A DNA stretch of 64,000 nucleotides. Origin: Chryseobacterium herbae (lineage in GTDB: Bacteria; Bacteroidota; Bacteroidia; Flavobacteriales; Weeksellaceae). Of this stretch, positions 1-64,000 are shown one piece after another (the first letter of the stretch is position 1; each line of letters opens with the position of its first letter). The translations under genes and the position numbers were made by a program. The notes under the pieces were generated by a model that saw only the letters and a list, made by a program, of their open reading frames with translations, was not told the origin of the DNA and made no database searches. Location of the stretch: contig NZ_JAOAMU010000001.1 in assembly GCF_025154075.1 (NCBI RefSeq), forward strand, positions 209,991 to 273,990, in the 5' to 3' direction.

Positions 1-291
1 AGAAAATCTTGTCATTGATTGTAAATAACATATCTGTAAACCAAAAAATTGACCTTGCGATTTTTCATAATTAAGATTGGACTAAGGCCTTTATCAGATC
101 TATAAACTAAAAGCGGGCTAAAGCCCACTCCTATTGAATATTTTTAGCCTTTGCAGAAAATCTTGTCATTGATTGTAAATAACATATCTGTAAACCAAAA
201 AATTGACCTTGCGATTTTTCATAATTAAGATGGGACTAAGACCTTTATCAAATCTATAAACTAAAAGCGGGCTAAAGCCCACTCCTATTGA
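1..291. repeat. Two direct copies of a ~137 bp intergenic repeat
   Basis: Positions 1-137 and 155-291 are nearly identical (offset 154). Each copy ends with the short palindrome GGGCTAAAGCCC followed by ACTCCTATTGA. No coding frame is convincing. The remainder to 363 is low-complexity sequence made of recurring CTACCT words that resemble the degenerate intergenic words seen elsewhere in the window. A REP-like chromosomal repeat is the likely class. Confidence 0.8.
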
Positions 292-363
292 TGTTTAATA
301 TAAATCTATCACCTTATACCTACTACCTGCTACCTAATATCTGCAACCTCCTACCTAAAAAAT

Positions 364-984
364 TCACCCACTTATTTTATACACACACCGCTGTCCGCCC
401 GACAAAATGTGGTTTATTCTTTCCACCTGATAACTTTTACCGATCAGATTTTGGAAATTGGAGAGTTCAGCACGGCAAAATCCCTGGCATTCAGTGGCAG
501 CGGCACAGATTGGGCAGTGATTTTCGATCAGGAAATAGTCATCCCCTTCTTTTGTCCATTCTGCCATATAGCCTTCTTCACTGCGGACTTTTACCAGTAC
601 GTCCAGTCGTTGCTCTAGAGATTCTGCTTTCACTAAGGCTTTTTCATAACGTTCATAAGTATTTTTTTCCCGGTCGTTAATCAAAAGATTCAATGCGTTT
701 TCTCCCAGAAGATTTTTTACAGACCGAAGGATCTGAACCGTAACATCCGCATGAGAATCAGGAAATTGAGAAAGTCCTTTTTCTGTAAGCGTGTAGTAAG
801 TAGATGGCCGTCCCACGCCTTCACTTTTGGTGATGGATCTGATGAGTCCTTCCTCAGCAAGATTCAGTAAATGCTTTCGCGCACCCTCCTTTGTAATAGA
901 GAGTTCTTTAGAGATCAAAAGGGATGTTGCTTCTCCTCTCATCTTTAAAAACATCAGGATGCGGTCTACTGCCGGCTTCTTCAT
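364..984 (-). CDS. SufR-like Fe-S winged-helix transcriptional regulator
   Basis: A 206-residue regulator. Residues 1-70 form a winged helix (recognition region ITKEGARKHLLNL, wing GVGRPSTYYTLTEKG) as in the ArsR/DeoR-like SufR family. The C-terminal half has cysteines at 157, 160, 166, 170 and 200. Cys157, Cys170 and Cys200 fall where SufR proteins hold cluster ligands (family pattern C-x12-C-x13-C-x14-C), while the third ligand position is Ser184 and Cys160/Cys166 are extra. I infer an Fe-S cluster sensor with altered coordination. It is divergent from sodA and the shared gap holds half-sites that fit an autoregulated operator. The ATG at 984 begins the winged helix directly. It could sense another redox cue than the cluster state assumed here. 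Confidence 0.8.
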   Translation of the reverse strand: MKKPAVDRILMFLKMRGEATSLLISKELSITKEGARKHLLNLAEEGLIRSITKSEGVGRPSTYYTLTEKGLSQFPDSHADVTVQILRSVKNLLGENALNLLINDREKNTYERYEKALVKAESLEQRLDVLVKVRSEEGYMAEWTKEGDDYFLIENHCPICAAATECQGFCRAELSNFQNLIGKSYQVERINHILSGGQRCVYKISG

Positions 985-998
985 TTGACAATATTTTA

Positions 999-1025
999 GT
1001 TGTTTTATTTACTACAACAAATATA
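999..1025 (-). promoter_or_regulatory. Probable regulator promoter (-7 box) and operator half-sites
   Basis: On the minus strand TATATTTG (plus 1018-1025) matches the Bacteroidetes -7 consensus TAnnTTTG for the regulator gene starting at 984. Just downstream lies GTTGT-N10-ACAAC (999-1018). Its 10-mer GTTGTTTTAT (999-1008) is identical to the right arm of the palindrome at 1118-1127. This suggests autoregulation by the divergent regulator. No clear -33 element is visible. Confidence 0.5.
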
Positions 1026-1101
1026 GTCATTTTCTATAATTTACCATTTAATTCATTAAATACATAAAAATCAAATCATTATATCAAAGTCAAACGAAAA
1101 C

Positions 1102-1127
1102 ATAAAACAACCAATAAGTTGTTTTAT
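1102..1127. promoter_or_regulatory. Perfect 10-bp inverted repeat, probable operator for the sodA regulator
   Basis: ATAAAACAAC, a 6-bp spacer CAATAA, then GTTGTTTTAT: two perfect 10-bp arms. It lies between the divergent regulator and sodA, and its right arm overlaps the -33 region of the sodA promoter. It is the best candidate binding site of the SufR-like protein. Confidence 0.6.
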
Positions 1128-1148
1128 TAAAATATATGATTACCTTTG
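1119..1148 (+). promoter_or_regulatory. sodA promoter (Bacteroidetes -33/-7)
   Basis: TTG at 1119-1121, 19 bp, then TACCTTTG at 1141-1148, a perfect TAnnTTTG -7 box, 28 bp upstream of the sodA ATG. The -33 element sits inside the right arm of the inverted repeat, so a bound repressor would block it. Confidence 0.65.
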
Positions 1149-1176
1149 AAACACATTAATCAAAAAAATAAAAGAA

Positions 1177-1803
1177 ATGAACTCATTTACATTACCTCAG
1201 CTTCCTTATGCTTATGATGCACTGGAACCATTTATAGATAAAGAAACCATGACCATCCATCATCAGCGTCACCATCAGGCGTATGTTGATAATTTGAATG
1301 CGGCATTAAAAGCAGCTGAAGAAACTTCTACCGACCTGGATTCCATCCTTCAGCGAATAAGTGAATACAGTCCGGCTATTAGAAACAACGGCGGTGGACA
1401 TTATAATCACTCTTTATTCTGGGAAATTCTTTCTCCTCAACCAAAATTAAACCCTGACGGAAAACTGGCGGAAGCTATCAACACTACTTTTGGAAGTCTT
1501 GAAGATTTTAAAGCTGAAATGAAAAAAGCAGGTCTCGGACAATTTGGTTCAGGATGGGTATGGTTATATGTAAAATTCAATGGCTCAATCGCAATCACTT
1601 CTACACCCAATCAGGACAATCCCATGATGGATACCCAATCTGCCAACAGAGGTTTCCCGATCCTTGGAATAGATGTGTGGGAACATGCTTACTATCTTGC
1701 TTATCAGAATAAAAGAGCAGATTATCTTGAGTCTTTCTGGTCTGTTCTGAATTGGTCAGCTGTAGAAAAAAAATACGAAGAAGTGCTTTCAAAAATCAGA
1801 TAA
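1177..1803 (+). CDS. sodA: Superoxide dismutase, Mn/Fe family
   Basis: Converts superoxide to oxygen and hydrogen peroxide in the cytoplasm. The 208-residue protein is of normal family length. Metal ligands are His28 (TMTIHH), His78 (GGGHYNHSLFW), Asp166 and His170 (DVWEHAYY). Gly before the GH motif and Gln146 in TPNQD are the manganese-type signatures, so Mn or cambialistic use is likely. There is no signal peptide. The start is the only ATG before the conserved N-terminus, and a perfect -7 box lies 28 bp upstream. It is divergent from the SufR-like regulator, which probably controls it. Confidence 0.97.
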   Translation: MNSFTLPQLPYAYDALEPFIDKETMTIHHQRHHQAYVDNLNAALKAAEETSTDLDSILQRISEYSPAIRNNGGGHYNHSLFWEILSPQPKLNPDGKLAEAINTTFGSLEDFKAEMKKAGLGQFGSGWVWLYVKFNGSIAITSTPNQDNPMMDTQSANRGFPILGIDVWEHAYYLAYQNKRADYLESFWSVLNWSAVEKKYEEVLSKIR

Positions 1804-2047
1804 ACAAGTTTAATATGACCTGAATTCGGGTTAGAAAAATTAAGATTAGGAAACTGGAAGGAGGTGTCTTGAAGTTACAATGAATTGAATCGTATCCTTG
1901 ACAAGAATAATTCTCCAGACTTGGCCACGGAGTAGTTTATTTAGTGGCAAAAATTAATAAAACCTGGTTATAATATTTCTTTGGGATCTCAATAACTTTC
2001 CTCTTCCAACTTCAGGCTTCCTTACCTAGTTAATTACAGAATCAATT

Positions 2048-2548
2048 ATGGATCAGAAAATTTTCATCAATAAAGCAGAAGCCTCAGGAATTATTGCTCT
2101 GGACCTTTTAAACTATAAACCCACTACAGAAATCGTAGAGCTGGATATTAAAGACTATCTTTTCATGGGAATGATTGTAAAGGAGAAAGAATTTAAAGAA
2201 TCAATCGCTGCTGTAGATTTTTCTGTGTACAACGAAAAAGCTGTAGGAATTATCTGCTCTACAGATGCCATTATTCCACCATGGGCATTTATGATGTTAA
2301 TGGAAAAACTGTCTCCTTATGCTGTTTACGCAGATTTAAACAGTGCGGAAACTATTCTGCTGGATCTCTGGAAACGGCGCCTGATGTATGCAGATCTTAA
2401 ATGTTATAAAAACCAGAAAGTGGTCGTCAGGGCAAGCGCTGATTACGATCCATCACTCTATTTACTGGCGGCCGGATTACTGAAACCCTTGGTTAAAACG
2501 CTGATGTATGGCGAAATAGGCTTACCGAAAGTAATTTTTAAAAGTTAA
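2048..2548 (+). CDS. DUF2480 family protein
   Basis: A 166-residue protein of the Bacteroidetes-restricted DUF2480 family. The family core is visible: LDIKDYLFMG near residue 30, STDAIIPPWAFM near 75 and LLKPLVKTLMYGE near the end. The function is unknown. In other flavobacteria I recall it near Fe-S assembly genes, which fits the neighbours here. It lies 244 bp after sodA, in a gap with no gene, and 7 bp before the FMN reductase, so the two are probably co-transcribed. No signal peptide or membrane segment. Confidence 0.85.
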   Translation: MDQKIFINKAEASGIIALDLLNYKPTTEIVELDIKDYLFMGMIVKEKEFKESIAAVDFSVYNEKAVGIICSTDAIIPPWAFMMLMEKLSPYAVYADLNSAETILLDLWKRRLMYADLKCYKNQKVVVRASADYDPSLYLLAAGLLKPLVKTLMYGEIGLPKVIFKS

Positions 2549-2555
2549 AAAAACA

Positions 2556-3110
2556 ATGAAAGCAATTATATTCAACGGCTCCCTGGAAAGAAGATCTGAG
2601 TCAACCTCGGGCAGAATTTCACGATACTTTGCAGAAAGACTTGAGAAATCAGGTGTCCAGAGTGAAATCTTTACATTGGCCGACTCAGGCATTCCTCTCT
2701 TTGATGTTACGCTGACCAAAACACCACTGGCAGTGCAGCGTATGACTCAGCTGTTTCTGGAAGCAGACATTCATTTCTGGCTTGCTCCTCTTTATCACGG
2801 AAGCATTCCCGGAGTGATGAAAAACTGCCTGGACTGGCTTGAAGTTACCTCGGGGTATGATCAACCGTACCTTACAGATAAAACGGTTGGACTGGTTTGC
2901 TGGGCAGACGGGCTGCATGCCATGCAGGGTATCAACACGATGGATGTTGTCGCCAAATCACTCCGTGCATGGCCTTTACCTTTCAGCGTTCCCGTGATGA
3001 GAACTGCATTATTCGATCATGAAGACCCCAAGAAAATATCTTCTCTGTACTCTGATAAATTCGATAAACTGATCAGCATTGCTACCACAAAAAGGATAGA
3101 AAAAATATAG
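2556..3110 (+). CDS. NAD(P)H-dependent FMN reductase (flavodoxin fold)
   Basis: A 184-residue flavodoxin-like reductase. The N-terminal loop FNGSLERRSESTS binds the FMN phosphate. The second family signature is LAPLYHGSIPGVMKNCLDWL around residues 77-96, typical of the SsuE/ArsH/azoreductase-like FMN_red family. It would reduce flavin or quinones with NAD(P)H in the cytosol. It starts 7 bp after DUF2480 and is followed 42 bp later by a ferredoxin gene, suggesting a small electron-transfer operon. The exact substrate cannot be told from sequence. Confidence 0.87.
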   Translation: MKAIIFNGSLERRSESTSGRISRYFAERLEKSGVQSEIFTLADSGIPLFDVTLTKTPLAVQRMTQLFLEADIHFWLAPLYHGSIPGVMKNCLDWLEVTSGYDQPYLTDKTVGLVCWADGLHAMQGINTMDVVAKSLRAWPLPFSVPVMRTALFDHEDPKKISSLYSDKFDKLISIATTKRIEKI

Positions 3111-3152
3111 TAAAACTAATAATTTAAGGACTATTAAAATTGACAGATTACA

Positions 3153-3476
3153 ATGAAGGATGAAATTACAATCACAGTAAAAGATCAGGACGGAAATATC
3201 CATGAACTGATCTGTCCGCTGGAAATGGGACTTAGCCTTAAAGATATCTGTAAAGCTTACGAGTTGCCGATGGAAGCTATGTGAGGAGGAATGGTAATGT
3301 GTGCGACCTGTCACTGCTACATTCTGAATGAAACTGTTGTTCTGCCAGAAAAAGGTGATATGGAGGAGGCGCTCTTATCCGAACTTTTTACGACGCTCCC
3401 TTCCAGCAGATTTGCCTGTCAGATTCAGCTCACGGCTGAAATGGAAGGACTTTCCATAGAAATTGCACAGAATTAA
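3153..3476 (+). pseudogene. [2Fe-2S] ferredoxin gene with in-frame UGA at the first cluster cysteine
   Basis: The frame from ATG 3153 encodes an adrenodoxin-type ferredoxin. Residues 1-43 are followed by TGA (3282-3284) and then GGMVMCATCHCYIL, continuing intact to TAA at 3474. The family motif is C-x5-C-x2-C. The TGA occupies exactly the first cysteine, the next two ligands are present (MC, TC), and the fourth is in FACQIQL. Everything else is undamaged on both sides, about 108 codons in all. Explanations are a recent TGT/TGC to TGA mutation, a sequencing error, or UGA recoding (Cys or selenocysteine). I see no strong SECIS hairpin after the codon. GGAGGA follows the TGA, so internal initiation at ATG 3291 or 3297 is conceivable, but that product would lack one ligand. 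Confidence 0.8.
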
Positions 3477-3501
3477 TTCACAAAAATAAAAGAAAACTGC
3501 T

Positions 3502-3609
3502 TAAGCATCGGACCGATCAATGCTTACAGCCTATTGTTTTTTTCATTTAAATTATGTTTAGACGGAGGGATTTCCCAAGCCAAAAAGGTCGAAAGGAAAT
3601 CCCTTTTTT
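3502..3609 (+). terminator. Hairpins between the two ferredoxin genes
   Basis: TAAGCAT (3502-3508) pairs with ATGCTTA (3520-3526), and a T7 run lies about ten bases beyond. A stronger hairpin follows: GGGATTTCC (3567-3575) pairs perfectly with GGAAATCCC (3595-3603), followed by T6. The second is a good Rho-independent terminator or attenuator 29 bp before the 4Fe-4S ferredoxin start. Confidence 0.65.
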
Positions 3610-3638
3610 AAAATCACCATTTAAAATCTTACCTATTT

Positions 3639-3989
3639 ATGGCAATTAAAATAACAGATGACTGCATCAACTGCGGAGCCTGCGAACCTGAATGTCCTAA
3701 CTCAGCTATTTATGAAGGAGCTATCGATTGGCGCTGGCAGGACAAAACAAAACTTTCGGGGGAAGTTGTCTTTCCGGACGGAACAGAAATAGATGCAAGT
3801 AGCTTTCAACAGGCTTACTCAGATGATGTCTACTACATCGTACCCGGAAAATGCACGGAATGTAAAGGTTTTCATGAAGAACCACAATGTAAAACAGTTT
3901 GTCCCGTAGACTGTTGTGTAGACGATCCGGACCACCGTGAGACCGAAGAAACTCTGTTGGATCGTCAGCGATTTTTACATACAGAATAG
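3639..3989 (+). CDS. 2[4Fe-4S] dicluster ferredoxin
   Basis: A 116-residue ferredoxin. The first cluster motif is [12 protein letters not shown] (residues 9-20). The second is [13 protein letters not shown] with CPVDCC (about residues 73-93), carrying the insertion typical of the YfhL/Bacteroidetes subgroup. It is a cytosolic low-potential electron carrier. It follows the broken [2Fe-2S] ferredoxin gene by 162 bp with a hairpin between them, so it may be transcribed separately or by read-through. The start ATG immediately precedes the conserved AIKITDDC. Confidence 0.93.
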
Positions 3990-4190
3990 AAGTCTTTTTG
4001 AAAGTCAGAAAGCTAACAGTTCTTAAAAAACAAATTCCTGTTAATCAGAATCTTGTCTTTTTTTTAGTTAACAAAATAAATGAAAAATACGTCAAGTTGT
4101 TAACAAGTTTTTAATGGTGGTTTTTTTATATCGATGATAAAGTTTTTTTAATTGCAGAGTTATTTAACTGAAATTAAAAGCTTTACACGT

Positions 4191-6329
4191 ATGAAAAAAC
4201 AATTACTTCTGACCAGTACATTAATCGCTTTTCTTGCTTCTGCACAAGATAATGCTGCTCTTCAAAGAGAATTTGAACGACAGAATAAGGAAAACAGCGA
4301 AAAATTTGACTTCTATATTTCAAAACAATATGGATCACGTGAAAAAACTCCGGAGATTCAAAAAGAAATTGAAGAAAAAAGAAGCCGGTTAGGAGGTTTT
4401 CTACCCAATGGAAAACCATTCTTTCTTCAGCCCCATGACATGGATCAAATCAAAAACTCCAATTCTGATTTTCTCCAAAACGGAACGGTAAGCGGTCTGA
4501 CAGGATCTTTTAACGGGGAAAATATTAAATTTACCATTTTTGACGGTGGTGAAGCAGCCAACTCAGGCAGAGTATTCGCCGGGCATGTACTTTTTAACAA
4601 TCTTCCCAACAGAATTACCAACAAAGAAGCATCAACCATGAATTACGGAGGACACGCCACTTCAGTTGCCGGATTCATCGGATCAAACGGACATACACAA
4701 ACCATGACTTTTAACGACGGAAGTACCAGAGCCATTAATTTTCAGGGAATTGCCAAGAATTCACTGATTGATTCCTATACTTTCACCACCACTACTTTAC
4801 CCGGTAATACTTCCACCAGTACTGTGTATCAAAAGATTCTAACGGCACAACCTAAAATATCCAATCACTCTTATGGTGTGGACGCCGGCTGGGATTTCCA
4901 ACAAATCAATGGAGCAAATGCATGGGTATGGAATGGTGTTTTCACCAGTCCCTCCACATCTTATGATCTTCAGGGGACCTACTTTATAAACGATCAGAAT
5001 TATGATCAGATTGTGTATGCCAATCCCTCTTATATTATTGTAAAATCAGCTGGAAATGGCTATGGAGGCGGATCTGGACCTTCAACAACTCCCAAGTACT
5101 ATACAGACAATAATAATAACCCTATTCAATTTGCGGCAACAGACACCCTTCCGGCAGTAAATTGTGCATCGGGATTCGACTGCATTGGTCCGGGTTCTGT
5201 AGCCAAAAATATGATTATCGTAGGCGCTACCGATATTATTACAGCCAACGGGGGAAGATATACGACGGCGACAGACGTTATTCGTTCTGATTACAGCAAT
5301 GCAGGACCGAGAGATGACGGCGCCGTAAAACCAGACATCGTTGCAGTAGGCACCAGTGTTGGCAGCCTAGTAACGGAGGAAAATTTAACGGGAAGTCAAA
5401 GCCTTACTGTAGGCAGTGGAACCTCGTATTCAGCACCGGCAGTAACCGGAATTATCGGACTTTGGACACAAATTAACAAGCAGCTTTTCGGCGGTGCAGA
5501 ATTTAATGCAGCCTCCGCCAAAACATTAGTGGTGCATTCCGCTTTGGAAGCCGGCAATATCGGACCGGATCCGCAGTACGGATGGGGATTTATCGATGCT
5601 AAAAAAGGGGCAGAATTATTAGTGGGAAAATCAAATAATTCCATTCTTTTTAATGATGAAACTTTAACCAGCGGTACTCCTAATAAAAAGAGAGTTATTG
5701 CTTCAGGAAGCGAACCTTTAAAGGTAACTATTTCATGGGTTGATCCTGCGTATACCGTTTCTCCTACTTTAACATATGCCGATGCTCACAACAACAGAAC
5801 TTCAAAATTAATCAATGATTTAGATGTAAGAATTATTGACACGACCACGAATACGGTTTATGAGCCTTGGAAATTAAACGCATTAAGCCCCATGACTCCA
5901 GCAACGAAAGGGGATAATACAGTTGACAATGTGGAACAGGTACTTATTCAGACCCCTGCAGCCGGACGGGAATATAGAATTGAAATTACCAATAAAGGGA
6001 GTCTGGTGAATGGTACCGGGGCCAGTGCTCCGCAAAACTATTCTATTCTTGTTTCAGGATATTCACAGGTTCTGGCTACGGATGAAGCAGCCAAAGAGCG
6101 GGATGATATTGCAGTGGTGCCTGCTATAACTAAAGATATCGTTAAAATAGTAAAAGCACCGCAAAAATCTGTGTACACGATTTATGATATATCGGGTAAA
6201 AAACTGCAGACGGGCATTATCAAAAGTGATCAGGAATCCCTGGATTTATCTTCCTATGCTAAGGGTATTTACATCATTGAAATTAAAACCGGAAAAATAA
6301 ATATTTCTAAAAAAGTGATCAAAGAATAA
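4191..6329 (+). CDS. Secreted subtilisin-like serine protease (S8) with T9SS tail
   Basis: A 712-residue secreted endopeptidase. I chose ATG 4191, which begins a normal signal peptide (MKKQLLLTSTLIAFLASAQ); an upstream TTG would prepend 13 odd residues. The catalytic triad is Asp118 (TIFDGG), His155 (GGHATSVAG) and Ser412 (GTSYSAPA), with oxyanion Asn289 (SAGNG). A beta-rich domain follows at about 500-630. The last ~75 residues (VYTIYDISGKKLQTG, LSSYAKGIYIIEI, KKVIKE) form a type A T9SS sorting domain, so export is by Sec and then T9SS. The gene is alone, between a ferredoxin and a convergent reductase gene. Substrate unknown; probably extracellular protein degradation. Confidence 0.95.
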   Translation: MKKQLLLTSTLIAFLASAQDNAALQREFERQNKENSEKFDFYISKQYGSREKTPEIQKEIEEKRSRLGGFLPNGKPFFLQPHDMDQIKNSNSDFLQNGTVSGLTGSFNGENIKFTIFDGGEAANSGRVFAGHVLFNNLPNRITNKEASTMNYGGHATSVAGFIGSNGHTQTMTFNDGSTRAINFQGIAKNSLIDSYTFTTTTLPGNTSTSTVYQKILTAQPKISNHSYGVDAGWDFQQINGANAWVWNGVFTSPSTSYDLQGTYFINDQNYDQIVYANPSYIIVKSAGNGYGGGSGPSTTPKYYTDNNNNPIQFAATDTLPAVNCASGFDCIGPGSVAKNMIIVGATDIITANGGRYTTATDVIRSDYSNAGPRDDGAVKPDIVAVGTSVGSLVTEENLTGSQSLTVGSGTSYSAPAVTGIIGLWTQINKQLFGGAEFNAASAKTLVVHSALEAGNIGPDPQYGWGFIDAKKGAELLVGKSNNSILFNDETLTSGTPNKKRVIASGSEPLKVTISWVDPAYTVSPTLTYADAHNNRTSKLINDLDVRIIDTTTNTVYEPWKLNALSPMTPATKGDNTVDNVEQVLIQTPAAGREYRIEITNKGSLVNGTGASAPQNYSILVSGYSQVLATDEAAKERDDIAVVPAITKDIVKIVKAPQKSVYTIYDISGKKLQTGIIKSDQESLDLSSYAKGIYIIEIKTGKINISKKVIKE

Positions 6330-6395
6330 TTTCAGCTCGGCTTGAGTCGGATACAAACAATTCACAGTAAAAACCATAATATACTTTTTATAGAT

Positions 6396-6476
6396 AACAG
6401 GCAGGAGATATTCTTTTTCTCATAGTACACTATTTAGAATTTAAATTTATATCCCGATTCTCCTGTCCTGTTTTTT
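6396..6476. terminator. Imperfect terminator hairpin between convergent genes
   Basis: ACAGGCAGGAGA (6397-6408) pairs with TCTCCTGTCCTGT (6459-6471) with a single bulged base, and T6 follows. The loop is long (about 50 nt). It lies between the subtilase stop and the stop of the minus-strand reductase gene. Confidence 0.45.
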
Positions 6477-6494
6477 ATCACTGAATTAAATCAA

Positions 6495-7433
6495 TTATGA
6501 AAAGGCTTTGATCTCATCATATATTTTCCGGGTAAAAGGCGTTGCGATGTCTAATTCCTTTCCGAAATTCAAAACGGCACCGCCCAATAATTCGAGTTCA
6601 TTATTTTCTTTTCCTGAATTGACATCAAGCTGCAAAGAAGTGGGTGTTTCAAAAGGGAATGTCCCTGCTTTGGCAAATGTTTTCTGAATAATATCTTCGT
6701 CCAAAGTGATCATTTTTTTGTCAGCAATCATTTTAATCTCTTTCATGATCTCTGATGCTTCATGCTTTTGCCCATCATCCGTACAAACCGTTCCAATGGA
6801 AGAATTATGCTTCGCAGTTACCAGTCCGAAGCTGGCGATGAAAATATATTTGGTCCAGATATCTGTCAGTGAATTATCTTTAAAATCAAAGTCGATTTTA
6901 CTTTCTTTCAGGACATCTACGATCCAGTCTATATCAGCAGAGAAATGTTGAGGATCTCTTCCTACGATCATTTTTCCCGTTTTTCCTTTATGCTCTACAA
7001 CCCCTTTTTCTTTGATATGGGAAGCTACATAAAGACATGTCGGCAGAATAACGTGATCTGGAATTATTTTTCTTATTCTTTCGTAAATATCGGCACCGTT
7101 CATCATAGGAAGCAATACGGTATCCTTGCTGATGATGTCTTTAAGCTGCCTGCAGATATTTTCGAGATCATATTCTTTGACACAAATCAATACGAGGTCC
7201 GGATCTTTTACATCAGTTATATTCTGTTCTACAGCATCAGGAAACGTATGATTTACAGACTGTTCCGGTGAGATAAGAACCAGACCATTTTCCTTTACTT
7301 TTTTATACGTTTCACTTCGTGCGATAAAAGTTACCTTATATTTTTGGGAAGCCTCATTTTCCTGATTGATTTTAAAACCAAAATATCCGCCTACTCCACC
7401 TAATCCGGCCACTACAATATGTTTCTTAGTCAT
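6495..7433 (-). CDS. panE: 2-dehydropantoate 2-reductase family protein (ApbA/PanE)
   Basis: A 312-residue NADPH-dependent reductase. The Rossmann motif GLGGVGGYFG is at residues 10-19, and the central ICVKEYDLE and LPMMNGADIYERI segments are typical of ketopantoate reductase. The C-terminal helical domain contains the TSLQLDVNSGKENNELELLGG signature region of this family. It would reduce ketopantoate to pantoate for pantothenate and CoA, although close paralogues act on other 2-keto acids. It stands alone in a convergent arrangement with the subtilase. A single ATG fits. Confidence 0.85.
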   Translation of the reverse strand: MTKKHIVVAGLGGVGGYFGFKINQENEASQKYKVTFIARSETYKKVKENGLVLISPEQSVNHTFPDAVEQNITDVKDPDLVLICVKEYDLENICRQLKDIISKDTVLLPMMNGADIYERIRKIIPDHVILPTCLYVASHIKEKGVVEHKGKTGKMIVGRDPQHFSADIDWIVDVLKESKIDFDFKDNSLTDIWTKYIFIASFGLVTAKHNSSIGTVCTDDGQKHEASEIMKEIKMIADKKMITLDEDIIQKTFAKAGTFPFETPTSLQLDVNSGKENNELELLGGAVLNFGKELDIATPFTRKIYDEIKAFS

Positions 7434-7512
7434 ACATTAATTTTTAACAAAGATGGCTTTCAAATTTGAATATATCACTTGACAAATGCAAAGAAATTAG
7501 AAGGTACATTTT

Positions 7513-7713
7513 AGACATCAGATTTCAGACACAAGACATGAGACTTTTAGGTTGAGGTTAGAAATGGAAATAGTGAATTTTGCTTTGCAAGTGAATGGTG
7601 AATGATAAAGTCAAGATGTAAGAGATCAGATACAAACAGGCAATACTTTAACTATACCATTATGAACCAGCAACTAGCAACGTTATTTTAACTAGCAAAT
7701 GACAACCAGCAAC
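7513..7713. repeat. Dispersed degenerate intergenic repeat, copy A
   Basis: The gap 7434-7740 has no gene. It holds recurring words: AGACATCAGATTTCAGACAC, a 31-bp block at 7573-7603 that recurs with one mismatch at 40832-40862, and GAACCAGCAAC words at 7664-7713. The same order of words appears in reverse orientation at 14761-14940. Confidence 0.6.
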
Positions 7714-7740
7714 CCATCTAAACCTCTCAAACCCGTACGG

Positions 7741-8328
7741 TTACATTTTATTGATGTCCCGTCTGATCCGGCTCAAAGAACTGTCTTTGATCCCCAGATA
7801 GGATGCAATAACTTTCAACGGTACATGCTGGAAAATATCCGGATGCTTTTTCATCAGATTAAAATACCGTGTAGAAGCTTTCTGACTGGCCATTTCGATC
7901 AGCCGGTCGTGGATGCTGTAGTAATTCAGGACAAACAGCAGTCTGCTGAATTCTCTGAATTCCGGGATGTTATGAAAATTATGCTGTACATTTTCCAGAC
8001 CAGTTTCCCAAAACGAACAGGCTGTAATCGTTTGGTAGGTTTCCTTGGCGGGCTGCTGTCTGAAGAAGGATAAAAAGTCATTGACAAAACAGGGTGCTAC
8101 ATATATATTAGTCGTGATTTCTTCATTGTCCTCATTCAGAATAAAGGAACGGACGTAGCCTTTTTCCAGGAAGAATGTCCTCGTACTGACCTCATCTTTA
8201 TGCAGGACAACTTCATTCGCTTTGAGTTCGAAGGAACTAAAGGTTTCTGTAATTTTTTCAACCACCTCTTCTTTGATGTCAAATAAAGAATGGAAATAAT
8301 GATTAATTGAGGACTTATTCATGATCAT
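7741..8328 (-). CDS. Crp/Fnr-family transcriptional regulator
   Basis: About 195 residues. The N-terminal part is a cyclic-nucleotide-binding-like beta roll (ANEVVLHKDEVSTRTFFLEKGYVRSF, then ENEEITTNIY-like strands). The C-terminal winged helix contains LKVIASYLGIKDSSLSRIRRDI. There are no FNR-type cysteines, so it is not an Fe-S sensor of that type, and the ligand is unknown. The frame can be extended to a TTG at 8343, but ATG 8328 (or 8322) is the more natural start. It is divergent from the dehydrogenase gene at 8491 and an inverted repeat lies in the shared gap, so it probably regulates that gene. Confidence 0.88.
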   Translation of the reverse strand: MIMNKSSINHYFHSLFDIKEEVVEKITETFSSFELKANEVVLHKDEVSTRTFFLEKGYVRSFILNEDNEEITTNIYVAPCFVNDFLSFFRQQPAKETYQTITACSFWETGLENVQHNFHNIPEFREFSRLLFVLNYYSIHDRLIEMASQKASTRYFNLMKKHPDIFQHVPLKVIASYLGIKDSSLSRIRRDINKM

Positions 8329-8383
8329 AAAGTGTCGCAACAAGAATCAAAATTAAGCAAAATCCGGAACATTTTCCTTTATT

Positions 8384-8431
8384 AATCGGTTTTATCAATA
8401 ATTACTATCGAAACAATATGCACAACCGATT
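8384..8431. promoter_or_regulatory. 8-bp inverted repeat between divergent regulator and dehydrogenase
   Basis: AATCGGTT (8384-8391) and AACCGATT (8424-8431) are perfect inverted arms separated by 32 bp in the divergent promoter region. They are a candidate operator for the Crp-type protein. The spacing is wide for one dimer, so the role is uncertain. Confidence 0.3.
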
Positions 8432-8490
8432 CAAAAAAATGAAGAAATTTGTGTCGTTCAAACAATTTATCATTTTAAAAATTATCTATA

Positions 8491-9348
8491 TTGAAAACTC
8501 AGCCTGTCATTGCCATTCTTTTCCCTGGAGATATGGGAGTCCAAATAGCCAAAGCACTTATACACCATGATTTTAAAGTCATCACTGCAGGAGAAGGAAG
8601 ATCGGCCCGGACCTTAGATAATATACAAAATTCAGGAATTACGGACACGTACTGTCTTCAGGATACCGTTGAGCAGGCGGATGTTATTCTTTCGCTTACC
8701 AGTCCGGAAGGAAGCCTAAAAATGGCGGAACATATAATTTTATGTCTGAAAACAACCCCAAACCGTCCTCTTTACGTGGATTTAAATTCTAATACGCCTG
8801 CTCTTGCCTCATCCATGGAAGAACTATTTTCGGCCATAGATGTTCCTTTTGTCAACGGAGCTGTAATGGGTGCTTCTAAGGATGTTCCGGACCATGCAGT
8901 GTTGGTCGTGAGTGGCATTTACAGACATCTGTTTATCAATTTATTTGCGTCTGTTTTTAAAATTAAGGATGCCGGTGAAAAAACTGAGGCGGCATCAGCT
9001 TACAAACTTTTATTTTCGATGGTGAATAAAGGAATGAACGCTCTCTTTTTTGAGACTATGACCGCAGCAGCCCATTTCGGAATCCTTGATGAACTGAATG
9101 AGAGTCTTCAGGAATTTCTTCCCGGAACTTATCAGGATCTCATTAAAACAACCCCCACCTATCCGCAACATATCTTGAGAAGGATTGATGAAATGAAAGG
9201 TCTGGCCGACATGCTGAAAAATGAAGGTCTCCCTCATATTATTGCTTCCGGAACTGCCGAAACTTTTGAGAGGGTTTCCAAATCAGGTATTTTTGAGAAT
9301 GAAAACCCTAAAGGAGTTATAGAAACCTTACAGAATTTTAAAAAATGA
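8491..9348 (+). CDS. 6-phosphogluconate dehydrogenase-like NAD(P)-dependent oxidoreductase
   Basis: 285 residues starting at TTG; the next in-frame ATG is inside the nucleotide-binding loop. The N-terminal Rossmann domain (AILFPGDMGVQIAKAL, residues 8-23) is followed by the 3-hydroxyacid-dehydrogenase-like segment YVDLNSNTP and a helical C-terminal domain resembling DUF1932 (SAYKLLFSMVNKGMNALFFE). It probably reduces or oxidises a beta-hydroxyacid or related substrate that cannot be named from sequence. It is divergent from the Crp-type regulator at 8328. Confidence 0.83.
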   Translation: MKTQPVIAILFPGDMGVQIAKALIHHDFKVITAGEGRSARTLDNIQNSGITDTYCLQDTVEQADVILSLTSPEGSLKMAEHIILCLKTTPNRPLYVDLNSNTPALASSMEELFSAIDVPFVNGAVMGASKDVPDHAVLVVSGIYRHLFINLFASVFKIKDAGEKTEAASAYKLLFSMVNKGMNALFFETMTAAAHFGILDELNESLQEFLPGTYQDLIKTTPTYPQHILRRIDEMKGLADMLKNEGLPHIIASGTAETFERVSKSGIFENENPKGVIETLQNFKK

Positions 9349-9399
9349 TCTGATAACAAGTAATCACCGATTTTTTTATTTGATATCAAATGAGTAAGA

Positions 9400-9428
9400 A
9401 CAAAAAAGATCAAGCTCACCTTTTTTGT
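9400..9428. terminator. AT-rich terminator-like hairpin
   Basis: ACAAAAAAG (9400-9408) pairs perfectly with CTTTTTTGT (9420-9428) between the convergent genes ending at 9348 and 9479. The stem provides its own U-rich tail in either direction. Confidence 0.35.
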
Positions 9429-9478
9429 CATTGTTGTGCCTGAATATTGACTATGGTTATAATTTAGAACCTCAGTGT

Positions 9479-9841
9479 TTAAAATTCCTCCCAGCCTTCA
9501 TTCTGCGGATCATATTTTGCAAATTCGCCGGTATCGGTAAATTCAGATGCCGTCATTCCCACTTCAAAAATGGAACTTTCACTTAGACTGGCATTGAAAT
9601 ACAACCCTTTCTCTGTTAATAAGGTATTTCCAAAATCTTCATCCGGATGACTGAAATGAAGCCCATAGTCATCTTCTCCTGTTAATTGATATTTGTACCT
9701 TAAAAGACGTTCTTTTAATCCTGTAACCTGTTTTTCCGTAAAGGGTACAAGATTTTCTTCCCTGTCAAAAAAGCTGTCATCATCAGCTGCCTGTTCTTTT
9801 TCTTTTGTTTCAACGGTGAATAACTGAATATTGTAGCTCAT
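9479..9841 (-). CDS. Conserved hypothetical protein, acidic
   Basis: About 120 residues, not recognised. It begins MSYNIQLFTVETKEKEQ and is rich in Asp and Glu, with a middle segment FTEKQVTGLKERLLRYKYQL and a C-terminal part FEVGMTASEFTDTGEFAKYDPQNEGWEEF. The ATG at 9841 is preferred over a TTG at 9847. No signal peptide or membrane segment. It starts 10-17 bp after the monooxygenase gene on the same strand, so the two are probably one transcript. Confidence 0.7.
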   Translation of the reverse strand: MSYNIQLFTVETKEKEQAADDDSFFDREENLVPFTEKQVTGLKERLLRYKYQLTGEDDYGLHFSHPDEDFGNTLLTEKGLYFNASLSESSIFEVGMTASEFTDTGEFAKYDPQNEGWEEF

Positions 9842-9857
9842 AAGCAAGGTGTGATTA

Positions 9858-10850
9858 TTAATTGGCCAATATAATACTTTTGTAGGTATCTACGCGATCT
9901 CTTTCCCGATACATATTACAGAGGATCAGGAGTTCATACGTATTATATTCCTCAGCCTTTTCCAGAAGCTTTTCTGATATATTTCCGGGAGTCCCCAGAA
10001 TAATATGATCCAGAATCTTAAAAAATTCTTCTTCATCTTCAGTTCCGAGAATCCTCTGTTCAATGGTTTCACTGGGAAGCAGCGCTTCAGGAGCCTGAAT
10101 ATGCCTTGCCTGCAGAAACTGGTAAGCCATTCCGTAGGCATTGTAGCGGGCCGATTTCAGATCTTCTGCCACTGAAACGGCAACGGCGACCTGTAGTGAA
10201 GGAACCGGACTATACTGATTTCTGTCAAATTTGTTTAGATACGTTTCCGTACTGTCCAATCCCTGGTCATTTCTCATAAAATCTGCATAGGAATACCCTA
10301 CGCCATGTTTTGCGGCTTCTGTAGCAGACTGAATTCCGGAGCCCAGCCAAAGAATCTCAGGAAGGTGGGCAACATGTGTGGGTTGCGCAATAAGTCCGTC
10401 ATAAATCCCTTTCTCTTCTTTAATATATTGTATGATTTCTTCAAGTTTGGTTTCCTGACTGGATAAAATAACAGGTCTGTGATTATTAAGCGCAGAAACG
10501 GCATCCTTTAAACCTCCCGGCGCTTTTCCCAGTCCCAGAATAAAACGCTCAGGATACAGGCTGCCGAGCATTTTGGCCCATTCCGCGATCTTATAGGCTG
10601 AATAATTCTTCATCATAATCCCTCCTGTTCCTACTTTGATGCGTTTGGTCTTACTTAATATTACTGCAGAAAGAATCTCTGGACTGGCGCTTCCATAGGC
10701 TTCCACACCGTGATGCTCAGAATAGATCACACGATGAAATCCTGCTTCATCTGCAAATACGGCGAGATCGATACTGTTCTTTAAGGCCTGTAAAGCACTT
10801 CCCTTTTCAATAGTTGGAGACTGATCCAGAATGCCCAATTTTAATTTCAT
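9858..10850 (-). CDS. Luciferase-like flavin-dependent monooxygenase (MsnO8/YhbW-like)
   Basis: A 330-residue TIM-barrel flavoenzyme of the bacterial luciferase-like class. Signatures are LGILDQSPT at the N-terminus, RVIYSEHHGVEAYGSASPEIL around residues 40-60, VGTGGIMMKNYSAYKIAEWAKML around 73-95 and LGLGKAPGG around 106. It would use reduced FMN from a separate reductase. The substrate is unknown. It is followed by the acidic hypothetical gene and preceded by a TPR protein gene 53 bp upstream on the same strand. Confidence 0.9.
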   Translation of the reverse strand: MKLKLGILDQSPTIEKGSALQALKNSIDLAVFADEAGFHRVIYSEHHGVEAYGSASPEILSAVILSKTKRIKVGTGGIMMKNYSAYKIAEWAKMLGSLYPERFILGLGKAPGGLKDAVSALNNHRPVILSSQETKLEEIIQYIKEEKGIYDGLIAQPTHVAHLPEILWLGSGIQSATEAAKHGVGYSYADFMRNDQGLDSTETYLNKFDRNQYSPVPSLQVAVAVSVAEDLKSARYNAYGMAYQFLQARHIQAPEALLPSETIEQRILGTEDEEEFFKILDHIILGTPGNISEKLLEKAEEYNTYELLILCNMYRERDRVDTYKSIILAN

Positions 10851-10903
10851 ACCGGCTGTTTACTTTTACTGTAAAACTAAAAATAATTTATAGATTGAGA
10901 GGC

Positions 10904-12043
10904 CTATATCTTTGAACTTAATGCTATGATTCGTGCTTTGACATACGTGATCTGCTCCTGTTCTTTCTCCGGATCCGGTTTGTTTTTCAGATACAGATTA
11001 TAGTAAGTGACCGCATTTTTGGTCTGTTTCAGGTTGAAATCATAGAGAAGTCCCAAACGGTAATAAATTGTATGATTAGTATGATGAAACGTAAGACCTC
11101 TTTTATACGCCTCCAAAGCCTCTGAAAATCGATTTTTATTTTCATAAATGCCCGCTAAAGCAATATAATAAAGCTCTATATGCTTTGATATCCCTTCATC
11201 GATGGTTTTTTCAGCATACATGAGTGCATTATCATAATCCTTCAGCTCGCGATAACTCAAAGCCATATAATATAAAGTTCCTTCATTCTGAATCCCCAAA
11301 TCTTCTAATGTTTTAAAAGCAGCTGCACATTTCTGATACTCTTTTAAATAGAAATAAGCCTGCCCCATCTCATTGATCACATTGGCATCCGCATCCTCCT
11401 TCATGAGCTTCTCTCCTGTTTCAATGACTTCTTTGTATTTTCCCAGCTGATTAGCCAAAGGAAGCTGTGCAGATTGTAATGTAAAGTTGGCGTTATCAGC
11501 ATCGATAGCTATTTTGAGCACGTCATAGGCCCGTTGATACTGCTTAAGTTCACGGTAAGCTGCAGAGAGATCAAAAGCAACATCAGGATCCGTAGTATTC
11601 AAGGTATTGGCTTTTTTCAGATAACTCAGTTTTTCTTCAGCAGTATCTCCCAAACCCGCCAATTGTCTGTAGGCATTGAAATTAAGGCTGTCCAGCTGAA
11701 CAATCTGTAAAAGGTAGGTTTTGGCTTTCGTTCCGTTCCCTCTTCTGGAATTGATATTTGCTAAACTGAATAAAACAGGAATATTATCGGGTTCTGCAGC
11801 ATTCACTTTCAGGTAGTTTTTCTCTGCTTCCGGCAGCTTTCCCGACATCATGTGACAATAAGCCATTTGGGTCAATGCTTTGATGTCTTTCGTATCTTCA
11901 GGATAGATGCTTTGAAGATATTGGGCAGCTTCAGCATAGCGTTGGGATTCATAATACTCAAGGAGTTTTTCTTTATCGATTACCTGAGCCGTAAGAGTTG
12001 GAATGCTGAAAATAAAAAGACAGATGCAAAGCAGGATTTTCAT
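10904..12043 (-). CDS. Exported tetratricopeptide repeat protein
   Basis: 379 residues with a signal peptide (MKILLCICLFIFSIPTLTAQ) and about nine TPR-like helix pairs through the rest, for example QMAYCHMMSGKLPEAEKNYLK, YRELKQYQRAYDVLKIA and YYNLYLKNKP. It is probably periplasmic and acts as a protein-interaction scaffold. No enzyme motif is seen. It is divergent from the AraC-type regulator at 12233 with a 189 bp gap between them. Confidence 0.85.
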   Translation of the reverse strand: MKILLCICLFIFSIPTLTAQVIDKEKLLEYYESQRYAEAAQYLQSIYPEDTKDIKALTQMAYCHMMSGKLPEAEKNYLKVNAAEPDNIPVLFSLANINSRRGNGTKAKTYLLQIVQLDSLNFNAYRQLAGLGDTAEEKLSYLKKANTLNTTDPDVAFDLSAAYRELKQYQRAYDVLKIAIDADNANFTLQSAQLPLANQLGKYKEVIETGEKLMKEDADANVINEMGQAYFYLKEYQKCAAAFKTLEDLGIQNEGTLYYMALSYRELKDYDNALMYAEKTIDEGISKHIELYYIALAGIYENKNRFSEALEAYKRGLTFHHTNHTIYYRLGLLYDFNLKQTKNAVTYYNLYLKNKPDPEKEQEQITYVKARIIALSSKI

Positions 12044-12232
12044 ATTTGTGATTTGTAACTAAATTATAAGTTATTTGAATATTTTCCAAATTTTACAATC
12101 AGATTATTCACGGATTAAAGACATAACTAAATTTCACTTAAGATCAATTATACCGATTTTTTGCTTTTAATTCCAGTTTTTTTGTAATTTAATTTTCTGA
12201 AAAAGCCGATCAAAAAATAGAACAACATTTCT

Positions 12233-12991
12233 ATGAGCAACGAATTCTATTACCAATTTATCAAGCCTGATCCGTCTTTGGACAGCTTTGTAGAAAACAT
12301 CGGTATGTTTCATAATCCGTCTGATACAGCAAAAGAAGTTGTTGTAATGCCTGACGGAAGAGTCGATCTGTTTTTTATGCGGTTCGGACCAGATGATCCA
12401 TTCAATATTTTTCTCATCGGATTGGAAACGGCACCGGAACAGAGAGCTATCCTACCCGGAACTATCGCTTTTGTGGTCAGCTTCAGGCCAATCGCTGTTG
12501 AATATATTCTGAAAACTTCAATTGCGGATCTGCTCAATACGGCAAGAATTCTTCCCGATGACTTTTGGAATGTCACGACAGATGATCTCAAAGACCTTGA
12601 AACTTTCAACCAAAGAATATCTCAAATCGTAACGGAACTTTTACCGGAAACTATTGATGAAAGAAAACGAAAACTTTTCGACCTCATCTATTCATCAAAC
12701 GGCGAGATGAGTGTAAAGGAACTTTCGGAACAGACAGGCTGGAGCAGCAGACAGATCAACCGTTATTTTAATCAGCAATTCGGACTTTCTCTAAAAGCCT
12801 ATTCCACGATTCTGCGTTTCAGAGCATCTTTAGCGCATATTGCTGAAGGCAAGCTGTTTCCGGAACTCAACTTTACAGATCAGACTCATTTCATCAAAGA
12901 GATCAAAAAATTTTCAGGCGTACCTCCGAAAGAATTATCCAAAAACAAAAATGACCGATTTATACTATTATCCATACTGAAACAAAAATAA
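12233..12991 (+). CDS. AraC-family transcriptional regulator
   Basis: 252 residues. The N-terminal domain (FIKPDPSLDSFVENIGMFHN, then VVVMPDGRVDLFFM) is the DUF6597-like sensor found in many Bacteroidetes AraC proteins. The C-terminal HTH is MSVKELSEQTGWSSRQINRYF followed by a second helix pair FTDQTHFIKEIKKFSGVPPKE. It precedes a TetX-like flavoenzyme gene by 19 bp on the same strand, which suggests an operon with its target. Confidence 0.9.
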   Translation: MSNEFYYQFIKPDPSLDSFVENIGMFHNPSDTAKEVVVMPDGRVDLFFMRFGPDDPFNIFLIGLETAPEQRAILPGTIAFVVSFRPIAVEYILKTSIADLLNTARILPDDFWNVTTDDLKDLETFNQRISQIVTELLPETIDERKRKLFDLIYSSNGEMSVKELSEQTGWSSRQINRYFNQQFGLSLKAYSTILRFRASLAHIAEGKLFPELNFTDQTHFIKEIKKFSGVPPKELSKNKNDRFILLSILKQK

Positions 12992-13010
12992 TTTTGCATC
13001 AGTAAAATGA

Positions 13011-14177
13011 ATGAAAATGTTAATAGAAAATAAATCAATTGCTATAGTAGGCGGAGGTCCCGGAGGATTGACGCTAGCCAGACTTTTACAGCTTAAAGGT
13101 GCTGACGTAAAAGTATATGAAAGAGACCTCAATAAAAATGCACGGGTACAGGGTTCCCCGCTCGATATGCATGAAGGATCCGGAATGGACGCCCTTCGAG
13201 GTGCCGATCTGCTGGACGAATTTAAAAAGAATTATCGTCCCGGTGCCGACAAAGCACTGATCGTGAATGAACATGCAGAAATAGTTTTCAGTGATCATGA
13301 AACGAAACCTGATGAAGATTTCGGAAATCAACATTTCCGTCCTGAAATTGACCGTGGACCGCTGAGAAATATGCTTCTGGATTCTTTACAGCCCGAAACC
13401 GTGGTATGGGACAGTCATTTTGTTTCCATGGAAGCACAAAACGGAGGCTGGCTGCTCCATTTCAAAAACGGTTATTCGGCCTACGCAGATATTGTGATTG
13501 CTGCGGATGGTGCCAATTCAAAAATCCGGCCTTATCTGACAGCTCTTAAGCCTATCTATTCTGGAATTTTAATGCTGGAAGGGAATGTTTACAATGCTGA
13601 AAAAGCGGCCCCGCATATCAAAGAGCTGATCAAAGATGGTAAAATAATGGCTTTCGGAAACAATAAAAACCTTCTGCTGGGTCAGAAAGGAAACGGCGAT
13701 CTAGGATTCTATGCCAGCTTCAGAACAGATGAAAACTGGGCGAAGGAAAGCGGTCTTGATTTTTCTGATTCAAAAAAGATCCTGGAATGGTTCAAAAAAG
13801 AATATCCTGAATGGAGCGACATCTGGTACGAGCTTTTTGAAAATGCTTCAGTCCCATTTATTCCGCGCCCTATCTATTCGATGCCTTTGGATCAGACATG
13901 GGAAACTCAGTCTAATCTGACTCTTCTTGGTGATGCCGCTCATGTGATGCCTCCTTTTGCCGGAGAAGGCGCCAATATGGCGATGCTGGATGCCCTGGAA
14001 CTCAGTGAATGTCTGACATCGGATCAATTCAGTACATTGCAGGAAGCTATTTCCCACTATGAGCACCAGATGCGTCAAAGAGCCGCTGAAGCCACTAAAG
14101 ATTCTTTAGAAAATGGGGAAAAGATGCATTCTGAAACGGCACTGGCTACAATGTTGGAATTTTTCACCAGTCATTAA
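13011..14177 (+). CDS. FAD-dependent monooxygenase, TetX-like (divergent)
   Basis: A 388-residue class A flavoprotein monooxygenase. The FAD motif [13 protein letters not shown] is at about residues 14-26, the conserved region VYERDLNKNARVQGSPLDMHEGSG follows, IAADGANSKIR corresponds to the DG motif, and LLGDAAHVMPPFAGEGANMAMLDAL is the FAD-ribityl motif near residues 305-330. It resembles Tet(X) in layout but differs clearly through the substrate domain, so tetracycline should not be assumed as substrate. A close Tet(X) relative lies at 57541 in this window. It is co-directional with the AraC regulator just upstream. Confidence 0.88.
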   Translation: MKMLIENKSIAIVGGGPGGLTLARLLQLKGADVKVYERDLNKNARVQGSPLDMHEGSGMDALRGADLLDEFKKNYRPGADKALIVNEHAEIVFSDHETKPDEDFGNQHFRPEIDRGPLRNMLLDSLQPETVVWDSHFVSMEAQNGGWLLHFKNGYSAYADIVIAADGANSKIRPYLTALKPIYSGILMLEGNVYNAEKAAPHIKELIKDGKIMAFGNNKNLLLGQKGNGDLGFYASFRTDENWAKESGLDFSDSKKILEWFKKEYPEWSDIWYELFENASVPFIPRPIYSMPLDQTWETQSNLTLLGDAAHVMPPFAGEGANMAMLDALELSECLTSDQFSTLQEAISHYEHQMRQRAAEATKDSLENGEKMHSETALATMLEFFTSH

Positions 14178-14253
14178 ATTTTCACAAAATAACCCGAAAA
14201 GTTTTTGTCCGTACCTAAATTTTCAATAATTTACAGAATCAAAAGATCTATTT

Positions 14254-14757
14254 ATGGAAATTACCTCTGTACAGTCATTTATTGATTATTATGAAAAAGT
14301 ACGGGTCAGAACGCTTCGTCTCATTGAAGTGGTTCCGCCGGAGCATCTTGATTTTTCCTATAAACAGGGAAAATTTACAATTGGTGATCAGATCAGGCAT
14401 ATTGCTTCCATCGAAAGGTATATGTACGGTGAAACTATTTTAGGAAAAAAAAGTGCTTATCAGGGTTGCGGTAAGGAGTTGGCAGACGGGTATGACAATA
14501 TCCTTGCTTTCTTTAATGAAATGCACAGACAGACGATAGAGATCATCAGCGGGCTATCTGATGAAGACCTCAACCGCAAATGTCTGACGCCTCCGGGAAA
14601 TGAAATTTCTATCTGGAAATGGCTGAGAGCGATGATAGAACATGAGATCCACCACAGAGGCGAATTATATATCTATCTCAATCTTCTTGACGTGAAGACG
14701 CCACAGATCTATGGCTTTTCGGCTGAGGAGGTGCAGGATATGAGTGTGAGGTTGTAG
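14254..14757 (+). CDS. DinB family protein
   Basis: A 167-residue four-helix bundle protein of the DinB/YfiT superfamily. Putative metal ligands are the His in DQIRHIASIERYM (about residue 49) and the two in IEHEIHHRGELYIYL (about 128-132). Such proteins are often thiol transferases or stress-induced proteins, and the reaction here is unknown. It lies 76 bp downstream of the TetX-like gene and may be co-transcribed. Confidence 0.87.
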   Translation: MEITSVQSFIDYYEKVRVRTLRLIEVVPPEHLDFSYKQGKFTIGDQIRHIASIERYMYGETILGKKSAYQGCGKELADGYDNILAFFNEMHRQTIEIISGLSDEDLNRKCLTPPGNEISIWKWLRAMIEHEIHHRGELYIYLNLLDVKTPQIYGFSAEEVQDMSVRL

Positions 14758-14760
14758 TTA

Positions 14761-14940
14761 CAGGGTACGGGTTTTTAGAGTTGCTGGTTGTTAGTTGCTG
14801 GTTAAAATACCGTTGCTGGTTCGTAATAAATACGTTAATACAATAATTGTCCTATCTCTAATATCTTGGTTCTTCGTTCTTAACTCTTACAACTTAAAAG
14901 TCTCATATCTCGTGTCTGATATCTGATATCTGATGTCTTA
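14761..14940. repeat. Dispersed degenerate intergenic repeat, copy B (inverted)
   Basis: Read on the minus strand this gap gives, in order, GACATCAGATATCAGA words, CACGAGATATGAGACTTTTA, GAACCAGCAAC-type words and AAAAACCCGTACCC. This is the same order as copy A at 7513-7740 in the opposite orientation. It fills the space between two convergent genes. Confidence 0.6.
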
Positions 14941-14943
14941 TTA

Positions 14944-15711
14944 TTAATATGCCGAAAGATCCAGCTCATCAAAATCTTTGATCTCCGAAAGGGTCATCAG
15001 TTTTGTTATTTTTAATTTTTTCCAGGTATCTTCGAATACTTCGTCACCGCTTTCTGCGCCTTCATTGACGTTGGTCTTGTCAAGCTGCTTTCCGGTTAGA
15101 AAATTTATACTGGTGGTACTGTTTACAGTGGGACCGGTATTGGAACTTTCATCATAACCTATCAGTTCAAAATCTGACTTTCCATATCTGAAAGTATACG
15201 TCAAGTAACCATATCTGCCATGGGCATAATGGATATACAGTTTTCCTTTTTCAGCGTAAACATCCAGTTCAGGCGCAAAATAAACACCCCCATCCTCGTT
15301 TTCTGAGGAGAAACAGGTTTCGTTCTTAGAAGCGAGCTCATACCCTTGGCCTTTTTTAAAAAGAATGATAATTCCACGGCGGTTGCGGTCCAGTTTTCCA
15401 CGGGATTCGTCGTTGATAATATGAGCAGGATCTACTTTTTTGATGATGAGAATACAGTCTTCTGCTCCATCCTTATTTAAATCTCCGAAAGATTTCTCAA
15501 AAATTTTATAGCCTTGCGGTACAAATTCTGCGGGGTCTTTTTTCGTTTCAACAACAGGTTCAGCCTTTTCAGAATTGGTAACTGCCGTCATATTTGAAGT
15601 ATTTTTATCACGAGATTGTGGCTTTTTGTCTTCCTTAGAGCATCCGCATATCAGGATGAGCAATAAAGGCAGCGCTGTGAACTTAAGAAAGCTTGGTGTA
15701 TTTTTTTTCAT
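14944..15711 (-). CDS. Lipoprotein of unknown function
   Basis: 255 residues. The signal sequence ends in a lipobox (LLILICGC, Cys24), followed by a low-complexity linker rich in Lys, Thr and Glu. Near residue 76 the motif GDLNKDGAEDCILII resembles the Asp-rich loops of FG-GAP/VCBS-like repeats. The following strands (GYELASKNETCFSSENEDGG) belong to a flavobacterial family of VCBS-like lipoproteins. Membrane-anchored, probably periplasmic. Function unknown. Confidence 0.8.
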   Translation of the reverse strand: MKKNTPSFLKFTALPLLLILICGCSKEDKKPQSRDKNTSNMTAVTNSEKAEPVVETKKDPAEFVPQGYKIFEKSFGDLNKDGAEDCILIIKKVDPAHIINDESRGKLDRNRRGIIILFKKGQGYELASKNETCFSSENEDGGVYFAPELDVYAEKGKLYIHYAHGRYGYLTYTFRYGKSDFELIGYDESSNTGPTVNSTTSINFLTGKQLDKTNVNEGAESGDEVFEDTWKKLKITKLMTLSEIKDFDELDLSAY

Positions 15712-15787
15712 GAATGATCAGGTTAGTCATACTGGCAGAGCCCAAATGTAAGCATTTCAGGAAATGTACCCAAAATACTTTTTTGAA

Positions 15788-16690
15788 TCAGTTAAACCTA
15801 AATCCTGCCCTGAATTCTAAAGGAGCCATTTTTGTTTTCTTCTTAAACAAAGTACTGAAAGACTGTGCATGCTCAAATCCTAAACTGTAGGCAATTTCAC
15901 TCACGGACAATTCAGTTGCAGACAGCTTTTCTTTAGCTTTACTGATGAGTTTTTCATGGATATGCTGTTGGGTATTCTGGCCTGTGTGGATCCGCAGAAG
16001 ATCGCTCAGATAATTAGGCGAAAGATTCATGGCTTCAGCAATGAGATGTACGGTTAAAAGTCCTTTTTCTGCGGACTGCTCCTGATCAAAATAATCATTC
16101 AGAAATTTTTCAAACCTCGTCAACAGTTGCTGGCTGCCATTTTTTCGGGTAATAAACTGGCGCTCATAGAAACGATTGGAATAATTGAGTAGCAAATTGA
16201 TTTGTGAGAGAATAATTTCCTGGGTATGCTGATCAATATGCTGACATTCCTTATCAATTTTCTGAAGAATCTCAATCAGGTTAGTTTCTTCATCTTCAGA
16301 TAGATGCAAAGCTTCATTCACGGCATAGGAAAAGAATCCGTAACCGGAAATAGTATGCGCTAAAGGATGTCTCAATATAAAATCTTCATGGAAAATCAAC
16401 AGATATCCTGCTCCGCATTCCATATTATGGAAGTCGAGATACTGCACCTGGTTGGGTGCAGTAAAACTCAGAACTCCTTTATCGTAATCATAATGCTGCT
16501 GACCGTATCTTACTTTTCCTTTTGATTCCCGTTTCAACGCAACACAGTAAAACCTGTTGACAAAACCTTTCCAGACCTCATCATCCAGAAATATGCTTTC
16601 TGATAAATTGATCACACTAACCAACGGATGTTTGGGTTCCGGCAGCGACAGTAAGCGGTGAAAAGCGGAAACAGAGTGAATGGTATTCAT
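15788..16690 (-). CDS. AraC-family transcriptional regulator
   Basis: 300 residues. The N-terminal cupin-like sensor region (YDYDKGVLSFTAPNQVQYL) precedes the C-terminal double HTH: LIAEAMNLSPNYLSDLLRIHTG and VSEIAYSLGFEHAQSFSTLFKKKTKMAPLEFR. The gene follows the aldo/keto reductase by 17 bp on the same strand, so it is probably the regulator of that small operon. Confidence 0.92.
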   Translation of the reverse strand: MNTIHSVSAFHRLLSLPEPKHPLVSVINLSESIFLDDEVWKGFVNRFYCVALKRESKGKVRYGQQHYDYDKGVLSFTAPNQVQYLDFHNMECGAGYLLIFHEDFILRHPLAHTISGYGFFSYAVNEALHLSEDEETNLIEILQKIDKECQHIDQHTQEIILSQINLLLNYSNRFYERQFITRKNGSQQLLTRFEKFLNDYFDQEQSAEKGLLTVHLIAEAMNLSPNYLSDLLRIHTGQNTQQHIHEKLISKAKEKLSATELSVSEIAYSLGFEHAQSFSTLFKKKTKMAPLEFRAGFRFN

Positions 16691-16707
16691 AGCTTATGAT
16701 ATAAGGT

Positions 16708-17712
16708 TTAATCTAAAAGCCCCATGCTGAACTCATCATACGGAGCACCTGTATCAGTTCCCAAAGGTACAATACTTTCCAGTTTTAAAAGATCATCTCC
16801 ATTTAACTGAATTCCGGCCGCTTCAATATTCTGTTCTACGTATTTTCTGCGCTTGGTTCCGGGAATAGGGATGATGCCTTTACTGATGATCCACGCCAGA
16901 GCAAGCTGCGAAGACGTTATATTCTTTTCTGCCGCCATATTTTCTACTGCTTTTACAAGTTCAATATTCTTATAAAAATATTCTTCCTGGAATCGGGGAA
17001 TTCCTCTTCTGAAATCATGCTCCGGAAGATCATCAATGGAACGGATCTGACCTGATAAAAAGCCACGTCCCAATGGTGAATAGGCCACAAAACCTATTCC
17101 CAGTTCTCTCAATGTTGCTAAAACTCCTTTTTCCTCTGCTGTTCTTTCAAATAAAGAATATTCACTTTGTACAGCGGTAACGGGATGAACGGCGTGTGCT
17201 CTTCTTACGGTTTCGGAAGATACCTCAGATAAACCTATATACCCTATTTTCCCTTCTTTAACCAGATCGCTCATTGCGCCAACGGTCTCTTCAATCGGAG
17301 TGTTTTTATCGAGGCGGTGCATGTAGTAAAGATCGATATAATCTGTTTTTAAATTTTTCAAGGATCTTTCGACTGCTTTTTTTACGTAATCTTTAGTTCC
17401 GTTGATGGCCCAGGTCACCTTATCGGAATCGTCTATTTCCCAGCCGAATTTCGTTGCAATAATGTACTGATCCCGGTTATTCCCCATAGCTTTGGCGATC
17501 AGCTGTTCATTTTTAAATGGTCCGTAAAGATCGGCGGTATCCAGAAAATTCCCACCTAATTCAATGGAACGGTGGATAGTGGCAATGGCTTCATTTTCAT
17601 CTGCATGGCCGTACATATTGGCGTCTTCAAAACCGGTCATTCCCATGCAGCCTAAGCCGATATTGGGTATTGTCAGACCCTGATTTCCTAATTTTACCTG
17701 ATTCAATTTCAT
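16708..17712 (-). CDS. Aldo/keto reductase
   Basis: A 334-residue NADPH-dependent carbonyl reductase, counted from ATG 17712 (MKLNQVKLGNQGL). An upstream ATG in the same frame would add 21 hydrophobic residues not seen in the family. The TIM-barrel catalytic tetrad residues are visible: Asp and Tyr in FLDTADLYGP, Lys in ATKFGWEID and His in YYMHRLD. The C-terminal GTKRRKYVEQNIEA is the NADPH phosphate-binding segment. It resembles the AKR11/YakC-type general aldehyde reductases. It is co-transcribed with the AraC gene downstream. Confidence 0.94.
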   Translation of the reverse strand: MKLNQVKLGNQGLTIPNIGLGCMGMTGFEDANMYGHADENEAIATIHRSIELGGNFLDTADLYGPFKNEQLIAKAMGNNRDQYIIATKFGWEIDDSDKVTWAINGTKDYVKKAVERSLKNLKTDYIDLYYMHRLDKNTPIEETVGAMSDLVKEGKIGYIGLSEVSSETVRRAHAVHPVTAVQSEYSLFERTAEEKGVLATLRELGIGFVAYSPLGRGFLSGQIRSIDDLPEHDFRRGIPRFQEEYFYKNIELVKAVENMAAEKNITSSQLALAWIISKGIIPIPGTKRRKYVEQNIEAAGIQLNGDDLLKLESIVPLGTDTGAPYDEFSMGLLD

Positions 17713-17980
17713 ACTGTTGATTTTTATTGATACAAAATTCAGAAGAAATAAGGAGGCGGATGTTTGCAGAATCACGAATGTTGTATGTAAATCACGGAAT
17801 TGTATTTTTCTTAAACCAACAGCTTTTATCCTGTGCTTATTTACATTATTTCATCAGGAAAAGAATATTATTTAAAACGAAAAGAATATCCCGGTGAAAA
17901 GTTTTACATATATTTGAAAACAGACGGAAGCACAGATCAACTTCCGGATGATCTTAATTCTAACGATTAAAAAAATAGAC

Positions 17981-18358
17981 ATGAAAAAAGTAACAGGAAT
18001 TGGAGGAATCCTTTTCAAATCAAAAGATCCGAACGCGATGAACGAATGGTATAAGGCCCACCTTGGTCTTGAAACAAGTCCGTATGGAACCAGCTTTGAA
18101 TGGCGCGAAAGTGAAGATCCCAGCAAAAAAGGACTCACCCAATGGGCTCCTTTTGCAGAAACTACAAAATATTTCGAACCCTCAGATAGGGATTTCATGA
18201 TCAATTACAGAGTGGAAAATCTGGAAGTTTTGCTGGAGGAATTGAAAAAGGAAAACGTTACGATCCTGGACAGTATTGAAACCTATGATTATGGAAAATT
18301 CCTTCACATTCTTGATCTTGAAGGGAATAAGATTCAGCTTTGGGAACCAATTGGGTAA
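17981..18358 (+). CDS. VOC family (glyoxalase/bleomycin-resistance-like) protein
   Basis: 125 residues from ATG 17981; an upstream in-frame ATG at 17948 adds 11 residues that do not fit the fold. Two beta-alpha-beta-beta-beta modules are seen: GIGGILFKSKDPNAMNEWYKAHLGLE and FMINYRVENLEVLLEELKKENVTI. It ends with FLHILDLEGNKIQLWEP, which carries the usual metal-ligand Glu. Function is probably a small lyase or ligand-binding protein and cannot be refined. Confidence 0.88.
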   Translation: MKKVTGIGGILFKSKDPNAMNEWYKAHLGLETSPYGTSFEWRESEDPSKKGLTQWAPFAETTKYFEPSDRDFMINYRVENLEVLLEELKKENVTILDSIETYDYGKFLHILDLEGNKIQLWEPIG

Positions 18359-18374
18359 ACCATATATAAAATAG

Positions 18375-18403
18375 AAAGAGCCCGGTGCAATACCAGGCTC
18401 TTT
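18375..18403. terminator. Bidirectional terminator hairpin
   Basis: AAAGAGCC-C-GGT pairs with ACC-A-GGCTCTTT around a 5-base loop (one internal mismatch), between the convergent VOC and metalloprotease genes. U-rich sequence follows on both strands. Confidence 0.65.
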
Positions 18404-18484
18404 CTTCACAAAAGGTACCATGAAATCTTTCTCCAGTTCAGAACAGGTGATTAATCTGTCTTTCAACCTGAAGCATCTCATTTT

Positions 18485-21400
18485 TTATTTCTTAATCAGC
18501 TTGGTGCTGTAAGTTTCAGTCTCACTGGTAATTGAAATGATGTACACGCCTTTCACCAATGCAGTGACATTAATTTTCTGTCCGTCCAGTTTTCCTTCCA
18601 ATGCCAGTCTTCCGTCTGCACTGTAGATCTTGTAATCTGCTTTTCCTTTGATGTTTTTCACTTCTACATAGGTATCAGCAGGATTTGGATAAATTGAGAG
18701 TTCTGATTTTGTATTCTTAGTCTCACTGACAGCCAGTCCACCTGTGATCTTCACAGGGAGATCCATAATACCACCGGCTCCACTTGAAATTTCACCACAT
18801 GCACTGCTTAATGCTGCTGATCCGTATTTAGCAACAACCCTCATTCTTAATAGCTTATCTCCTGAATAGGCGGCGGCAGGTACTGTGAAAATGATATCTC
18901 CGTAATTAATAGATGAAGCTCCGGCAGGAGAATTTCCTGAAGTTTGTCCTACTCTTTCAGAAACCTCAAATGCTCCGTTTCTATTATAGTCGATCCAAAC
19001 AGAAATATTCACAGGTCTGTTGGTTCCGTAGCCGGGTGATGAACGGATCGTCGGTTTAAAGGTATATTGAGTACCTTTAGTCAGGTTGACTGTTTTTGTA
19101 AGATCCTCACTAAGATCTTTATACGTTCTGTATGTAGGATCATCGTAGTCGATGTTGGCTACACGTACTCTTCTAATGGCAGAGTAGTCTGATATTCCTG
19201 AATTAAGGATACAGTAGTCTACTCCTGTTGTTAAGCCTTTAGTTTTAAAAGCGTAATTGGCAGAGAAACTTCCCAGAACACTGTTGACAACAGCTGCTAC
19301 CTGTGTTTCATAGTTCTTTTCATCTTCCAGACCGGTCAGTACCAAAGAATTCGTTGGGCTTGCAGCATTCTGCCAGTTGGTTTCACCTTGTTTTCTGTAA
19401 TTAACAGAATAGCTATTGGCTCCAGGTACATTGTTCCACGATATTCTGGCTGTTGTTTTGAAAACTTCTTTTTCTATTGAAGAAACTCCCGTTGGAGCTG
19501 CTGCAGCCGACGTTGGAGCTGCTCCCACATTAATGGCAGGAGATACCGCGTAAAATACATTCCCCAATGAAGATATTCTCAGCTTAACTGCCCCCGTAAG
19601 ATTGGCAGGCATCTGTGCTGTGTAACTTCCTGTATTTGGAACTGAAGCGGCAAGATCTGTCCATGTGATTCCGTTATCAGCTGTATAATCTATTTTTACA
19701 TTGGCCACATTGTAAGGCGCATTATTTGTATTGGCTGCATCCCAGTTGATGGTATTGGATGCATTGTTATACAGCACACTAGCTGCTGTAAGTCCATTAA
19801 ACTTGAATGGTCCGTCGTTTCCTACAGTTAATGTTACATCTGAAGAAGAAAGCATTGGACGCTGAGGGTTTTCATCTCTTACCGTTATGGCATATTTAAG
19901 CGTTCTCGGAATGTAAGAAACCGTTTCCCAATCCTGCTTGTTGGTCAAAGAACCATTCATTACAGTTTCCATTTTAGGGAAATATCTTCTTCCACTGGCT
20001 GTTCCTGTATAAGATCTGGTCAAAGCTCCCTGAGTATTATAGCCCCAACCGCTGTCTCCGGAAATGGTAGCTCCGGCTCCTACGCTGTCATTTTGCTCCC
20101 AGGTATATTTTATCGGATCATTTTGAGCGTCTATCGCATTAGCTTCCAGGTAGTAAGCGGTTCCCTTAGGAATGGTATAAGATGCGATCGGGGAAATAGC
20201 AGGTGCCGTGTTATTGTCAATGTCCAGCGCTGTACCACATGCTGCCTTCCCTTCCATATTCGTAAGGATCTGGTCAATACTCTTATAATGGAAATAAGAA
20301 TTACTCACCATTTGAACATTATCGTTGGTAATTCCTGCGTAGGCCATAATCGTTGTTCCTCCTCCCGGTTCTACATTCGCTCCGCTATCTTCAGAATTGT
20401 GTGAGAAAGTATGGTTACCTCCAAACTGATGCCCCATTTCATGAGCTACATAATCAATATCGAAAGAATCTCCCTGAGGAATTGCATTGGCTGGGGAAGT
20501 AAATCCTGCGCCTTTATAGTTTGAAGGAATCCCAGAGTTATCCAGCGCTGTATCATCACTGCATACACATCCGATACAGCCAGCCATACCGCCACCACCT
20601 GAAGCTCCGAAAAGGTGACCGATATCAAACAGCCCGCTTCCTACATTGGTGCTGAGCGTAGTCATCAATTCGCCACTCCACAAAGCATCATCAACGCCAG
20701 GTCCTGAATCTGAATAAGGGTCAGTCGCAGCATTGGTATAAATAATTCCCGGCAGATCCTGAACCGTCAGGTGAATTCCAAAATCCTTTTCGAAAATCCC
20801 ATTGACGCGGCTCATCGTATTGTTCATCGCTGTAAGAGCTCCCGCCGGAGTTCCGCCATGAAACTGGGTATATTCTCCTGTAACGGAAAGTGCCAGCCTG
20901 TATGTTCTGTATTTTGTACTGGAAGGTCTGCTGGTAATTCCTACGTTAGAAAGATTTTTTTTTCCGTTAGCCTCCAGCGTTTTTATTTCTTTGACATCTT
21001 TTTCAGTCATTCCACATTCAAAGCCATGTTCTCCCGTTGTTCTCTTTGTTTTATAGAAAACGCCGTACGTCTTTTTGTCCGCAGAAACGGGCTCTATAAA
21101 CTGGAATACCCCGTCTTTGATGATCATAGACTGCATATCTGTAGGCGATGTGCTGAATCTTACATATTTGGAAGGATCATCTATACCGGCTCCGACATAA
21201 GAACCCAGCTGATATTTTTCTACCAGAGATTTTGCCATCACAGGATTACTGTATACCGCAAATTTTTCAATCTTCCCTTCTGCTGTAGGCAAAGATATAA
21301 TCACAGGTTTTGCGTTCTTTCCTGTTTCTACAGCATCCTTCAGAAGATTTCTCAGGTTTGCAAGATCTACTCTGTACGCCTGTGTGATTTCAACATCTTT

Positions 21401-21502
21401 TCTGATTTCAGATACTTTCTGTCCTACCGGCTCCCATCTCTGGCCATATACAGCTGTAAATCCGGCCGCTAAAACACTAACTAATAAAATTTTCTTTTTC
21501 AT
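18485..21502 (-). CDS. Secreted reprolysin-type zinc metalloprotease with FnIII, GEVED and T9SS domains
   Basis: 1005 residues. The signal peptide is MKKKILLVSVLAAGFTAVYG, with a prodomain to about residue 190. The catalytic domain carries the M12B zinc site HEMGHQFGGNH (His354, Glu355, His358, His364). An Ig/FnIII-like stretch follows at about 520-760 (SSIEKEVFKTTARISWNNVPGA), then a GEVED domain (VNISVWIDYNRNGAFE, about 840-860). The last ~75 residues (LSIYPNPADTYVEVKNI, ALVKGVYIISI, KLIKK) are a T9SS sorting tail. It is an extracellular or surface protease, transcribed alone from a promoter in the long gap to the right. Confidence 0.95.
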   Translation of the reverse strand: MKKKILLVSVLAAGFTAVYGQRWEPVGQKVSEIRKDVEITQAYRVDLANLRNLLKDAVETGKNAKPVIISLPTAEGKIEKFAVYSNPVMAKSLVEKYQLGSYVGAGIDDPSKYVRFSTSPTDMQSMIIKDGVFQFIEPVSADKKTYGVFYKTKRTTGEHGFECGMTEKDVKEIKTLEANGKKNLSNVGITSRPSSTKYRTYRLALSVTGEYTQFHGGTPAGALTAMNNTMSRVNGIFEKDFGIHLTVQDLPGIIYTNAATDPYSDSGPGVDDALWSGELMTTLSTNVGSGLFDIGHLFGASGGGGMAGCIGCVCSDDTALDNSGIPSNYKGAGFTSPANAIPQGDSFDIDYVAHEMGHQFGGNHTFSHNSEDSGANVEPGGGTTIMAYAGITNDNVQMVSNSYFHYKSIDQILTNMEGKAACGTALDIDNNTAPAISPIASYTIPKGTAYYLEANAIDAQNDPIKYTWEQNDSVGAGATISGDSGWGYNTQGALTRSYTGTASGRRYFPKMETVMNGSLTNKQDWETVSYIPRTLKYAITVRDENPQRPMLSSSDVTLTVGNDGPFKFNGLTAASVLYNNASNTINWDAANTNNAPYNVANVKIDYTADNGITWTDLAASVPNTGSYTAQMPANLTGAVKLRISSLGNVFYAVSPAINVGAAPTSAAAAPTGVSSIEKEVFKTTARISWNNVPGANSYSVNYRKQGETNWQNAASPTNSLVLTGLEDEKNYETQVAAVVNSVLGSFSANYAFKTKGLTTGVDYCILNSGISDYSAIRRVRVANIDYDDPTYRTYKDLSEDLTKTVNLTKGTQYTFKPTIRSSPGYGTNRPVNISVWIDYNRNGAFEVSERVGQTSGNSPAGASSINYGDIIFTVPAAAYSGDKLLRMRVVAKYGSAALSSACGEISSGAGGIMDLPVKITGGLAVSETKNTKSELSIYPNPADTYVEVKNIKGKADYKIYSADGRLALEGKLDGQKINVTALVKGVYIISITSETETYSTKLIKK

Positions 21503-21905
21503 AAAACGGATTAATATAAATAGGTGACTTAATTTAATCGAAGTCTAATCACTGATTAATGATCATTCATTGAAACCAACCTTATCAAAAACAAAGGTGT
21601 TTAGTTGTGAATAAATTTCATCAATAACGAAACTTCATTTAAAAAAATAAATCTATCATTATTGCAGTGAAACTATTATAAGCTCACCTACTACTCAGAT
21701 ACTTCCGTAACATAAAGCGCTTATTAACAAATGGTTAAAAATCAACCACATTTGACAGTATTTAACATAATTTTTTCTATACAATCGAAAATATGTAAGA
21801 TAACTGCAGAAAAAGAAGAAGAAAAATAGAATATCCTCAGCTGAATTCTTTAAACCGAGCAAATGATTTAACCATTAAAAACTCAACTAATTGATGACAA
21901 CCAAT

Positions 21906-21935
21906 AAAAAAGCCACCTGACATAGTCGGGCAGCT
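21906..21935 (-). terminator. Orphan Rho-independent terminator, minus strand
   Basis: On the minus strand AGCTGCCCGAC, loop TAT, GTCAGGTGGCT, then TTTTTT. Ten of eleven positions pair, with two G-U pairs. No gene of normal size lies upstream on this strand. Confidence 0.6.
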
Positions 21936-22032
21936 ATTCCAAATTTTTATTATTACGAATAATTGAAAAAATTATCCTGTTCAAAATTCTTATATATAAA
22001 AAAGAAATCCAAAAATCAACACTCTACTTGTG

Positions 22033-22050
22033 TACTACGACAAAAAGTAA
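22033..22050. promoter_or_regulatory. 18-bp motif shared with 25862-25879
   Basis: TACTACGACAAAAAGTAA here and TACTACGAAAAAAAGTAA at 25862 match at 17 of 18 positions. Both contain TACT and AGTA as inverted ends around a 9-bp centre, and both are in AT-rich intergenic DNA flanking the two HTH-regulator genes. A transcription-factor site is possible. Confidence 0.35.
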
Positions 22051-22368
22051 AGCCAATAACTGATAAATAATCAAAAATGCCAGTCATTAAAAATTGAACG
22101 CTATTAAAAAAACATGATGATGATAATTCAGCTGGTATTTACCGGTATTACCTAACTAAAAACCAGCAATATAACCCTTTATAAATGCATCCAAATTGCT
22201 TATTAAAAATTAAGCAAAATTTGATAATTAATGAAAAAAAATAACAATGTAGTACCCATGTAGTATAATATTTTTTCTATTTTCTTAATAAAAAGCGCAA
22301 ATTTGAAACAACAAACAACAAGTGGTGAAATGGGTTTTCAGTTATGATGGAAAAAAATATTTCGAAGG

Positions 22369-22397
22369 CTGTCTGATATGATCAGGCAGTTTTTTTT
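22369..22397 (+). terminator. Orphan Rho-independent terminator, plus strand
   Basis: CTGTCTGAT (22369-22377), loop ATG, ATCAGGCAG (22381-22389), then eight T. The stem is nine pairs including one G-U. No plus-strand gene precedes it within 1 kb, so it may end a small RNA or a very short ORF. Confidence 0.7.
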
Positions 22398-22639
22398 ATC
22401 TAAAAAGGAAGGAGAAAGGAAGGAAGTCTGAAGATGGAAGTTACCGGGTTATGAGGTACGGGTTTTCGGGTTTGAGCGTCAGAGGGTTTTAGAGTTTTGC
22501 AGGTTGAAATAAAGTTCCGGATTGCGGATTTGTAGTAAATAATAAACTTAATCTCAGTCTGATGTCTTATATCTTGGTTTTTGAATCTATCATCGAGTCA
22601 TTCAACCCGGATCTCGTTCCACGAAACCCGAAACCCATC

Positions 22640-24079
22640 TCACAGCAAGCTGTCAAAAAACTGATAGATATCTGTTTCCGTAGGAATGTTCAGTTTTTTT
22701 CTAAGTCTGTATTTTTTCTGCTGAACAGATCTGGGCTGAACCGAAGTATAGCCTGCAATATCTTTGGAAGTAAAATGAAGTTTCAGCATTGCACAGAAAA
22801 CCAGATCCGAATTTTCAAGCTCAGGATTCAAAGCCAGTACATTTTCAATAAATCCGGGGTAGGCTTTTTTAAACGTGTCTAAAAATCCGGGGTCGTTTTT
22901 TTTCGCCAGCTCAATCACTTCTTCCCGGGTATTGTCATGCATCTGGTCTTTCAGCTGTTCTGCCTCGTATTTAAGTATGATCCGTTTATCTTTCAGCTGC
23001 CTGATGATCTTCCACAGATACATTCCAACCACCGATAGAATAAAAAGTGAAACAATGCACAAAAGCAGTATCTTACTTCTATGCTGTTCAGAATCGGTCT
23101 CGGTCTCCGTGATAAAGCCTTCCATGTCATTGTTGATCGCTTCCAGCAAAGCGGTATCAGACCTGCTTCTTTCCTCTGTATAGGCCTGTAAAAATAAAAG
23201 CGCCTTTTCCTTATCTCCCATACTCTCATACAGGGATTTAAGATCTGTATACACATATTTTGTATACTGAGCGAAGACATATTTCGTTTTCTTATTGATT
23301 TCCAATGCCTTCAACAGTGACTTTTCCGCTTTACCATACTGTTTAGTCATCATATAATATTCGCCAAGCACAGTATTGGCATTAAGAGCCACGCCATCAA
23401 CCCTACCCTGCAGGTTAGATTTTTCTGCTATTGAAGACAGATAAAACCGTGCTGAATCCATATTTTTAAATCCATACAGATAAAGATCGCCGATAGCACA
23501 TTCTATGCGTCCTGAATGGTCTAATTTCCCTGCTTTACGAAAATACTCCAACGCAGGATCGTACATCTTTTTCCTGTAAAAATAATCCCCGCGCTTATAG
23601 TAAATTTTAAAAAGAACATCATTGCGGAACGGCGAGTCTTTAGTATCTTTTATATAACTCATCGCCAAATCATTATACTCAAAAGATTTGTCCAATCGTT
23701 TAAGATGCAACTGAAAATTGCTAAAGTCATTGTAGAATTTGGCTTTGTGAATATTGCTTTTCGAATATTTAAGGAGTTTTTCAGCTTTATTAAAGAAAAA
23801 TTCTGCTCTCTTATAATTTTCAAGGAGTATATTTACATTGCCGAGATTAAGAAAACATAATGCCTTTCCCTCGGCATAACTGATCTTTTCAGCTTTCTGA
23901 TAGTAGTCTTTATTCAGTTTCATCAAAGCATCATAATTACCCGAAAGACGCAACTGTTCATTCTGTTTCAGTAAAGGGGTGTCAAAATCCTTTTCATATT
24001 GGTCAGGATCTTTACTGCAAGAAAGCAGGATGAAAAATAGTGCGAAAGTAAGACAGCGTATCATGATACGTTTTTGCAT
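22640..24079 (-). CDS. TPR lipoprotein with transmembrane segment and LuxR-like C-terminal HTH
   Basis: About 479 residues from ATG 24079 (MQKRIMIRCLTFALFFILLSC); the frame extends 14 codons further upstream without a signal-like sequence. The N-terminus ends in a lipobox-like LLSC. TPR repeats fill residues 40-310, one TM segment follows (LLLCIVSLFILSVVGMYLW, about 335), then a coiled coil. The C-terminal helices (LHFTSKDIAGYTSVQPRSVQQKKYRLRKKL) resemble a LuxR/sigma-region-4 HTH. This predicts an envelope sensor whose output domain is cytoplasmic. It is a paralogue of the next gene, 57 bp away on the same strand. The ligand and target are unknown. Confidence 0.85.
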   Translation of the reverse strand: MQKRIMIRCLTFALFFILLSCSKDPDQYEKDFDTPLLKQNEQLRLSGNYDALMKLNKDYYQKAEKISYAEGKALCFLNLGNVNILLENYKRAEFFFNKAEKLLKYSKSNIHKAKFYNDFSNFQLHLKRLDKSFEYNDLAMSYIKDTKDSPFRNDVLFKIYYKRGDYFYRKKMYDPALEYFRKAGKLDHSGRIECAIGDLYLYGFKNMDSARFYLSSIAEKSNLQGRVDGVALNANTVLGEYYMMTKQYGKAEKSLLKALEINKKTKYVFAQYTKYVYTDLKSLYESMGDKEKALLFLQAYTEERSRSDTALLEAINNDMEGFITETETDSEQHRSKILLLCIVSLFILSVVGMYLWKIIRQLKDKRIILKYEAEQLKDQMHDNTREEVIELAKKNDPGFLDTFKKAYPGFIENVLALNPELENSDLVFCAMLKLHFTSKDIAGYTSVQPRSVQQKKYRLRKKLNIPTETDIYQFFDSLL

Positions 24080-24136
24080 AAAGTTAATCAATAAAGGTAT
24101 ACAACCATTTTCCGGCTCCAAAATAAAACAGGGTCT

Positions 24137-25570
24137 TTAAATAGCATCTAAAAATTCATAGATATCCTGATCCCCTTCAATATTCAGTTTTTTTCGAATC
24201 CTGTACTTTTTCTGCTGAATAGATTTATGCTGAACAAACGTGTAGTCCGCTATTTCCTTGGAAGAAAAATGCAGTTTAAGCAGGGCACAAAAGGCCAGTT
24301 CAGAATTTTCAAGATAGGGATTGATGGTGAGCAGACTGGAGATAAACTCAGGATATAGTTCTTTAAATTTCATAAGGAAAGAAGAATCATTTCTTTTGGC
24401 CAGTTCCACCACTTCCTGATTTTTCTTTTCGTATACGCGGTTTTTAAGCGTATCGGTCTCTGTTTTAAGATTTTTTTTCTTGAGTTTTAAATACTGTATA
24501 TTTTTCCAGACAGACATTCCGGATACCGAAAGGACGATAAGGGACAAAATTCCAATAACCCACAAATCATTTTCCCGTTTATCCGACTCTTTTTTGGCTT
24601 CAGCTATAAAGCTGTCTGTAGTAGTGTTGATGGCTGCAAATCTAGCCTCCGCGAGCCTGTTGTCCTCCTCCAGATATTTATTCAGATAAAAATAAGCCTT
24701 TTCTCTGTCTTTTTTCTTTTTGTAGAGATCTGCAAGGGCTTTGTATACCTCTTTAATGTGAAAAGAATAGGTAAGTCTGGTTTTTATACTGAGTTCCAAT
24801 GCATTCTTCAGCATTTTCTCAGCTTCGTCGAAATGGTTGATTTCGTTATTGTAATACCCAACTGTATAGTAGATCCAAAGTCTTTCAACATCGGGTGTTT
24901 TGTGGCTGTTCATCATCTCTTCTGCCCGTAATGCATATATTCCTGCTGAATCCAGTTTGTTGGTATAGAGATGATACTGGGCCATCATACAGTTGGAATA
25001 CGCAGACTTCTCCAAAGCATTCCCTTTGTGAAAATTTTTCAGTGAATTTCCAAACTGTCCTTTCCATGCAAAATAAGTTCCCCGATTGATATAAATTCGC
25101 GGCATCAGCTTCTTTTTAAGCTCTGAATCCGGTGCTTTTTTCAAAGAATAGAGTGCAGAATCACTATAAATGATCGCTTTATCATACTGCTTGAGATGTG
25201 AATAATAATGGGCATAACTGTCGTAAAATTTCGCCCTGTGAAAATTATTTTCCGATCTTTTGAGACTTTCTCCGGCCTTATCCAAAAGAATATGAGCCCT
25301 CTCATAGTCCCCTTCTGTAGAATTGACATTAGCAACGTTGAGAAAGCAAAGTCCTTTGCCCTCTTCATACCCCATTTTACCAGCTTTCTTAAAGTATTCC
25401 CCATTAAGGCGGACAAGCGCTTCAAATTCGCCGGAAGCATTCAGGTCATTATTCTTCCTGATTAACGGTACATCAAAGTCTTCTGTATGATCGTAGGTAG
25501 AAGTCTGGCTGCATGAAATAATAATAAATAATACAATCATCCGTAGTGTGCGGACTATCAAATTTTTCAT
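24137..25570 (-). CDS. TPR lipoprotein with transmembrane segment and LuxR-like HTH (paralogue)
   Basis: 477 residues with the same layout as its downstream neighbour. The signal sequence is MKNLIVRTLRMIVLFIIISC with a lipobox-like IISC. TPR repeats come next, then a TM segment (LWVIGILSLIVLSVSGMSVW, about 325), a Lys/Glu-rich coiled coil and the C-terminal HTH LHFSSKEIADYTFVQHKSI followed by QQKKYRIRKKLNI. The HTH is almost identical between the two paralogues while the TPR parts differ, so they may recognise similar DNA but different cues. The pair arose by tandem duplication. Confidence 0.85.
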   Translation of the reverse strand: MKNLIVRTLRMIVLFIIISCSQTSTYDHTEDFDVPLIRKNNDLNASGEFEALVRLNGEYFKKAGKMGYEEGKGLCFLNVANVNSTEGDYERAHILLDKAGESLKRSENNFHRAKFYDSYAHYYSHLKQYDKAIIYSDSALYSLKKAPDSELKKKLMPRIYINRGTYFAWKGQFGNSLKNFHKGNALEKSAYSNCMMAQYHLYTNKLDSAGIYALRAEEMMNSHKTPDVERLWIYYTVGYYNNEINHFDEAEKMLKNALELSIKTRLTYSFHIKEVYKALADLYKKKKDREKAYFYLNKYLEEDNRLAEARFAAINTTTDSFIAEAKKESDKRENDLWVIGILSLIVLSVSGMSVWKNIQYLKLKKKNLKTETDTLKNRVYEKKNQEVVELAKRNDSSFLMKFKELYPEFISSLLTINPYLENSELAFCALLKLHFSSKEIADYTFVQHKSIQQKKYRIRKKLNIEGDQDIYEFLDAI

Positions 25571-25896
25571 AGTAGGATGGTGTTCATATACAATTTATCC
25601 GTTATTTTTTCAGGATTTTGCCTTTCTATGTAACTTGTCGTTTTTTCAATGCTTAACAGCTAGTATTAAACATATTAATGGTTTATTCGTTTTTTCGTTA
25701 TAAATATACGCAAATTTAGTATTTCAATTGAATAAAAAACAGAAAACAAAAATATTAATTAGAAACATTCTTATTAAATGTATTAATTAAAAAAGACAAT
25801 AATTAATTTTTTATTAAAAAGAATGATTTTATTTTAAAAATATTTCCTCAAATTTAATGAATACTACGAAAAAAAGTAATCTGAATTTTATTTTAT
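25571..25896. promoter_or_regulatory. AT-rich divergent promoter region with 18-bp motif
   Basis: 326 bp without a gene between the minus-strand HTH regulator and the plus-strand acetyltransferase. It is extremely AT-rich. The motif TACTACGAAAAAAAGTAA at 25862-25879 recurs at 22033-22050 with one mismatch. I see no clear -33/-7 pair for either gene. Confidence 0.4.
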
Positions 25897-26388
25897 ATGA
25901 ATATTAATTACCGCGTACTCTTACCTCACGAAAGCAAAAATTACAGAAACATCCGGCTGGAAAGTCTGGAAAAATTTCCGGAATCATTCGGAGCTGTTTA
26001 TCAGGAAGCTTTACAAATTGAAAAGTTCAGAATGGAATCCGATATCGAGAATCAGACCCAGGGAAGATTTATGGCAGGCGCCTTTTCAGATGATGAACTG
26101 ATCGGAATCTGTGCTTTTGTAAAAGAAGAAGACCACACAGGCAATATCTACCAGATGTATGTAAAAGAGCGTTTTCAGGGGAACAATATCGGTTTCGGGT
26201 TGATTCAGGCTGTGATTAAAGAAGCTTCCGAAAGGTTTCCCGGCATCACCATTTTCTTAGAAGTAACGGATAAAAATGAAAAAGTCTACAATCTGTACAG
26301 AAAAATCGGGTTTACAGAGGTCATTGATAGTAACTGGAAAAAAGAAAATTCCGGTAACACTCAACTTTATCTTCATACTGCAGATTAA
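25897..26388 (+). CDS. GNAT family N-acetyltransferase
   Basis: 163 residues. The acetyl-CoA binding motif A region is visible: IYQMYVKERFQGNNIGFGLIQAVIKEA (about 85-111, with the Q/R-x-x-G-x-G/A-like loop QGNNIG). It is followed by ITIFLEVTDKNEKVYNLYRKIGF, the usual motif B. It would transfer acetyl from acetyl-CoA to an unidentified amine. The gene stands alone with a hairpin downstream, convergent with the lanthipeptide operon. Confidence 0.92.
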   Translation: MNINYRVLLPHESKNYRNIRLESLEKFPESFGAVYQEALQIEKFRMESDIENQTQGRFMAGAFSDDELIGICAFVKEEDHTGNIYQMYVKERFQGNNIGFGLIQAVIKEASERFPGITIFLEVTDKNEKVYNLYRKIGFTEVIDSNWKKENSGNTQLYLHTAD

Positions 26389-26487
26389 ATTAGACTGAGC
26401 AAGGGTCAAGAAAATTAAGTTTATAGGGCTAAAGATTCCTGTTAATATCCTTGCCAAGGATTCTCCCGACATAAGGATAAAGACAAT

Positions 26488-26512
26488 TCCACCGAATCTC
26501 CGATTCGGTGGA
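26488..26512. terminator. Perfect 11-bp hairpin between convergent genes
   Basis: TCCACCGAATC, loop TCC, GATTCGGTGGA. It sits between the acetyltransferase stop and the LanB stop. No strong U-run follows directly on either strand, so it could also be a REP-like element. Confidence 0.5.
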
Positions 26513-26538
26513 CTTTCAATTGTTTTTGAATCCTTTAT

Positions 26539-29500
26539 CTATACAACAGGAGTTTCTTTTACGGATGTTTTTTTATTCAACTGGGTTTTATAAAACTTCA
26601 GCATAAAATTATAAATCACCAGCTCCTGCTTTCTGTGTTGGGAAACGAGCAGCCTGTTAAAGAACATATGAATTAAGCTTCCCACGTAACTGTCACGGTC
26701 TTCCCTGCCCTTTTCACTTAAAAGATTATCAAGCGAGAAAGAGTTCAGGAATGAATCAAACAGTCTGTAAACATTGGCTAATTCATTATTTTCCAACCCG
26801 ATAGAGCTGTGAATCGACTGTTCGGATGCTTTATATTTTGTGGCTATTACTTTTGTCAGGGCTTTGTTGGAATTGAATTCCTGATTGAACTGGCTGCTCA
26901 ACTGAGTGAAAAATTCCATTTTCCCATCCAGCGTATACGCAAACTTATCAAGCAGTTTATCTATGAAAACAGTTCCCGCCAGCCAGCGATCTTCAAACCC
27001 GGTCTCTTCAAGTTCCCTCAGCAGAAGCATGACCATGGTGCTTTCTTTACCGAAATACGTTTCAGAGAATTCAATGCCGGCATAATCATACCTTTCGAGC
27101 TCTCTTTTGTAAGTGGTGATTTCAAATGACTTGATGATATCCTGCTCAATGTATTTTTCCATCGCCTCCCGGATATGGGCAAACAGGTCGTTGTAGACCT
27201 CATAATTTTTGATAAAATACCTCAGTCTGATATGATTCCCCTTTTCGTTATACCGTATAAAGAAGAAGTTGTTGATCAGATCTTTTTCAAACAATTTTCC
27301 GTTCAGTTCAAAAAGTTCATTCCTGATCAGAGAGTCCATCTGCTGCTCGCCGGTGTAGATATTCATATATAAACATTCCGACAGCGGGGACAACTTGGAG
27401 CGGCTTCCGGAAAAGTCTTTAAACTCGAAATTCTGTTTTTCATCCTGTATGACAACAGGAATCAGAAGTTCAGAATAAAAAGGTTTCTCATCTGCGTTCA
27501 AAACATTGGAGTTTTCTGTGACCAAATCTTCCACTAAGGTAATTTTCCCTTTTTTCGAGATCATGGAAACGAAAAGACGGATAAAAACATCAGAGGAAAG
27601 ATCAAACAGAAGTTTGTTGTCCCCTTCCACAAGATAAACATGGTCCGGAATTTTCCATTCTTCCCTGAATTTTTTGAATTCTGAGAAAAGGTCTTCTTCT
27701 TTTGCTTTTAAAAAGGTAAGATCGACTTGACTCAGATTCCAGGCAGCTTCTTTGACGATTACTTTTTCGATTTTAACACGAGGGGTAAATTTCGCAAAGG
27801 AATCTATAAAGCCCCATGAAAAGCTGATTGAGCAGTCCCATTGAACCTGGATCAGCGACAGAAATCTGTAAATATGAGACAGGTTCTGCAGCTGGAAGTT
27901 ATGGGAATTACTCAAACGCGGAACGATGATCTTCCCGGTATTTTTATTTCTTAAAATCACCTCTTCACTTCGTATGGAAATGGTAATATCAGAGAGTTTT
28001 ATGGTGTTTTTGATTGTATCGGAAGGTGCCGGAATATTGATCAGGATTTCATCTTTCAGATAGTTTTCCCTAACGACCAGATTCCCATGTCTTAAACTTG
28101 GAAGATCCACTATCTCAGCATATTCTACTGAATCATGCAGATTTTCATATTCTATTTCTACAATTTTTTCGGCCAGTTTCTGCAGCTTTTCAGAGCCATG
28201 GGTAAATCTTCCCATATTATTGACCGCACTGGATCCGAATGCCCCATGAATAGCCGTTGCCGTATGACCTTGATGATCTTTAAACAGGGTCATATTACAG
28301 TTTAGGGTCTGACTGAAAACCCTGGAATAAGAAGGTTTGAATTTTGCACATTCTTCTTTTGTCAATACAACCTCACTTTTCCCAAACTGAAGGGCATGCT
28401 GGTATTTGCTGAACAGATATTGATCAACTTCTGTAAATTTATAATCCTTTCCGCCTCCGGTCTGAAAAAGAATTCCATCCAAAAACGGTGTGGAAATACT
28501 GCTTACGCGATCGGTAAAAATCCCGAGCTCCGGGTCAATTACATGCAAAAGCGGAAGTTCCGATTCTCCATATTTATCTTTAAATTCATCAATAAACTGG
28601 GTCAGCGAAGCGTCTTTTTCTTTCCGTCTGGAATTCAGGTAAGACAGAGAAAGAAGTGTATTTCTTACATTGTGAAAGACTTTGCTGCTGATCTCCGCTT
28701 CACCGTCTCTGAAACTGGTTACATCAATATTCTGCATTTCATTCAAAAGCAGATTTTCGAGTTTTTCAGATGAACCGGCTTCTGATTCTTTGATCACGGT
28801 TTTAAGATTATTCTGAAGTTGAGTTACCTCTTCAATAATTTGATTAAGTGTTTTTTCTTTTTCTTTTATTGAAATAACTTCTTCATTATCTTTAAACTGT
28901 TTCATTTTTCCTATGAATGCCTCTACATACTGATTAGTGGCAGGTGACGGAAAAATATCCATCAACAAGACATTATTTTCAATCAATTCATAAAGATATT
29001 CTTCTACTTCATCACTTTCGTAGCCTTCTTCCTGAAGTTTTGCTGAAAGATCTTCAAAATAGATTCCCTGCCCGCTTTCTGAAAAGATATATTCCAGCAC
29101 ATCGTTGGATGCCACTGATGACAGTCTGTAATTCATCGAATATGGCTTGATGTACAGCTCATTATACCGAATATCATCCGCAATTGTGAAAGCCGTTTGA
29201 TTAGGATACAAAAAACTGTACTTCCATAGGTTTTTACTGCTGCTGATCTCTCTGCTTAATTCATAGATGTAGCTCAGACTTATTCTCATACGGATTTCGC
29301 TCTCCTCTATTTCCACGGAAAATGTGTCGCCACCTTCCTTAAAATCACAAACACCATAGGTTGAAAACAGTCCGAACGGTGTAGATCTTGAGCAGTAGCG
29401 TACATAATATTTTACATAGCTGAAAAACATTTTCTCAGGAAGATCTTTGGTCTCTAAGGCTTTTGTAATTTCCTCAAATAAGTTTTTTGTGGCGTACAGA

Positions 29501-29649
29501 AGCGCCAGTCTGAAGTGTCCTGTAAAGGTTTTTCCCACAAACTTCAGTCCGTCCGTAGCAATATCTTTGATCTCACCGATAGGTTTAAGATCATCAATAG
29601 ACCCGATGGGCGTCCTGAGGATCATTTTATCTATAAATTCAATGTTCAT
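26539..29649 (-). CDS. lanB: Class I lanthipeptide dehydratase LanB
   Basis: 1036 residues, full length for the family, with both domains in one chain. The N-terminal glutamylation domain has YYVRYCSRSTPFGLFSTYG near residues 81-99. The C-terminal elimination domain (SpaB_C type) has NNFFFIRYNEKGNHIRLRYF near residue 790. LanB dehydrates Ser and Thr of the precursor using glutamyl-tRNA. It overlaps the LanC gene upstream by 11 bp, showing translational coupling, and is the last gene of the five-gene operon. Bacteroidetes pinensin-type clusters have been described with split LanB; this one is not split. Confidence 0.95.
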   Translation of the reverse strand: MNIEFIDKMILRTPIGSIDDLKPIGEIKDIATDGLKFVGKTFTGHFRLALLYATKNLFEEITKALETKDLPEKMFFSYVKYYVRYCSRSTPFGLFSTYGVCDFKEGGDTFSVEIEESEIRMRISLSYIYELSREISSSKNLWKYSFLYPNQTAFTIADDIRYNELYIKPYSMNYRLSSVASNDVLEYIFSESGQGIYFEDLSAKLQEEGYESDEVEEYLYELIENNVLLMDIFPSPATNQYVEAFIGKMKQFKDNEEVISIKEKEKTLNQIIEEVTQLQNNLKTVIKESEAGSSEKLENLLLNEMQNIDVTSFRDGEAEISSKVFHNVRNTLLSLSYLNSRRKEKDASLTQFIDEFKDKYGESELPLLHVIDPELGIFTDRVSSISTPFLDGILFQTGGGKDYKFTEVDQYLFSKYQHALQFGKSEVVLTKEECAKFKPSYSRVFSQTLNCNMTLFKDHQGHTATAIHGAFGSSAVNNMGRFTHGSEKLQKLAEKIVEIEYENLHDSVEYAEIVDLPSLRHGNLVVRENYLKDEILINIPAPSDTIKNTIKLSDITISIRSEEVILRNKNTGKIIVPRLSNSHNFQLQNLSHIYRFLSLIQVQWDCSISFSWGFIDSFAKFTPRVKIEKVIVKEAAWNLSQVDLTFLKAKEEDLFSEFKKFREEWKIPDHVYLVEGDNKLLFDLSSDVFIRLFVSMISKKGKITLVEDLVTENSNVLNADEKPFYSELLIPVVIQDEKQNFEFKDFSGSRSKLSPLSECLYMNIYTGEQQMDSLIRNELFELNGKLFEKDLINNFFFIRYNEKGNHIRLRYFIKNYEVYNDLFAHIREAMEKYIEQDIIKSFEITTYKRELERYDYAGIEFSETYFGKESTMVMLLLRELEETGFEDRWLAGTVFIDKLLDKFAYTLDGKMEFFTQLSSQFNQEFNSNKALTKVIATKYKASEQSIHSSIGLENNELANVYRLFDSFLNSFSLDNLLSEKGREDRDSYVGSLIHMFFNRLLVSQHRKQELVIYNFMLKFYKTQLNKKTSVKETPVV

Positions 29650-30844
29650 GGTCTAGTAAAAATAGTTTTTCTAATGGGTTTTTATAGTTTTCATGGGTTA
29701 CAGCGTACAGCTGCAGAAGCAGTCCTGTGCGGCCTTCGAGGATGGTATCCTGTTCTATCCAGCCTTCACTGCCCAACCATGTTCTCATGCCGGTTTCGGG
29801 ATGGCTGCCGATGCTAAGGGTATCCTGGGTCCAGAAATCTGTAGCTTTTTTAAAGGCTTCATTTCCCGTAACCCTGTACAGATATTGGTACATCATGATG
29901 AGCCCGGAACTGCCATGGCATAAGAATACATCTACAACGCCTGTTTTTCCATATTTTCTTTCCGTAGTTTTTAATAGTATTTTTTCAGCTTCCGAAACGC
30001 TTTCTTCATTTCCCAGAGCTTTACCGTAATGCAGCATTGCGATTCCCACGCTCAGATCGCCATAACACCAGGCCAGACGACTGCTGTCAGTGGCTATACG
30101 TTCTCCGTCGCGTACAGTGATAAAATTCGGGAAGCTTGAACCGTCGTAATCTCCCTGTACAGATCTGATGAAATTGTAGGATTTATCCAGCATCTCTCTA
30201 ATGATTCCCTTCTCAATACCAGCCGTATACACATTACTGAGCAGGCTTATGATACTTGGAATTCCATGCGCAAAACCGAATGAAAAGCCTTCCACCTTAC
30301 TGTAAAGACCTTTTGAGATCCAGGCAATTTTGTCTTCGTCTACCGGCACTGACAAGGATTTCAGCAGGTGAACCACTGTGATGATCCTGTCTTTTATTTT
30401 ATGTTTAAAATCATCATCCGTGCTGAAAGAATATAGCTCAAGGCATAAGAACAGAACGCCCATAAAACCATGGAGATAATCGAAATTTCTTTTTCCGGCA
30501 TAGTATTCCAGAAGATCATCGGCATACTCGGGAAATTCTTCGAAGGATTCTTCTATAGGCTCATCAAAATATTTATTTTTGGTAAGGTAAAAGATCAGAT
30601 AATAGATGCCTACAGAACCGGAGCATAGAGAAAAGACCTTGTCATCCTGAAGTCCGTTGAGGGATTTATCAAGATAATGCTCAAACTTTTCAAATGCTTC
30701 ACTGTCGTTAAACAGCTTATGCTTTTCGAAATAATACAGGGCCAGTCCGGGATATCCGGTGAAGATGCCCAGGTCTACAATATCTTCCTTGATCTCTTTT
30801 TCACAGATCTCAATCAGTTTTTTTAATTCATCTAGTTTTTCCAT
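29639..30844 (-). CDS. lanC: Lanthionine synthetase C family cyclase LanC
   Basis: 401 residues. Zinc ligands are Cys260 (LAWCYGD), Cys309 and His310 (FLCHGSSG). The conserved His of GFAHGIPS is at 193. LanC forms thioether rings by adding Cys thiols to dehydrated Ser/Thr. It overlaps the small membrane protein gene by 17 bp and LanB by 11 bp, so the three are translationally coupled. Location is cytoplasmic. Confidence 0.95.
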   Translation of the reverse strand: MEKLDELKKLIEICEKEIKEDIVDLGIFTGYPGLALYYFEKHKLFNDSEAFEKFEHYLDKSLNGLQDDKVFSLCSGSVGIYYLIFYLTKNKYFDEPIEESFEEFPEYADDLLEYYAGKRNFDYLHGFMGVLFLCLELYSFSTDDDFKHKIKDRIITVVHLLKSLSVPVDEDKIAWISKGLYSKVEGFSFGFAHGIPSIISLLSNVYTAGIEKGIIREMLDKSYNFIRSVQGDYDGSSFPNFITVRDGERIATDSSRLAWCYGDLSVGIAMLHYGKALGNEESVSEAEKILLKTTERKYGKTGVVDVFLCHGSSGLIMMYQYLYRVTGNEAFKKATDFWTQDTLSIGSHPETGMRTWLGSEGWIEQDTILEGRTGLLLQLYAVTHENYKNPLEKLFLLDHEH

Positions 30845-31052
30845 GCAGCATTTTTTTTCTGATCAGATACGCAATATAATAAATCACCAACAGCACAATA
30901 AACAGGATTAATGTCCCGAAAGCCACTTCCATGGTCGATTCAGAATTTCTGTATATTTCTATCAGTGAAACGGTTTCATAGTCTAAGTACATCAATAAGT
31001 TTATGGTGATGAAACTTATCAAAAAAAGGGTTATAATACGTTTGGTTTTCAT
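30828..31052 (-). CDS. Small two-TM membrane protein in the lanthipeptide operon
   Basis: 74 residues with two hydrophobic segments (ITLFLISFITINLLMYL and FGTLILFIVLLVIYYIAYLI) and a basic C-terminus (RKKMLHGKTR). Not recognised. It overlaps the S41 gene by 4 bp (ATGA) and LanC by 17 bp, so it is clearly part of the operon. Possible roles are immunity to the product, membrane anchoring of the synthetase complex, or help in export. None of these is shown by the sequence. Confidence 0.75.
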   Translation of the reverse strand: MKTKRIITLFLISFITINLLMYLDYETVSLIEIYRNSESTMEVAFGTLILFIVLLVIYYIAYLIRKKMLHGKTR

Positions 31053-32755
31053 AGTTTTTTGTTGATATAATTAATCGCTTCTTTCAGCTGGATATCCTCA
31101 CCGCTAAGCAAGGAAGCTGCATCTTCCTGAACCAGAATATCAGGTCTGATTCCTGTTCTCTGAGTGGCACTGTAATCAGGCAGGAGAACCCCTATTCCAC
31201 TCATCCGGATTTTCGTTTTTCCGGGTAGCCTGATCACCATCACATTTCCATTCGTCCCTGCTGTATAGTCGCCTAAAGTAACTGAATTTTTTATTGATTT
31301 CATAGCCAGAAGTATGCTTTCACCCTGACTTTGGGTATATTCGTTGATCAAAAGAACAACGGGTCCTCGGTACGCGTCTTTTTTAGAATCAGGAATATGC
31401 ATTTTATTTTCTATGGTTCTCATCATTCCGGGATAGGTGACATCCGCACGGTATAAATTCATAGTTTGAAAAGGTCTGGTATCAAAATACTTGAGGAAAT
31501 CTACCGCAATCTCATTAGGATAAGCCCGCAGATCAAAAATAATGGCTTTACTGTGACTGATTTTCTCAAAAGAAATCCTGAAGTTCCCCGAAAAAATATC
31601 ATTGATTCTGATGTACCCGATATTTTTGTCTATCATTTTTGATACAGCCTTTCCGGCATTGCTTTTATATTCTTTTTCTTCGGTCTCCCTTGCCGTATTG
31701 ATATGCGTTAAATGTTCCTGTATTCTCATCATCCTGTTTTGCCTCACAATATCCAGCTGAACTGTTTTCTTTCTGGAAAGTAACAACAACCGGTTAATAT
31801 CACGGCTTAAAACAACATCATTTGATCCTGAAGTTTTTTCTTTTAAACTGTCCTGCACCGAAAGAATATCCTTCCCATTAATGGCCAATATTTCATCACC
31901 CTTTTTCAGTGCACTTTGAACGGAACCGATGATGAAACCTTTTATAAAAGTTTGTTCTTCTATGGTTTTTAAAACAGCATTTCCTACATATTTTCCGTCA
32001 TACTCATCAGAATCTCCCATTTTAACAGCAACATGGCTGTCTTTTAATCTGGAACCGAATTGCTGAACCGCCGCATAATATGCCTGCTCATTTTTAGCAT
32101 TGATGAATAGAGGCAGCATTTTAAAAAAGACCTCATTCCAAGTTGAGGAAATGCTCTGAAAATAAGGATAATAGTAGCGGGTAATATTCCACAGCTTACA
32201 CAAGGAAAGGAAGCGTTTTGCAGGCGTAGTTTTTGATTCATCATAAAATAAAGAATCATCTTCAAAACTTAGCTCACCGTTGTCTTCAGCTGTCACGAGC
32301 CTTTCATCTGAATTCCGGTAAGATGTAGCAAGAAATTCTACTAATTTTTTTTTATTTTCCGGGTTAATGATTCCGGAAGTTTCAATCCAGTTTTTATCCG
32401 GCAGAAAACCACTATAAGATGGAGAAGATGGATTATGAGCTGGTAACTGAAAATCCCGTGAAATTAAAAGATTAAGATCTGCTTTGCCCGCCATGATTTT
32501 CTCATAGGCTTTGATAAGCGAGGCATCGGACGACCGAATGAAATCCCGATCGGATGAATGGTATTTTATGGCACCCCAGATTTTACACAGTTCCAGCAGC
32601 TCTTTCTCTTTTCCTGTCGCAGTGGAATCACTTATGATCCCTGGAATGCTATTGTAGAAAAGGACAGTGCCTTCTTTAGAGGTATTTCTTTTACTGAAAA
32701 AAAAGATCGCGATCAAAGCCGAAATAAGAATTCCGAAAAAAAATTTGATTTTCAT
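31049..32755 (-). CDS. S41-family protease with internal PDZ, lanthipeptide operon
   Basis: 568 residues from ATG 32755 (MKIKFFFGILISALIAIFFF, signal peptide or anchor); the frame extends 16 codons upstream. A PDZ-like region lies near residue 275 (VQSALKKGDEILAINGKDI). The tail-specific protease domain contains VLLINEYTQSQGESILLAM, with Ser of TQSQGE as the probable nucleophile, and GDYTAGTNGN downstream. Predicted to act outside the cytoplasmic membrane. Its place directly after the precursor gene and its 4-bp overlap with the next gene suggest a role in leader removal, product processing or self-protection; this is inference. Confidence 0.85.
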   Translation of the reverse strand: MKIKFFFGILISALIAIFFFSKRNTSKEGTVLFYNSIPGIISDSTATGKEKELLELCKIWGAIKYHSSDRDFIRSSDASLIKAYEKIMAGKADLNLLISRDFQLPAHNPSSPSYSGFLPDKNWIETSGIINPENKKKLVEFLATSYRNSDERLVTAEDNGELSFEDDSLFYDESKTTPAKRFLSLCKLWNITRYYYPYFQSISSTWNEVFFKMLPLFINAKNEQAYYAAVQQFGSRLKDSHVAVKMGDSDEYDGKYVGNAVLKTIEEQTFIKGFIIGSVQSALKKGDEILAINGKDILSVQDSLKEKTSGSNDVVLSRDINRLLLLSRKKTVQLDIVRQNRMMRIQEHLTHINTARETEEKEYKSNAGKAVSKMIDKNIGYIRINDIFSGNFRISFEKISHSKAIIFDLRAYPNEIAVDFLKYFDTRPFQTMNLYRADVTYPGMMRTIENKMHIPDSKKDAYRGPVVLLINEYTQSQGESILLAMKSIKNSVTLGDYTAGTNGNVMVIRLPGKTKIRMSGIGVLLPDYSATQRTGIRPDILVQEDAASLLSGEDIQLKEAINYINKKL

Positions 32756-32795
32756 AAAATGAACAGCTAAGAAGTTCCCGGCAGTATATCCATAT

Positions 32796-32834
32796 AAAAA
32801 CACAGATGATCTGTTAATTAAAACAAATCATCTG
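32796..32834 (-). terminator. Hairpin/attenuator between precursor and processing genes
   Basis: On the minus strand CAGATGAT (plus 32827-32834) and ATCATCTG (plus 32803-32810) form a perfect 8-bp stem, and TG then TTTTT follows. It sits just after the precursor stop and 41 bp before the S41 start. A partial terminator here would give more precursor than enzyme mRNA. Confidence 0.55.
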
Positions 32835-32855
32835 CAGCCAATAGTTAGCTATTTT

Positions 32856-33080
32856 TTACCACTTTGTACTGTGGAAGAAACCACACCATGTACAAGCTTT
32901 TCTGAAAGTTGTAGAACCTCCGTCAAAACACTTGTCATTAAATGTTGGGGTATCAAAATCTTTGGAAACACCTACTTCTTGTTCCAATTCTAATGCACCT
33001 CCTTTTACAGAGCTCTGCTCTACTTTTGTCAACTCATTGATAACTTTCTTATCAAATTTAAGTTTTGTTAATTTTTTCAT
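32856..33080 (-). CDS. lanA: Lanthipeptide precursor peptide
   Basis: 74 residues. The 28-residue leader MKKLTKLKFDKKVINELTKV plus EQSSVKGG is of the Bacteroidetes GG type and ends in Gly27-Gly28. The 46-residue remainder contains three Cys (residues 51, 63, 66) and nine Ser/Thr, enough for up to three thioether rings. A second Gly-Gly at residues 54-55 would allow cleavage to a 19-residue product beginning STTFRKAC. It is first in the operon behind a strong promoter. The mature ring pattern cannot be deduced from sequence. Confidence 0.88.
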   Translation of the reverse strand: MKKLTKLKFDKKVINELTKVEQSSVKGGALELEQEVGVSKDFDTPTFNDKCFDGGSTTFRKACTWCGFFHSTKW

Positions 33081-33106
33081 GGTTGTTAATTATTTTAATT
33101 GCAGAA

Positions 33107-33135
33107 CAAAAATAAAAAAATATTCCACATACAAA
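33107..33135 (-). promoter_or_regulatory. Promoter of the lanthipeptide operon
   Basis: On the minus strand TTTG (plus 33132-33135), 17 bp, then TATTTTTG (plus 33107-33114). Both elements match the Bacteroidetes TTTG/TAnnTTTG consensus, 26 bp before the precursor ATG. The remaining gap to 33547 shows no other gene. Confidence 0.65.
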
Positions 33136-33476
33136 ACAAAAAATCACGAAACAGGGAGGAATGCCATTTATTCAGGTTCGATGCAGGTTTCTTCTGGTAG
33201 GCTGTTTCATATAGCATTCCATATCACCAATCACCTACATTAAGCCACAGCGAAGGGAAAAACAATAACTGGTGAAAATATTTACTTAATAAAAATAACA
33301 GAATTTATTCATGAAAATAAATTAAAAAAAAATTAAAAAATGAACTAAAATAAGGTGACAATCGGTTTTTTGGTCGATTTTTCAGCTCAGCTGACTCCAA
33401 TTACTTCACCGAATCCGTAGACCAGCACTCAAAAGTTACTTCAATCATCTCAGTTTTTAGTTTTGGCTTTACACGA

Positions 33477-33508
33477 AAAATCCGCCAAATTATGATTTGA
33501 CGGATTTT
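33477..33508 (-). terminator. Terminator of the DUF2723 gene
   Basis: AAAATCCG-C-CAAAT pairs with ATTTG-A-CGGATTTT around the loop TATG (one mismatch). On the minus strand it is followed by a short T run and lies about 40 bp after the DUF2723 stop. Confidence 0.55.
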
Positions 33509-33547
33509 GGATCTTATTGAAATACTCTACTTAAAGAAGTATCTATT

Positions 33548-36500
33548 TTACTGTGTTACCTTAATCATAGCTCTGGTAATCTGATCTTCTTTTTCTTTTG
33601 AATAGGTGGAATCAAAAGGATGCATTACATCAAACAGATATTGATAAAAAGGGGTAATTTTCTGTACATTTTCAGATTCCTTCGTTGCTTTTTCTTTGCC
33701 CATCTGCTGCAATTCTTTGATGAAAACGTTGAATTTCTTATCGATGGGCTCTATAGATTTCACTAAATAGGCATAGCCTTTCTCATTTTGCCCCAGCTTT
33801 TTATAAGCATCTGTAACTGCAGCTACCACCATAGAATATTCCATCGGTTTCACCCTCATTTGTCTGGCTGACTGCTTCTGGAATGTTGGAGAAAGGCTCA
33901 GGTAATAATCATATTCTTCGAAAATTTCTTTCTTAAGGATTTCAGCCAACTGAAGTCCCTTTTTCTCCTGACCTGCTATAATATATCCTGTCACCATAGA
34001 ACTCAGCGAACGCGGATCATTGTATTTTTCTGCCGGAATTTCTTTTGAAACGAGATCTAATATCTCAAGTGCTTTTCCTTTCTGCCCGCTTAATGCCAAT
34101 GCTGAAGCTGCTCTTCCTGCTGCCATTCTGTAAACCATGATATTGGAGGTGGCAGCTTCATCGTAATGAATACTGAGGTCTTTAAAATTTCCCCATCTGA
34201 AGTTTTTCACCACATGGTAAAGAGCATTCATATCTACCCTTCCCATATCACCGTCCGTACTTGGAGCGGAATGAATAGGCACGAGTTTGTAGCTGAAACC
34301 TTCAAACTGCAGGTATTCATCCAGATAAAAAATATTTTCGCCGTCGTAAACTCCTCCTGATGAAAAGTTGATGGGACGCTTCCAGTCGAAATTAGCAAGC
34401 ATATCCATCATCATGAGGTTGTTTTTGTAAAGCGTATTGCCTTTATAGGTGATCATAATCTGGTTCACGACCTTCGGAAGATCGGCTTGAGTGATGATTC
34501 CGGCTTTTAATGCATTTTCCTTATTCACCGGAAGGATGAATTTATTAACGGGAAGGATATTGTATTCCTCAAATTTTTCCTCACCAAAGTACATTTTTAA
34601 AAGATGATCTTTTTCAGGAGATTTAAATTTCAGAAAGTTCATCGCTTCTTTCAAAGTTATAGAATCCTGCGTAAGGTATTTTCTAAACGCCGCGAATTCT
34701 GTATCCGGAACCCCTTGTTCTTTTAACATAGAGAAAACACCTTCCCAGTCTTCTTTCTTCATCATATAGATCTGATCATTGACACCGTCTCTATAATCAT
34801 CGTGGGTCAGCTGGGTAGGAATTCCTGTTGCATTATAGGTTTTCCTTTTCACCTGATCAATATACCATGGAGTCGCTAAAAGCGTAAAGTTGACCGTTTT
34901 CACATCATCACGGAAGCGTTCCGTCTCCTGAATGGCCCACACCGGGAAAGTATCGTTGTCTCCATAGATGAAGATAATATCATCTTTAGAAAGTGATTTA
35001 AGGAATGAATAAGCATAATCCCGTGCCGCTGATTTTTTGCTTCGGTCATGCGGTACATAGTTCTGGAAGCCCATCATAAAGGGTACTCCCAATAATACGA
35101 CACCTAAAACAAGATTAACAGAATTAGATTTCACTTTGGATTGGATAAACCATAAAATAGCACCTGCTCCAAGTCCGATCCAGATTGCAAATGCGTAAAA
35201 CGAGCCTACCATCGCGTAATCCCTCTCTCTTACTTCAAAAGGTTTCACACCGGTATAAAAAACAATTCCGAAACTTGTTAAAACAAATAGTGAAAGAAGC
35301 GCATAGAATCTTCCGAAGTCTCTGTTTAACTGGAAGAAGAATCCTATCAGTCCTAATAGTAATGGTAAAAAGAAGAACTTCACCGTGCTGTCGTTTTTGA
35401 ATTTAGCAGGCATTTTGTCCTGATTTCCCAGCAAAGCATTATCTATAAAAGAAATCCCTGAGATCCAATTTCCTCTCGTGTTTTCCATTTTCCCTTCAAG
35501 GTCATTCTGCCTTCCTACGAAGTTCCACATCAGGTATCTTACGAAATAATACCCGTTCTGAAAGGTGATGAAATAATCCATATTCTGAGCCAGTGAAGGC
35601 TTCTGAACATTGATCAGGTTATAGGGTTTTACTTTCAGATAATCTGCTGCTGTAATGGATTTATCTTCATATTTGGATCTTAATTCATCAAAGATCTGCT
35701 TCGCCTGAGGATTGTCTGCCACCTCTTCGTTATCGTAATTGAAGGTGAAATCCGGAGCTCCGTACATCGAAATATAGTTGGCCATGACATCTTTGTCCTG
35801 ATTGAACATTCTCGGCAGTAAGCTGATCTGGGATTTACCGAAAACATAGTTGAAACGGTCTCCGGTTTTTCTGTAGGTTCCCGTTTTCTCATCTTTTTCG
35901 TAGATCTCCCCTGTTTTATTGGTTTTGAAACTTCCGTCTTCATTTTTTTCAATTCCGTTCGCATCAAGAAAAGCGGTATAATTTTGTCCGTAAATGGTTG
36001 GCCAGTCACCGTATTGTTCTCTGTTGTAATAATCCAGCATACCGATTGCCGTATCCGGATCATTAAGGTTCATCGGAGGGTTTGCATTAGCTCTTACCGG
36101 AATCACCATCCAGCACGAAAAACCAACAACCATGTACACCACTGATAAAGCGATCGTCTGATACACATTTCTTTTGGCTTTTCTGGCATATTTAATCAGG
36201 AAGTAAGAGATGGCAGCCATCAGAACAAATGCCACTACCGTTCCTGAGTGGAAAGGAAGTCCGAGCCCGTTCACGAAGAATATTTCAAGTCTTCCGAACA
36301 TCGTCATGATCAACGGGAATATAATTTTGAAAACAATGATTAAAATTCCCAGTGTGATCGCATTGGCCAAGATAAAATTTTTCCAGGTGAATTTGTAATT
36401 TCTTGCGTAATACACCAGACAAACAGCCGGAACCGCAAGCATACACATCATGTGAACCCCAACGGAAAGCCCCAGTATAAAGAAAATAAGAATGACCCAT

Positions 36501-37033
36501 CTTTCATTATCTGCCGCTTTGTATTCGTTTTCCCATTTGGTCACGAGCCAGACCAGCAACGCGATAAACATGGAAGCCATGGAATATACTTCTCCTTCCA
36601 CTGCAGAAAACCAGAACGAATCTGAGAACGTGAAGCACAATGCCCCAACAGCTCCGGCAAACAGAATCGAGATTTCCTGATGTTTTGTTATTTCTTCAAA
36701 GTCTTTATTTAAAAGCCTTCTTACAAAATGGGTAATGGTCCAGAACAGAAACAGAATGGTGAATGCACTGAACAGCGAAGATATCGAATTGATTACTATG
36801 GCATAATTCTCTTCATTCCCCAGTGCCAATATACTCGCTACAGCACCCACAATCTGGAATAAAGCTGCTCCGGGAGCGTGCGTTACTTCAAGTTTTGCAG
36901 CGGAGGAAATATACTCGCCGCAATCCCAGAAACTGAGGGAATGCTCCATCGTGGAGAGATAAGTAATCAGGGCAATTGTGAACATCACCCATCCTAAAAC
37001 GGTGTTCCATTTTTTAAAAGACCAGTTCTTCAT
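33548..37033 (-). CDS. DUF2723 family membrane protein (GT117/TMEM260-like glycosyltransferase)
   Basis: 1161 residues. The N-terminal half is polytopic (about ten TM segments up to residue ~650) and begins with the family signature SFWDCGEYISSAAKLEVTHAPGAALFQI (residues 33-60), whose acidic residue in the first loop matches the GT-C fold. A soluble C-terminal half includes DIIFIYGDNDTFPVWAIQE (about 700) and TPR-like helices near 1000-1120. DUF2723 proteins are proposed to transfer sugar from a lipid carrier to proteins outside the membrane, and in Bacteroidetes O-glycosylation is a possible role. It is monocistronic and not an obvious part of the lanthipeptide cluster. Confidence 0.92.
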   Translation of the reverse strand: MKNWSFKKWNTVLGWVMFTIALITYLSTMEHSLSFWDCGEYISSAAKLEVTHAPGAALFQIVGAVASILALGNEENYAIVINSISSLFSAFTILFLFWTITHFVRRLLNKDFEEITKHQEISILFAGAVGALCFTFSDSFWFSAVEGEVYSMASMFIALLVWLVTKWENEYKAADNERWVILIFFILGLSVGVHMMCMLAVPAVCLVYYARNYKFTWKNFILANAITLGILIIVFKIIFPLIMTMFGRLEIFFVNGLGLPFHSGTVVAFVLMAAISYFLIKYARKAKRNVYQTIALSVVYMVVGFSCWMVIPVRANANPPMNLNDPDTAIGMLDYYNREQYGDWPTIYGQNYTAFLDANGIEKNEDGSFKTNKTGEIYEKDEKTGTYRKTGDRFNYVFGKSQISLLPRMFNQDKDVMANYISMYGAPDFTFNYDNEEVADNPQAKQIFDELRSKYEDKSITAADYLKVKPYNLINVQKPSLAQNMDYFITFQNGYYFVRYLMWNFVGRQNDLEGKMENTRGNWISGISFIDNALLGNQDKMPAKFKNDSTVKFFFLPLLLGLIGFFFQLNRDFGRFYALLSLFVLTSFGIVFYTGVKPFEVRERDYAMVGSFYAFAIWIGLGAGAILWFIQSKVKSNSVNLVLGVVLLGVPFMMGFQNYVPHDRSKKSAARDYAYSFLKSLSKDDIIFIYGDNDTFPVWAIQETERFRDDVKTVNFTLLATPWYIDQVKRKTYNATGIPTQLTHDDYRDGVNDQIYMMKKEDWEGVFSMLKEQGVPDTEFAAFRKYLTQDSITLKEAMNFLKFKSPEKDHLLKMYFGEEKFEEYNILPVNKFILPVNKENALKAGIITQADLPKVVNQIMITYKGNTLYKNNLMMMDMLANFDWKRPINFSSGGVYDGENIFYLDEYLQFEGFSYKLVPIHSAPSTDGDMGRVDMNALYHVVKNFRWGNFKDLSIHYDEAATSNIMVYRMAAGRAASALALSGQKGKALEILDLVSKEIPAEKYNDPRSLSSMVTGYIIAGQEKKGLQLAEILKKEIFEEYDYYLSLSPTFQKQSARQMRVKPMEYSMVVAAVTDAYKKLGQNEKGYAYLVKSIEPIDKKFNVFIKELQQMGKEKATKESENVQKITPFYQYLFDVMHPFDSTYSKEKEDQITRAMIKVTQ

Positions 37034-37194
37034 ATACTATGTAATTTCAATACATAGTAAGACAACCCAGGCAGGTGAATTATTACATCATTATTTAAAT
37101 ATAATAGAATTCAGAAAGAATTTATTGTCTATTACTTCTACATTATCTCATCATTATGCAAAATTATTCTTTCCGCTGTCTACTAAATCTGATC

Positions 37195-38052
37195 TTATTT
37201 ACTCCTTAATTCACCTATTTCTTCTACCAGTTTCGGGTATATTGTATGTAAATCGGCACCTCCTTTCGGTTCGCGGTTCATGCTTCGATCCATACCGTCG
37301 TAGTCGTTTTCAGGATATAATTCATATACCGTATCTTTTATGATGGACTCTTCATCATCATAGTTTTGGGCATAGGCATCATCGGCAACGTAAAGCAGTC
37401 CTTCCGCCCAGCAGTCTCCAACATTAAATCTGTATTTCCCACTTACAAACGATTGAATATCCGCTTTTATATCATCAAAAAATTCTTTTCCTTTTAAGAT
37501 CAGCCAGCATCTGAAATAGATAAATCCGTCATCAGAAAGATAGTCATCAAAGACATATACTCCATTTTCTTTCTTAAAATCACACTCAAGAATGATTGAA
37601 AGTTCTGCTATTTCAGCCGTATACAATTCACTTAGTTTTTCCTGAAGTGTTTTTTCAAAAAGAATCATCCTTTCCTTTCCGAATTTAGATAAATAATCGG
37701 TCAGGTTTTCAATATGTTCCTCAATGTCATAGTCGCTCCAGTGGGCTTTTTTAAATTTGTTGGATTTCTCGATGGCTTCCCAAAAATAAATATCCGCCTT
37801 TTCATTATCCGAAAGTTCAACCTTCTGAGGAATGGCATCATTTTCCTGAATTTCAGTATAGCCTTTTTTGATTTTCTGATTAATCAGCTTTTCAGATTCC
37901 AGAATACATTCTTTTTCGTCGGCATATTCTTTAACTGTTTCCCGGCCTTTGGTTCCGGTTTTCCCAAAAGAGATTTTCTGCACATTTCCGGAACACTCAA
38001 TATTCCAGAATTTGTCGGACAGTTCTTTCTGGTTGATAAAGTTTCTTTTCAT
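37195..38052 (-). CDS. WGR domain plus DUF4240 protein
   Basis: 285 residues. Residues 1-60 are a WGR-like domain (FWNIECSGNVQKISFGKTGTKG with a trailing KEYADEKECILESEKLINQKIKKGY). Residues 85-220 are DUF4240 (IYFWEAIEKSNKF, then DDGFIYFRCWLILKGKEFF). The C-terminus is acidic. Function unknown. WGR domains often bind nucleic acids and DUF4240 proteins occur with toxin/immunity systems; neither is proven here. It stands alone next to a repeat-rich region. Confidence 0.85.
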   Translation of the reverse strand: MKRNFINQKELSDKFWNIECSGNVQKISFGKTGTKGRETVKEYADEKECILESEKLINQKIKKGYTEIQENDAIPQKVELSDNEKADIYFWEAIEKSNKFKKAHWSDYDIEEHIENLTDYLSKFGKERMILFEKTLQEKLSELYTAEIAELSIILECDFKKENGVYVFDDYLSDDGFIYFRCWLILKGKEFFDDIKADIQSFVSGKYRFNVGDCWAEGLLYVADDAYAQNYDDEESIIKDTVYELYPENDYDGMDRSMNREPKGGADLHTIYPKLVEEIGELRSK

Positions 38053-38223
38053 AGGAGATTGTGATGGTATTTTTATTAAAAGAAAGTGAAACTACGAAAA
38101 AACAATCGAACCGGAAAGGAAGAATGTCCTGATGATGCAGGTTTTTAATGAAAAGTTAACCACAGATTACACGGATTTTCACAGATAATTACGTTGATTC
38201 TTTCTGGTTTTTGGGGAGTATTT

Positions 38224-38402
38224 TTTTTAAACGCAAAGTTTTAATCTAAAAATGTATAGTTTAAAGGTGAGCGAAGAGGTGTGACTGCGTCATTGAATAA
38301 GCGAGCATTATATCCATTCGCTTCATCGAATCAATTTAAATTGATTCTCCTCTTTGCATCCCTAAAAATATAAAGTATGATATTCAAACTTTGCGTTAAA
38401 AA
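38224..38402. mobile_element. MITE-like element copy 1
   Basis: About 179 bp with inverted ends TTTTTAAACGCAAAG and CTTTGCGTTAAAAA and an internal 18-bp perfect palindrome (38329-38346). No coding frame. The second copy lies 44 bp downstream in the same orientation. The 5' part of the gap (38053-38223) holds nothing clear. Confidence 0.65.
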
Positions 38403-38445
38403 TGATACTGAGATTATTTATACAAATCTACTGCCCATTAAAGCC

Positions 38446-38620
38446 TTTTTAAACGCAAAGTTTTAGTGCTAAATGTAGAGTTTCAAGGCGAGCAAAGAAG
38501 TGTGACTGCGTCACTGAATGAGCGGACGTTTTCAAACGCTTCATCAAATCAATTTAAATTGATTCTCCTCTTTGTATTCCTAAAAATATAAAGCATTATA
38601 TTCAAGCTTTGCGTTAAAAA
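38446..38620. mobile_element. MITE-like element copy 2
   Basis: About 175 bp, roughly four-fifths identical to copy 1, with the same inverted ends and the same internal palindrome (38547-38564). The shared core includes GTGTGACTGCGTCA. It ends 12 bp before the stop of the SDR gene. Confidence 0.65.
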
Positions 38621-38631
38621 AATCCTCCGAA

Positions 38632-39420
38632 TTAATACGTATTGTTCAATCCTCCATCTAACGGAATACTGGTTCCCGTAAGGTAAGACGAATATTCTGA
38701 TGCCAGGAAAGCGGCCAGATGACCATATTCTTCCGTTTTTCCAAGTCTTTTCATTGGAATTTTATGTTCTCTTGCTTTTTTGATTTCTTCTTTTGATTTC
38801 CCTGTCTGCTGGGACTCATGGCTGATCAGATTCTGAATACGCTCCGTATCAAAATATCCGGTTAAAATATTATTAACCGTGATCTGGTGCTGCGCCACTT
38901 CATTAGATAATGTCTTAGCCCATGCAATAACCGCCGAACGAATAGAATTTGAAAGGGATAGATTATTGATCGGTTCTTTTACAGACAGTGAAGACACATT
39001 AATGATACGTCCGTTCTTCTGTTGGATCATATTCGGTAAGGCAAGCAGCGTTGTTTCACAAACTGTTTTAAAAAGAAGGTCAAATGCTTTCTGATAATCA
39101 TCCACGCCTTTATCTACAGCTAATCCCGGTTCCGGACCGTTGGTATTATTAACCAGAATGTCTACAGAATGATTTTTGAAATAATCAGAAATAATGGTTC
39201 TGTAGTTTTCAAAGTTGGAGAAATCCGCCACGAGATACTGATGCTTCTGATCAGAATTGATGACCGGAAGTGATGCCACCACGTCCTTAAGTTTCGTTTC
39301 ATTACGAGCCATGACCGTAACATTGGCTCCGCATTTGGCAAGTTCCAAAGCTATTCCTAAACCTATTCCCTGTGTGGCTGCTCCTACTAAAGCATTTTTT
39401 GAAAAAAGCTGAATATTCAT
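38632..39420 (-). CDS. Short-chain dehydrogenase/reductase (SDR), YxxxK missing
   Basis: 262 residues. The Rossmann motif GAATQGIGLGIALEL is near residues 13-27, VNNTNGPEPG corresponds to the NNAG motif, and INVSSLSVKEP holds the catalytic Ser. Where classical SDRs have YxxxK, this protein has SLSNSIRSAVIAWAKTL, as in a known SDR subgroup with Ser and Arg there. It ends LTGTSIPLDGGLNNTY. Substrate unknown; annotated relatives are often 3-oxoacyl-ACP reductase-like. It stands alone. Confidence 0.9.
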   Translation of the reverse strand: MNIQLFSKNALVGAATQGIGLGIALELAKCGANVTVMARNETKLKDVVASLPVINSDQKHQYLVADFSNFENYRTIISDYFKNHSVDILVNNTNGPEPGLAVDKGVDDYQKAFDLLFKTVCETTLLALPNMIQQKNGRIINVSSLSVKEPINNLSLSNSIRSAVIAWAKTLSNEVAQHQITVNNILTGYFDTERIQNLISHESQQTGKSKEEIKKAREHKIPMKRLGKTEEYGHLAAFLASEYSSYLTGTSIPLDGGLNNTY

Positions 39421-39518
39421 GAATTGATGGTATTACTGATTGATTACAGATAAATGTAGGAAAAAAGCTTTACATTCTGGTCAATGAACCATTAATAATT
39501 GTCGGATTTAAGCTTTCA

Positions 39519-40685
39519 TTACTGAGGAAGTGCAGGAGGAAGTACTCTTTCCGGCTTTGTAGATAAAGTTCGTAAAAATGCTTCCAGCTGAGCGATTTCT
39601 ACATCGGTAAGGTCCAGTAATCTTACAAAGCTTGATTTTTCTGAGGAAAGTGTAATGCCATGATGGACTGTTGACCGTTTTTGGGAATGTTCCGGATTTC
39701 CTCTGCTGTAAAACTGAATCACTTCTGTGAGTGTCGTCATAGAGCCATTGTGCATCCAAGGTCCTGTTCTTGAGACTTCACGGAGACCCGGCACCCGGAA
39801 TTTTCCGGCATCTTCAGCTTTTTTGGTCACAAGATAACGGCCAAGATCTTCTTCTTTTGAACCTAATAAAGAAGTCCCGACATTTTCAAACTGATTATTG
39901 GAAAAATATCCCGAACTGTGACAATTCATACACTGCGCCTTGGTTCTGAAAAGATGCAGGCCCATTAACTCATCATCAGAATAGAGCTCTGCTTTTCCAT
40001 CAATGAACTGATCGAATTTTGAAGTTCCGCTTTTAATTGTCCTTTCAAATGCTGCTATAGCTTTGGAAATCCTGTCCTTTGACACTTTTTTATCACCAAA
40101 AGCTTTTTCAAACAAGAGTTCGTAGCCCTTGATTTTGGCAATTTTTCCAGCTGCGAGATCAATATGACCGCTCATCTCCCTTTCATCCCGGATCGGCATT
40201 TCCGACTGTTCTTCAAGAGATGCAGCACGTCCGTCCCAGAATAATGATTTGGCGTACGCTACATTCAGAATACTCATAGCATTACGGATCCCAAGCTGTC
40301 TGTCGTGACCGAAAGAAAAGGTTCTATTATCACACCACCCGAGTTCAGGATCATGGCAGGAAGCACAGGCGATCTGATTGGATTTGGAAAGCCTCGGATC
40401 AAAGAAAAGTATTTTCCCCAATACGGCTTTGTCTTCAGAATAGGGATTATCTGTGGGAAACTGAATGTCAGGAAGATGGCCTATTTCAGCAAAATGGGGT
40501 TTTGCATCAGGATCTAAGATCGGTTTTGGCCATTTTGAAGAATCTCCGGAAGAATATAATTTCCTCAGTTCGGCCAAGAATGAGGCTTTCTCACGGATCT
40601 CCTTCTGAACACTGTTGCTGAAACAGTTATTCAAAAGGGAAACCGTAAGAAATGTAATTAACATCCAGCTTAGGACACTTTTCAT
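39519..40685 (-). CDS. Di-heme cytochrome c peroxidase family protein
   Basis: 388 residues. An N-terminal export signal (SWMLITFLTVSLLNNC) is followed by two c-type heme sites: CASCH (107-111) and CMNCH (252-256). FSFGHDRQLGIRNAMSILNVAY and FRVPGLREVSRTGPWMHNGSM are conserved segments of the CcpA/MauG family. It is periplasmic and reduces hydrogen peroxide using cytochrome electrons, or acts as a MauG-like oxidase. It is a lone gene beside the SDR gene. Whether Cys21 is a lipidation site is unclear. Confidence 0.92.
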   Translation of the reverse strand: MKSVLSWMLITFLTVSLLNNCFSNSVQKEIREKASFLAELRKLYSSGDSSKWPKPILDPDAKPHFAEIGHLPDIQFPTDNPYSEDKAVLGKILFFDPRLSKSNQIACASCHDPELGWCDNRTFSFGHDRQLGIRNAMSILNVAYAKSLFWDGRAASLEEQSEMPIRDEREMSGHIDLAAGKIAKIKGYELLFEKAFGDKKVSKDRISKAIAAFERTIKSGTSKFDQFIDGKAELYSDDELMGLHLFRTKAQCMNCHSSGYFSNNQFENVGTSLLGSKEEDLGRYLVTKKAEDAGKFRVPGLREVSRTGPWMHNGSMTTLTEVIQFYSRGNPEHSQKRSTVHHGITLSSEKSSFVRLLDLTDVEIAQLEAFLRTLSTKPERVLPPALPQ

Positions 40686-40740
40686 GAGTCATGGAGTTTC
40701 GGCAAAAATAGGGAAACTGCGTGAGATGGAAGGCATCAGT

Positions 40741-40913
40741 TTTTAGATTTCAGATATGAGACATCAGATTTCAGACATCAGACACGAGACTCTTAAGTTA
40801 AGATTGAAATTGATGTTGGAAGATGTCAATGGTGAATTTTGCTTCGCAAGTGAATGGTGAATTTTAAAAACCAAGATGCTAGATGTCAGACACCAGACAT
40901 GAGACTTTGATGC
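40741..40913. repeat. Dispersed degenerate intergenic repeat, copy C
   Basis: The gap 40686-41083 has no gene. This part repeats the words of copies A and B: ACATCAGATTTCAGACATCA, the 31-bp block at 40832-40862 (30 of 31 identical to 7573-7603) and GACATGAGACTTT. Confidence 0.65.
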
Positions 40914-40932
40914 AGAGGTCAATGGTATAGGA

Positions 40933-41037
40933 ATGGTGGCTTCGAGTTCCTCAGCCACCAGATATTGCACTCCTGATTGAATATTCCAATGAATAAGTGA
41001 TATTCCAAATGGTGGCTGAGGCACTCGAAGCCACCAT
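40933..41037. repeat. 28-bp inverted repeat with nested symmetry
   Basis: The arms 40933-40960 and 41010-41037 are 28 bp with one mismatch, separated by 49 bp. Each arm is itself partly palindromic (TGGTGGCT ... AGCCACCA). This is typical of REP/BIME-like elements. No coding frame. Confidence 0.75.
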
Positions 41038-41083
41038 CACCTATAAACCCAATTTACTCTCAACCTCTTCACCTGAATTCAGC

Positions 41084-41482
41084 TTATTTAACAACCGTCG
41101 CTTCCAGCTCTACTTTTAAAGTTTCAAATAATCCGGTTACTTCCAGCATCGTTACGGCCTGTTCGATATTATGTTTTGCAATCCATTCCTGAAGGATCGG
41201 GAAATGGGGCCAAAGTTCTTTTGTGGAAGTCGTATAAATATTTAATCTGACGATTCCCTTACATTCATAATCTGCAGTTCTGATCACCTCTTCCAGATTG
41301 GCTATAGCCTGTTCCAGCTGGGATTTCATGTCTTTATCACTGGATGTTCCGTCCGGATCAATGGCGGCCTGACCGGAACAGTATAAAGTTCCTGAAACGT
41401 TTTTCACTTCCACTGCCTGGGAATAGCTTCTTTCTTCCTGCCATTTCCACGGATTTACGGTTCTTTTTTCTAATGTACTCAT
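41084..41482 (-). CDS. RidA family protein
   Basis: 132 residues with the YjgF/RidA fold. NVSGTLYCSGQAAIDPDG is the first signature and QLEQAIANLEEVIRTADYECKGIVRLNIYTT the central helix-strand. The Arg of IVRLNIYTT corresponds to the RidA active-site Arg. The usual C-terminal E..A motif appears as LKVELEATVV. RidA deaminates reactive enamines and imines; some relatives have other substrates. It lies 97 bp before the Crp-type gene on the same strand. Confidence 0.9.
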   Translation of the reverse strand: MSTLEKRTVNPWKWQEERSYSQAVEVKNVSGTLYCSGQAAIDPDGTSSDKDMKSQLEQAIANLEEVIRTADYECKGIVRLNIYTTSTKELWPHFPILQEWIAKHNIEQAVTMLEVTGLFETLKVELEATVVK

Positions 41483-41579
41483 TGAATTTTGTTTTCTGTT
41501 TACATTACAAAATTGCTTAATAGGTACAATAAATCCGTGTGATTATGATCACGATTATGAAGTGAGAAAAATCACAAAT

Positions 41580-42143
41580 CTACAAAGACAAACGGCTTAA
41601 TGTTTCTCTGGAAACGCCCAGATAAGCGGCAAGAAGTGACTTGGGAACGCGCTGGATCAGGGAGGGATATTTTTCAACCAATTGTTCATACCGTTCTTTG
41701 ATTCCCACCGTCATTGATGAAATGATACGCTGCTGAGCGGAAATAAATCCCATATACGCCTTTTCGAGAAAGAAATGTTCCAGTTTTGGAAATGCTTCAC
41801 ACAGTTTTCTGTAATCTTCGAGACGGAGACACAGTACTTCAGTATCTTCTATGCATTCCAGAGACATGGATGCTTTGGTCTGTTTGTAATACGCCTGAAA
41901 ATCAGTTTCCCACCAATCTTCCATGGCAAATCCTACAATGTGTTCTTTCGCTGTGTCATCCGTATACACCAGCTTTAATAAACCTTTGATCACAAAATAA
42001 TTGCATAGCACAAATTCCCCTTCCTGAATCAGGAACTGGTGTTTTTTATATTTTTTATAGGTGAAAAATGATAAAATATGTTCAAACTCCTCATCATTCA
42101 ACGGAACAATTTTCTCGATATGGGTTCTTAACTTCGTAAACAT
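41580..42143 (-). CDS. Crp/Fnr-family transcriptional regulator
   Basis: 187 residues from ATG 42143 (MFTKLRTHIEKIVPLND); an in-frame upstream ATG adds 13 residues. Cyclic-nucleotide-binding-like region HQFLIQEGEFVLCNYFVIKGLLKLVY, then a C-terminal HTH LLAAYLGVSRETLSRLSL that ends shortly after the recognition helix, as is common in Bacteroidetes. No Fe-S cysteine pattern. It is upstream of RidA on the same strand; its target may be that gene. Confidence 0.9.
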   Translation of the reverse strand: MFTKLRTHIEKIVPLNDEEFEHILSFFTYKKYKKHQFLIQEGEFVLCNYFVIKGLLKLVYTDDTAKEHIVGFAMEDWWETDFQAYYKQTKASMSLECIEDTEVLCLRLEDYRKLCEAFPKLEHFFLEKAYMGFISAQQRIISSMTVGIKERYEQLVEKYPSLIQRVPKSLLAAYLGVSRETLSRLSL

Positions 42144-42354
42144 TCTAAATTTCTGATGTATAAAAGTAATATTTTTCTGCACATTATCTATGCATCTTAT
42201 GGTTTAGAATATTATATCATATAATTCTTTATATTTACAATAGAGACATTAAACTCTAACATTTTTTTGTCCCCCCAATCTTCTATCTTCCACATGCAGA
42301 TGTAAAGTACAAAAGGGAAAATATAACAGTTGATCATTCATAAAATCAAAAGAT

Positions 42355-43545
42355 ATGAAATACAATCTGATCTTTATTTTACTGCTGTTTATAGGAAATC
42401 CGGTCTTTTCTCAACTGCAGACTTTACGAAAAATTGATGGTACGGCAGTAACTTCTTCGCAGATAGATCTCGTGGTAAGAAAACTTATGGATACGGCTCA
42501 CATTCAAGGGCTCAATCTTGCGGTTCTGAATAACAATAAAACAGTATTTATAAAATCATATGGTTTTAGAAATAAGCCTGAAAAAGCATTGATGGACACC
42601 GCAACAATCGTATATGGTGCTTCATTAAGCAAAGCCGTTTTTGGATATCTGGTCATGAAACTGACGGAAGAAAACGTTTTAGCCCTCGATAAACCTCTCT
42701 ATCAATATCTGAAAAAGCCAATTCCTGAATATGAATACTTTTCTGACCTTAAAGGAGACAGCAGATGGAAATCTATTACGGCAAGAATGTGCCTTGATCA
42801 CACTACGGGACTTCCCAATGTAAGGTGGTTTCATCCGACAACCGGAAAGCAGGATACCATTGGAACCATGAAAATTTATTTCAATCCGGGAACAAAATAT
42901 GCTTATTCCGGAGAAGGATTTAAGCTTCTCCAGCTGGTGGTGGAAGAAATTACAGGAAAAAATATAGATGAACTCGCCCGCGAAAAAATATTCAAACCTT
43001 TTGCAATGACCAGAACCGGGTTTATCTGGCATGAATCATTTGGAGATGACAATGTAGCAGTAGGACATATGAATAACGGTGATATTGACAAAAAAAAGAA
43101 ACGTACCGAGCCTGTAGCCGGAGGTTCTATGATGACAACCATTGCAGATTATACCAAGTTTATTGAAAACATGATGCAGCAGAAAGGGCTGAGCAAAAAA
43201 TTGTACAAGGAAATGCTTTCGCCACAGGTTGCCATTTATTCAAAAACTCAGTTCCCTCCCATTCAGGAAGAAACCACCACGGAAAATAATGCCATCCATC
43301 TTTCCTATGGCCTTGGCTGGGGATATTTGAAGTGCCCCCGTTATGGGAAAGCTTTCTTTAAAGAAGGCAACGGAATTTCCTGGAGGAATTATAATATCAA
43401 TTTTCCGGAGAAAGGGATTTCAGTGGTCATTATGATCAACAGCGAAAATGGAGAAAAGGTATTTCAGGAACTTGTGGAAACCGTAGTTGGCGATACATGC
43501 ATCCCATGGAAATGGCAGGACTATATTCCCTATAACCAAAAATAA
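42355..43545 (+). CDS. Secreted serine hydrolase (beta-lactamase/DD-peptidase family)
   Basis: 396 residues with a signal peptide (MKYNLIFILLLFIGNPVFSQ). The SxxK motif is Ser90-x-x-Lys93 (GASLSKAV), and the Tyr of KYAYSGEGFKLL is the second motif. The protein ends after VGDTCIPWKWQDYIPYNQK. It belongs to the class C beta-lactamase-like serine hydrolases (peptidase S12), many of which are peptidases or esterases rather than true beta-lactamases. Transcribed alone; the 172 bp upstream is AT-rich. Confidence 0.92.
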   Translation: MKYNLIFILLLFIGNPVFSQLQTLRKIDGTAVTSSQIDLVVRKLMDTAHIQGLNLAVLNNNKTVFIKSYGFRNKPEKALMDTATIVYGASLSKAVFGYLVMKLTEENVLALDKPLYQYLKKPIPEYEYFSDLKGDSRWKSITARMCLDHTTGLPNVRWFHPTTGKQDTIGTMKIYFNPGTKYAYSGEGFKLLQLVVEEITGKNIDELAREKIFKPFAMTRTGFIWHESFGDDNVAVGHMNNGDIDKKKKRTEPVAGGSMMTTIADYTKFIENMMQQKGLSKKLYKEMLSPQVAIYSKTQFPPIQEETTTENNAIHLSYGLGWGYLKCPRYGKAFFKEGNGISWRNYNINFPEKGISVVIMINSENGEKVFQELVETVVGDTCIPWKWQDYIPYNQK

Positions 43546-43606
43546 CTGACAAGTTTTAATATGTATTTTTAACGCTGAAATACAATTAATTTAAAATCAG
43601 ATCTGC

Positions 43607-44107
43607 TTATTTTTGAGTCTCTGCATAAAATTCACTATAAAATTCAACCAAATCATCTAATGAAAACCCACGGTTCAGACCGCTGGTATTGGGCAGAACC
43701 CAAACGATGGAACCACAGAAATCTTCAGGTTGGAGACCCCATGAAATCTGTTTCTTTTTGGAGAAAGCCTGGTAAGCCGCTTTACCAAGAAATACAATAT
43801 ACCTGGGATGAAACTCTGTTATTTTCGTTTTAAAAAACTCCAAAGAACTGTCAAATTCATCTTTTGAAAGCTCATCAGCACGGGAAGTAGCTCTTGCTAC
43901 GGCAGTGGTGAGACCCAATCCGAAATCTAAAATATCTCTGTCATTCTCAGCCTCAATCTGGTAGGATGTAAAACCTGACTGGTGCATTACTTTCCAAAAC
44001 CGGTTGCTTCTTCCTGAAAAATGATGTCCGTCTTCAGCAGACTTCAAGCCTGGATTAATTCCGCAAAAAATAACGGTAAGGTCTTTGGCAATGATATCTT
44101 TTAACAT
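43607..44107 (-). CDS. mug: G/U mismatch-specific DNA glycosylase (Mug/TDG)
   Basis: 166 residues from ATG 44107 (MLKDIIAKDLTVIFCGINPGL). The frame extends 32 codons further upstream with hydrophobic, non-family sequence, so the shorter start is preferred. The catalytic motif GINPGL is at residues 16-21 and the C-terminal loop VLPNTSGLN is the second uracil-DNA-glycosylase motif. It removes uracil or thymine from G mismatches. It is alone, convergent with the serine hydrolase. Confidence 0.93.
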   Translation of the reverse strand: MLKDIIAKDLTVIFCGINPGLKSAEDGHHFSGRSNRFWKVMHQSGFTSYQIEAENDRDILDFGLGLTTAVARATSRADELSKDEFDSSLEFFKTKITEFHPRYIVFLGKAAYQAFSKKKQISWGLQPEDFCGSIVWVLPNTSGLNRGFSLDDLVEFYSEFYAETQK

Positions 44108-44297
44108 AAATATGAGGCTATAATTATATGAATCCGGGTTTTCAAAGATCATCCTGAAAATCATCACAGACAGCAAGATAATATTTATTTTAAAAATAAT
44201 CAATGATCATCTCTATTGTCGCTGATTATCAATTAAAAAAACTTAAAAAAAACAATTATGGCATGAATATTATTGTATATCATAAAAATACACCAAG

Positions 44298-44600
44298 ATG
44301 GAAAATATGTTACAAAATATCGACCTGATCCATCGGTATCTGTCAGTCAGTATAGCGGATCAATTTCGTTTAAATGTAGATTTGGAGGGCGAATATATCT
44401 TTACACAGAATATTGTTTCTAAAAAGACGATCATCGCCACTACATTTTCGGATAAAATATTGTCTGATCGTCAACTGAAATTATTTTTATCAGCATTGAT
44501 CACTGAAATTAATAATGGAAGATGCACCCTTGAACTGATCCGCGAAAGGATCCGAAATTTTGAAGGCATCAGACGACGTCCTACCAGAAGGATTATTTAG
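44298..44600 (+). CDS. Hypothetical protein
   Basis: 100 residues, not recognised. It begins MENMLQNIDLIHRYLSVSIADQF and ends in an Arg-rich tail (IRRRPTRRII). No signal peptide or membrane segment. A good hairpin terminator lies right after the stop, which supports it being a real monocistronic gene. Confidence 0.65.
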   Translation: MENMLQNIDLIHRYLSVSIADQFRLNVDLEGEYIFTQNIVSKKTIIATTFSDKILSDRQLKLFLSALITEINNGRCTLELIRERIRNFEGIRRRPTRRII

Positions 44601-44605
44601 AAAAA

Positions 44606-44639
44606 AATCCCTACAAATACTGTAAGGATTCTTTTTTTT
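44606..44639 (+). terminator. Rho-independent terminator
   Basis: AATCC-C-TACA pairs with TGTA-A-GGATT around a 5-base loop (44606-44630), followed by C and eight T. It ends the 100-residue gene. Confidence 0.75.
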
Positions 44640-44640
44640 A

Positions 44641-44966
44641 TTATAATTACAATTGATCATAAGATCTAATTCTTTATTTCTTTATCTGTTCTTTTGCCTT
44701 GAAACAAAATGAACCAAAAATTCAAGACTGGAAACTTCCACTAAAAATGAAATCTGTTCTCTAAAAATTCTAAAACTCATGCGGTAGCTATCTATGTTTA
44801 GAATCAATATTGGTTCCGCACTCAAACAATAGATTTTTTTTAACGTTCACAGAATTCATTTTCTTAACGTTCCATTTTCCAGGTCGCTTCTGAACCATTT
44901 TTTTAACTTAAAGGCTTCATAGGCAAAAGCTGTTCTTCTTTAGAGATAACAATTGATTTCAATCTA
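44641..44966. other. Gene-free interval
   Basis: About 325 bp between a terminator and the stop of the first response regulator gene. I see no gene, hairpin or clear promoter in it. Confidence 0.5.
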
Positions 44967-45329
44967 TTATTTTAAATATTTAGCCACTTTATCTTCCAGA
45001 TCATCCAGATTAAACGGTTTTGCCACATAATCATCGGCCTGAGCTTCTTCAGCCAGCCTCACGATATCATTATTGGCCGTCACATAGATGACAGGAATAG
45101 ATTTGAACTCATCATGACTTTTTAAAAGTTTGGTCGCTTCTACCCCGCCAATCTTTGGGATCCAGTTGTCCATAAGAATAACATCCGGCTGAAACTGCGC
45201 CACTTTTTCCAATATGTCATGAGATGTTTCTGAAATTTCGACCTGATAACCATTCTCTTCGAAAATGATGGTAATAACTTCTAAAATAGTTGTATCATCA
45301 TCAAAAATCAAAATTTTCTTTGTACTCAT
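44967..45329 (-). CDS. CheY-like response regulator
   Basis: A 120-residue stand-alone receiver domain. Acidic pocket Asp10/Asp11/Asp12 (IFDDD), phospho-acceptor Asp54 (VILMDNWIPKIGG), Thr84 (YVTAN) and Lys104 (VAKPF). No output domain. It is the last gene of the six-gene signalling operon, 40 bp after CheB, and is probably phosphorylated by one of the kinases at its head. Confidence 0.94.
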   Translation of the reverse strand: MSTKKILIFDDDTTILEVITIIFEENGYQVEISETSHDILEKVAQFQPDVILMDNWIPKIGGVEATKLLKSHDEFKSIPVIYVTANNDIVRLAEEAQADDYVAKPFNLDDLEDKVAKYLK

Positions 45330-45369
45330 AGTAGTTCTATTTAAATCTTAAGTTTGTTTTAATTATTAT

Positions 45370-45942
45370 TTACAGCTGATTGATATAATCTGCCAAATTA
45401 TCCGGTTTAATGATCAGATCATAATCCACTTCCTGTACCGCATGTTTGGGCATATAATCTACCTCAGCGGTTTCCGGCTCCTGAATCCAGACTTTTCCTT
45501 TGTTCTTTTTAATAAATCCCAGACCTTCCACTCCATCAGCATTGGCTCCTGAAAGCAAAACGCCGACAAGGCTTTCGCCATACACTTCCGCCGCAGATTT
45601 GAAGGTTACATCAATTGACGGACGGGAATAGTTCATCTTTTCGGAAAAATCCAGCGACATCATTTTTTTGTTTTCGAACAGTAAATGATAATCCGCAGGG
45701 ACTATATATATTTTATTAACTTCAATTTCCGTTTTGTCATCTACCTCAATTACCTCCATCGGTACAAACTGCTGCAGTAACGTCTGTAAAACATTGGTTG
45801 AGGATGCTTTACGGTGTACGACGAGCAGTATGGGGAAATTCAATTCGGTTTTTATTTTTTTCAGCATTTCCAGAATAACCTGCAGGCTTCCTGCTGATCC
45901 TCCTATCACTACCAGTTCTGTCTTTGTGTTTTTAGGTTCCAT
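45370..45942 (-). CDS. cheB: CheB-type methylesterase domain protein (no receiver)
   Basis: 190 residues from ATG 45942 (MEPKNTKTELVVIGGSAGSL). The catalytic triad is Ser16 (GGSAGS), His43 (VVHRK) and Asp136 (GANADGVEGLG). Classical CheB has an N-terminal receiver and this one lacks it, so control may come from a separate response regulator. The frame continues upstream into the CheR gene. Substrate is normally a methyl-accepting protein, but none is nearby, so the large hybrid kinase or another protein may be the target. Confidence 0.93.
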   Translation of the reverse strand: MEPKNTKTELVVIGGSAGSLQVILEMLKKIKTELNFPILLVVHRKASSTNVLQTLLQQFVPMEVIEVDDKTEIEVNKIYIVPADYHLLFENKKMMSLDFSEKMNYSRPSIDVTFKSAAEVYGESLVGVLLSGANADGVEGLGFIKKNKGKVWIQEPETAEVDYMPKHAVQEVDYDLIIKPDNLADYINQL

Positions 45943-45952
45943 GGTCAATGTA

Positions 45953-46783
45953 TTAAATGTGCTCTGTTTTTTTCCAGATTCGCTGGTCATCGACCTGGTG
46001 GTATACTTTATCCAGTTTTGAAAACCTCAGGGTTTCTTTTGAACCTAAAGCCAGATACCCCAAATTTTCAAGGCTGTTGTCAAAAAGCTGAAAGACGCGC
46101 TCCTGCAGTTCCCGGTCAAAATAGATCAGTACATTTCTGCAGATGATCAGTTGAAAACTGTTAAAAGAACTATCTGAAACCAGATTATGAGTGGATAATA
46201 TCAACTTTTCCTGTAAGCTTTTATCAAACTTTACACTGTCATAATTCGCCGTATAATAATCTGAAAAATCCTTTTTTCCACCGGACAAAATATAGTTCTC
46301 TGAGTACAGTTTCATCTGCTGCAACGGAAAAACACCTGCTCTCGCGGTTTCCAAAACGGTAGGATTCAGATCTGTTCCGTAGATCAGTGATTTGTGGTAG
46401 AGATTGGCTTCCTTAAGCAAAATAGCCATTGAATAGGCTTCTTCACCGGTAGAACATCCCGCAACCCATATTCTGATCAACGGATAGGTTCCCAGCTGTG
46501 GCAAAATCTTTTCTCTGAGCTTTTTAAAGAACAGCGGATCCCGAAACATTTCGGTAACGTTCACTGTGATTTCTTCTACAAAACGTTTCAGGTATTCAGG
46601 ATCATTGAGAACCGTATATCTCAGCTCCGCAAAACTGGTAAACCTGTCAATCAGACAGATCCTGTTGACCCGGCGTTTAAAAGAAGCCCTGCTATACTCG
46701 GAAAAATCATACCCATACATCTCATACACATCTTTTATCAAGTATTCTACCTCTTCATCTTTTACGATACTTGGTTCCAGCAT
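45953..46783 (-). CDS. cheR: CheR-type protein-glutamate methyltransferase
   Basis: 276 residues. The N-terminal helical domain (FKRRVNRICLIDRF) precedes the SAM-binding domain with RIWVAGCSTGEEAYSMAILL near residues 103-122 and IICRNVLIYFDRELQERVF near 215. It would methylate glutamates, partnering the CheB just downstream (the genes are 10 bp apart). It directly abuts the response regulator gene upstream. There is no chemoreceptor or flagellar gene in the window, so it is likely part of a non-chemotactic signalling module. Confidence 0.95.
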   Translation of the reverse strand: MLEPSIVKDEEVEYLIKDVYEMYGYDFSEYSRASFKRRVNRICLIDRFTSFAELRYTVLNDPEYLKRFVEEITVNVTEMFRDPLFFKKLREKILPQLGTYPLIRIWVAGCSTGEEAYSMAILLKEANLYHKSLIYGTDLNPTVLETARAGVFPLQQMKLYSENYILSGGKKDFSDYYTANYDSVKFDKSLQEKLILSTHNLVSDSSFNSFQLIICRNVLIYFDRELQERVFQLFDNSLENLGYLALGSKETLRFSKLDKVYHQVDDQRIWKKTEHI

Positions 46784-47149
46784 TTATGACAGTTTTTCGA
46801 TGGCAATCATTAACTGGTCTACGTCCACAGGTTTTGAAACATAGTCCTGAGCTCCCACATCCAGGCATTTCTGACGGTCTTCCGGCATGGCCTGAGCTGT
46901 AACGGAGATCACAGGAATCTGGCTTATATACGGTGTATTTCTAATCATTTTGATGGCTTCATACCCATCCATTTCGGGCATCATCATATCCATAAGGACG
47001 ATGTCTATTGCCTTTTCTTTTAATATCTGAATGGCTTCCTGAGCCATTGTACAGCTTTCAATCTGATATCCTCTTGATTTCAGGGTCAGCTTCAGTGCAA
47101 ATATATTACGTGGATCATCGTCCACAATCAAAATCTTCTTATTCATCAT
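46784..47149 (-). CDS. CheY-like response regulator
   Basis: 121-residue receiver: IVDDDPRNIFALKLTL, phospho-acceptor Asp in DIVLMDMMMPEMDGYEAI, Thr in VISVTAQAM and Lys in YVSKPVDVDQL. It is very similar to the third receiver of the hybrid kinase encoded immediately upstream (adjacent genes with no gap), suggesting it arose by duplication of that domain. No output domain. Confidence 0.94.
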   Translation of the reverse strand: MMNKKILIVDDDPRNIFALKLTLKSRGYQIESCTMAQEAIQILKEKAIDIVLMDMMMPEMDGYEAIKMIRNTPYISQIPVISVTAQAMPEDRQKCLDVGAQDYVSKPVDVDQLMIAIEKLS

Positions 47150-50100
47150 TTAACTTTCGTATAACCAGACGCGCAGTAAGGACAATAACTGATCGATATC
47201 CACCGGTTTTGAGATATAATCCGAAGCGCCTGCTACGATGCATTTTTCACGGTCGCCGATCATGGATTTCGCAGTCACCGCAATGATAGGAAGCCTTGTA
47301 AACATCGGCATCTTTCTGATTTCTCTTATGGTTTCGTAGCCATCCATTTCAGGCATCATCATATCCATTAAAATTACGTCTATGTCTTTATGTTCTTTGA
47401 TCTGCTCTAAAGCGTGTTTTCCGTCCATAGCGACCACAACCTCCACTTTATATTTCTCCAGGGCTTTTGTCAAAGAGAAAATATTGCGGACATCATCATC
47501 GGTAATCAATATTTTTTTCCCGCTTAATACTTCCGTCAGTGATCCTAAAACTTTGTTTCGTACCGTTTCAATAGAGTTGTTTTTTTCTTCCACCAAATGT
47601 AAGAATAAACCGACTTCATCTAAAATTCTTTCGTAAGAATGGGCGGTTTTTACAACGATTGAATCTGCGTACTGCCTGATCTTAAGTTCTTCGGATTTGG
47701 ATAAACTGTGTTCCGTAAAAATAATGATCGGCAGGTTTTCCAGTCCTTCGTGGCTCTTGATAGATTCAATCACTTTGTATTCGCTGCTTCTTGAATCTCC
47801 GATATCTAAAATCACACAGTCGATCTGGTCTGAAGTCAGTGCTTTAACACTGTCCTCCACATTGTTTTCTACGGATAAAGAAATATTGAAATTACTCAGA
47901 TAGTATGATAGTGCTTTGGCGTGCTTGGCATTATGCTCTACGATTAAAACTTTCTGTGGAGACATCAGAAGCGCGTCTTCAATTTTCTTGAAAACATCTG
48001 TCATTTTATCTAAAGCCAGCGGTTTGTTAATGAAGTCAATAGCTCCTTTCATCAAGCTTTCTTTTTCAAGCTGCAGGACAGACATCATATGCACAGGAAT
48101 ATGTTTCGTCGCAGAATTGGATTTAAGCTCATCCATTACCTTCCAGCCGTCTTTAACCGGAAGCTGAACATCCAGTAAAATCGCCTGTGGATGGTACTGA
48201 ACCGCTGCAGACAAGGCGTAATCTCCTCTTACCACCACAACTCCCTTATACTTGTTCATACGGGTGTACTTCAGAAGTGCTTTCGCAAAATTGATATCAT
48301 CTTCTACGATTAAGATCACTTTATCTTCAGCAGTGATTCCATCACGGTCATCATCTACATCTTCAGGAATTTCCAGGTTCTCCAAATGCAATGCTGTTGA
48401 AGCTTCCGTATCTTCCAGGATATTCTGGATTTCTTCCACATCCTCACGAATGGTAGCCACCAGATGCTGGTCGTTTTCAGGCTGAATCACTTCAGAAACC
48501 GCTACTATTGGAATGATCAGGCTAAATTCACTTCCTTCATCCACTTTACTTTTCAGATTCAGTTCTCCACCTAGCAATCGTGCAATTTCACGGCTTATGG
48601 ACAGTCCTAATCCGGTTCCGCCAAATCTACGACGTGTAGAGCCATCCGCCTGTTGGAATGCTTCAAAAATAATCGCCTGTTTCTCTTCCGGAATCCCGAT
48701 TCCTGTATCTTTTACACTGAAAACAATGAAGTCTTTATTTTCTGTATCTTTTCTGATGTTTAAGCTAATACTTCCTTCCGTCGTAAACTTTATTGCATTT
48801 GATAAAAGGTTACGCAATACCTGATCTACACGGAGCCTGTCGGTCTCAATGGTCTTCTCGACCTCTTCATCCACATGAATATCAAATTTGATCTGCTTTT
48901 CCTGAATAATCGGGTTAAACAAACTTCTAAGGTCTCTGATGACATCATTGACTACCACATCCTGATATTCCAGGGTCATTTTACCGGATTCTATTTTGGC
49001 CAGATCTAAAATCTCATCAATAAGCGTCAACAGACTGCTTCCTGAGCTCTGGATCACTTTTGCAGATTCTACCTGATCTTCGTTAAGATTTTCGTCAGGA
49101 TTTTCAGCCATCAATCTTGAAAGAAGCAGGATAGAATTCAATGGCGTTCTCAGTTCGTGGGACATATTGGCCAAAAACTCAGATTTATATTTGGTGCTTA
49201 AAGCAAGTTCTTCCACTTTTTTCTGGATCTCACCGTTCCTCTGAGCGATCATGTGGTTTCTTTCTTCTAGAAGTCTTGAACGCTCTTCCAGTTCGGCATT
49301 GGCCTGCATCAGCTCTTCCTGTTGTACTTTCAACTCTTCTTCAGAGGCCTGTAATTTTTGGGTCTGGGCTTCCAGTTCCGTATTCAGGTTTTCCAGTTCG
49401 GAATGTTGTACCTGCAGTTCTTCTGATTGCGCCTGGGTTTCTTCCAGTAACTGCTGTTCCTTTTCACGCCCTTTTGCTGCATTTAAAGCAATACCGATGT
49501 TTCTGCTGCATTCTTCGAAATAATCCAGTCTGTCCTGATCAAAATCTGAACCTGATCCCAATTCGAGTACGCCGATGCAATGTCCGTCCGCATGGATCGG
49601 AAGTAATAATATTCCGTTTATTTTTATTCTGCTGCTGGCGAAACTTGCTACGAAATCCTCTTCAAGAAGATTGTTGTACACCTGCATTTTTTCATTGGTA
49701 AAGGCCTGACCTACCATTCCCTCCCCTGGTTGGAATGTTTTCTTCATGGTATTTTCCAGACCAAAAGCTGTACTCAGCCTAAGCATTCCTTCATCAAACA
49801 AGTACAAAGCCCCGTTGATGCATTTTCCGTATTCTACAAGCTGGTTTAATGAGGCATTGGAAACTTCTTTCAATGATTTATTTCCAACTAAAGACTCGTT
49901 TAGTAAAGCAAGGCCCTTTTGGCGCCAGTCGCTTTTATTGATCTTATCAAAAGACTTCTTCAGTGATTCGGTCATGTGATTCAATGAATCTACAAGATCT
50001 CCTAAGTCGTCCTCTGAATTATCAACCACTTTCTGGCTATAATCACCATTGGCTACTCTATTCGCAATTTGCTGAATCGCGCTTACACGTCTGCTTATTT

Positions 50101-50761
50101 CAAGATCTTTTCCCCGTAATTCACTTTCTAATTTATCTCTTCGGATCAGATCTGCTCTCAGTTTAATATAGAAGAAAATGGTAACTACCACCGCTGCTAT
50201 TGCCGAAACGAGAATGAACATCACCGTCGTGTTGGATGAACGGTTGAGATCTTTATTTTTAATTTCAAGCTGAGCTTCTTCGTACTGGACGAAATCGCGG
50301 ACGATCTGACGGCATTTATCCATATAGCTTTTGCTCATCAGGATCTGCTGCTGCGTCATCACCATACCGTTTCTTCTGTTCTGAACAAACTGCTTTAAAT
50401 TCTCCACATTGCTGTTCACATTTTTTTCTAAAGCATCCAGACGCTCGAGCTGTTTTGTATCTTTAATATCTAAAGCCTTCACACGCTCAAATGCCTTTGT
50501 ATACTCGCCTAAACTACGGTTATAAGGTTCCAGAAAGTTTTCTCTGCCAGTAAGCTGATAGCCTCTGTTTCCTGTTTCGGCATCGAGTAAAGCAACGAGA
50601 ACATCTTTTACTGCTGTTATTGATCTTCTGCTTTTTGACAGGCTTTCACGGTGATCCATCTGTTTCTGGATACTCATATAAGATGCCACTGAACTGGCAA
50701 TCAGGATCAGTAATGATAATGCGACCCCAAACTGAAGATTTCTGATTATTTTTTTCGGCAT
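47150..50761 (-). CDS. Hybrid sensor histidine kinase: CHASE3-HAMP-GAF-HisKA-HATPase-3xREC
   Basis: 1203 residues. TM1 at about 10-31, a CHASE3-like periplasmic domain to 175 (ETGNRGYQLTGRENFLEPY), TM2 at about 179-199, HAMP to 270, GAF at about 290-430, and a long Glu/Gln-rich coiled coil at 433-520. HisKA has His535 (ANMSHELRTPLNS) and HATPase_c lies at about 640-760. Three receivers follow: about 815-935 (LLDVQLPVKDGW), a divergent one at about 955-1070 (VILDIGDSRSSEY) and about 1085-1200 (LMDMMMPEMDGYE). The protein is large and typical of Bacteroidetes. It abuts the response regulator gene downstream and lies 4 bp after the second kinase gene, so it shares its transcript. Confidence 0.96.
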   Translation of the reverse strand: MPKKIIRNLQFGVALSLLILIASSVASYMSIQKQMDHRESLSKSRRSITAVKDVLVALLDAETGNRGYQLTGRENFLEPYNRSLGEYTKAFERVKALDIKDTKQLERLDALEKNVNSNVENLKQFVQNRRNGMVMTQQQILMSKSYMDKCRQIVRDFVQYEEAQLEIKNKDLNRSSNTTVMFILVSAIAAVVVTIFFYIKLRADLIRRDKLESELRGKDLEISRRVSAIQQIANRVANGDYSQKVVDNSEDDLGDLVDSLNHMTESLKKSFDKINKSDWRQKGLALLNESLVGNKSLKEVSNASLNQLVEYGKCINGALYLFDEGMLRLSTAFGLENTMKKTFQPGEGMVGQAFTNEKMQVYNNLLEEDFVASFASSRIKINGILLLPIHADGHCIGVLELGSGSDFDQDRLDYFEECSRNIGIALNAAKGREKEQQLLEETQAQSEELQVQHSELENLNTELEAQTQKLQASEEELKVQQEELMQANAELEERSRLLEERNHMIAQRNGEIQKKVEELALSTKYKSEFLANMSHELRTPLNSILLLSRLMAENPDENLNEDQVESAKVIQSSGSSLLTLIDEILDLAKIESGKMTLEYQDVVVNDVIRDLRSLFNPIIQEKQIKFDIHVDEEVEKTIETDRLRVDQVLRNLLSNAIKFTTEGSISLNIRKDTENKDFIVFSVKDTGIGIPEEKQAIIFEAFQQADGSTRRRFGGTGLGLSISREIARLLGGELNLKSKVDEGSEFSLIIPIVAVSEVIQPENDQHLVATIREDVEEIQNILEDTEASTALHLENLEIPEDVDDDRDGITAEDKVILIVEDDINFAKALLKYTRMNKYKGVVVVRGDYALSAAVQYHPQAILLDVQLPVKDGWKVMDELKSNSATKHIPVHMMSVLQLEKESLMKGAIDFINKPLALDKMTDVFKKIEDALLMSPQKVLIVEHNAKHAKALSYYLSNFNISLSVENNVEDSVKALTSDQIDCVILDIGDSRSSEYKVIESIKSHEGLENLPIIIFTEHSLSKSEELKIRQYADSIVVKTAHSYERILDEVGLFLHLVEEKNNSIETVRNKVLGSLTEVLSGKKILITDDDVRNIFSLTKALEKYKVEVVVAMDGKHALEQIKEHKDIDVILMDMMMPEMDGYETIREIRKMPMFTRLPIIAVTAKSMIGDREKCIVAGASDYISKPVDIDQLLSLLRVWLYES

Positions 50762-50765
50762 GAGA

Positions 50766-52241
50766 TTAATTTAAAGGTAAGGTGAAATAGAATGTAGACC
50801 CTTCTTCCAATTTACTGGATACGCCAATGGTTCCGTGATGCTGTTTGATGATCTCGGAACAGATAAACAGCCCGATTCCCATCCCCTGGAATTGCAATGA
50901 TGATTCTTCTACGCGGTAAAATTTACGGAATACAGCATCCTGCTTAAAGTCGGGAATTCCTATTCCAAAGTCGGTGACACTCACTTTAACTTCCTGTTTT
51001 TCTTCATCTACAAACGCAGTGACGATAACCTGATTGTTTTGGGGAGAATATTTTATGGCATTGGTCAGGAAATTGATCAGAACCTGTTCTATGCGTATTT
51101 CATCAAAAGGAATCAGGATTTCAGGTTTTATTCCGTGTCGTTTTATTTTGACTTTATTTTCGTCATGGGTTTGTATAATGGTTTCAACTGCATTGTTGAT
51201 CACGTTTTCAAGACTGGTTGGCTTTCTGTTGATTTTTAGCTTTCCGTTTTCTATTTTGGAAACATCAAGCAAATCGGTGATCAGCGTATTCAGTTTTTCA
51301 ATCTGATCCTGAACTTTGCCCATAAATCCAGCTTCAGCGCTTTGCTTATCCAGTTTTAATTTACGGTCCAACAGCTGAACATAAGCTTTTATACTGGTTA
51401 AAGGTGTTTTCAGTTCGTGGCTGGCAATACTCAGGAATTCATCCTTTTCTTTTTCCACTTTTTTCTGATCATCGATGTCGGTAAATGTTCCTACCCAGTT
51501 TTTGATTCCATTGCCATCGTTTACCGGTGTTACTCTTAAAAGATGGTAGCGATAATCTCCGGAATCTATATTTTTTATTCTGACTTCAAGCTCAAGGGCT
51601 TTATTCTTTTTTCTGCAACGTTCAAATTCTTCTCTGATATTAAGGTCATCAGGATGAACTTCCGGAAAATCCAGATCTGACTCTGAGTATTGGTACCATT
51701 TAAGGTTCACAAATTCTATTTCTCCCTCTTCATTGAGTGTGAATGCAATCTGCGGCAGAGATTCCAGCATCAACTGAAAATGATCGATCTGCGACTTCAT
51801 AGTCACCTGAGATTCTCTCCTACCTTTGACTTCCAGCTCCAGACTCTGCTGGGTCTTTTTCATGGCAAGACTCTGCTCCTGAAGGCTGTAAAAAGTTTTA
51901 ACCTTAAGCAGCAAAATTTCAGGATCCACTGGTTTCGTTACATAATCCTTCCCGCCTGAGGCATAACCGCGGGTGATAAATTTCTTCTCTGTGCTTACCG
52001 CCGATAAAAATATAATAGGAACTTCTTTTGTTTTGCTATAATCAGCTAGTGTTTCAGCTACTTCAAACCCATCCATGCCGGGCATCTGCACATCCAAAAT
52101 AATCAATGCATAATTATTTTTTATGGCTTTTCCTAATGCTTCCTCTCCGGAATCGGCTGTATCTACCTGAAAATCTTTGGATTCCAGCAGTTTTTTCAGT
52201 GAGTAAAGATTACTTTGGTTGTCATCAACAATTAAGATCAT
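50766..52241 (-). CDS. REC-PAS-histidine kinase
   Basis: 491 residues. An N-terminal receiver (VDDNQSNLYSLKKLL, phospho-Asp in ALIILDVQMPGMDGFEVAE, Lys in YVTKPVD) precedes a PAS/PAC domain at about 155-265. HisKA has SIASHELKTPLTSIKAYVQLL, and HATPase_c ends at residue 491 (GIGIPDFKQDAVFRKF, GMGIGLFICSEII). No TM segment; cytoplasmic. It heads the six-gene signalling operon. The N-terminal receiver suggests that it is itself controlled by another kinase. Confidence 0.95.
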   Translation of the reverse strand: MILIVDDNQSNLYSLKKLLESKDFQVDTADSGEEALGKAIKNNYALIILDVQMPGMDGFEVAETLADYSKTKEVPIIFLSAVSTEKKFITRGYASGGKDYVTKPVDPEILLLKVKTFYSLQEQSLAMKKTQQSLELEVKGRRESQVTMKSQIDHFQLMLESLPQIAFTLNEEGEIEFVNLKWYQYSESDLDFPEVHPDDLNIREEFERCRKKNKALELEVRIKNIDSGDYRYHLLRVTPVNDGNGIKNWVGTFTDIDDQKKVEKEKDEFLSIASHELKTPLTSIKAYVQLLDRKLKLDKQSAEAGFMGKVQDQIEKLNTLITDLLDVSKIENGKLKINRKPTSLENVINNAVETIIQTHDENKVKIKRHGIKPEILIPFDEIRIEQVLINFLTNAIKYSPQNNQVIVTAFVDEEKQEVKVSVTDFGIGIPDFKQDAVFRKFYRVEESSLQFQGMGIGLFICSEIIKQHHGTIGVSSKLEEGSTFYFTLPLN

Positions 52242-52284
52242 AAGATGAATCAGTACTTGGTGGTTTGTTTATAATTAATCCCGC

Positions 52285-52292
52285 CAAAAATA
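52285..52292 (-). promoter_or_regulatory. -7 box upstream of the signalling operon
   Basis: On the minus strand TATTTTTG, a perfect TAnnTTTG match, 43 bp before the ATG at 52241. No convincing -33 element, so confidence is moderate. Confidence 0.4.
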
Positions 52293-52469
52293 CTCACAAA
52301 ATTTCGAAAAACATTGATTTTTTAATCATTTTATGGCCACATACCACACATATATACTTATAAATCAATTTTTAAAAGAAATATTCACATACGCTTCTTT
52401 ATAATCAAAAAAAAGCATCAATCTGTTAAATAATTGGCACCCAATAAGAGGTTTATTTATCCAAAAAAA

Positions 52470-52814
52470 TCAGTCCCGCAAAAATACTACCCATTCCTGC
52501 AGTAAGTCTCTGATATCTTCTAATGGAAAAGCAGTTGGCTGACCATCAATTATAAAATCCGGATAATTAATTTGTAAATCCATATGCTCCAGCACCATTG
52601 ATTCATAAGGTTCCCAGGCCGGATCGGGAGTGTGATCCAGATAGAAATTTACTTCTTTCAAAAGAAATTCAGTCTTTGAGATATTTAAATAGCGCAAAAA
52701 TTGCAACAGGCTATTTTCATCAACGATGTTGTTTTTTCTGATACAATCATATCCAACATCACTGCCTGCCGGTACTTTCAGGAATTCCAGTCCGTACTGA
52801 TCTTTTTTACTCAT
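52470..52814 (-). CDS. Hypothetical protein
   Basis: 114 residues, not recognised. It is acidic, soluble and without signal peptide (MSKKDQYGLEFLKVPAGSDVGYDC near the start, DLLQEWVVFLRD at the end). Size and charge would fit an immunity protein, but no toxin gene is adjacent. It is followed on the left by a gap before the kinase operon. Confidence 0.6.
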   Translation of the reverse strand: MSKKDQYGLEFLKVPAGSDVGYDCIRKNNIVDENSLLQFLRYLNISKTEFLLKEVNFYLDHTPDPAWEPYESMVLEHMDLQINYPDFIIDGQPTAFPLEDIRDLLQEWVVFLRD

Positions 52815-52916
52815 AGCTTCTTTTTATTCTGTGTTTAGTGAAAACCAATGTTTTTATTTTCTTAACCGGATTTCGGGATAAGACATTTGCTTTTATAATG
52901 AGTTGATCATCCAGTG

Positions 52917-52949
52917 AACCCTGTCAAGGTTTTGAACCTTGACAGGGTT
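52917..52949. repeat. Perfect 15-bp-arm palindrome (REP-like)
   Basis: AACCCTGTCAAGGTT, loop TTG, AACCTTGACAGGGTT in the intergenic gap between two minus-strand genes. CTTCCAGCTT words follow it at about 52965-52990. A terminator is possible but no U-run follows, so a REP-type element is more likely. Confidence 0.7.
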
Positions 52950-53006
52950 AAATCAGCTTTTCTCTTCCAGCTTCCAGCTTCCAGCTATCTAACCGAACTC
53001 TGTTTA

Positions 53007-54809
53007 TCATAATGTTTTTAAAACCTTTGCAGCGTTTTCATGTTTGGGATTGATCTCCAGAACTTTTTGGTAATTCTGTCTGGCTTTATCCTTTTGACCG
53101 GCCTTCAGGTAAGCTTCTCCCAAGCTGTCGTAGACATTTTCACTTTTAGGATACAGTGCCACATTTACCCGGAAAATGTCAATGGCTTTTGTGAAATCTT
53201 TATTCCGAAGCAAGGTGTAACCTACTCCGTTCAGATAACCCTCAGAGAGAAGGTCATTTCCGGCATCTTCAGTTTTAGCTTTCTGATAAGCTTCCAGACC
53301 TTTGTCATAATTTCCGTCCAGCACCCATTCTAAAGGAGCTTTCTCATCCGGTCCCATCTGTGCATCTGATGACCTTATTTTCCCATTGGAAAATACCTGT
53401 ATGATATCTGTTTTTCCGGTATCCTTATTTTTCACAAATTTTACTGTAAAATCCCAGTCCCGAAATGCATACTTATTTTCTCCTACTTTAATCATTTCAA
53501 CCGGAGTATCCATATTAGCAGAAGTCATCAGCTTGCCATTTTCACGATAGACTTTGTAAAAACCATATTTTCCACTTTTGTAACGTCCGACACTTTTGAA
53601 ATCATCCTGATTTAAAGGCAATATTTTCTGAACCGGGCCATTAAATAAAGGCCAGTGATAGACTTCTGCCACCGAACGCACGAGTTCTTCTACAAACTCA
53701 GGTTTATTGGTATTGGTTAAAACGACCACTCCATCACCGCTTGTTTTACTGGCTATAAATCTGCTGGAAAACCCTTCATTCCAACCTCCGTGGTTAAAAT
53801 ACATATGTCCTCTTCTGTCTTCCAGAAAAATTCCCAATCCCATAAACGGATCAATAAAGGAAGTGGTAAACTGTTCTGCTGTCTTTTGTGAAATCACCGT
53901 GCTGCTTTTTCCGCTCAGGGTATTCTGAACATCAATGACGAATTTAGCCAGATCTTCGGGTGTAGTCCATAGACCGGCGGCAGCCTGTTCCGGATAAGTA
54001 TGAGATTTTCCCTGAACTTTTACCCCGTCCTGATTATACGCCGTAGCCGCAAATTGGGACTGTGCTTCAGGCAGTGGCTGGGAAAATGTGCTGTTCTTCA
54101 TATCCAGCGGTAGAAGTACTTTTTCTTTCATAATGGTGGTGAAATCCTTTCCTTCCAGATCGATAAGCATCTGCTGCAAAACGCAGTATCCGCCACCTGC
54201 ATAACGGAAAGGTGTTCCCGGAGCTTTATCTACGAAAACAGCTGTGGTATTTGAAGGACTCTGACCATTTAAAACCTGAATTAAAGTAGGAATCGGTTTT
54301 CCGGCTTCATATCCCGGAAATCCACTCACGGTAAAACCTGCTGTATGGCTGACTATATTTTTAAAAGTGACTTTTTTCTCTTTGGTGAATTCATTTTCCG
54401 GAACTTTCCAGGATTTCAGGTAGGAATTGACATCAGCATCAGGATTGATCTTTCCAGCTTCAACTTCTGTCAATCCCGCATAAACACTGACCGGTTTACT
54501 CATAGATGCTGCCTGAAACAGTGTTTTGGAATTGACCAGAGTTTTAGATTCCACATCTGAAAAGCCATAGCTCTTCGCCCAGATCACTTTTGAATTTTTG
54601 ATAACGGCAATGCTTACTCCCGGAACATTGTAATGCTTCATTCTGGATTCCAATGTCCACATAGGTTCACCCTGAAAACGGACGGCAGGTATTAATCCTG
54701 CTTCTACTTTAGCAATTTCGGTATTCAACTGGGATTTTGTCTGTGCAGATGCCGGAATATGCATCATTCCGATCATGAGTGCAGCGTATAGGGGAGCTTT
54801 GGTTTTCAT
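53007..54809 (-). CDS. Secreted serine hydrolase with C-terminal TPR
   Basis: 600 residues with a signal peptide (MKTKAPLYAALMIGMMHIPASAQ). The beta-lactamase-like domain has Ser102-x-x-Lys105 (ASMSKPV), Tyr in FRYAGGGYCVL and the third motif in YFNHGGWNEGF. After about residue 400 comes a beta-rich extension, then TPR-like repeats to the end (ENVYDSLGEAYLKAGQKDKARQNYQKVL). Related to S12-type hydrolases. The TPR tail is an uncommon addition that may recruit a partner. Confidence 0.92.
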   Translation of the reverse strand: MKTKAPLYAALMIGMMHIPASAQTKSQLNTEIAKVEAGLIPAVRFQGEPMWTLESRMKHYNVPGVSIAVIKNSKVIWAKSYGFSDVESKTLVNSKTLFQAASMSKPVSVYAGLTEVEAGKINPDADVNSYLKSWKVPENEFTKEKKVTFKNIVSHTAGFTVSGFPGYEAGKPIPTLIQVLNGQSPSNTTAVFVDKAPGTPFRYAGGGYCVLQQMLIDLEGKDFTTIMKEKVLLPLDMKNSTFSQPLPEAQSQFAATAYNQDGVKVQGKSHTYPEQAAAGLWTTPEDLAKFVIDVQNTLSGKSSTVISQKTAEQFTTSFIDPFMGLGIFLEDRRGHMYFNHGGWNEGFSSRFIASKTSGDGVVVLTNTNKPEFVEELVRSVAEVYHWPLFNGPVQKILPLNQDDFKSVGRYKSGKYGFYKVYRENGKLMTSANMDTPVEMIKVGENKYAFRDWDFTVKFVKNKDTGKTDIIQVFSNGKIRSSDAQMGPDEKAPLEWVLDGNYDKGLEAYQKAKTEDAGNDLLSEGYLNGVGYTLLRNKDFTKAIDIFRVNVALYPKSENVYDSLGEAYLKAGQKDKARQNYQKVLEINPKHENAAKVLKTL

Positions 54810-55120
54810 TATATCTTTTGAAATTTAGTTTGTCAAAAATAGGTAAGTTTTTTACGTCTTGGCCGAATTTATCAGGCTTTTTTTAATCAGGAGGATATTG
54901 ATTATATGACATTCTTGGTCCCTTTTTCATTACATCAATCTGTACTTTTTACGGTTCATTCTGGTATTTACTTTAAATAACTATTGAACAATCACTTATG
55001 TGGATAAAATCTTTTGTCCCTATTTATAATCTTGTTAATTTTTAATCCTTATGTTTACTATGAAAACACAGCATAACCAATACTTTCTTCAAAAATTGAA
55101 AGTAATAAAAATGTAATCCC
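54810..55120. other. Divergent promoter gap
   Basis: 311 bp between the serine hydrolase start and the exported TPR protein start. AT-rich with runs of T. I see no repeat and no clear -33/-7 pair. Confidence 0.4.
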
Positions 55121-56482
55121 ATGAAACAATTATACCTCATAATGACGCTTTTAACCTGTTTTATTACCGCAGAAGCACAACAAAAATCATTTTCAGAGTA
55201 TGAATCTAAACTGGATAATGCTTTAAAAAATTACAGCAAAAGTTCCAACTTTAAATATCTTGAGGATCTGGTGACTTATTTTAAAACGGCTAAAAAAATA
55301 AATCCAAAACACCTTACCAAAGATGTTACCGGTATTGCTATATTTTTAGATAACGGAAATCGTAATCTTAATCTATTTCCGGCAGTGTATACTTATGATA
55401 ACGATAAAATAGATATTTCAGCTCTTCGATCTGGTGTTACTAAAATGCCGAATGATGACATGAAAGAATATGTAGATGCCTTTTTGAATAATTGGAGAAG
55501 CATCGGAAAAACAAAAGTCTTTAAATCATTATTAGTTGATCATCCTAAGGCAGAAAGCACTTATACTGAACTGCAAAACGAATATAAGGTATTCAGTCCA
55601 GCCGATGTTTCGTTTATTCGCGGCAATGATGACTGGATGTACGCCGTTAGCTTTGGAAGCGAGGGTATTATTATCTATGCTTTTAAATTAAGTCTGGCGG
55701 ATGAAGAAATTTCAGGGAAGAAAGTGGTTGAGAAAATTAAACTTGAAAAAGAAGACGAGTTCACTGCTTTTTTAGAAAAATATCCGTTCGCCCATTCCTC
55801 TGATGACCACAACATCTATTCCTATATAAAACGTCTCAGGGAAAGTGGTCCCTTCAGCAAGGACAAAGAATTTTTAAAAAACACTGAAAGCTATACAAAA
55901 GGAATTAAGCGAGACAGTTTGGCCAATCAAGCTGCCATGTTTAATTATTTTCTCAAACTCAAATTCCCAAAAGAGCTTCTGGAAGATGGTGATGAGAACA
56001 TTGATACTTATGGTCTTAAACATGTGTCTGCTCATACTTTGGGAGATTATTATTTTTCCAGACAGGATTACAACAAGGCTATTGAATATTATAAAAAAGC
56101 TGTTTTTGATTTTCCGCTTTCAAATGAATCCCGGGTTTGCAGTCATGTTGAAGATTTACTTTTATCGATTTCAACATCCTACAGACAATTGGGTAAAATC
56201 AATGATGCCTATGCTTCGCTATTGGGTATGATTTATTCCTGTGATTACATTTCAGGTGTTGAAGAGAAGAAGTTTAATCATTTCATCACACTTGATCAGG
56301 TAGATAAGAATCAGTTGAAAAAAGAAATAGATCAGTCATTAGTCACTTTTAAAAAATTAAAGAGCAATTATTACTCATTTACGTTTAGAAATACGACAAG
56401 CTTTTTTTATGTAAAAGACGAATTCATTAAAAACATAGCCAACCATATTACCGCAACTCATTTTTACAACTCATTGAAATAA
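55121..56482 (+). CDS. Exported protein with a TPR, function unknown
   Basis: 453 residues with a signal peptide (MKQLYLIMTLLTCFITAEAQ). One recognisable TPR is at about 307-337 (LGDYYFSRQDYNKAIEYYKKAVFDFPLSNES). The remainder is not recognised and no catalytic motif is seen. The gene directly abuts the convergent AraC gene, with no space for a terminator. Confidence 0.75.
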   Translation: MKQLYLIMTLLTCFITAEAQQKSFSEYESKLDNALKNYSKSSNFKYLEDLVTYFKTAKKINPKHLTKDVTGIAIFLDNGNRNLNLFPAVYTYDNDKIDISALRSGVTKMPNDDMKEYVDAFLNNWRSIGKTKVFKSLLVDHPKAESTYTELQNEYKVFSPADVSFIRGNDDWMYAVSFGSEGIIIYAFKLSLADEEISGKKVVEKIKLEKEDEFTAFLEKYPFAHSSDDHNIYSYIKRLRESGPFSKDKEFLKNTESYTKGIKRDSLANQAAMFNYFLKLKFPKELLEDGDENIDTYGLKHVSAHTLGDYYFSRQDYNKAIEYYKKAVFDFPLSNESRVCSHVEDLLLSISTSYRQLGKINDAYASLLGMIYSCDYISGVEEKKFNHFITLDQVDKNQLKKEIDQSLVTFKKLKSNYYSFTFRNTTSFFYVKDEFIKNIANHITATHFYNSLK

Positions 56483-57445
56483 TCACTGCATCATTGCATA
56501 CTGTTTCGGGTTCATTCCCACATGTTCTTTGAATATTTTTGAAAAATGACTCAGGTTGGTAAAACCGAGTTTATAGCCGACTTCTGAAACAGAATATTTC
56601 TTGTCTGTCAGCAGAAGAGCAGCTTCTTTCATCCTGAATTCCTGATAATAGCTGAATATACTGTCACCGAAAACCTGCTTAAACAGTCGTTTCAGTTTTG
56701 TGGGGCTCATTCCTGCATTGGCAGCCAGTTCTCCGATAACAGGAGGAATGTCGAGATGTTTGAGGGTTTGATCCCTTATTTTATAAAGCGTCTCTATATC
56801 ATGACTATTCAGCGCATATATGCGTTTTTCGTCCCGCTTTTCCAGCTCCATCAGCAGCCTGCAGATCATTTCCTCTGCTTTAATTCTCATAAAAAACAGT
56901 TCGAAAGTTTCTCCAACCGATTCTGAAATAATCTCATCTACCACTTTCTGCAAAGAGGGGTAAATGATCTGCTCAAACAAATATGGCTGGGTATTTTCCA
57001 GGAGACTTTGTAAAACCGGTGACTTATCTGATGTACTAAACAATTGTCTCAAATAATCTGCCTCTACTTCAATATTAATGGTAGATGTATTGGAATGGAT
57101 GGAAATAATTTCATCGGTATTGATGCGGCTGGTAGCAATTAAAACGGAAGGTATTTCCTTCGGATGTTTTCCTGCAGATAATGATTCGTTTTTTGGAAAA
57201 ATGTTCTGGAACTTAAAAAATATTACCTTTTTGTCAGTATTCCGCTCCGTATTCTCAATGACAATGTCCTCATTCAGCTCATAGTTACTGATCAGCATCC
57301 TGATTTGCGTATTGAAGACAAATCCAGTACAGTATCCACTTCCAAATCCGGAAGGAATTTCTAATCTTCTGTTTTTTATTGCTGTTCCCAGTACATGGGC
57401 CAACTTTTGAAGAACGTTTGGGATAGTTTGATCATCTTTTTCCAT
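56483..57445 (-). CDS. AraC-family transcriptional regulator
   Basis: 320 residues. The C-terminal HTH pair is IGELAANAGMSPTKLKRLFKQVFG and SVSEVGYKLGFTNLSHFSKIFKEHVGMNPKQY, resembling the PchR group. The N-terminal ~200 residues form a sensor domain of no clear family. It is divergent from the Tet(X)-like gene with a 95 bp gap, so it probably controls that gene and itself. Confidence 0.92.
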   Translation of the reverse strand: MEKDDQTIPNVLQKLAHVLGTAIKNRRLEIPSGFGSGYCTGFVFNTQIRMLISNYELNEDIVIENTERNTDKKVIFFKFQNIFPKNESLSAGKHPKEIPSVLIATSRINTDEIISIHSNTSTINIEVEADYLRQLFSTSDKSPVLQSLLENTQPYLFEQIIYPSLQKVVDEIISESVGETFELFFMRIKAEEMICRLLMELEKRDEKRIYALNSHDIETLYKIRDQTLKHLDIPPVIGELAANAGMSPTKLKRLFKQVFGDSIFSYYQEFRMKEAALLLTDKKYSVSEVGYKLGFTNLSHFSKIFKEHVGMNPKQYAMMQ

Positions 57446-57525
57446 AAAAGTCTTTTACGGCTATTTTTAAGTCTAATATAATTATTTTATTTCTAAAATG
57501 ACCCTCAATTTTGTATTGATATTAA

Positions 57526-58671
<1,146 letters not shown>

Positions 58672-58688
58672 AGAAATATGAGAAGGTA

Positions 58689-58729
58689 AGCGTCTTGGCG
58701 CGAAGTCTTCGACTTCGCGCCAAGACGCT
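58689..58729. repeat. Perfect 19-bp-arm GC-rich palindrome
   Basis: AGCGTCTTGGCGCGAAGTC, loop TTC, then its exact reverse complement. It is much richer in GC than its surroundings. It lies between the Tet(X)-like gene and the S41 gene (convergent). It may act as a terminator, although no U-run follows. Confidence 0.75.
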
Positions 58730-58746
58730 CCATAAAAATTTAAAGA

Positions 58747-59727
58747 TTACTTTTTTAGCAATACGTCAGAAGCCGTGATCATATATCCATCATCTGAAAG
58801 ATCTTCCAACAGTATATTGGGAGTGAAGCCCTCGCCTACTTTGGCATATTCCTTTTTGTTACGGTCTACGATATTTCCTATTGTTAAAATAAGAAATGCT
58901 CCGTCAGAAAGTTTGTATTCCTGATTTCCGGAGGTCAGTCCCATTGTATTCTGCCCGATAACCGTTGTATTCTTTTGTCCGGCAAACGCAACCGTGCAGA
59001 ATTCACCTGAACTTGATGTTTTTTTGTTGACCATTACGACAATTGGTTTCGTGATGCGCTGAGGAATTTTTTTGATGTTAAAATGATGGGCAAGCTGCTT
59101 ACCTTCATACAGGTTTCCTTTGTCATCATAATCATAAAACGCATATTGACCTTCTGCATCTATGGTTCCGATTACATTTTTCTTGTCCAGCATTGGTGAT
59201 AGAGCAGCAAACATGGGATAAAACATTCCTCCTTCATTGTCTCTGAGATCCAGAATCCAGCCTTTTGGTTTTTGGGCATTCAGCTCTTCAATTTTTTTAT
59301 AAAATGTGTTGACAAACTCATCCCACTCTGCAAAATGATAACAGGCAATGCCGGGAAGTTTGATATAAGCAATTTGGTTTTCCGTCATTTTTGTTTCAAT
59401 AACAGGAAATTCCTGACCGGTAGCTCTGTAACCCAATGTATAAGCCTTAACCATTTCCGGCGGAAAGAAATTGGAATGGGCATCTTTCAGGGTACCGAGT
59501 ATGTTTTTAATAAGCGGATACGTTTCTCTGATGGTATGAATTTTTTTTGCTTTTTTGCGGGAGTCGGTGTAAAGGGAATCCCAGTTGATCCGATGTTTAT
59601 TGACCGATTTAGCCTTCATAAGATCAAGTGCGCTGACTACGTAGTTCTTTACGCTGTCTGACTGCGCATTGGTATTGACCCCTGTAAACATCAGAAAACC
59701 GGTGATCAGAATGTAAAATCGTTTCAT
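58747..59727 (-). CDS. S41-family peptidase, exported
   Basis: 326 residues with a signal peptide (MKRFYILITGFLMFTGVNTNAQ). The tail-specific protease domain shows GWILDLRDNEGGMFYPM and VVMVNKKTSSSGEFCTVAF, with the nucleophile Ser in the SSGE segment, then VIGQNTMGLTSG. The N-terminal part is helical. It is shorter than classical S41 proteases and lacks a PDZ domain. Probably periplasmic; substrate unknown. Confidence 0.9.
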   Translation of the reverse strand: MKRFYILITGFLMFTGVNTNAQSDSVKNYVVSALDLMKAKSVNKHRINWDSLYTDSRKKAKKIHTIRETYPLIKNILGTLKDAHSNFFPPEMVKAYTLGYRATGQEFPVIETKMTENQIAYIKLPGIACYHFAEWDEFVNTFYKKIEELNAQKPKGWILDLRDNEGGMFYPMFAALSPMLDKKNVIGTIDAEGQYAFYDYDDKGNLYEGKQLAHHFNIKKIPQRITKPIVVMVNKKTSSSGEFCTVAFAGQKNTTVIGQNTMGLTSGNQEYKLSDGAFLILTIGNIVDRNKKEYAKVGEGFTPNILLEDLSDDGYMITASDVLLKK

Positions 59728-59814
59728 TATTATGGATTCATTGGAATCCGGTAAAGATAATCTTTTTGGTAAAAAATAAGCTGTGCAGAGTCGGACTTTG
59801 CACAGCTTGTTTGT

Positions 59815-60288
59815 TTATGACAGATTATTTTCTATTGATATGTTATCTGTCGATACATCGACTACAACAGCAAATCCTGCGGATGAAACCACTTGCAATT
59901 GTCCATTGTAATTACTAAATCTAAGGAAGGGATTTGATGATGAACTATAAAGTGACCATATCATAGTCCCATCCATATCAAGTTTCACTATAAAGCCTTC
60001 ATTGCCCATTTCCCCTTCACCACAAACGAAAACGAACTTATTATCTATTATAATCTGATCATTGATCTGACAATTGGACCAAATATCGTCATCGTATTTT
60101 TCCACAATTTCATTCAGATCCGTTTCTCTTACTATACTCAAATAATATTCCTTCCCAAAGGTGTTTACTATTTCCTTATTCTCTTTAGACAAAATATCAA
60201 TTATTTTAATACTTCCATCTGAAAAAACCATTGAATCTATTCCAACTAATTCTAAGAGGCTCCAGTGCTCTTGTAAGAGATTACTCAT
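59815..60288 (-). CDS. Hypothetical protein downstream of RHS toxin (possible immunity)
   Basis: About 157 residues from ATG 60288; an in-frame ATG at 60294 adds two residues. It is acidic, without signal peptide, and rich in beta strands in its second half (NKFVFVCGEGEMGNEGFIVKL, then SAGFAVVVDVS). Not recognised. Same strand as the RHS gene, 53 bp after the smaller protein. A second immunity gene or orphan partner is possible; this rests on position only. Confidence 0.6.
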   Translation of the reverse strand: MSNLLQEHWSLLELVGIDSMVFSDGSIKIIDILSKENKEIVNTFGKEYYLSIVRETDLNEIVEKYDDDIWSNCQINDQIIIDNKFVFVCGEGEMGNEGFIVKLDMDGTMIWSLYSSSSNPFLRFSNYNGQLQVVSSAGFAVVVDVSTDNISIENNLS

Positions 60289-60346
60289 TTTCAAAATTAT
60301 TGTTGGTATGAAGGTTCATTTTAGACCTATTTTCATCCTGATTTTT

Positions 60347-60706
60347 TTATTCAGGAAACAACTCCCTGAATGATTCAGTCATAAAAACAGGAATCCATAT
60401 TCCTCGTTTCCAAACTATTTTGTTGATCAACAGTTTTTCCTTTATTTGATCTTCTATATTTTCCACTATATAATCCTTTTCTCTGGGTTCTATAATAAGC
60501 AGATAATCCTCGTCAGGTTCTTCGAACAAATCATCTTCTTTATCCACTAAAAAAATTGTATATAATTCTGTATCTCCACGGCCCTCTAATCTTCCTTTTT
60601 TATTAATAATATTAAGATTCATATTAAATGATTCTTCTATAACTTTTACCAAATCAGCAAATAAAATATTTCCTGCCAAAACTATATGCAATGCTTTATA
60701 TTCCAT
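60347..60706 (-). CDS. Hypothetical protein directly after RHS toxin, probable immunity
   Basis: 119 residues, acidic (DEEPDEDY-like stretch, many Glu/Asp), no signal peptide, not recognised. Its start is 11 bp after the RHS stop codon, the usual place for the cognate immunity gene of an RHS or Cdi-type toxin. Immunity proteins of this kind are small, acidic and highly variable, which fits. The function is inferred from position and size. Confidence 0.65.
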   Translation of the reverse strand: MEYKALHIVLAGNILFADLVKVIEESFNMNLNIINKKGRLEGRGDTELYTIFLVDKEDDLFEEPDEDYLLIIEPREKDYIVENIEDQIKEKLLINKIVWKRGIWIPVFMTESFRELFPE

Positions 60707-60717
60707 AACTATACAAA

Positions 60718-63700
60718 TTAATGATTTAAATGAACCTGAACATCCCCTGTCCTTCTAGCCATATCATCTAATTCAAACGTTCTAAAAATTCTAAAACCAA
60801 AAGGTTCCCCTTTAAAAGTGTTATTCGGAAATGCGGCTCTCAATTGCTTATCAATAGACGCCTCTATTTCTGCCATACCAGGTATAATACCCGCCTCCCT
60901 TCTCCTATTCGAGAACAATGGACTACTTGCCAAATAATCGCTTTTAATAAATCCATCAACATCAAAATTATTTGGATTCAACGGCTTCGACAAGCCCGGA
61001 TCGTGTGCCTTACTAATTCCGCTTGCAACACTTCCTCTATAACCAATTGTTGCATTAGGATCTATTTCTTGAATTTGTGGCAAGTGAGATTGTAAAATAG
61101 AGTTTACCGTTTGTTGTATTGTACCCAAATCTCCAGATAAGCCAAACACATCCACCCAATTATTTGGATCACGGACGTATCCATATAAAGCCAATCCTCC
61201 ATTCAACCCAATCGGGTCCTGGCTTAAGTAATTCCCACTCTCATTATCATAATACCGAAAGCGGTTATAAGCCAGTCCTGTTTCTTTATCAACATACTGT
61301 CCCTGATACAAAAACGGCACAAATTCATTATCTCCTTTTCGTAAAGAACCATACACATCCAGTTCCCTTTCCCACACAAGAATGCCTTCATGACCATAAG
61401 CATGCGTAGGTGTTCCGAGATAATCACTGATAATGCTAAACTCTTCTTCTCCAACAATTTTCCCACAAGGCACAAAACTTCCCTCCTGGTACAGCCAAGT
61501 TATTACATTTTCTGCAGATTCAGAAGCTTCCTCTACATTATTTTCTTCATCAATACTCAGCTTTGGTGGAAATTCCCCGTCATACTGCCATTCATGTAAA
61601 GGGACATTTCCATCCCATACCCAGCGGGTCACTTTATTTTTATACTGTTTGGCAATACGCCTTCCCAAAGGATCATATGAAAAACTGACTTCACCGCCCT
61701 GTGGCAATATCACTTTGGCAAGCATTCCATTTCCTTTCCATTCGTACTGCCAGCCGACGCCACTTCCCATCAGGCTGATTCCGTATTTATGTTCTACGGT
61801 AGAAGATGATACAGCTGCCCGTTGCGAACTTTTTCTGAATTCTTTAAAAATCAGGTTTCCTTCTGCATCGTAGTAGTAATTATACCGTATATCTGTCAGC
61901 AATTTTCCTCCCGGTCCATAGCTTCGGTCAGTTTGATTGGGTGTTTCAAAAAGGTTACCAATAGCATCCGGAGCTTTATAAATCGTATCCGTCTCCTTGC
62001 CACTTTGATACGTACCACTTACCAGATTATCCCACGCGTCATAATTGAAACTGGCGTTGGTTCCGATTATTTCATTGACCGTTTTCAGTAAACGATTCGC
62101 AGTTCCCCACGTATACCTTGTTCGGCTTTTTTCAATATTATGACTGTTGATGCTTCGACGAATCACCCGTCCTTGCTGATCATGCTCAGTAATCTGGCTA
62201 ATACCACCGGTTAGATCGCGCTGTATTTCCAATCCTGTGGCATCATATTGCCACTGGGCTTTCCAGCTGCCGCTTTCCATGGTATTGAGCTGTCCAAAAT
62301 GATCATACTGGCGGGTAATATTGGCTCCCAATGAACTTTCTGTCAATAAGGAATCGTTTTGTCTATCAACCGTTTTACTTACCCAATGCTGGCCCTGCTG
62401 TTCTTTAATGATGCGGCCATCTTTCCCGCGCTGTATTTTTATGCTGATATCTTGGTTTAATCCACCGATTAAAAATCCGTCCTTATTGTAACTGTATCCG
62501 GTGAATGAAAGGTCACTGTGCTGTTCGGCAATGATATTTCCAATGCCGTCATAGTCATATTCTGTCCAGCGGTTATCAGGGCGGACTACTTTTTTCACTC
62601 TGCCTGTCGCATCGCGCTCGTACTGACGGTGCAATCCATCAAATCCCCATTCACTGATCACATCGCCTACTCCGTCCAGCGCAAACCGGTACACCTCACC
62701 TTTTTCATTGCTGATGCTTTTTAACTGCAATTCGGTATCGTATCCGAATTTCACTGTACGATTGTTCTGGGTCCGGCTCAGTAAAATCCCTAAGCTGCCA
62801 TATCTGAATCGCACATCATGTAAGTCATCCTTCGCATGAATAATATTATAGGAAGTATCATATTCGAAATAATGCTCATTCCCGTCGGATTCTTTTAAAT
62901 AGATCACATTTCCGGCATCATCATATTGAAAAAACGTTAAATTTCCTCTTGGATCACGCTCGCTTATTACATTTCCCAATTCATCATAATCCCATTTGCT
63001 ATAGGTTTCATTAGGATAAATCATCTGTACCAGCTGATGTGACTGGTCATAGAAAAAATGCACCGCACGGTTTTTGTCGTCCGTGATTTTTCTGAGGTGC
63101 TTATCTTTATACTGATAATGCAACTTTTCCCCGGAAGGAAGCTTCTTTTGAACAATCCGGTTCAATTCGTCATAGGTCCATTCTATTTCTGCACCTCCCG
63201 GACTTGTTATTTTAACTAAATTAAAAGCATCATCATATTGAAACTGACTCTGCCCGTTATTTTCGTTTTCAATTGTTTTTAATAAACCGTTTTCGGTGTA
63301 CAGGTATTTCTGTGTGAAACCTTCCGCATTGATCATTAACTCAAGCTCCTGATACTGATTGTATTTCTGATGGGTAACACCCCCGTTTTCATCAATTATT
63401 TTATAGATCAGTTTACTCTCATCATAAAAGTATTCCGATGTAAAACCTAAACTGTTTTTAGTAACGGTATGTCCCTGATGATACTCTGTAAAATATTCCA
63501 GCACGCCGCCATCACCCCAGGTGTGGATACATTTTGCATCATCGCCTGCTCCTTCGTATTCCCAATAAAAATTCTGTCCGGTCTGGTTGGTCAGCTGAAC
63601 CAATAAATGCCCCTGATAGCGGAAAAGCTTTTCTGCCCCAATCACGTCTTTATTGTGCACCATATTTCCCAGATCGTCATAGCTGTATTGGATATAGGTG

Positions 63701-64000
63701 ATCTCCCGGTTTTCAGCAACGGTGTAGAGACGGGTAATGCGATGATCAGAATCGGTTTCTACCTTTATAATTTTGCCTGTACTGTCTGTTATCTTTTTTA
63801 AACATCCGTTGGAATGATAGTCTAAGGTTATTGTAAATCCGTCTGTGGTGGCTATTGAAGAAAGCATCCGATAGCCTTCCTGATTCAGCGCTCCATTAAA
63901 CCTGTATTGTAATTTATCGGAATCCGTTAATAGATAGCCTCTTTCATCTTTGCTAAAGGTGAGCTGTTCTTTTCTGTTAAAATATTTTTCGCCTAAATCG
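60718..64000 (-). CDS. RHS/YD-repeat polymorphic toxin, truncated by window edge
   Basis: At least 1094 codons remain in frame to the window end with no stop, so the true start is beyond 64000. YD repeats fill most of the visible part (for example YDELNRIVQKKLPSGEKLHY). The RHS core ends with YNRFRYYDNESGNYLSQDPIGL and DPNNWVDVFGL. The last ~135 residues form a separate C-terminal domain with YRGSVASGISKAHDPG and NFDVDGFI, a GS ... DxD arrangement reminiscent of nucleotidyltransferase folds, although the gap between the two parts is longer than in typical members. A cleavable toxic tip is inferred. Secretion route and toxin activity are not visible. Confidence 0.88.
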   Translation of the reverse strand, partial: DLGEKYFNRKEQLTFSKDERGYLLTDSDKLQYRFNGALNQEGYRMLSSIATTDGFTITLDYHSNGCLKKITDSTGKIIKVETDSDHRITRLYTVAENREITYIQYSYDDLGNMVHNKDVIGAEKLFRYQGHLLVQLTNQTGQNFYWEYEGAGDDAKCIHTWGDGGVLEYFTEYHQGHTVTKNSLGFTSEYFYDESKLIYKIIDENGGVTHQKYNQYQELELMINAEGFTQKYLYTENGLLKTIENENNGQSQFQYDDAFNLVKITSPGGAEIEWTYDELNRIVQKKLPSGEKLHYQYKDKHLRKITDDKNRAVHFFYDQSHQLVQMIYPNETYSKWDYDELGNVISERDPRGNLTFFQYDDAGNVIYLKESDGNEHYFEYDTSYNIIHAKDDLHDVRFRYGSLGILLSRTQNNRTVKFGYDTELQLKSISNEKGEVYRFALDGVGDVISEWGFDGLHRQYERDATGRVKKVVRPDNRWTEYDYDGIGNIIAEQHSDLSFTGYSYNKDGFLIGGLNQDISIKIQRGKDGRIIKEQQGQHWVSKTVDRQNDSLLTESSLGANITRQYDHFGQLNTMESGSWKAQWQYDATGLEIQRDLTGGISQITEHDQQGRVIRRSINSHNIEKSRTRYTWGTANRLLKTVNEIIGTNASFNYDAWDNLVSGTYQSGKETDTIYKAPDAIGNLFETPNQTDRSYGPGGKLLTDIRYNYYYDAEGNLIFKEFRKSSQRAAVSSSTVEHKYGISLMGSGVGWQYEWKGNGMLAKVILPQGGEVSFSYDPLGRRIAKQYKNKVTRWVWDGNVPLHEWQYDGEFPPKLSIDEENNVEEASESAENVITWLYQEGSFVPCGKIVGEEEFSIISDYLGTPTHAYGHEGILVWERELDVYGSLRKGDNEFVPFLYQGQYVDKETGLAYNRFRYYDNESGNYLSQDPIGLNGGLALYGYVRDPNNWVDVFGLSGDLGTIQQTVNSILQSHLPQIQEIDPNATIGYRGSVASGISKAHDPGLSKPLNPNNFDVDGFIKSDYLASSPLFSNRRREAGIIPGMAEIEASIDKQLRAAFPNNTFKGEPFGFRIFRTFELDDMARRTGDVQVHLNH

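Follow-up and report, generated by a model that had tools for sequence, protein, structure and literature searches.

The window, a stretch of 64,000 nucleotides from Chryseobacterium herbae, carries a five-gene operon that is very probably a functional class I lanthipeptide operon. Its most distinctive part looks to be a gene for an S41 protease; the class is known, and the S41 variant looks new. The product predicted from the sequences of nine species was a nearly invariant 37-residue core, V38-W74, and S41 genes recurred beside LanB and LanC in a class-wide sample. We consider the chances about evenly balanced that class I clusters of the Bacteroidota recruited S41 enzymes several times, as dedicated extracytoplasmic enzymes that act on the product, serving either in maturation, with a second cleavage past the Gly-Gly site, or in self-immunity.

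The five co-directional genes ran on the minus strand from 33.1 to 26.5 kb in the order LanA, S41 protease, membrane protein, LanC, and LanB (Table 1), and the last four overlapped by 4, 17, and 11 bases. An earlier note on this DNA had described a compact lanthipeptide operon; all five of its genes and their coordinates held, with the motifs of LanB, LanC, and S41 intact. The assignment to class I was backed by the domains, the intact motifs, the leader type, and co-inheritance: LanB had the glutamylation and elimination domains, LanC had the zinc ligands, and the precursor core contained Cys and Ser/Thr. LanB matched PDB chains 9g04 and 5ehk, and its motif Arg and His residues were mostly invariant across the nine species. 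The unsplit state of LanB, put forward earlier as notable, proved ordinary in the genus (65 of the 90 other LanC loci also had an unsplit LanB) and was dropped as the novelty. In LanC, the zinc ligands Cys260, Cys309, and His310 were in place by alignment to NisC and 8byk, and these residues and the active-site His193 were invariant in nine species. The best NCBIfam score of LanC was to the LanM model, which agrees with a remark in PMC7268733 on a likeness to LanM cyclase domains in some class I LanCs of Bacteroidetes.

Table 1. Features of the operon, in the direction of its transcription.
Feature	Position in the window	Strand	Evidence
Promoter-like site TTTG ... TATTTTTG before lanA	33107..33140	-	pattern match; -7 box conserved in 9/9 species
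LanA precursor gene, 74 aa	32856..33080	-	
LanA leader, residues 1-28, ends Val-Lys-Gly-Gly	32997..33080	-	pN/pS 0.088 over nine species
LanA spacer, residues 29-37, of variable sequence and with indels	32970..32996	-	pN/pS 0.70; 5-9 residues across nine species
LanA core, residues 38-74, VSKDFDTPTFNDKCFDGGSTTFRKACTWCGFFHSTKW	32859..32969	-	pN/pS 0.015; only R60/K varies
14-bp hairpin followed by a U-run, lanA-S41 gap	32802..32835	-	fold -18.7 kcal/mol, z -5.9, 0/200 shuffles as good
S41 protease, 568 aa	31049..32755	-	PF03572 2.4e-16
Membrane protein, 74 aa	30828..31052	-	two likely helices, read from the sequence
LanC cyclase, 401 aa	29639..30844	-	PF05147 3.2e-42
LanB dehydratase, unsplit, 1036 aa	26539..29649	-	PF04738 6.9e-95 and PF14028 3.5e-49 in one chain
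Hairpin downstream of lanB, in the gap to the convergent GNAT gene	26488..26512	-	z -3.1, 1/200 shuffles as good

Domain and model scans recognised no transporter, S8 protease, or LanI/LanFEG among the five operon genes, for which the earlier statement that a transporter and a classic LanP are absent was right. Among the neighbours, the scans covered a GNAT gene, two TPR genes, a gene for a secreted metalloprotease, and one for an 1161-aa membrane protein. A complete class I cluster with its own LanT/LanP and LanI/LanFEG was not present among the five genes. The 74-aa membrane protein had strong matches only together with the operon, in 9 of 173 genus genomes; the next match stood at E 4.4e-4, and six further genomes fell between 4e-4 and 9e-4. 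A role in immunity or assembly is possible.

Comparison of the nine species divided the precursor into a leader, a spacer, and a core. The leader was by eye of the LxLxKx5L, Gly-Gly type, and LanA scored below threshold against the class I leader model NF038153 (19.2 bits, cut-off 22) and against TIGR04149 (16.3 bits, cut-off 25). Counting bore out the composition reported earlier, with 3 Cys and 9 Ser/Thr in the 46 residues after Gly28 and a second Gly-Gly at Gly55, followed by 19 residues with 2 Cys and 6 Ser/Thr. The accompanying proposal of two alternative products, of 46 or 19 residues, was rejected: the second Gly-Gly lies inside the invariant block, a cut there would omit Cys51, and the zoning favoured a core of 37 residues that starts at V38 or S39. 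The calculated mass of V38-W74 is 4266.90 Da unmodified and 4140.83 Da after loss of seven waters. Silent sites in the core differed at 0.29 despite the low pN/pS, and the other four operon genes gave pN/pS values of 0.08-0.23. As a control, eight further precursor families from the genus were tried. For the part that follows the first conserved triplet, five of them yielded a pN/pS (0.11-0.60) and two did not; one was too small. The LanA core was therefore the most constrained of those compared. It was unchanged across species whose S41 differs by up to 28%, and this constancy despite S41 divergence speaks for a target that does not change, or for a role in signalling, over an arms race.

The mature product could also be the entire 46 residues after Gly28, with its first residues unconstrained and S41 having another task. 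Control families that have a C39 transporter but lack S41 likewise vary just after Gly-Gly, so a spacer alone is no proof of a second cut, which weakens the variable spacer as proof of S41 cleavage. However, the fast, indel-rich segment of LanA directly adjoins a core evolving at 0.015, and the break between them (0.70 versus 0.015) was sharper than in the five control families with values, which makes the 46-residue product quite improbable.

The precursor had also been called new-looking. In favour of this, strong LanA matches were confined to nine of the 173 genus genomes, three further genus genomes matched only at E about 0.005, and none was found in plasmid or viral collections, by which a mobile origin was rejected as well. 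Against it, the published ChmA may be the same peptide. ChmABC, expressed from Chryseobacterium sp. OV715, is a class I LanABC system of the same genus with Glu-tRNA-dependent dehydration, in which ChmA receives seven dehydrations and three thioether rings that use all of its Cys (PMC9993889); three Cys and nine Ser/Thr are present in the LanA core. An identical LanA precursor occurred in a genome taken as Chryseobacterium sp. OV279. Yet other LanC loci are numerous in the genus, some of whose precursors also have three core Cys. Only LanA, LanB, and LanC genes are named for ChmABC in the available description (PMC9993889). The LanC accession given for the comparison is WP_047454108 (PMC9993889). 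We regard identity with ChmABC as rather unlikely; it is compatible with the explanation preferred below and would mean that the modification chemistry is already known, leaving questions only about S41 and the membrane protein.

The genus sample comprised 173 Chryseobacterium genomes, including that of the window. LanA, S41, the membrane protein, and LanC were found in exactly the same nine, with LanC at 89% or more (window genome included). The S41 orthologue never fell below 72% in them, the next S41 match standing at 31%. LanB lay beside the other four in all nine carriers, in the same order and at one site, flanked on one side by the 1161-aa membrane protein, which we take to be DUF2723-like, and on the other by the GNAT and TPR genes. 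Non-carriers G003, G095, and G033 lacked the operon, and the GNAT gene came next after that for the membrane protein; seven other non-carriers of that clade had other genes at the site. A tree of the 1161-aa neighbour from 30 genomes mixed carriers and non-carriers, with five changes, at least four of them forced. The distances of S41, LanC, and LanB tracked those of this neighbouring gene (Spearman 0.92, 0.87, and 0.89), and the trees broadly matched. The mixed carrier tree together with the matching trees and distances agrees with a single ancient insertion, after which the operon was apparently passed on vertically and lost several times.

The single consensus promoter claimed earlier for the operon stood only in part. 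In an alignment read by eye, conservation in 9/9 species covered the -7 box TATTTTTG together with the 5' leader but not the DNA further upstream. On the other side, the pattern TTTG-N17-22-TANNTTTG matched at chance level (3 times in the window versus 3.4 expected), and one species (L036) had no TTG at the -33 place, read by eye. The hairpin between lanA and S41 was present by alignment in 9/9 species, in three of which it was also folded; the stem was identical in eight, and in the ninth (L038) a U-G to U-A change kept the pair. It is likely, judging from these sequences, a partial terminator (attenuator) by which the precursor is kept in excess. For S41, an ATG start was preferred over a longer GTG reading frame because the GTG lies within a conserved hairpin and two of the nine species have single-base gaps between the two starts.

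Export of the peptide would call for genes outside the operon. A search for a peptidase-ABC transporter, proposed earlier as a check, found three C39-domain proteins, taken as peptidase transporters, encoded elsewhere in the window genome. The first of these C39-domain proteins had Gly-Gly peptides, a VKOR/thioredoxin protein, and an HlyD protein as neighbours, the second lay beside another cluster with a split LanB and LanC, and the third beside a radical SAM/SPASM protein. C39 domains were found in all nine other genomes checked (eight carriers and G022). C39-domain proteins of transporter length occurred in all nine carriers, and a C39 domain within a 733-aa frame recurred in every one of the eight carriers just mentioned. 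This presence across carriers makes export in trans possible. Near the 90 further LanC loci of the genus, a C39 transporter was found in 45. Mutual exclusion of S41 and C39 transporters was rejected (1/8 versus 2/7 class-level loci, p 0.57); a second comparison (1/10 versus 45/89, p 0.018) mixes dependent rows and was not relied on. One class-level locus, L281, carried both, which argues that S41 is no simple substitute for a C39 transporter.

We consider it likely that S41 acts on the LanA peptide, and it probably either trims the peptide or protects the producer. The protein matched the S41 family and is predicted to be active: the motif TQSQGES, His241, and Ser476 were invariant in nine species, and one N-terminal membrane helix was read from the sequence. 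It also had a sub-threshold PDZ-like stretch, and its structure prediction was of low confidence (mean pLDDT 47.6). These features invite comparison with the nisin resistance protein SaNSR, likewise a membrane-spanning S41 enzyme tied to a lanthipeptide, with an N-terminal helix and a Ser/His dyad, which cuts nisin after residue 28 and so removes its last six residues (PMC4828448; SaNSR link via PMC11251773). By analogy, the operon S41 could be a self-immunity enzyme that cleaves the mature peptide at the producer surface, perhaps within the invariant tail that follows Cys66, with C39 alone removing the leader. The helix and the invariant Ser and His agree with such a role, as do the lack of a recognised LanI/LanFEG among the five genes and the co-occurrence of S41 and a C39 transporter in L281. 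However, the 164 genus genomes without the operon contained no orphan copy of its S41, whereas NSR is known from non-producers (PMC4828448); the S41 studied here lies in a biosynthetic operon. SaNSR is also remote in sequence and shorter (320 versus 568 aa, the latter with the PDZ-like stretch). The SaNSR structure 4y68 matched the S41 profile weakly (E 0.11), over residues 204-254 only, in the region of the catalytic Ser, and the NSR motif TASSAEM (PMC4828448) reads TQSQGES here. Finally, the 74-aa membrane protein could serve as the immunity protein instead. We hold self-immunity as the task of S41 to be rather unlikely, though a strong rival to maturation.

We lean modestly towards maturation because the S41 gene directly follows lanA and did not occur alone in the genus genomes, and because the core boundary of the precursor is sharp. 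Several observations counted against maturation: S41 was not enriched near LanC within the genus (1/90), spacer-like variation occurs in S41-less C39 families, L281 has S41 in addition to a C39 transporter, and the known lanthipeptide-acting S41 enzyme, the nisin resistance protein, degrades its lanthipeptide. Also counted against it, the whole word "S41" is absent from the available text of a review of leader proteases (PMC10885120).

We found that S41 genes recur near LanC more widely. The one such case among the 90 other genus loci (L041, in the order LanA-S41-LanC-split LanB) is at or below the 2.6-7.7 expected by chance from the S41 density assumed below, so its weight rests on gene order; the order LanA-S41-LanC-LanB recurred in L041 and L281. 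Of 395 genomes sampled across the class, 16 carried a LanC that reached E 1e-25. From 14 of these, 15 loci were chosen by LanC alone, leaving out the window genome and one Chryseobacterium already counted. S41 lay near LanC/LanB in 8 of the 15, versus 0.5-1.4 expected if a genome has 10-30 S41 genes, a number assumed from first-look counts. Seven of the eight were co-directional and adjacent to LanC or LanB, in four families. Two loci (L285 and L287) were called S41 by our own profile only; in four others (L280, L283, L288, and L289) a regular expression found no catalytic S41 motif, although Pfam calls all four S41, so that their activity is putative. The LanC census is incomplete: genus loci were hand-picked from a list, some were cut by contig ends, and the second LanC of the window genome (PF05147 1.4e-48) was missed by the protein search used. 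In 20 neighbourhoods of generic S41 relatives, no LanB, LanC, or C39-transporter profile matched among the genes listed within about 5 kb. A single lanthipeptide-specific S41 clade was not supported, with at least two and at least four changes forced by well-supported branches in two trees; long branches leave the number of recruitments uncertain. Nor did the S41-associated LanCs form one clade (at least four changes).

The mechanism that we prefer would proceed as follows. LanB and LanC would introduce dehydrations and rings into a LanA core still joined to its LxLxKx5L-type Gly-Gly leader, and the modified peptide would be exported by a C39 peptidase-ABC transporter encoded elsewhere and cut after Gly28. 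S41, anchored in the membrane and acting outside the inner membrane, would then remove the spacer 29-37 to yield the three-ring peptide, and the hairpin after lanA would keep the precursor above the enzyme. Taken whole, from LanBC modification through C39 export in trans and spacer removal to the attenuator, the scheme is tentative, its chances falling slightly short of even.

Pedobacter lusitanus NL19, also of the Bacteroidota, reportedly has class I lanthipeptides. Class I lanthipeptides of Bacteroidetes with LxLxKx5L leaders, many ending in Gly-Gly, are described in PMC7268733, and the leader type is shared by eye. Their clusters often encode a C39 protease (PMC7268733), whereas this operon has S41 and no C39. 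The pinensins, in 2020 the only lanthipeptides isolated from Bacteroidota, are of class I and come from the same phylum; LanB and LanC are in common, but the pinensin LanB is split (PMC7268733), unlike the single 1036-aa chain here. For cytolysin, lichenicidin, and mersacidin, a second protease likewise removes a short peptide left after the first, C39, cut (PMC10885120). These are class II systems, the class for which two-step processing has so far been described; they use other protease families and mostly leave hexapeptides, whereas the operon is of class I, with 5-9 residues and a predicted S41 cut. In the part of the open literature on S41 with lanthipeptides and on Chryseobacterium lanthipeptides that was covered, no S41 gene was described in a lanthipeptide cluster, a weak negative. 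Together, an S41 family that recurs beside LanB/LanC and an exact predicted product, V38-W74, make both the finishing protease and the survival of the producer testable in the Bacteroidota.

Within Chryseobacterium, many genomes carry clusters (L063, L092, L099 and similar loci) in which two LanC genes lie side by side with tandem near-identical precursors, several of which have a QSCGQCSC core. In the genome of the main lanthipeptide operon itself, the LanC protein of a second cluster (L206) was 638 aa, above the usual length, with its LanC domain at residues 53-411, and was not recovered in a protein search with the window LanC as query. At another locus of this genome (L204), the small peptides are perhaps disulfide-bonded bacteriocins. 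Both TPR proteins next to the main operon site were weakly HTH-like at the C-terminal end, and the first of them was also present at the site in the non-carriers G003, G095, and G033.

Features at and beyond the main operon
Feature	Location	Strand	Context
Two related TPR proteins	window 22640-25570	minus	conserved next to operon site in the nine carrier genomes
Second LanC/split-LanB cluster with C39 transporter	L206 (G000:C13:17500-33500), 399-8047	minus	same genome as main operon
C39 transporter, HlyD, VKOR/thioredoxin fusion, several small Cys-rich Gly-Gly peptides	L204 (G000:C8:22000-38000), 5491-11473		own genome
Proteins of about 220-300 aa	L289 1087-3660; L290 7266-8186		adjoin LanC
Repeated proteins, about 126-423 aa	L280 7060-8425; L283 9392-11458; L285 2575-5491		adjoin LanB, LanC, S41

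Two of the proteins adjoining LanC in L289 and L290 started like MSYKIYNPY, and the one scanned had no Pfam match. The repeated proteins of L280, L283, and L285 were found in three genomes of other families, and several started like MAAETQYTANTG. Pfam gave a sub-threshold match for one of the two scanned and none for the other. These repeated proteins are possibly substrates of unusually large size.
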